From the NCBI GenBank assembly GCA_001430745.1, contig KQ482018.1:15825-47368 (forward strand): a stretch of DNA of 31,544 bases, written 5' to 3'. This stretch comes from Auxenochlorella pyrenoidosa. Taxonomy: Eukaryota > Chlorophyta > Trebouxiophyceae > Chlorellales > Chlorellaceae. Below the pieces are notes generated by a model, which saw only the letters and a program-made list of their open reading frames with translations, had not been told where the DNA came from and searched no databases. The translations under genes were made by a program, and so were the position numbers. Below are positions 1 through 31,544 of the stretch, one piece after another (position 1 is the first letter of the stretch; the number at the start of each line of letters is the position of its first letter).

Positions 1-56
1 ACCCAACCCCAACCCCCCCGCCCCCCGCCCGCCCGCCCGACGCCCCTGCCCCGCAG
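1..56 (+). other. C-rich intron end before the transporter exon
   Basis: A tract of C runs broken by A and G leads to the acceptor CCCCGCAG at 49-56. It is the end of an intron whose donor is outside the window. Confidence 0.65.
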
Positions 57-957
57 GCAACGAGAAGGCGCTGGCCACGGTGACCGCCATCATCGATGGC
101 ATGGGCTCCATCGGCGCCGCCATCGGGCCCATGATGACCGGCTACATCTCGGGTGAGGGCCCCTTCGCTTTCCTTTTTGGGCAGTCAGAGGTGCCTCTAC
201 CTCCCCGGTTGGGCACTCGGAGTAGTGTGTCTGCAAACGGCAGCATCCACGCACGCTTGGCAGGTGCGGCTGCCACTGTGGGGGGCGTGTGCAGCGGACA
301 CGACACTCGCAACTGACGCGTGCCGGCCTGCCAGGCTGACCTTTGCACTGTGCTTTCTCTCCGTACCTGCGCAGAGCTGCCTGGCGGCTTTGACAATGTG
401 TTCTACATGCTGTACGGCGCCGCTGCAGCAGCAGGTGGGGGCTGGGCAGGGAGGGCGCCGCGGGATCGCCAGCACCGCCCCCTAGCCGGCCTGACAAACC
501 ACAACCAACAGCCGCGCCTGCCTCTCCTTGAAGACTTGCACCAGTGCAAACCGCTGCCCCCTCCTCTATGACGCGCAGGCCTGCTGCTCACCGGCCTTGT
601 CTTCAAGGAGGTTCGGGAGATGGTGCGGCGCCGCCGGCGTGCCGCCGGCGCGGCCGACGGCCCGCCCGCCGAGGGGCTACTCACCGAGGGCGAGACGGTG
701 GCTTCCGACCAGTTCTCCTTCCTGCCCCCAGGGGTGCCTGCAGGCGGCGCAGGTGGGTTGGGGTTGTGGGTGTGCGCGCTGCGGGGGGGTATGCAGCATG
801 GGGCAATGTGCGCCAGAGGGACGCGCTCACCCCTGCCAGAAGTGCGTGCCCTGCTGGCATGCTGGCCTCGCGGTGTGAGTGTCCCCAGCCATTTTCTGCC
901 CGGCTCCACCTTGCTGCAGTGCGCACCATTGACAACGAGACTGGCGTGGTGGTCTGA
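57..957 (+). CDS. SLC37-type glycerol-3-phosphate transporter, 3' exons (partial)
   Basis: This is the C-terminal 121 residues of a major facilitator superfamily carrier. The exons are 57-152, 375-434, 579-752 and 920-957, joined by three phase-1 GT-AG introns; the acceptor for the first lies at 55-56 after a C-rich tract. The first exon reads NEKALATVTAIIDGMGSIGA, the helix-turn typical of SLC37 and plant G3P permeases (antiport of glycerol-3-phosphate or sugar phosphate against phosphate). The following exons give the last membrane helix (YMLYGAAAAAGLLLTGLVF), an Arg-rich KEVREMVRRRRR border on the cytosolic side, and a hydrophilic tail ending ETGVVV. The N-terminal helices lie outside the window. 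The family assignment rests on the short conserved stretch and helix order; another organophosphate:Pi antiporter is possible. I see no functional link to the PKS. Confidence 0.7.
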
Positions 958-1297
958 GGCTCTGCCGGCAGCGAGCGAGCAGGTGTTGTGCTGTCTGCCA
1001 GTCACTAGCTGGTTTTGGGCTGGCGCAGGCACCGCAGCGCAGGACATGCGACAGCCTTTTTCATGCGACCCTGCTGCCGCTCCTCACGCCACCTCGTAAC
1101 CTTTCCTTGCGCTGCATTCTGCCGCTGAGAGTCTCTTCCCCTTGCACCTTTTCCCTTGTTCCCTTCCTCCTGATGTTCCATCCTGGCTCTGTCACGAACG
1201 CCTGTCTAACAATCCTTGCGACATCTGCGCGAAGCAGACCAAGCGTGCACTATGGCACAGAACATCAGGAGGGAGCGGCCACAAGTGGCTGGCATGG
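958..1297. other. Convergent intergenic region
   Basis: These 340 bases lie between the stop of the transporter (+) and the stop of the membrane protein gene (-), so they must hold both 3' UTRs. I found no TGTAA signal on either strand and no convincing coding sequence. Confidence 0.5.
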
Positions 1298-1873
1298 TCA
1301 CACCGGTGCTGGCTCTTCAAGGCTGGCCTCGCTGCCTGCCTCCGAGGGCGCCCCCTCGTCTGCTACACTTTTGCTGGCCTTCTGCGCCCGCCTCCGCAGG
1401 AAGGATCCCAGCAGGGCGAAGCCGCCGCAGCAGAGGGTCAGCAGCGCAAATGCCGCAGAGGGGGCCACAATGCCCACCAGCGCTGGCCACGCTGCGGCGC
1501 CACCGGAGCAGCCAGGCTGCTGCGCAGCTCTGCTGAGAAGGAAGGCAGCGCCGCCAAAGGCGCTGGCAAAGATCAACTGGATGAACACAAAGGCCAGAAA
1601 GGCCGCTCCTTTGTGTTGCTGCTCGACACCCCAAAAGGCAAAATGTCCAGACTCCAGCCAGGTGCTCAGCAGCAGCCCAGCATAGCCGAATACAGGGACA
1701 ACGAAGAATACCACCAGGCACAGCACTTCTGCAATCGACAGCAGCCCAGCTCTGTTGCAGCTGAGGCTGAAGCTGCGAGATTCACTTAAGGGGATTGCAA
1801 GGGCCCACAGCAGGTAGAAGGTGGCAAAGGTGAGCAGCGCTGCGCCTGGCAGCACCCAGGCCCAGCAGGGCAT
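1298..1873 (-). CDS. Four-helix membrane protein of unknown family
   Basis: This is an intronless 191-residue reading frame from the ATG at 1873 to the TGA at 1298. Four hydrophobic segments are clear: about residues 4-27, 44-72, 89-113 and 129-157. The helix 1-2 loop is Ser-rich with Cys39, and the helix 3-4 loop is Gly/Ala-rich with Cys122. After helix 4 comes a basic stop-transfer stretch (LRRRAQK) and an acidic Ser/Glu tail (SEAGSEASLEEPAPV), which suggests cytosolic termini. The topology resembles MARVEL-like or tetraspan proteins, but I see no diagnostic motif and name no family. The frame stays open upstream to an ATG at 2149, but that extension is Cys/Arg-rich, low in hydrophobic order and unlike the rest. 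I therefore start at 1873, just before helix 1. The gene is co-oriented with and downstream of the PKS. Expression is not shown by the sequence. Confidence 0.6.
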   Translation of the reverse strand: MPCWAWVLPGAALLTFATFYLLWALAIPLSESRSFSLSCNRAGLLSIAEVLCLVVFFVVPVFGYAGLLLSTWLESGHFAFWGVEQQHKGAAFLAFVFIQLIFASAFGGAAFLLSRAAQQPGCSGGAAAWPALVGIVAPSAAFALLTLCCGGFALLGSFLRRRAQKASKSVADEGAPSEAGSEASLEEPAPV

Positions 1874-2346
1874 CGCGACTCCACGCGGGTGAGAACCTGC
1901 GCAGTGGGTTTGAAATCGGCAGGACACGGAATTAGAGTGGAACATCTGGCGGGAGCAGAGGAGCGTCAGCACTGCTAGTGCTGACGAGAGGCCCCGAGGG
2001 CGGCATGGGCGACAGCGGTGGCAGCGGCGGAAGTGGCAGCCTTCAGGACGAGGACCAGAGGACCCGCAGGCAACACCACTGCAGCTGGGCATGATATTCC
2101 ATCCTCGCAGCGCTGCCAAGGTTGGCTTCCGTGCACTCACACTATGCACAAAGTGATGGACCAGAACCCTTGCCGAGGGAACGATCTCACACTGCTGCTC
2201 ATCATGTAAATCCCAGAGAGGGCTTGGCTTTCATGCTTGGTGCTGTTGCCATGCTGCAGCTGTGGGCGCTGACACTGGCAGCGCTCGGCATCATGGCACC
2301 CCATCACGGCGACAGGCTTCGGCGAGTGCAAGGGTTCTTAGCAACT
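1874..2346. other. Intergenic region upstream of the membrane protein gene
   Basis: These roughly 470 bases separate the membrane protein start from the presumed PKS 3' end. They should hold the promoter and 5' leader of the minus-strand membrane protein gene. No TATA-like element stands out. The plus-strand frame at 2122-2388 lacks any recognisable feature and overlaps the presumed PKS 3' end, so I do not call it. Confidence 0.4.
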
Positions 2347-2351
2347 TTACA
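2347..2351 (-). terminator. Candidate poly(A) signal TGTAA of the PKS gene
   Basis: TGTAA on the minus strand is the usual green-algal polyadenylation signal. It lies about 270 bases after the PKS stop codon, and I saw no other copy between it and the stop. It implies a 3' UTR of roughly 290 bases spanning 2623 to about 2335. Confidence 0.5.
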
Positions 2352-2623
2352 TTGGGTGCAGGTAGTAAATCAAATTTACCATTGGTAAGCCTGCATTGTA
2401 GGCAAAAAACATGGAAGCACGAAGACGCTATGTCACTGGAAGAAGCGGGCAAAGCAGCGGGAACAAGCTTGGGGCAAAGAGGTGCGTAGCGTTGCACAAA
2501 CGTGGAGTGGTCTTCAGAGAAAGTGCAGCAGCAGGTTGTTTTCAGCAGCAAAGACGTGTTGAAAATGGTTAGCATGGAGAATTATAGGGGGGAGAAAGGG
2601 AGCGGCGGCGCCGCCCAGCTGGC

Positions 2624-3248
2624 TCACTGCCAGGCGTCCAGCTTCAGCATCCACACCGCCTCCCTGGGATCGTAGTGCACAAACACGCCGCCCATGCGCT
2701 CAGACGCCTCCTGCAGCCGCTTCCTGAAGGCCGCCACCAGCTTTTGGTCGTCCGGCTTCTTCACCACCATGCGGCGGAAGGTCAGCAGTGCGGGCTGGTT
2801 CAGGCCGCGGCCTGGGGGCAGCAGCGCGCGCGTCGCGGCGGCGGCGGCCTTGTCGCCGTCGCTGGCGCTGCTGCTGGGGGCAGGGTACAGGTCGATGCTG
2901 CCTCTCTCGATGGAGATGAGCTTATCCAGGTCCAGCCCACGCAGGTCGACTGCAGGGAAGGGTTGGCATCGGGGCAAGGTGAGCGGAGCGGGGAGGTGAG
3001 CGGGCACCATGCCATGCCCAGCACGTCGCCAGCGACGGCAGCAAGCGCGTCTTTCAGGCACGCTTTCCGTGCGCTTCCCGCCCTGCTGCCCCCTCTGGCC
3101 ACCCACCTGGTTTGAAGAAGGCGACCTCTCCCAGGTCTTTGCGGCCTATCACAAAGCGCGGCACCGCCTTGAGCTGCTCATCGGTGGCCCGGGCCAGCTG
3201 TCGGATGGACGGCACCGTAAAGTACTCTGGCAGTGTGAGGGTGGGCGC
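2624..3248 (-). other. C-terminal Nup98 autopeptidase-like (peptidase S59 / Nucleoporin2) domain
   Basis: These are the last 155 residues, on exons 3516-3107 and 2949-2624. The order of motifs follows the autoproteolytic domain of Nup98: [19 protein letters not shown], then [68 protein letters not shown] and the closing strand [11 protein letters not shown]. In Nup98 this domain anchors the protein to the nuclear pore and cuts itself between His-Phe and Ser, with the last strand spaced W-x5-H-F/S. Here the spacing is kept (W-MLKLD-A-W-Q) but His, Phe and Ser are Ala, Trp and Gln, and the stop codon follows at once. Self-cleavage is therefore not expected. The function in a PKS is unknown: docking, localisation or product release are guesses. 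The fusion to the ACP is within one exon, so it is not a gene-model error. Confidence 0.82.
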
Positions 3249-6200
3249 ATTCTTATTCACCGGGCGGGCCGGCTTGCCCGCTTTGGCCGCCGCCGCTGCC
3301 GTGGCTGCGGGCTCCCCCGGGGCTGCCTCTGCCGGCTGCCTGCCACCAGCAGCAGAGGCACCCTCGTCAGAAGCAGCCGCAGCCGTGTCGGCGGCCGGGT
3401 CTGGGGCAGCAAAGCCGAGGGCGGCATCGCTGACGCGGCCCGCGAGCTCTTCTGCCACCGCCTCAATAGTGGGGAAATCGAACAGGAAGGTGGCGGGCAG
3501 GTCGATGCCGAAGGCGCTGCAGCGGGCAGGGTGCGGGAGGTTCGGGGTGAGTGGGTGGGTGACTGGGTCGGACCAGGTGCGGTTGACGTCGACGGGCCCT
3601 GTTGTTTAGCGGCTCGCCAGCCTGTGTCCAGCTTGTGGGGATCCCCACGTACCACCCACGCCTCAGCCCTTGGTGTTTGGCTGCCCACAGCCCACTGTGA
3701 TGTGCCCACCCACCTGCCCAGCTCCTTGCGCAGCTCCAGTGCACCAAGCGAGTCCATGCCCGCTACTGACAGCGGTGTGGAGGCTGCCACCTCCGCGCCG
3801 CCCAGCAGCCGGTGGACGCACTGGCGCACCTGCAAGTGCGGCAGGTGGGGGTGGGGCAGGAGAGGCCAGAAATTTATTGTATGTACGCTGATCCAAACCG
3901 CAGGGCAGCGTGTGCACGGCGGGTCTGTGCTGCCCAGTGCCGTGCAGCTGGGACCCCCCCTATCCAAAAAACTGGCTCGCGTATGTAACCCCCGGCCCGC
4001 CACCCCGGCTCCTTACCGTGTCTGTCACAAGCTCCAGCTTGCGCTTCAGCGTCAGCGCAGGTGCAGGCGGCGGCGCCGCGCGGCGGGGCGCTGCTGCCAC
4101 AGCCCCCGCCGGCGTCCGCTGCTGCCTGGCCGGCGTCGAGCGTGTGCCGGACGCTGGCGCTGCCGCCGCACTGCGCTTGGCAGCGGCAGCCAGCGACTCT
4201 GCTGCCTTGCCAGCCACAAATTCTGCGATTTCTTCAATGGTAGGGTAGTCGAATACAAGCATGGCGGGCACTTCGGAGCCCACAAGGTCTGACACCTGAC
4301 GCCGCACATCCAGCGCGCCTGCAGGGCAGGGCAGGCCCGATGTCATGCGGACGTCGTGTGGACATCGCGTGCTCCTGATGATGTACAAAACCTGCCTAAT
4401 CGAGCAGACCGGCACGCAGGTGTATGCCCAGCCTTCCAGCCCCAAGGCGCAGCATGCACTCACCCAGGGAGTCGAGCCCGGCAGCCATGAGTGCCTCTGA
4501 TGCGCCCACCGGCCGGCCCACCGCCGCCTCGACCAGCGCGGCAATCTGGGCGGCAAAGAAGCCGGCTCGCTCTGCTGGAGGCAGCGTGTGCCATGCAGGC
4601 AGGTCGGCTGGGGCTGCAGCTGCGGGCTCTGCGATAGTGCTGGCAGCTGGCAACGCTGCTGCCTGGTTGGCGGCGATGCTCTGCCGTTCCCGCCCAGCCG
4701 CGGCTGCTGCCACAGCCGCAAACTCGGCGTAGAAAGGCTTGTGCTGCCTGCCGCCCACCAGGAGCCGCTCCCAGGTCAGCCCTGCAGCCATCACAGTGCC
4801 GCTGCCTGCTGCCACAGACAGGGACACCGCCTGCTCCAGGGCGGCCAGCCCCGGCGCCGGCTGAATTGCCACAATACCCAGGCGCTGCAGCCGCGCCGCC
4901 ACGGCTGCATCGCTGGCAGCCATGCCGGCGCCGCCCCAGGCACCCCAGGCAATGCTGCAGGAGGGTGTGCCCTGCACGGCATGGAAGGAGACAGGTGGAT
5001 GCGCTTAGGCAGGGCCGTTGGAAAGCTGCAACAAGCCAGGAGGCAACCCGCTCCTCCAACAACTTGCGTAATTATAATTGCTGCCTCTCAGTGCCCAGCC
5101 CACCTGCTGCTGCCAGCTGTCTGCCAGCGCATCCAGCGCTGCATTGGCGGCTGCATACGCGGCCTGCCCGCCGCTGCCCAGCAGGCCGGCGATGCTGCTG
5201 AACAGCACCAGCTGGCCCGCCGGGGAGGCGGCGGCCAGGCTGCGCTGCAGCCTGCGGGCGGCCAGCGGCTTGACTGCCAGGCTGGCACGCAGGTTGGATG
5301 CAGTTTGGTTGGAGAGCACGGCGTCCTGCGACAGATATGCCACAGGCAGATGCAGGGGTAGGTGAGAGGCAAAAGGTGCGGCGCTGTGGGAGCTCGCCCC
5401 CCCCCCCCATGCAGCACTCAGAGAGCTCTACTGCGCCTGCATGCGTTGGTCCGCCCTTGAGGGCTCACCCTGAGGACACCAGCCGAGTGCATGATGGACC
5501 CCACGTGGATGCCGCCAGCAGACAGCCGGCCCGCCAGCCCCGCAACGTCAGCAGCCACGCTGGCATCGCATGAGGCCACCGTCAGCTGCGCCAAGCTGCC
5601 GGCCGTCACGGCACGCCGCCAGGCGCTGCCCAGGGCAGCCTCCAGCTGTACCAGGCCAATGCTGCGACCCAGCAAGATTATGTGTGGGCTGTTGGTTCCT
5701 CCAGCGCCGCCGCTGCTGCCGGCTGCCAGCTGCTGGGAGGCAATCAGGGTGCCCAGCGCCCCGAGGCCACCAGTCACCAGGCATGCACCGGCGACAGCTG
5801 ACCCTTGTTGCGGCCTGCTGGCTGGCGCAGCGGCAGGCAGCAGGCGGGGAGCTAGGAAGGCGCCGCCCGCCTGGCTGGGCCCAAAGACGTCGCGGAATGG
5901 CAGCTGCTGGTCTTCCAGCGGCCCTTGGCCCGGCTGCTGTGGCGCGGCGCTGCTGTGTGCCCAGCCCAGGTGTTCCGCATCCTGTGCAGCCACCCTGACC
6001 ATGCCCAGCAGCAGGGCTGCCTGGTGCAGCTGCCGACGCGGCGCGCCAGTGCCAGCGCCAGCTGGATCTGACAGGACAGCCGCCGGGGTGTGCAGGTGCA
6101 GGGCGGAGGCGGGGCCCCCACCCTGCACACGCTGCTGCATGAACTGCAGGTGTGCGGCGGCAAAGCCGGCATCCGACTCGCTGCCTGCATGCACAGCAAC

Positions 6201-9200
6201 AGCCTGTGGCTTGCTGGTGCTGCCTGCTTGCTCGAGAGACCAAGCAACTGCTGCTGCTGAGGGCCGGCTGGACAGCTGCCAAGCCGAAGCGCCAGCGCTG
6301 CTGTGTGCCTGCCAATCAACGGTGTAGAGCAGCTGCGATGTCGGCTGGGCAGCCGCTGGCGCGGGCCTGGCGGGCGCAATCTTGGAGACCAGGCCGGCCA
6401 GGCACATGCCAGCGGAGCAGTTGCCAGGAAGCCAGCGGATGTTGTTGGTGGCCGACAGATCCTGCTGGCTGATGCCGCACATCTCCGCTGCTGCCCACCC
6501 GCAGGCCGGCTTCCCTGCTGGGTGGGAACATGCATGGATGCATACGCTCAGCAAGCGATTACTCCAGCCAGCATGATCTCCCAGCTCCAGCAGCATTTCC
6601 AAGCAGGCGTGACAGAGCACTGGCAAAGCGCAGCGCTCCCAGACTCACCGTCCCGGGCAGGCAGCGCCAGGGAGCCTGCGCCCACAGGCACCCGGCTGAC
6701 CACCTCGCCACCCGGCGTGGGGACGGGCGCCAGGTGGATGCTGGCATCAAAGGTGCCCGGGTGCAGAAGATACCTGCACGTAGGCGCAGCAGAGGATCAG
6801 CAAAGTAGAATCGTGATGAAGGCGGCCAGGTGGGCGCAGCAGAGGTGGTGCACACAGCAGAGGCGGCTCCCAGCGGCAGTATCCGGCTGCTGCAACCCCC
6901 GGCAGCGGTCCCTGCTGGAAGGCTCACCCAGCAGTCTCCTGCTTGCTGGCGCCGACCACGGCAAGGTTGTGGCCCAGGTTCCTGGCTGGGCTGGGTGGCA
7001 GCAGGAGTGCAGCCGCGGGTCTCTGGCCTGCTGCGGCAGCACTGGTGGGAGCTGCTGCTGCCTGCGAGGCCGCCACAGCCTGCAGATGCGGGCTGTGAGC
7101 GCCGCTCAGCACCTGCAGCACTCCTGTCCTGCTGTCGACAGTGCAGCGCAGCAGGAAGCTTCCGCCCTGGGCACCGGCCAGCATGCAGGGTGCCAGCACC
7201 GCCAGCGATGCCAGCGCAGGCACCGCAGCGCCGCTGCCCGAGTCGGAAGCTGCGCAGGCTGCTGCTGCCGCCGCTGCCAGCTCAAACATGGCTGCCGCGG
7301 GCAGCAGCGCCCTGCCGTGCACAGCGTGGTCGTGCAGCCACGCCAGGCTGGCAGCAGACAGCTCTGCAGCGCACTCTGACAGCCTGCCGCCGCTGCTGCT
7401 GGCACGGACGGTGGCTGCCAAAAGGAGCGGGTGGGGAATGGGGCGAGGCCAGAAGTCGCCTCGCTGCCAGGCGCTGCCGCCGCCAGCTGCCGTCGCTGCC
7501 AGGCTGTCGGCTGCGCCGCTGCCGCCCTCTGGCATGGACAGCAGAGCGTGGGCGTTCACGCCGCTCATGCCAAAAGAGCTGGTGCCCGCCAGCGGCTGGG
7601 CCCCCGCTTCCAGCAGGCTGGCAGCTGCGCCTGGCTGCCTGCTGGGCGCGGCCGCCATGCTGTGCCTGCTGCGCCACTCTCCCAGCGCCGCCGCCACGTA
7701 AGGGTTGACCTCACGCAGGTTCACAATGGGCAGCAGCAGCTGTGCCTGCAGGCCCGTGGCCGCCAGCAGGGCGCCCGACAGGCCCGCTGTGCCCTCGGTG
7801 TGCCCGTAGCAGCTCTTGCTGCTGCCCAGGGGAAGCACCCTGGCTGGGCCTGCGCCGCCTGGCTTGCTGGCCGACAGGGCAGAGCCCAGGGCCCCAACCT
7901 CAATGGGGTCGCCCAGAGGGGTGCCTGCAGGAGGAGAGCGCAGAGAGCCAGGAGAGGGTGGAGGGATACGGTTTTTTTTGTTGGTTGTTGAATGCGCATC
8001 GTGCTGAGTTGGAAGTGTGGTCTTGGCTGCAGCCAGTCTTGAACAGAGCATTGCAAGCGTTCAGTGTTGCACGGCCCCACCTGTGCCGTGCATGGACACA
8101 AAGCCGACGGCCAGGGGCGCGGCGCCCGCGGCGCCCAGCGCGGCTCGGACCAGCGCCGTCTGCGCCGGCCCGTTGGGCGCCGTCAGGCTGCTGCTGCGCC
8201 CGTCCTGGTTGATGGCGCTGCCATGCACCAGGCCCAGCGGGCTGCTGCCCGCCTCGGCTGCCAGGTCAGCCTGCTGCAGGAGCGCCACCGCGATGGCCTC
8301 TCCGCGGCCGTAGCCGTCGGCAGAGGCGTCCAGGGTCTTGCAGCGGCCGACAGGGGACAGGGCTTGCAGCAGGCAGATGCGGGCCACGGTCTGTCGGGAA
8401 GGGGGAGGCAGGGGGTGCGGTGCGCAGAGTTTAGAAGTGTGGGTGACTCAACTCGGGCGGCCACAGGCACGCTGGAGCGGCGCACAAGCTGGTACAGCTG
8501 GCAGCTGGCAGCCCCACCTGCGCAATAAGGTTGACCTGCACCCCGCCCGTCACGGCGGCGGCGCACTCGGCTGCCAGCACCCCCGCGTGCGCCTGGTGCA
8601 GCGCCACCAGCGAGGAGGAGCAGGCGGTGTCGGTGCTGACGCAGGGGCCCTGCGCAAGAGGGAGCAGGCCAGGGCAGAAGCTCAACAACGCAGCATGTAC
8701 CAGTGAGGGCCGAGACGCTTGAGATGCATGTTGAGAAAGCAGGCAGTGCCTCTGTGTAACACAGAGGGCAGGCAAGTAAGCTACGCGCTGCCCCCACCTG
8801 CAGGCCAAAGGTGTAGGAGGCGCGGCCGACCAGGAAGGACAGGCCGTGGCCCAGGATGGCGTTGGAGCTGGAGTCGGCCAGGCCCAGGGGGCCCAGGATG
8901 CCGTCGAGGTACTCTGCAAGGGGCGGGGGGTGGGGTGAAGGGGTGGGTGGAAGCCATAGTCAGGTAGATGACCCGACTCAGCTGAGCAAGGTGGTACAAG
9001 CATGGGCAGCGGGCCAGGTATGCAGGAGACTGCATATCCTCCCTCTCAGCCACAAGCACAGGTGCGCAGCAAGCTCAGTGCGCACCGGTGTACATGCAGC
9101 CGAGGTAGACGCCGACAGAGGGGCCCACCGCGGCCGCCGCGCCCGCCGAGGCCGGCGAGGCCAGCAGCTCTGCCGTGTGCTCCAGCAGCATGCGGGCCTG

Positions 9201-12200
9201 GGGGTCCAGGCACGCCGCCTCGCTGCAGCCAGGCATACGGTCAGGGGGTCCATTCAAGGCTTGCGAGGCAGGTGGGCACAGCCAGAGGCGAGCATTGTTC
9301 AAGCCTTGAATGAATTGAGCCTCTAGCAGCCAGCAGGTGACCTGGGGAGGCGCAGCGGGACACACAGCATTCAGTTTTAACAAGGTGCAGAGCTGAGCCC
9401 CCGAGGCCCCTGAACACACCTGGTGCTGAGCCGGAAGGCGGCGGCATCAAAGGCCGCCAGGCTGTCAAGCCAGCCACCCAGGCGCACAAACATGCGCCGC
9501 TCGCCGGCGTCTACAGAGTCACAGTGGGGCAGGGGTGGGAGGTCGAGGGGGTCAGTCCACGCGATGCGCTCTTTCAACTGCCGGCTGTGTTCCAACAATG
9601 CATGCACTATCTAGCATGGTGAGATGCACAGCTCGCGCGATCCCAGGGAGCGCGGCGCCGCACCTGGGCTGTAGCAGGCTTCGATGTCCCAGCGCTGCGG
9701 CGGCACCGGCGACGGGATGTTGGCCCCTGCTGCAAGCGCCGCCTGGAAGCCCGCCAGGTCAGCATTGCCTGGTCCGGCTGTGGGGCAGGCCAGCGGCAGG
9801 CCGGCGGGCAGCGCAGCGCAGCTGGTGGGCGAGGGATACCGCCCAGAGGCGGCCACCAGCATGGTGAGGCCGCACTCTGCAGGGGCGCCACCCTCCTCTG
9901 CAGCCAGCAGGCCTAGGCCGGCAGGCAGCAGCGCTGCCACGTCGGCGGCAGCCTCCAGCTCGCTGCCCGCCCCTGCCATGTTGTCGTCCACGTAACCCGC
10001 CAGGCTGGCAAGGGTGGGATAGTCAAAGGTGACGGTGGCGGGCAGCTGCAGGCCAAAGGCGGCGCCCACGGCGTTGCGCAGCTCCACAGCACCCAAGGAG
10101 TCCAGGCCCGCCTGCAGGGTGGGGCGGTGATGAGCAGGGGGCAGAGAGAGTAGGTCAGCAACTCGTCATGATGGGCCAGGGGGTGCAAGGCTTTGGCATG
10201 GACATGCGCGTGAGGGGCCCGGCAGTGTGTGAGCAAGCACCGCTGCATCCCTTGCTGCCAGGCCCTCCTTCGAACCTCCATAAGAGGCTGCTCCGCCGGC
10301 GGTGCCGCGCCCAGCACGCCCGCCGCCACCTCTGTAAGCTTTTGCAATACAGCTGCCGCTCTAGGCTGCGCGCTGGCCAGTGCGTGGCGTGAGGAGTCAG
10401 CACGGGGGCGCAGCTTGCCCCGCCGGCCGCCCTGCGGGGTGGACGCCTCCCAGCCGCCCTGCCCGATGAGCGCTGCCGCCTCTGGGGTGGCTGCCGCCGC
10501 CTTGCTGGCAGGGAGCAGTTGGGAGTGCACATAGGCGGCCAGAGCTGCTGGGGTGGGGTAGTCAAAGGTCACGGTGGCGGGCAGCTCGACACCAAACTGG
10601 GCGGCCACCGCGTTGCGCAGCTCCACAGAGCCTGCAGCAGGCAGGGGATGAGGGTGGCAGGGATGAGGAAGGGATGGAGATTCGGGGATAGGGAATAGGG
10701 ATAGAAATGGGGATACGCTGGCGGTAGCTTTGAGGGGGGTGCCACCGTGCTGCGAGCTAGCAGCACCTTTGAAGCCCAAGCATGCTCTGTTCGCACAGAC
10801 AAAGCCCACTGACCAAGCGAGTCGAGGCCTGCGGACATGAACGCGGCAGTCGGCTCCATGCTGCTGCCAATCAGCCCCGCAACCAGCGCCAGCAGCTGAT
10901 CTTGGATCTGATGCACGCTTGGGCCTGCTGTTGAAGCGGCAGCGGCGGCGGCAGCGGGCTGCAGCAACGCTGCTGGCGTCGAGTCGGTGGCAGCCAGCAC
11001 AGCACGGCGCCCGCCAGCTGTGCTGTTGCCGCCTGCGGGCATGAGGCCTGCGAAGAAGGCTGACCGCTGCTGGGCAGGGCTCAGCATGCGCCGCCAGTCA
11101 ATGGCCACGATTGGCGCGAGCGCTGCAGGGGCTGCAGGCGCCGTGCTGCCACCACCCATCAGGCGGGTCAGCAGGCAAAGGCCATCCTGCGGCTGCACCA
11201 GGCCAACCCCCTTTGCTGCCAGCCGAGCCGCCACCGCGGCCGTGGCCATGCCGCCACCCGCCCAAGGGCCCCACTGCAGGCTGACTGCCGCGCTGCCCTG
11301 CAGCTGGCGCCAGGCAGCCGCGGCATCCAGCACCGCATTGGCTGCGCCATAGTTGGCCTGCCCTGCATTGCCCAGCAGCGCCGCGGCGCTGCTGAACAGC
11401 AGGCACTGCTGCAGGGGCTGCGCGGCCAGCGCTGCCCCTGCAAGTTCCAACCCGCTGAGCTTGGGCGCCAGCGCGGCGCGCAGCCGGCCAGCTGTCTGCT
11501 GCGCCAGCATGGCATCGCGCAGCACGCCGCCAGCATGGACGAAGACCCCGGCATCCCTGTGCTGTCCCCCTGCCGCCGCTGCCACATCTGCCGCCGCCGC
11601 CGCGTCGCACTGCACGACCGTTACGCATCGCGTGCTGTCGACCAGGGCGGCAGGCAGGCGAGCCGCTGCCGAGCGCGCCCAGAGGCAGACGCGATCAGCC
11701 CCTGCAGCAATGTCGCTGTCCTGTGCTGCCAGCCAGGTGGCGACCAGCAGGCCCAGGGCGCCTGTGCCGCCAGAGACGGTTGCACTGCCGCATGCCACAG
11801 GACGCGTGACGGCAGCGCCTGACGGCAGGCTCTGCTGCTGGCCGCTGCGCAGGTTTGCCAGCAGCCATGCGCCCTGCTGCAGGCGAGGCATGGTGTAGAC
11901 ATCGCTGGCAGGGGCTGTTGCTGGCAGGCCGCATGCAGCCAGCGCGCTGCATGTAACACTGCCCGCCAGTTCCCTGCCCTCTGCGGCAGCGCAGCGCAGC
12001 AGGCCATGCACCGCAGCGGCCACTGCTGCGCCAGCTGCGCCACCCCGGCTTGCTGCCGCTGGCGCGGCACCGCAAGTGTCCTGTGTTGCTGCCTCCAGCT
12101 GCAATGTGCCGCTGGGTTGCTGCTGCAGGAAGCGGAGGGCGCGCTGTGTGCTGCGCCACACCGCTGCTGGGACGGCGGGGCTGCTGCCGCGAGCGCCCAG

Positions 12201-15200
12201 GAGCCGCACGGCGCGATCCTGACCAGACAGGCTGACTGCGGACCTTGAGCGCTGCAGAGCCTCGCCAGCGGCAGAGTGCGCCTCCCAGTCCACCCGATAG
12301 CTTGCCAGGCTGGCCGCTGCCTTTGGCGCCGCGGCTGCGACAGCAGCAACAGGCTGGGCCTGGACCGACTTGAGCTGCAGCTGGTGCAGCTGGCATGCCG
12401 GCCCATTGCCAGACCCAGCACCATGCAGGAGACCAAAGGATACCAGTGTGCTGCTGCTGGCAGCGCCGGCACTGTCGCTGCTGCTCATGACCGGCCAGCA
12501 TGCTCCGCCCGCTGTGCCCTGCTCTGGGGCATGGAAGTAAGCCGCCCCTGCTGGCACCCGCAGCTGCACAGCATGGCTGCCGATGGCGCCGCTGGCAGTG
12601 CGAGCCTCCGGCACCGCAAAGACTCCAAAGTGGGTGGCTGCATCGATGGCCGCGGGGTGGGAGTGGAAGCCGGGGGCTGCCAGCTGGCCGCGCAGCTCCA
12701 TGCTGCCGCATGCTGCTGCTGGGACCAGCGCGGGCTTCGCAGCCCCGACCAGCGAGGCAGCAGCCATCCGCTGCAGCACCGCGCTGTGACGCCCTGCAGC
12801 AGGGGTCTGAGCCGCTGCCACAGGCAGCTGCACGTGGCTGCACACCGCCGCCTGGATGCTGGTGGTTGCCGCTCTGCCAGTGGCGCGACTCTGCAGCGAC
12901 ACCGTCGGCAGTGCTCCAATGCCCTGGCTGACCACGCAGCGCACCAGCGGCACCGCTGCGTCGCCGCTGCTGCCGCCGGCCGGCAGGGGCAGGGGCGCCG
13001 GAATGGCAATGCCACACAGCGCGGCCGCTGTGCTGCCCATGCTGCTGTCCACCTTGGCGTCATCCAGCAGGCACTGGGCTGCGGCACGGGCGGCCTCCAG
13101 CATTGCTGCGCCCGGCACGATGATGCGGCCTTGCACCTGCGGGGTCAAGCGGCAGACAGCGGGGGGGTTGTGTCCATGCCCGGGTGCACAGCAGAACTTG
13201 CTGCATGCGCCCCAGCACGACAGAGGAGGGCCTCCACATTTTCGAGAGGGCAGGTGCAGCAGGCGCGCTGGGACAGCATGCACAGCAGGCTCGCCAGGCG
13301 AAATGTTCCCTAAACCAGCAGCGCTGTCACCGCACCTGGTGCTCCCACAGGAAGGCCAGGGCTGGCCGACCCAGGGCCACCTCAAAGGCAGCGCTGAAGC
13401 GGGGGCCACCGGCACCAACTGCCACAGAGGCCAGCAAGTGGTGCGCTGCCGGCTGGTACCAGTACCGCCGCCGCTGCCAGGCAGCTTCTGCTGCGTCGCC
13501 GCCGCCCGGCGCCCCTGCGTGCTGCACCGCTGGCGCCAGCTGGCTGCTCAGCACGGCGTGGGCGTTGGTGCCCTGGAAGGCAAAGGCGCTGCAGCCGGCG
13601 TGCAGGCTGCCGCTGGCGGGCAGCAGCCCGGGGGCCGCCTGCCGCGCCGCCGCAAAGCTGCTGCCGCAGCTGCTGCCGCAGCTGCTGCTGTCCTCCAGCA
13701 CGCCGGACACATACGGGTTGGGGTTGATGAGGTGCAGCACGGGGCTGCGTGCCAGCGCCTGCAGCCGGGCCAGGGCGCGAGACACGCCCACCAGCCCGGC
13801 AGCCGTCTCGGCGTGGCCGAAGCACGACTTGGCTGCGGCCAGCTCGGTGGCGGTGCCTGCCCCCGGAGGCCGCTTGATGACGGCCGCCAGGGCCCCCACC
13901 TCGATGGGGTCTCCCAGCGCGGTGCCTGCAATGTGGAGGAGAGCGAGGCACCAGGAGAGCTTTACCAGGCGCACCAGGGCAGCAGACAGGCAGGAGAGCA
14001 GCAAGGCAATCATGCAGCCTGCTTCCAGTTGGGAGCTATGCAGACCACCTGCTCTGCCAGCACTTTCTGCTCCCCGCAAGCCCCCGCCCCTCCCACCTGT
14101 GCCATGCATCTCGACAGCCCCCAACTCGGCGGGGCCCAGCCCAGCAGCCCCCGCCGCCGCCACAACCACCGCCTGCTGGCTGGGGCCGTGCGGCGCCGTC
14201 AGGCTGCTGCTCCGCCCGTCCTGGTTGACTGCGGTGCCCGCCAGCAGCAGCGCCATGGCCTGGCCGGCAGCAGAGGCGTCGGCGGTGCCAGCGGACGCCG
14301 CCTGCATCATCACCAGCACTGCCGCCTCGGCTCGAGTGTACCCGTCGGCAGCGGCATCCAGCGTCTTGCAGCGGCCATCGGGCGCCAGCATGCCTGCGGG
14401 GGTTGAACGGGGTGTGCTTTGCATCGAGGCTGAGCCTCAACAGCGGAGCAGGAACCAGTAGCTGTAGGTTCGTGCGCACAAAGCCCGCACCAGGCCCTGG
14501 CTGCAAACCAGCAGCGTGCGCTGCCGCCCCGCCATTCCCCGCCCTCACCCGCTGCGGCAAACATGGCCGTAGTCTCCCAGTTCATCGGCAGGTTGACGCC
14601 GGCGGCGAGGCCGCGCGTCGCGCCGCCGCCCCGCACCGCCGTCGCCGCCACATGCAGCCCCACCAGCGAGGAGGAGCAGGCGGTGTCCACGGTGACTGCC
14701 AGCCCCCGCAGTGCGTAGCAGTAGCTCAGGCGGCCGGCAGCGACCGATAGCGCGCGGCCCGTGCCAATGTAGCTGCTGCCAGCCGCCACGGCCGCCGCGT
14801 TGCCAGCAATCACAGCTGTCGGCTCGCCCAGCTTGGCGATGCCCACTGCCACTGCGGTCTGCTGCCAGCCCAGGGAGGACGGCCCCCCAAAGCTGCTGTC
14901 AGGGGTCAGCAGGCCTGCCGCCTCCTCCAGAAGCACCCGCTGCTGGGGGTCCAGAAGGGCAGCCTCTGCAGGCCAGGCAGGGGGCAGGAAGCAGGGAGCA
15001 TTCGTTGTGAGTGGTGCGATGGTTTAATGTGCAGCCTTGAAGCTGTTCTGTGCTGCATGCACAGAACAGGCAAGTCTGCAGCGGTGTAAAACAGGCAGGC
15101 AAGCAAACCCCTGCAAGCAACGCACCCGAGGGGGGGATGGCAAACGCGGCGGCGTCAAAGCCCGCCCAGCGCAGCACAAAGCCGCCAAAGCGAGCGCCCA

Positions 15201-18200
15201 GCAGGCCCGCCGCACGCGGCGCCTGGCCGCCCAGGCTGCCGGCCGCCCTCCCAAAGTCGGGGTCCCAACGGTCCAGAGGCAAAGGCTGCATGGCATCGGA
15301 GAGGCCGGCTGCCAGGCTGCCGAACAGCGCCTGCGCTCCGGGCGGCTCTGCCAAGCGTCCCCGGACATCTGTGACCATCAGCAGTGCCTGGCTGGACGCA
15401 ACCGGCACCAGTGCGGCCGTCCCCAGGCCGGCTGCTGCCTTGGTGACAGCGCCATGTCCCGAGCTGGCCGGCTGAGCTGGCGCCAGCTTGGAAGCAACAA
15501 AGGCGGAGATGGCTGCCACTGTGGGGTAGTCAAACACCAGTGTGCCGGGCAGGGAGCAGCCCACGCGGCGGGCGATCTCGTTGCGCAGCTCCACCGCGCC
15601 TGCAGGGACATCAATGAAAAAGGCAAGGGTCAAAGAGGTGTCAACAGGCTGTCAAGCAGGAATACCAGACACCAAAGGCAGGCGTTGGATCGAAAGTGTG
15701 ATGTGCACTAGTGCTCGTCTGGCATGTGCGCAGCTTGGTGCAACCCTTGACCAACGCAAGCGCAAGACGGCCTGCCAACACCCCCACTCACCCAGCGAGT
15801 CGACGCCTGCGCCCACCAGCGGGGTGTCTGGCCCAGGGTCCGACCCCAGGACCACCACAACCGCCTCGGTGACAGCAGCAGTGATGGCCTCCGCAGACAT
15901 GCCCGGTGCAGCCGGCGCGGCGGCACCAGCGACCGCAGGCTGCGCAGTGTTGCTTTCCGGGGCGCTCGCCAGAGGCTGCTGGACCCTCTGTGAGAGCGCT
16001 GCAAACAGGGGGCTGCCCGCCTGCAGGCGGTCCCAGAAGAACACGGCGCCCACCAGGGCGGGCGGCACGGCACCGGCAGCAGAGTTGCCCCCAGCGAGGG
16101 CGCCCAGCCAGGCGGACAGGGCGGCCATGCCTGCGCCAGGCTGGATGGCACCGAAGCCAAGCCGCTCCATGCGCTCCAGGCCTGCAGGACAGCGGGGCAG
16201 CAGCAAGCAACCAGCTCGGTGGCCAGTGAGCCCAGCAGCATCGACCAAGCTGACCGCCAGCATGCCAGTGGAGAATACAGAGTGCTGTTCACATGGACGC
16301 AAGGTGCCCTGCTTGCCTGCGTGTGCCGCCATACCGGCGCCGGCCCAGGCGCCCCAGTGCACAGTGAGGCCCGGCAGGCCGGCCGCCTGCTGCCTCTCGG
16401 CAGCGGCACCCAGCGCCGCATTGGCTGCAGCATAGTTAGCCTGCCCGCCGCTGCCAATGGCCGCTGCCACCGAGGAGAAAAGCTTGATGGCACGTAGGGG
16501 CTGCAGCTGCGCGGCTGTGCCAGCCAGGTTGGCAGCGCCGCCAAGCTTTGGAGCAAAGACAGTGCGCACTCCTGCACTTTTAAGAATGAGGATGAAAACA
16601 ACGTGGGTTGCCACAACCTGCAAGTGCGTGTCGTGCAAACATGGCACAACCAGGCCAGATCCGTCATGACGAGGTGCTGCAGGCCGGGCAGACGATCCAT
16701 AGTGCTCGACCTGCCTGAGAGGGTCTGATTGGGCAGGGTGGCGTCAGCCAGCACGCCGCCAGCATGCAGCACGCCCGCCAGCGGGACAGCGCCGCCAAGC
16801 ACGGCCGCCGCATCCGCCGCCGCCGCTGCATCACACATCAGCAGCGTCACGGCCGCTGGCTCGCCGCTGCCTGCTGCCAGGCTGGCGGCGCTGGCCCGGC
16901 CGGTGCGGCCTAGCAGCTGCACACGCGTGGCGCCAGCTGCCGTCAGCCAGCTGGCGGACAGCGCGCCCAGCGCTCCAGTGCCTCCGCTGATCACCCAGCG
17001 GCCCTCGCTGGCAGTGCGGCTCTTGAAGGAACCGCCGCGGGGGCTGCCAGCCCTCTGAGCTGGGACAGCATGGCGCAGCATCTGCGGTTGGCCCACCAGA
17101 CCGGGCCCCAGCTGCACTCCGTGCTGGTCTGTTGCCAGCTCTGCAGCGCTGCAGAAGCTGGGCCCAGCGGGCCGCTGGCAGTCGCTCAGCACAGCGCCCC
17201 AGCAACGGTCTGGCTGCTCCACTGCTGCCACCTTCATGAGTGCTGCCAGCATTGCGCTGCTGCTGCTGTCATGATGTTGCCCTGCTGGGGAGGCAGGGGC
17301 AAAAGAGCCCTGGACCTGCACAGTGGGCATGCTGCCGCTGCTTGCCAGCACCCGCTGCAGCAGCTCAATGCCGCCTGCTACAACCTCTGTGCTGCTGGCG
17401 GCGATGCCTGGTGCAGGCATGAGGCTGACGCTTCCTGCTGCTGCCAGGCGAGCACCAAGCCCGCCACCAGCACCAGCTGCAGCTGCTGCATCCAGGGACA
17501 CGCGCAGGCCGTAGCCCGACGCGTTCGCTTGACTGCAGCCAAAGCTTTCGCACAAGGCAATGCAAGGCAGGGACTCTGCTGCCTGCCACTGGATCTGATA
17601 GCTGAGAGCGTCGGCGCTGGCAGCGTTGGTGCTCGCCACTGCTGTCTCAGCCTGCTGCCCAGGCGCAAACGGCCGCAGGCACAGCCCCTCTGCAGCGAGG
17701 GCGCCGCCACGTGCAAACTGTGCCGTCGCAGAGAGCATGGCCAGGCTGCCAGGCAGTGCGCTGACCAGGGAGCTGCACCATGAACCATCGCTGCCGGCTG
17801 CCGCGGCTGCTGAAGGCAGAATGGCGTTGGCGGAAGCGATGGTTAGGGCAGGGCTGTCACCAGCTGCTGCCAGGTGAACCAGTGCTGCGTCAGCTGCCGC
17901 CGGGTGCACCAGCCAGCCAGCGCCGCTGTCAGCGCTGTCGCTGTCCAGTTGGCCCAGCAGGGGCTGAGGGGCGGCCTGATGCCAGCCAAAGAGCTGCTGA
18001 TGCAGCCCATGAGCTCCAGCAGCCTTGGTTGCGGGCTCTGCCAAGACAGCTGCCTGCCGCATTCCTGCAAGGCTGGCTGCCAGGTGCTGCGCTCCGTCGG
18101 GTGAGGCAACTGCAGCCTGGCCGCTGCCGAGCTGCAACGTGCATAGCATGTCGCCGCCAGCTGTGATCTGCTTAGGTGCTCCCGCTGTCATGCAGGCAAG

Positions 18201-21200
18201 GCTTGCTTGCAGGCCCAGCCCCGCGCCGCTGCCACCGAGCAATGCTGCTGCAGCTGCCAGCAGCAGCTCAATCAGGGAGGTGGTGGGCAGGGTGGGGATA
18301 CCGCCTGCGACGTGGTCCCGCAAGAACGCCAGCCTGGCAAGCTGCAGGCTGCAGCTGAAGGTTGCTTGCGAAGTAGCCCCCCTGCCGCTGCCCACTGCTG
18401 CACTGCAGTGCAGCAGCATGGGGTGTGGCGCCGGGGCAGGCCAGTGCCGCTGACGCTGCCAGGGCAGCGCAGCAGCTGGCGCTGCTGCCACATGTGCATC
18501 CACCCCCTCGGTTGCCAGCAGGATGTGGGCATTCACACCGCTCATGCCGAAAGAGCTGGTGCCCGCCAGCTGCCCAGTGGGCCCACGCCCTGCTGGCATG
18601 GGGCCCGACTGCCGCGGCAGCGCCGCTGCCAGGCCCTGCCTGCTCCTCCAGTCCTCCAGGGCCGAGGCGACATAAGGGTTGAGCTCCCGCAGGCCCACAA
18701 TGGGAGCAAGGGACCGGTGAGCCTGGGCGCCCGCCGCCAGCAGCAGCCCAGCAAGGCCTGTAGACAGACGCAGAGTAGGCACACTTAATACGCGGCTGGA
18801 GGGCGCACAGAAGTGCGCATGCATGGAACATCAGGCGCGTCAGGCGGGAGGGCATGGCACGATGCGGCTGTACACCCTGCACACCTGCAGCCCCCTCCGT
18901 GTGGCCGTAGCAGCTCTTGTTGCTGCCGATAGCCAGGGTCCGGGGCTGCTGCCCTGCTAGGGCGCCGCCCACAGCGCCCATCTCTGCAAAGGAGGAGTTG
19001 CGCAGGAGGTGGGAATATGGAGGGATTCAGGTGCCGCTTGGGCAGCCACTACTGAAGCTGCGCGAGACTTCAGCAGAAGTTGGGCAGGGCTTACCAATGG
19101 GGTCGCCCAGCGGGGTTCCAGTACCATGCACTGCCAGGTATGCCACGTCAGCAGGGCCAGCCCGGCCGGCCGCCAGCGCGGCCGCCAGCAGCTTGTGCTG
19201 GGCGGGGCCGTTGGGCGCGGTCAGCCCGCTGCTGCGGCCCGCCGTGTTCACTGCACTGCCGTGCACAACAGCCAGCAGGGCTGCGCCGGAGCCGCCGCTG
19301 TCGCTGCCGCCACGGTGCTGCGTGAGCACGATGGCGGCAAAGCCCTCGCCGCGGCCGTAGCCGTCGGCAGAGGCGTCGAAGGTCTTGCAGCGGCCCACGG
19401 GGGACAGGGCCTGCAGGGAGGGCAGGGCAGGAGCAATCCTGGTCAACAATCTCTTCAAACACTTCCGATTGCTGGCGGGGCCAAGCACCAAAATCGAATG
19501 GCCTGGCATGCCTCCGATGCTTTACACCTGCATCCTCTGACCATTCCTCTGCCCCACCTGCAGGGCCGCAATCTTCACGCCCGTCTTGCTCGCCAGCAGC
19601 GCATTGACGCCCGCCCCCAGCGCCGCGGCGCACTCGCCGCGCCCCAGCGCGGCGGACGCCAGGTGCGCGCCAACCAGCGAGGAGGAGCAGGCGGTGTCGG
19701 TGCTGACGCAGGGGCCCTGCAGCCCGGGAGGAGATTAAAAGGTAGCAACTGTCGTAGAAAAGCGGTGTTACTGAGCTCCGAGACTGGCAATAATGGGCAT
19801 GCTGTCCAGGCAGCCTCAGCAGGAGATCCTCCACACGGCAGCGACAACGGACTACCCACCCTGCCCCCCCACTTGCGGACAGCACACTTGCCTGGAAACC
19901 AAAGGTGTAGGCGATGCGGCCAACCATGAAGGGCAGGGTGTTGCCGGTGCTGGCGCTGGCCGCGGTGTCAGAGGCACCCAGCAGCGGCAGCAGCTCAACG
20001 TACTCTGCAGGTTAGCAGAGGTAGGGGGTGGGATGGGGGTGGGTGGCAAGAACAGCAAGTGGCAAGAGCAGCAGGAATGCAACCAGCGGGTCGGACAGGC
20101 AGGGTGCAGGGAGTGCAGCAGGGCAGGCAGGGCAGGGGGCAGCAGCTGGCAGCGATGGGCATACAAGGCACGGACATGCAGTGATTTGCCTGTGCATGGT
20201 GACCCTTGCATCTTGCTGGCACTCACCGGAAGCCCACATGCAGCCAACAAAAACGCCGGTACTGCTGGCAACGCTGCCATGCAGCTGCATGGCAGACCCG
20301 GCAGGCTGGCGCGCGCCAGCGTCGGCCAGCGCCTCTGCCGAGTGCTCCAGCAGCAGGCGAGCATGCGGGTCCATCAGCGCCGCCTCGCCGGGCACCAGCC
20401 GGAAGGCAGCAGCATCAAAGGCGGCCACCCCGCCCGCCAGCGTGGCGGCGAAGCGGGTGTAGATGGTGCGGCTGCCTCCAGCGGCGGCAGACTGCTCGGG
20501 GTCAAACAACACATCTGCAGAGGAGCATAGAGCAGCAGGGGAAGGCCTTGGATGCCGGTTCAAAGGCAGGGGGTTCTTGCTCACCCAGGATTCTGCAGGA
20601 GCTGAATTGCAAACGGATTAACCCGCCCACGCCTCTTGCCTGTGTCCCACTTTGCCAGGGGCACCACGCCCTGCACGTCGCAGCCGCTGGCAGCCTGCTG
20701 CCAGAAGCCCGCTGCGCCTGCTGTGTCGCCATTAACAGAAGGGAAGGTAGCGGCGGTGCCAGCCACAGCGGCCACGGGTGCAGCACCAGCTGGCAAGGCC
20801 TGGATCGGAGCAGACACAGCCAGCGCCTGGCTGGTAGCAGCGGCGGCAGCGGTACTGCTGGGCAGCTGGCGCACTAGCCAGTCGGCCAGTGCAGAGACAG
20901 AAGGGTAGTCAAAGATGAGGGTGGCCGGCGCCTCCAACCCAAAGCGTTCCGCGAAGGCATTCCTGCAGGGCGGGGCGAAGCAAGGGGCCGATGCTCAGGG
21001 TGGTGCATCGCGCGTGCTGCCAGCGAGTCATCAGAGGCGCTATATGCACCGCAAATGGCTGGCGTGCTAGCAAGAGGGCCCAGAACACGCAGTAACCTGG
21101 CAGCCCTCCCCACCTGAGCTCCACAGCTGCGATGCTGTCCACGCCCGCCTCGGCCAGCGGCTGCTCTGCAGACTGAAGCTCTGCGCCGCTGACGTCCGCA

Positions 21201-24200
21201 ACCAGATTGAACAGCCGCTGGCACAGCTGCTCCCGGTCTGGCAGGCTGGGAAGGGACGACGAAGGCAGCATAGACATGGCAGAGCTGCCAAAGGCATCGG
21301 CAGTGGCGTTGTCCTCGCTGCCGCTGCTGCCGCTGTGCCTGCTGAGCTCCGCTGCCATGTGGGCTGCCAGGCTGGCGGGGGTGGGGTGGTCAAACACAAG
21401 GGTGGCTGGCAGCTCCAGGCCGTACTGAGCAGCCAGGCCATTCCTGCAGGCACAGAACAGGCAGAGGCAAGGGGAGAGAGGCTCACAGGCAGGCCGTATT
21501 TGAAGAGATGCCAGATGGAAGGCGCGGAGAGTGGAGTTCATCAGTGCACACAGACTGAGTGGAGCATCCCTGCCGATGGTAGGCAAACAAGCACGGTGCG
21601 CCCTGGCGGTACCGCCCACCTCAGCTCCACGGTGCCAATGCTGTCCAGACCGGCCTCCAGGAAGGGAGTGTCTGCGGCTGCCGCTGCGGCTGCCGAGTCG
21701 GCGCCTGCCAGGTCAGCAAGCAGGCGCAACACCTCTGCCAGCACTGCATGCTGGGAGACGGCAGCAGCAGCAGCGGGCGCCGCAGCAGCTGCCTGCGCGG
21801 CGGCAGCGGCTGGCGGGGAGGGCTGCTGCTCAGGCCCAAGCGGGCGCACCTCGCCAAAGAAGGGCAGGTCGCGCCGGACGGGGCTGGCCAGGAAGCGGCC
21901 CCAGTCAAAGGGCGCGACCAGGCTGGCAGCCGCCGCGCCCGCCTCTGTCAGCAGACCCTGCAACGCCGCCAGCCCGCCAGCGGGCGCCACCGCGCCATAC
22001 CCCTGCTGCTGCAGCCGACGCAGCAGCAGGGGCGAGGCAGCTGCCATGCCGGCGCCGGACCAGGCGCCCCACTGCGCCGAGCTGCCGGCCCTGCCCTGCT
22101 GCTGAAGCAGGGCAGCAGACGCGTCCAATGCGCTGTTTGCGGCGGAGTAGCCGCCCTGCCCAGCCGTGCCAAGCACGCCGGCGATGCTGCTGTATAGCAG
22201 GAAGCGGTGCAGGGGGTGGCACGCGGTTGCTGCCGCAAGCTGCTGCTGCCCAGACAGCTTGGGCGCCGCCACCCAGCGCAGCGTGGCAGCCGTCTGCCGG
22301 GGCAGCGCTGCGTCTGCCAGCACGCCGCCGGCATGCAGCACCGCGCTCAGCGTGCCGCCCCGCATGGCCGCCAACACCGCAGCTGCCGCCTCCTCGGCAG
22401 CGGCCACATCACAGCGCGACATGCTGACGAAGCAGGGCGTGTCGCCGAGGCCACTGCCAAAGTTGCTGGCGCTGGCGCGCCCGCTGCGCCCCAACAGCAC
22501 CAGGCTGCGCGCCTGCTGCTGCATCCATGCTGCGGTGAGCTGGCCCAGGCCGCCCAGGCCACCAGTGAGCAGCACGGTGCCTGCCTCTGATGCCTGCCTA
22601 GCAGCATGCGCAGGGGCGGCAGCCGCTGGCAGCAGCACTGGGACCGACTCCACGGAACCATGCAGCTCCGAGCCAAACTGCCTGCTGTCCTGGACTGCGG
22701 AGGCCGCAGCCGCGTTGCCGCTGTCGACAAAGCAGACAGCTGCGCCAGGGGCCAGCACCTGCTCCGAGGCTGCCACCTTTAGCAAGCCGTGGAGGGATGC
22801 TGCCGCAACGGAGGCTGCAGCTGCGCCTCTGCCTTGGGCGGCGATGCAGGTGGCAGCGCCTGAGCTGGCTCCCAGAAGCCACAGAGCCGCGCCACGGACC
22901 TCGCCGCTGCCACTGCTCTGCAGCGCCTGCAGCGCCTGAGCGGGGGCAGCGTTCGCATTGCTGCTCGCCACCACTGTCACCTGCTTGCCGCCGGGCATGA
23001 GTGCAGACAGCAGCGGCGCCCTGGACGGTGCAGTGCCGTGGCTGCACGCTGCTGCCGCCTGCCAGGAGACTGCATACAGCAGCTGCTGCTCCCGCTTCTC
23101 GTTGCCTGCTGAAACTGCAGACCTGGCAGGCTGCAGCCTGCGCTGCATGCCGGAACCAGCAGCCTTGGCGACCAGGCCCGCCAGCGCAAAGCCACCGAAG
23201 CCCGCCTGGCCGCAGTGGCAGGCAACCGTGGTGACAGACTCTGCAGTCGCGGGCAGCGTCACCCGCACCGCCGCCCAGGCGCCGCTGCTGCCGCCGCTGC
23301 CGACCCGGCTGGGGGCGGTGTAGGCGCCAGCCGCCACCGGGATGCGGGCAGTAAGGGTTCCCCCTGCAGCCGCGCCGGCGCTGTCCAGCATCTGCCCGGC
23401 GAGAGCAGAGAGATGCAGGCTGGCATCGGCTGGGGCTGGGTGCTGGTAGTAGGCTGCTATGGCATCCTCTGCTGGAGCCGCCAGCTGGGCCGCATATGCA
23501 GCGGATGGCTGCCCACCAAGTGTGGCGTTGCCGGAACCAAACAACAGACGGGCTGCTGCCGTGCTGGCCGGGCAGGAAGCTGGCAGGCTGCAGACTGTGG
23601 CCACAGCTGGTGCTGAGGCAGCAGCGGCAAGGCTGGCTGTGAGGTGCGCGCTGCCAGCCCTGCTCACAGGCTGCACGTGGACCGTGCCATGCACCCTGCT
23701 CGCCACCGTCTCCAAGAGCAGGCCCCCGGCGCCAGCTGCTGGCAGCACGCACGGCGACACAAACGCGGCCGAAGCCACCGCCGGCAGGAGCGCTGGGGCT
23801 GCCGCTTCTGCCAGGCTGGCCCCCGCGCCCGCTGCCATCTCCAGCATGGCTGTGCCTGCCAGCAGGGGCCGGCCGGTGACCTGATGCTGCCACAGGTAGG
23901 CCAGGGAGGCAGTGCTGGTCAGCAGCGCCGCGAAGCGCGCGTCGCCAGAGGCCGCAAAGCCAAAGCGCTGCAGCAGGCGGTGCGCCGGTGGCAGCGGCCA
24001 GTACCGCGCCTGCTCCCAGGGAAGCGGGACGGGAATGCCATCGGGCTGGACTGCTGCCGCCGCCGCCGCGGCTGCAGGCGCCAGCAGGGCATGGGCGTTC
24101 ACGCCGCTCATGCCAAACGAGCTGGTGCCTGCCAGCTGGCTGCCAGGGTGCATCAGCGCCGGGCCAGCAAGCCGGGGGATGGCGGCTCCGCTGGCGCTCG

Positions 24201-27200
24201 CGCCGCCGCTGCTGGCGGCGCCGGCAAAACCGCTCAGCGCAGCCGCCACGTAAGGGTTCATCCCCCGAAGGTTGACCACAGGCGGTGCTAGCTGCTGTGC
24301 CTGCGCCGCTGCCGCCAGCAGCAGGCCGGTGATGCCCGCTGTGCCTTCTGTGTGGCCATAGCAGCTCTTCACAGAGGCAAGGCTGACAATGTTGCTGCCG
24401 CTGCTGTGCCCGCCGGCAGGCGGCAGGGCAGATCCCAGGGCCCCCACCTCAATGGGGTCGCCCAGAGGGGTGCCTGTGCCATGCACCGCCACCAGGCCCA
24501 CAGCGCCTGCCTGCAGCCGCCCAGAGGAGAGGGCGGCTGACACAAGCATCTGCTGGCTGGGGCCGTTGGGGGCGGTCAGGCTGCTGCTGCGCCCGTCCTG
24601 GTTGACTGCACTGCCACAGAGGCGCGCCACGATGCCGCTGCCCGTCGGGGTGGCAACGCCTGGCCGCACAAGCACCAGGGCCGCAAAGCCCTCGCCCCGG
24701 CCGTAGCCATCAGCGGCAGCATCAAAGGACTGGCAGCGGCCCACGGGGGACAGCGCCTGCAGGGGTGGTGGGGCCACTGGTGCTGAGTTAACGCCATGCT
24801 TTCAGACAAACACAATCGCAATCTCCTAGCCCTGGTTGGTTCCAGCGTTTGTTGGCAACCAGATGGGTAGCAGGCCGAGGCGGGATCGCGCTCAAAGAGA
24901 GCAGCCCCCACCTGTAGCTGGCAGATGCCTGCTGTGGTCTCGTGCCACAGCATGGCGTTGATGCCCGCCGCCACCGCCGCCGCGCTCTCCCCGCCCACGA
25001 TGCCTGCAACAGAGGATCATGATCATCAACAGTGATTGGCCAGGCAGGCAAGCATGCAGGCCAGTGGTTGGAGGCGTCGAAACGTCAAAGCTACGGCTGC
25101 TGAACACACAGGACAGGTGACTGTGATGATATGAATTGGCTTGGGGGCCCACCTCGGTGCGCATTGTGGGTGGCCACCAGGGAGGAGGAGCAGGCCGTGT
25201 CGATGCTGTTGCAGGGCCCCTGCAGGCCAAAGGCGTACGCCACCCGCCCGCTCTGGTAGGGCCCGCCGTTGCCTGCAGCAAAGCAGAGGACAGGCGGGGC
25301 AGGGCGGAGATGCGCAGCACACTGGGGTGCTGGGACGACACGCTTGCATGCGCACAACAGCAAGCGAGCGGTTGCCAGCTCCACCATTCGCACTGCTAAC
25401 AGAGCAGAGGGGGAGAGGGGTCACCCTTGGCCATAGTGGCCCTGGCGGAACATGCACGCTGCGCGCGCAGCGCACCAGTCATGACGGGCCCGCTGTGCTT
25501 CTGCCCCAGCGCCACGCGCAGCACGCTCATGTAGTCCCAGAACATGCAGCCGACGTAGGTGCCGGTGGCGGGTGCCAGGTCGGCAGCATGGAATGCAGCA
25601 CCTGCAGGGGGCAGGGGGTGCGGGAGTTGAGCGGGAGGAGGGCAAGGGGTGGGTGGGGGAGCAGTGCGCGAAGCAGCTGGTGAGCCACTGGAGGGGCTGC
25701 TCTCGTCGGTGCAACATGGCACCAGCTGGGCTCTGCCTGTTCGCAGAGGCAGTCCCATGTGCAGCATGGCCAGGCAGGTTTCATATACAAAACCGCAAAA
25801 CCACAACACTACAAAGCTCACCCGCGGCCGAAAGCGCCTCCTGGCTGGACTGCAGCAGCAGGCGCGTCTGCGGGTCGAGCGCCGCAGCCTCGGCCCTGCT
25901 GAGCCGGAAGAAGGGCGCATCAAAGAGCTCCACCCCCTGCAAGCATGAAACCAGAGGGTGTTGCACGCTTTGCGGCGGGCAGACAACGGCGGGGCCCGTG
26001 GGATAGGCATGGCAGTGCTGGACAGCACACAGAGCACACAGCAGCGGCGCCTGATGCCCACCATGCAGAATTGTATTGCAGGAGAACTGACCTCGACAAA
26101 GGTGGCAAAACGGGCGTAGCTGCGCCCAGGCGCCGGCCCGGCGCTGTAGCACCACTCCAGATCCCAACGCTGGGCGGGCACCAGGCGCTGAAGGTTGGCG
26201 CCCGCCGCGGCTGCGCCCCAGAACGCAGCCATGCCAACCGCGCTGGTGGCGGCGCTGCTGCCCGAGGCACCCGGGTACAGGCACCCCACTCCGATGACGT
26301 CGGTGGCAGCGGCTGCCTGCTCGTCAAAGTGGAAGGCATCGCCGGGCAGCACGCCGCCCTGCAGGACATCGCCCTCGGGCTCAGCATCCGCTGCCAGCTG
26401 GCGCCAGATGTGGCCAGAAAGCGCCCCCAAGGTGGGAAAGTCAAACACGGCGGTGGCAGGCAGCTCGATGCCGAAGCGAGCAGCGAGCGCATTGCGCAGC
26501 TCCACTGCACCGAGCGAGTCCAGGCCAGCCTGCAGGGGGGCAGAGGTGAGGCAGGAAGCGCAAGATTCAAGCCAATCAGCCCCTGGAGGCAAGCACAGGA
26601 TGAAGCAGGCACGGCTTGCGATGCTCCTTGTGCACCTTCCAGCCCCAAGCTGCCCCGCACCTCCATGAGTGGCTGCTCGCTGCCCGGCACAGCACCCAGC
26701 ACCTCTGCCGCCGCTGCCGCCACCGCCTCAGCCACCACAGACGCAGGCTCGGCGTGCACTGCGGCCTTGCCGCGCCCCTGCTGCCACTGGCTGGGGCCGG
26801 CTTCCAGCTGCAAGGCCTGGCTGCTGCTGCCGGCAGCGCCGATACGCCAGGTCTCCTCCTGGTCTGAGCCGGCAAGCCTGACGACGGCAGCGGCGGCCTT
26901 GCGCGGCGAGGGCAGGCGGCCGACAATGAGCCTGGCTACAGCGGCCGGGGTGGGGTGGTCAAAGGCAAGGGTGGCAGGCAGGTCCAGGCCAAAGGAGGCG
27001 GCAAGCGAGTTGCGCAGCTCCACTGACCCCAGGGAGTCCAGGCCCGCCTGCAGGGGTTGGGGAAATGGCAACAGCAGGGCAAATCACAGAGGTTGAGGAA
27101 GGGCTTCAGAATTTGATGGCGTGATAGTGACAGGACCAAACAGGGGAGGAGAGTGTGTGTGCCAGCGTGCTGCTCAGAGCGGCAGGCAGGCTGCGAAACC

Positions 27201-30200
27201 GTACAAAAAGAGGGGGAAACAAGCACGAACATCCTATCACCAGCTCACCTCCATGAACGACTGGTCGGCCTCGATGGCTGCGCCCAGCAGCTCCGTGGCA
27301 AGGGCCAGCACCTCTGCACGCCTGTCTGCCTCTGCCGCCCACAGGGGTTGCCCAACGGGCAGAGCCTGCACAGAGGGCTGCCCGCCGGGTAGCCCAGCGC
27401 GCTCGGCGGGGGGAAGCGCAGCCGGCGGCGCTGCAAAGGCGGCCAGGGCTGCAGCGGGGCGGTCCCGCAGCAGGGCTGCCCAGCGCAGCGGGCTGCACAG
27501 CACTACCGCCGCGGCTGCGTGCAGGCTGCAGAGACTGGTCTGGAGGACATGCAGCCCCTGGACGGGCTTGATGGCGCCCAGGCCTGCAGACCATAAGGGA
27601 AGCAGTGGCGAAGCAGTAGTGAGGGCGGAGCCTGCAAGATTACAAACCAGGCTACAGCCTGGGGTGCAGTCTGAGCCAGCAATGCGCGCCTATTCCCCGC
27701 CAGGCAGTGACCACAGCTGCACAACCAGCTCCTGTGTTTCGCATCCCACCTGTCTTCTGCAGCCTGCCCAGCAGCTGGGGCGCGGCGGAGGCCATGCCGG
27801 CGCCTGCCCAGGCGCCCCACTGCACGCTGCAGGCGCGCTGCCCGCAGCCCGCCAGCGCGCCCGCCGACGCATCCAGCACAGCGTTGGCAGCAGCATAATT
27901 GGCCTGCCCACGATTGCCAAGGGCAGCAGACACGCTGCTGAATAGCAACAGCTGCTGCAGTGAGTGTTGCTGCAGGTGGGGCAGCGCAGCCGACAGACCA
28001 CCCAGCTTGGGAGCGCACACAGCACGGGCCGCTGCCAGCGTCTGGCTGGGCAGCAGACCATCTGCCAGAACACCCGCCGTGTGCACAAACGATGCCGCTG
28101 GCGTGCCAGCCAGCTGCAGGCAGGCGGCCGCTGCAGCAGCGTCTGCTGCAGCTGCCACGTCAGCCTGCACCATGGTGACGCTGCCAAGGCTGCTGCAGAG
28201 GGCCTCCGGCTGCTCACCGGAGCGCGCAGAGAAGCGCCCGCTGCGCCCCAGCAGCAGCAGACGGCCCTCCTGCTGCAAGAGCTGTGCCAGGTGGCTGGCG
28301 GCCAGGGCGCCCAGCCCGCCCAGCCCGCCGCTGATCACATGGCAGCAGCCGTGAGCAGGGTGCCGGCTTGCCTTCGGCATGGCAGGGGGCACGCCAGGCT
28401 GGGCAGCTGCAAGCTGCAAGGCTGGGTGAATGCCCACACGCGCTGCTGACGCCGCTCCAAAGACATCGGCTGTCGGCCTCTCTGCAGGCTGGGCCGCCAA
28501 GGCATCGGCATGCACCATCCGCAGCTGCCAGGCCGGCTCCTCGGCTGCAGCAACCTTGAGAAGGCCTGCCACTGCTGCAGCACCAGCTGCAGCCATGCCG
28601 CTGCTGCTGCTGCCTGGTCCTTCCAGCACGGCGCCCTGCTGCATGGCTGCTGTGCACGCTGTGGCAGCCAGCTGCTGCCTGCTGCCAGCGCGCAGCGCCT
28701 GCAGCATGCGCAGGGCGGCGCCGTAGCTCTGCAGCGCTGCCTGTGCCATGGTGGCAGGCGCACGCACGCTGCTCTGGCCGCAGCTGCCCTGCAGCTGCAG
28801 CAAAGGGGGGCTTGCCTCAAGGCAGCCTGCAGCAGGCGACAGCGCCGCGGCCGCCTGCCACACCATGTTGTAGCTGTAGCAGTCTTTCGCGAGCGCTTCC
28901 TGCAGCAGCGAGCCGCCTGCGGCTGCGGCTGCCTGCGCCTGCTGCTGCCGCCCGGCTCCCAGCGGCTGCGAGCACAGCTGGCCCAGCAGCAGCATGCCGG
29001 GCACGGCAAAGCTGCTGGCGCGGCTGCCGTCGGCGCCCAGGCTGCCCGCTGAGGCCGCTGCAAACAGCAGGCCGGTGTGCCCGCTCCCGCCAGCTGCATC
29101 TGCGGACTGCGCCGAGTAACAGCCCAGGGCTACGGGTACGCGCGGTGCTGGCGAGCATGACAGGTCAAAGGCAGCACCCAGGTGGGTGGCAGCGTCAACC
29201 GCGGCTGGGTGGCAGTGGAAGCTGTCGGCAGCTGGCAGCAGCGGCGCGCAACACAGGCTGCTCACCGCCTCGCCTTGCCAGCCGGCAGCCGGCTGCGTGG
29301 CTGCCAGCAGTGGGAGCACTGCTGGCGCCAGCGCCGCCGCTGCTGGCGGCTGCTGGGCCGACCCTGCTGGCGTGAGGCAGCAGGCTGCCAACGCCTGCAG
29401 GTGCTTGCCTGCTGCACTTGCCAGCTGTACCTCGCCGGTGCGACGGTCGACCACCAACGACAGCAGAGAGGCGCTGGTGCTGCCCTCCCGGCTCTGCAGC
29501 AGCAGGGGGCCCACAATGGCCGCCCCCTGCAGCTTGAGCCTTGCCTGCTGCTCCTCTGTTGCCAGCGCAGAGGCAGCCGCGTAGGCGGCCTCAAACATGG
29601 CTGCCCCCGGCAGCAGCGGCCTGCCACTGACCCTGTGCTGCCAGAGGTAGCCATGCTTGGGCAGCAGCAGGGAGCAGGCAAAGTGGCTGGCGGCGCCCTG
29701 GCCGCTGCCGGCATGCTGCTGCAGCATGCGGTGCGGCGGGGGCGCAAACCAGTGGCGGCGGCGCTCCCAGCAAGGGGCTGGGGGCGCCTGGCTGGGCGCC
29801 GGGACGTCCGACGGCCTGCGGGGAGGGGAAGCAGCACGCTGCTGCTGGCTGAAAGGCTGTAGATGATAAAGCGCTTCTTAGCCCCACGTGAAGATGGCCT
29901 GCACCTGCAGGTCTACCTCAACACCGTGTCCTCACACACACATCCTGCTGGCCCTTTGCTTGCCTGGACAGGATGAGGTGGGCGTTTGTGCCCTGGAAGG
30001 CAAAGCCACTGACGCCCACCCTGCCGCCGGCGCCCATGCTGCCTGGGGCGCCGCCCTCGCCGCGTGGCAGCCACATGGCCAGGCCGCTGCCCTGCTGCTC
30101 CAGGCTGCTGGCCACATGCTCGTTGATGGCAGTGAGGTGCATGATGCCGACGGTGGCGCTAGTGTGCAGCCTGCAGAGGGAGAGGCGCAGCGCTTCTCTG

Positions 30201-31470
30201 ACCATAAGGCAGCTCCTGGGGAGTTGCTTGAGTTTGTTGGCCAGCCACATGGCAGGTTGAAGCCCGGGTCCATTGACACCCCTGCTGTGTTCTATGCCTC
30301 GTCTGCTGTGCGCTGCCTGTGCTGCGCCCGGCCGCCGCGCCCAGCCATGCCCCGCGCGCTCACCGGTGCATGGAGCGCAGCATGCCGATCGCGCCCGCAG
30401 CGGGCTCGGCGTGGCCCAGGCTGCTCTTGGCGGCCGACAGCTTGAGCACGCGCTGCCCGCCAGCTGGCTGCGTCGCAGCGCTGCTGCTGCCGAGCACCGC
30501 CAGGATGGCACCCACCTCGATAGGGTCTCCCAGCGACGTGCCTGGAGCAGGGGCAGGGGTCGCCCGGTGCTCATTCCTATGCGGTATGCACCTGTGGCGC
30601 TGTTGGCCTAGCAGGCCCTCCTCCCCTTGCCCTGGCTCCACACGCGCCTATAATGAGAGCTGACTGGCAGACTGCGCGCCTCGCACACATGCAAGTGCAG
30701 TGCAGGCTGCAACTGCCCCAAGTTTAGCAGGATGCTCGCCCATGGCGGGTAGAGCAGCAGGCAAGCCATGCAAAGCATGCCGCAGCCGCTCTCACCTGTG
30801 CCGTGCATCTCCAGGGAGGGAAGGTCAGCAGGCGCCAGCTGTGCGTCGCCCAGCGCCAGCCGGATGACCTGCAGTACCGGTTTAGTGTTCGAGGATGTAG
30901 GGTGGGAAGGGAAGTTTCAGCTCGGCTGGCCCTCAAGCATAGTCCGAATACAAGCGCACAAACCCGCCAGCTGAAAGTCGTCGGATCATAGCACCCTCCG
31001 CCGGTGCCCTCCCCGCAGGCCCGCTCGCCTGCTGCTGGCTGGGCCCGTTGGGCGCCGTGAGCCCGCTGGACCTGCCGTCTTGATTGATGGCTCCGCCCAG
31101 CAGCAGGGCGGCCAGCGGGGGGCCGCCATCGGCGGGGGCAAGGGCAGACGCCGGCCGGGCGCTCATGCCAAGCGTGACACACGCCTCCCCGCGGACATAC
31201 CTGCAAGCAGACCGGATGCATGCATGCATGCATGCATGTCAGAGGCCGATGAAAGGACACAGCAGTTGAGCATGACATGTTGGCACTGAGGGCACTGGCC
31301 ACGAAACGTAGAAGCTCACACCAGCACCTTGAGTGCTGATAGAACACATGGGAGCCACCTGCCAGCTCACCCATCGGCGGCAGCATCCAGCGTCTTGCAG
31401 CGGCCGTCGGGGGCCAGCATGGAGGCGGCGGTGAGCATGCTGATGGTGGCAGGGTCCAGCGTGAGCAGCG
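2624..31470 (-). CDS. Giant modular type I polyketide synthase, C-terminal five modules plus Nup98-like domain (5' partial)
   Basis: One minus-strand gene encodes a multidomain polyketide synthase. I joined 45 exons with phases that agree at all 44 junctions, giving 7200 residues (on the order of 0.7 MDa) before the TGA at 2624-2626. The window starts inside a KS, so the N-terminus and earlier modules lie beyond 31544. Domain order is KS(partial)-DH-KR-ACP-ACP / KS-DH-KR-ACP-ACP / KS-DH-KR-ACP / KS-DH-KR-ACP-ACP / KS-DH-KR-ACP-ACP, then a Nup98 autopeptidase-like domain. All four complete KSs keep the active Cys, all KRs keep Ser/Tyr, all DHs keep His/Asp, and all nine ACPs keep the phosphopantetheine Ser. 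AT, ER, MT and TE are absent. Giant AT-less PKSs of this kind are known from chlorophytes; the Chlamydomonas PKS1 protein is linked to zygospore-wall maturation. The product here is unknown. No gap between exons exceeds 254 bases and none holds a stop-then-start arrangement, so this is a single gene. Confidence 0.9.
3249..3430 (-). other. Low-complexity linker between the last ACP and the Nup98-like domain
   Basis: About 60 residues rich in Ala, Pro, Gly and Glu, then basic ([12 protein letters not shown]), join the two folds in one uninterrupted frame. Such a flexible tether fits a domain that must move relative to the carrier protein, but the sequence shows no motif of its own. Confidence 0.7.
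3430..4050 (-). other. Module 5 ACP, second of a pair (last carrier of the line)
   Basis: This carrier runs from [19 protein letters not shown] through [17 protein letters not shown], with Ser at 3749-3751, to [18 protein letters not shown]. Two introns (4016-3830 and 3713-3517) cut it, at sites not used by the other ACPs. Being the last carrier before the C-terminus, it should hold the finished chain. It is followed by an Ala/Pro-rich linker and the Nup98-like domain on the same exon. Confidence 0.85.
4185..4580 (-). other. Module 5 ACP, first of a pair
   Basis: This carrier reads [17 protein letters not shown] with Ser at 4468-4470, then [19 protein letters not shown] phase-1 intron (4463-4319) lies in the Gly codon. 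Helix 2 ([11 protein letters not shown]) departs from the VELRN consensus of the others. Confidence 0.82.
4730..6335 (-). other. Module 5 KR domain
   Basis: This KR starts at [11 protein letters not shown]. It has [33 protein letters not shown] (B-type Asp kept), [10 protein letters not shown] (Lys), FSSIAGLLG (Ser) and [11 protein letters not shown] with Tyr at 5155-5157. Introns 5468-5326 and 5103-4972 lie within the catalytic region. It ends near LTWERLLV. Confidence 0.83.
5397..5408. repeat. C12 homopolymer in a PKS intron
   Basis: Twelve consecutive C bases lie on the plus strand (G12 in the transcript) within intron 5468-5326. Confidence 0.9.
6340..7440 (-). other. Module 5 DH domain
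   Basis: The catalytic His is at 7326-7328 in [10 protein letters not shown]. The Asp is at 6746-6748 in [10 protein letters not shown], on the small exon 6773-6649. The preceding linker is AWQRGDFW. Unlike the DHs of modules 1 to 3, this one is cut by two introns, so its gene structure differs from its sisters. Confidence 0.8.
7540..9875 (-). other. Module 5 KS domain
   Basis: This complete ketosynthase lies in seven exons. The active Cys is at 8620-8622 in [12 protein letters not shown]. The first His is at 8088-8090 in [13 protein letters not shown] and the second is in CYGHTEG; the end motif is [12 protein letters not shown]. Introns interrupt it before EAACLDPQ, before EYLDGIL, before GPCVSTDT, before TVARICL and after MHGTG. 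Confidence 0.9.
9975..10370 (-). other. Module 4 ACP, second of a pair
   Basis: This carrier reads [17 protein letters not shown] with Ser at 10097-10099, then [17 protein letters not shown] phase-0 intron (10275-10112) precedes AGLDSLG, as in module 1; its donor GTTCGA is weak. The two ACPs of this pair therefore have different intron sites. Confidence 0.85.
10505..10920 (-). other. Module 4 ACP, first of a pair
   Basis: This carrier reads [16 protein letters not shown] with Ser at 10818-10820, then [17 protein letters not shown] phase-1 intron (10813-10632, donor GTCAGT) sits in the Gly codon, as in the module 3 ACP. Confidence 0.86.
11030..12310 (-). other. Module 4 KR domain
   Basis: This KR starts at YRVDWEAHS. 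It has [18 protein letters not shown] (in place of LLGRSG), [11 protein letters not shown] (B-type Asp kept), [15 protein letters not shown] (Ser) and [11 protein letters not shown] with Tyr at 11349-11351. It ends at IDWRRML. It is intronless within the exon 13136-10814. Confidence 0.85.
12315..13447 (-). other. Module 4 DH domain
   Basis: The catalytic His is at 13339-13341 in [11 protein letters not shown]; a phase-0 intron (13335-13137) falls right after the HQ. The Asp is at 12642-12644 in [12 protein letters not shown]. The preceding linker is AWQRRRYW. Confidence 0.85.
13545..15395 (-). other. Module 4 KS domain
   Basis: This ketosynthase has its active Cys at 14676-14678 in [12 protein letters not shown]. 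The first His is at 14104-14106 in [13 protein letters not shown] and the second is in [10 protein letters not shown]; the end motif is [12 protein letters not shown]. The N-terminal part ([19 protein letters not shown]) is poorly conserved against other KSs until PLDRWDPDF. It is of the module 1 subtype. Confidence 0.85.
15480..15905 (-). other. Module 3 ACP (single)
   Basis: This carrier reads [16 protein letters not shown] with Ser at 15796-15798, then [17 protein letters not shown] phase-1 intron (15791-15600) lies in the Gly codon after the Ser-Leu. This is the only module in the window with a single ACP. Confidence 0.87.
16000..17615 (-). other. Module 3 KR domain
   Basis: This KR starts at YQIQWQA. 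It has [15 protein letters not shown] for [29 protein letters not shown] (B-type Asp), [15 protein letters not shown] (Ser) and ANYAAANA with Tyr at 16432-16434. Two GC-AG introns cut it: 16714-16572 (within NQTLSG/VRTVF) and 16316-16182 (within GMAAHAG/LERME). The second has no stop and a length divisible by three, so reading through it would keep the frame. Confidence 0.8.
17620..18430 (-). other. Module 3 DH domain
   Basis: The catalytic His is at 18312-18314 in [10 protein letters not shown], an unusual sequence that still fits HxxxGxxxxP. The Asp is at 17889-17891 in [11 protein letters not shown]. The preceding linker is PWQRQRHW. This is the most divergent N-terminal motif among the five DHs. 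Confidence 0.75.
18517..20790 (-). other. Module 3 KS domain
   Basis: This complete ketosynthase is spread over seven exons. The active Cys is at 19687-19689 in [12 protein letters not shown]. The first His is at 19126-19128 in [13 protein letters not shown] and the second is in CYGHTEG. The usually constant NQDGRS is NTAGRS here (near 19240-19255). Two introns in or near it use GC donors: 20639-20515, placed so that KWDT joins DVLFDP, and 19891-19717, placed so that TFGFQ joins GPCVSTDT. Confidence 0.88.
20866..21240 (-). other. Module 2 ACP, second of a pair
   Basis: This carrier reads [17 protein letters not shown] with Ser at 21134-21136, then [16 protein letters not shown]. Its phase-2 intron (21113-20963) is at the same codon as in the first ACP, so exon 21443-21114 is again a symmetric ACP unit. 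Confidence 0.87.
21340..21765 (-). other. Module 2 ACP, first of a pair
   Basis: This carrier reads [16 protein letters not shown] with Ser at 21640-21642 and continues [16 protein letters not shown] after a phase-2 intron (21619-21444) inside the Arg codon of VELR/N. Confidence 0.87.
21825..23100 (-). other. Module 2 KR domain
   Basis: This KR runs from LLYAVSWQA to FDWGRFL. It has [10 protein letters not shown] for [21 protein letters not shown] (B-type Asp), [15 protein letters not shown] (Ser) and [11 protein letters not shown] with Tyr at 22147-22149. A poly-Ala/Gln linker with runs of five Ala residues follows, before the ACP. Confidence 0.87.
23105..23990 (-). other. Module 2 DH domain
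   Basis: The catalytic His is at 23884-23886 in [11 protein letters not shown], where the usual Pro of HxxxGxxxxP is Ala. The Asp is at 23425-23427 in [10 protein letters not shown]. The preceding linker is PWEQARYW. Both catalytic residues are present, so activity is expected despite the motif change. Confidence 0.8.
24081..26304 (-). other. Module 2 KS domain
   Basis: This complete ketosynthase runs from [15 protein letters not shown] to [12 protein letters not shown]. The active Cys is at 25190-25192 in DTACSSSL. The catalytic His residues are at 24481-24483 ([13 protein letters not shown]) and 24352-24354 (CYGHTEG). It is built from six exons and the start of the large exon 24756-21620. 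It lacks the introns before DTACSS and after HGTG that other modules have, and has one after NAHR instead. Confidence 0.92.
26385..26760 (-). other. Module 1 ACP, second of a pair
   Basis: This carrier reads [15 protein letters not shown] with Ser at 26515-26517, then [17 protein letters not shown]. The phase-0 intron (26660-26530) sits at the same place as in the first ACP, so exon 27047-26661 is one complete ACP repeat unit with symmetric ends. Confidence 0.88.
26910..27350 (-). other. Module 1 ACP, first of a pair
   Basis: This acyl carrier protein has [15 protein letters not shown] with the phosphopantetheine Ser at 27033-27035, followed by [17 protein letters not shown] phase-0 intron (27248-27048) splits it immediately before AGLDSLG. 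Confidence 0.88.
27435..28885 (-). other. Module 1 KR domain
   Basis: This NADPH-dependent ketoreductase reduces the beta-keto group. It starts at YNMVWQA (near 28880), followed by the structural subdomain and then the Rossmann motif SGGLGGLG (near 28330). Then come VLADG (the Asp typical of B-type KRs), APKLGG (Lys), FSSVSAALG (Ser) and ANYAAANA with the catalytic Tyr at 27895-27897. The last helices continue past the intron 27749-27584. Confidence 0.85.
28890..29740 (-). other. Module 1 DH domain
   Basis: This dehydratase removes water from the beta-hydroxyacyl intermediate. The catalytic His lies at 29635-29637 in [11 protein letters not shown], which fits HxxxGxxxxP, and the second catalytic residue, Asp, at 29194-29196 in [10 protein letters not shown]. 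Just before it (29815 to about 29730) is the linker motif CWERRRHW, which in cis-AT enzymes follows the AT domain. The domain lies in a 2.07 kb exon shared with the KR. Confidence 0.85.
29964..31470 (-). other. Module 1 KS domain, C-terminal part
   Basis: The ketosynthase extends the chain by decarboxylative Claisen condensation. The half with the active Cys is outside the window. What remains runs from [10 protein letters not shown] through [33 protein letters not shown], the first catalytic His in [16 protein letters not shown], the second in [11 protein letters not shown], and the end motif [10 protein letters not shown]. It belongs to the same KS subtype as module 4 ([13 protein letters not shown]) rather than modules 2, 3 and 5 ([14 protein letters not shown]). 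It is spread over five exons; two of its introns (31028-30869 and the one that ends it, 29963-29816) use GC donors. Confidence 0.85.
31216..31238. repeat. (ATGC)n microsatellite
   Basis: Nearly six perfect ATGC units lie in the PKS intron 31370-31201, close to its acceptor. The unit is self-complementary and the tract may vary in length between strains. Confidence 0.9.
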
Positions 31471-31480
31471 CTGCACGGGA

Positions 31481-31544
31481 GACGAGTTGATGGAGGGTGG
31501 GGGGGAAGGGGGGTGGGGGGGGNGGGGGGTGAGNGGTGGGGTGG
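31481..31544. other. Intron edge, G-rich with ambiguous bases
   Basis: This is the acceptor-side part of the intron before the first visible PKS exon, whose acceptor AG lies at 31472-31471. From 31498 on it is nearly all G on the plus strand (C-rich in the transcript) and contains N at 31523 and 31534, marking uncertain base calls. Confidence 0.7.

Follow-up and report, generated by a model that had tools for sequence, protein, structure and literature searches.

A polyketide synthase of Auxenochlorella pyrenoidosa that ends in a Nup98 autopeptidase-type domain, a possible docking module

The window, meaning the whole stretch of DNA analysed here, comprises 31,544 nucleotides of Auxenochlorella pyrenoidosa (C35:15825-47368 in a genome of 51.6 Mb and 65 contigs). 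It is flanked by long runs of N, which cover at least C35:10000-15824 on one side and, except for a few bases, 47369-61651 on the other. Profile matches in its open reading frames showed that the minus strand codes for a modular type I polyketide synthase (PKS), in which KS, KR and ACP pieces, and also DH pieces, recur and KR is found five times. The N-terminus of the enzyme lies beyond the N run that follows the window, and ten open reading frames searched past this gap for the PKS start gave no Pfam match. The window ORFs that were scanned gave no acyltransferase match. A whole-genome search with PF00698 gave zero matches anywhere; this says little, since the genome should contain a malonyl transferase gene and the search is thus insensitive here.

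The tail of the PKS was modelled from its last seven exons, all with GT..AG borders, and amounts to 1,017 residues up to a TGA stop codon at 2626-2624 (Table 1). Its architecture is KR-ACP-ACP-linker-Nup98 autopeptidase-type domain: the KR is followed by two ACPs (GLDSLG and GMDSLG), after which an Ala/Pro-rich linker leads to a domain of some 150 residues. The three exons that carry the last ACP and the terminal domain join in frame. A single open frame, uninterrupted by stops or introns, runs through exon 3516-3107 from the closing half of the last ACP into the opening part of the Nup98-type domain, which bears out what the preliminary description had said of this exon. That description had placed the two parts in the same frame, correctly, but 60-odd codons apart; 75 are counted between TIEA and LPEYF. 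The intron inside the domain falls between FFKP and VDLRG, a position that differs from every intron placed in the Nup98 domain of the alga's own Nup98. Downstream of the PKS, a TGTAA, presumably the usual green-algal polyadenylation signal, lies at 2347-2351 on the minus strand, about 270 nt past the stop codon. A 310-codon open frame with hydrophobic stretches and no Pfam match follows at 1301-2230 on the same strand.

Table 1. Features of the window PKS (window positions) and related features on other contigs
Feature	Position	Strand	Basis or remark
Last exon: second part of Nup98-type domain (starts VDLRGLDLD) and TGA stop (2624-2626)	2624..2949	minus	splice borders; PF04096 profile 42-140
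Intron of 157 nt, GT..AG, within Nup98-type domain	2950..3106	minus	splice borders
Exon: second half of last ACP, Ala/Pro-rich linker, first part of Nup98-type domain (from about 3239)	3107..3516	minus	single open frame; PF04096 profile 3-41
Exon: first half of last ACP	3714..3829	minus	joined model
Exon: second half of first terminal ACP, inter-ACP linker	4017..4318	minus	joined model
Exon: KR end, first half of first terminal ACP (GLDSLG at 3' end)	4464..4971	minus	joined model
KR exon, last module	5104..5325	minus	PF08659 62.2 bits; splice borders
Exon: first part of last-module KR (6638 is where the model begins)	5469..6638	minus	PF08659 27.9 bits
Upstream modules of window PKS (KS, DH, KR, ACP pieces)	6924..31542	minus	profile matches
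Thioesterase of C56 PKS	C56:321590		about 4 kb beyond last C56 KS match
Thioesterases of C8 PKS	C8:1156343 and 1151108		about 3 and 8 kb beyond last C8 KS match
Modelled first exon of C56 PKS, acidic peptide	C56:287007-287066 (L014:8008-8067)		gene model

The preliminary description had proposed that a Nup98-type domain ends this PKS and that the exon after 3516-3107 completes it. A profile search agreed on both points. The joined tail matched PF04096 (Nup98-96 autopeptidase S59) with 79.9 bits (E 2.7e-22; cut-off 28.4 bits) over positions 3-140 of 148. Each of the two exon frames alone also exceeded the cut-off, with 31.8 bits. PF04096 was the sole profile to match in the joined tail. Sequence comparison with the PDB pointed the same way: 23 of the 24 matches at E<=1 were Nup98, Nup145 or Nup116 (best 2e-14), the remaining one being RD3 at E 0.71. 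When a profile of seven sequences, the alga's own Nup98 included, was used instead, all 23 matches at E<=0.001 belonged to the Nup98/Nup145/Nup116 family. A structure model of one relative (P0004, below), built from five sequences, was unusable, with a mean pLDDT of 40.1. The PKS domains and the Nup98s share a pattern of YxTxP, IGR/K, DL, GL(N/D) and W, and the PKS domain is 27-40% identical to the three Nup98s compared. Genome-wide, PF04096 matched five exons at two places, namely the window PKS and a Nup98-96 gene on C10. The latter has FG repeats and an intact cleavage site (HFSKYGLLDSEEEEE). Unlike it, the window domain is preceded by PKS modules rather than FG repeats and followed by a stop codon, with no Nup96 part behind.

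The fusion is shared with other algae. When the tail was searched against 5.8 billion proteins, 1,392 candidates emerged and, among these, five matches, each of them a PKS tail with two ACPs and a Nup98-type domain in one predicted chain: P0001 from Chlorella sorokiniana, P0002 from Coccomyxa sp., and P0003, P0004 and P0005 from short contigs. The idea of looking for the fusion in PKSs of other chlorophytes, put forward at the outset, was therefore fruitful in Chlorella sorokiniana and Coccomyxa. All five relatives exceed the PF04096 cut-off, and KR was matched in four; P0001 lacks this match because its gene model starts too late. P0004 and P0005 are 80% identical to each other. Inside the Nup98-type domain of P0003 there is an in-frame insert of 26 residues that resembles an intron left in place, an error to be expected when a prokaryote gene finder is applied to an algal gene. 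Across the six tails, the window's included, the Nup98-type domain was the best-conserved segment, with a mean pairwise identity of 53%, compared with 48% for the first ACP, 45% for the KR end, 42% for the second ACP and 37% for the linker (segment borders set by hand). A tree of nine sequences separated the three Nup98s, as one group, from the six PKS domains (ultrafast bootstrap 91, FastTree 0.97). This fits a single origin of the fusion, which so few and short sequences can suggest rather than prove.

Other searches added little to this set. The last exon, used against longer proteins, gave one relative among 235 candidates with a carrier of 2,970 residues, which was P0002 again, and none among 85 with a carrier of 9,458 residues. 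Together the protein searches span lengths from about 560 to 16,500, with less than the whole domain as the query for the longer ranges. Pattern matches in viral contigs (37) and in prokaryote genomes (24) included no confirmed relative. The fusion is already visible in the precomputed Pfam annotation of public proteins. We also considered whether the assembly or the gene model had wrongly joined a PKS to a nucleoporin gene, a chimera for which the position of the window as an island between N runs might speak. This explanation is effectively refuted, since the junction lies within one exon, five other predicted proteins carry the fusion, and the Nup98-type domain is conserved better than the rest of the tail. 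We therefore regard the fusion and its conservation as firmly established.

Nup98 cleaves itself between the Phe and the Ser of an HFS site, and the alga's own Nup98 reads WRFEVEHF before the cut and SKYGLL after it. The Ser is absent from all six PKS copies. Two of these (P0002 of Coccomyxa and P0003) keep HF as their last residues and end exactly in DHF. In the other four HF is gone and the chain ends 1-4 residues past the cut site, with DAWQ in the window, DTWL in Chlorella, DVWRR in P0005 and DVWRRRR in P0004. With no Ser and with ends at or near the Nup98 cut site, the PKS domain would be made in roughly the shape of a cleaved Nup98. An active autopeptidase was rejected because the HFS site is gone. 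The term "autopeptidase-type" holds for the ancestry of the domain, but not for its motif or activity. The net charge has changed as well: the PKS domains are basic in all six copies (+4 to +10), whereas the three Nup98 domains are acidic (-1 to -6). Basic domains of this kind would suit a more acidic peptide ligand.

Matches to KS and KR define three multimodular PKS loci in this genome, on C8, C35 (the window) and C56; isolated matches were a single KS on C49, another at C56:694.8 kb and one KR on C16. The thioesterase profile PF00975 has three matches genome-wide, all beyond the last KS of the C8 and C56 loci (Table 1). The preliminary description had remarked that the Nup98-type domain sits where a thioesterase would normally be. 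This proved apt, as thioesterases end the two other multimodular loci and are absent here. A thioesterase release domain was sought in the window tail without success: no thioesterase profile matched, PF00975 has no match on C35, and no Ser or Cys is invariant in the six copies. The domain therefore stands where a docking domain would, at the end of a subunit, behind an ACP, in a subunit that has no release domain. At the opposite end, the C8 PKS begins with an AMP-binding (loading) domain. Among the 14 of 42 candidates scored, none lay near the window PKS or the C56 PKS, and seven ORFs taken from before the first C56 KS and from within that KS gave no AMP-binding match. The C8 PKS (C8:1151108-1227594, minus strand), which resembles published Chlamydomonas PKS1-type enzymes, looks complete, with both a loader and a thioesterase. 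Chlamydomonas PKS1 was reportedly the subject of a study by Heimerl in 2018.

The C56 PKS has a thioesterase end and no loader that we found, and the window PKS has no release domain and a start that lies in a gap; the start of the C56 PKS was therefore examined. Its modelled first exon, from the ATG at C56:287007, codes for MPGLDLDDFDLLDSGEEEEE and is predicted to splice via one further exon into the KS. The start codon is itself modelled, and in-frame ATGs lie 231 and 255 nt upstream. The peptide resembles the N-terminus of the alga's own Nup96, SKYGLLDSEEEEEG. This likeness was spotted by eye and then scored, and the patterns used later were written after the sighting. Ungapped BLOSUM62 scores were computed over 171,566 six-frame windows, taken from the window itself and from eleven loci, two of which share part of its sequence; this comparison set of about 106 kb represents 0.2% of the genome. 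Within it the C56 peptide ranked second, after Nup96 itself (score 35; the third had 23), and when the 20-mer was shuffled 20,000 times, 19 of the shuffles reached its score. When SKYGLLDS alone was the query, the peptide came fourth of 187,441 and 108 of 20,000 shuffles were as good. Whole-genome protein searches with the C56 or the Nup96 peptide returned only self-matches, so that, judged across the whole genome, the resemblance lacks significance. A preset motif, [STAC][KR][YF]G[LIVM], sought in six sources, matched at no PKS start, that of C56 included; its two matches were in an ACP of the window and in L014, the locus of the C56 start, about 4.7 kb before that start. No such motif occurred in the locus that holds the C8 PKS start, which has a loader. 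A borderline PCI-domain match (22.2 bits, cut-off 22) was noted in the same region (L014:7202-7531), in a gene that ends about 480 nt before the C56 PKS start on the same strand. Its product looks like a PCID2/TREX-2 protein, which would make it another nuclear-pore-related neighbour.

Nup98 has a second job besides self-cleavage. According to PMC11148069, the vertebrate domain binds the N-terminus of Nup96 or the propeller of Nup88, and residues 1-20 of Nup96 fused to RFP were its partner in a pull-down. Based on the conservation of the fusion, the high conservation of the domain within it, the loss of HFS and the presence of thioesterases at the ends of the other two PKSs only, we propose that the PKS domain keeps this binding job. 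It would act as a C-terminal docking module in the place of a thioesterase and grip the N-terminal peptide of a partner, for which the C56 PKS, with its thioesterase, its apparent lack of an AMP-binding loader and its Nup96-like start, is the best candidate. We give this reading a probability of about 0.5. On binding, the tandem ACPs of the window PKS would come to lie beside the first KS of the C56 PKS, and the polyketide chain would pass from one polypeptide to the other, a nuclear-pore protein pair having been reused for docking. The pairing with C56 is inferred from one genome and a modelled start codon. More tentative still, and in our judgement somewhat less than an even chance, is the wider suggestion that green algae moved both halves of the Nup98-Nup96 pair into PKSs, so that a dead "cleaved" domain and a Nup96-like peptide would form a eukaryotic docking pair.

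Other roles must be weighed against docking to the C56 PKS. The domain might recruit a free enzyme or helper that bears an acidic peptide, such as a thioesterase, a trans-acyltransferase or a tailoring enzyme. The window PKS has neither a terminal thioesterase match nor an acyltransferase match in the ORFs scanned, and so partners in trans are needed regardless of what the domain does; no candidate of this kind was seen, although none was sought systematically, and we consider recruitment doubtful. Alternatively, the domain could still bind its original partners, the N-terminus of Nup96 or the propeller of Nup88, and thereby tether the PKS to the nuclear pores or envelope. It belongs to the same family as Nup98, the cell has a Nup96 of its own with the N-terminus SKYGLLDSEEEEE, and the vertebrate domain binds both proteins (PMC11148069). 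Nevertheless, the reversal of net charge in all six PKS copies relative to all three Nup98s, together with several PKS-invariant positions that differ from Nup98, FVHYD among them, argues indirectly against it, and a tether appears unlikely. Conversion into a new chain-releasing or cyclising enzyme would suit the position at the chain end, and FVHYD has the same His and Asp in every one of the six PKS copies, whereas S, D or E takes the place of this His in the three Nup98s. However, the alignment of the six domains contains no invariant Ser or Cys and the HFS site is gone, which makes a release enzyme very improbable. The preliminary description had offered docking, tethering and release as guesses; docking is now favoured, and release has lost ground.

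As a docking module, the domain has both precedents and peculiarities. It is homologous to the domain of Nup98, Nup145N and Nup116 over most of PF04096, and is distinguished from it by its loss of HFS, its setting and its basic charge. Like the chlorophyte trans-AT enzymes (Chlamydomonas PKS1, CvaPKS1), the window PKS is large and modular, with KS-DH-KR-ACP modules and no AT match in the ORFs scanned, but it ends in a Nup98-type domain and not in a thioesterase. Chlorophyte modular PKSs are described as trans-AT in PMC4661987 and PMC7073580, and the former raises non-covalent assembly of several PKS chains as a possibility only. The proposed arrangement, a small fold that grips a short charged peptide, recalls the docking of bacterial PKSs and NRPSs by SLiM-beta-hairpin pairs, as presented in PMC9113145. 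It differs from them in its fold and its nuclear-pore origin, and its polarity is opposite, the fold being carried by the C-terminus of the upstream subunit and the peptide by the N-terminus of the downstream one. The terms "nucleopor", "alga" and "eukaryot" do not occur in that review, and "nucleopor" is likewise absent from the main text of PMC4661987, PMC7073580, PMC12633428, PMC6972661 and PMC9113145. A published description of a Nup98-type domain on a PKS was not found among the literature matches listed, where the texts that mention both Nup98 and polyketide synthase were rice-blast reviews.

In conclusion, the fusion clearly exemplifies the move of a nuclear-pore binding domain into metabolism. 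A conserved, nucleoporin-derived end would offer a concrete answer to how split algal PKS chains find each other, and it may provide a new docking pair for PKS engineering. If the proposal is true, a eukaryotic docking pair made from nuclear-pore parts joins two megasynthases into one assembly line.
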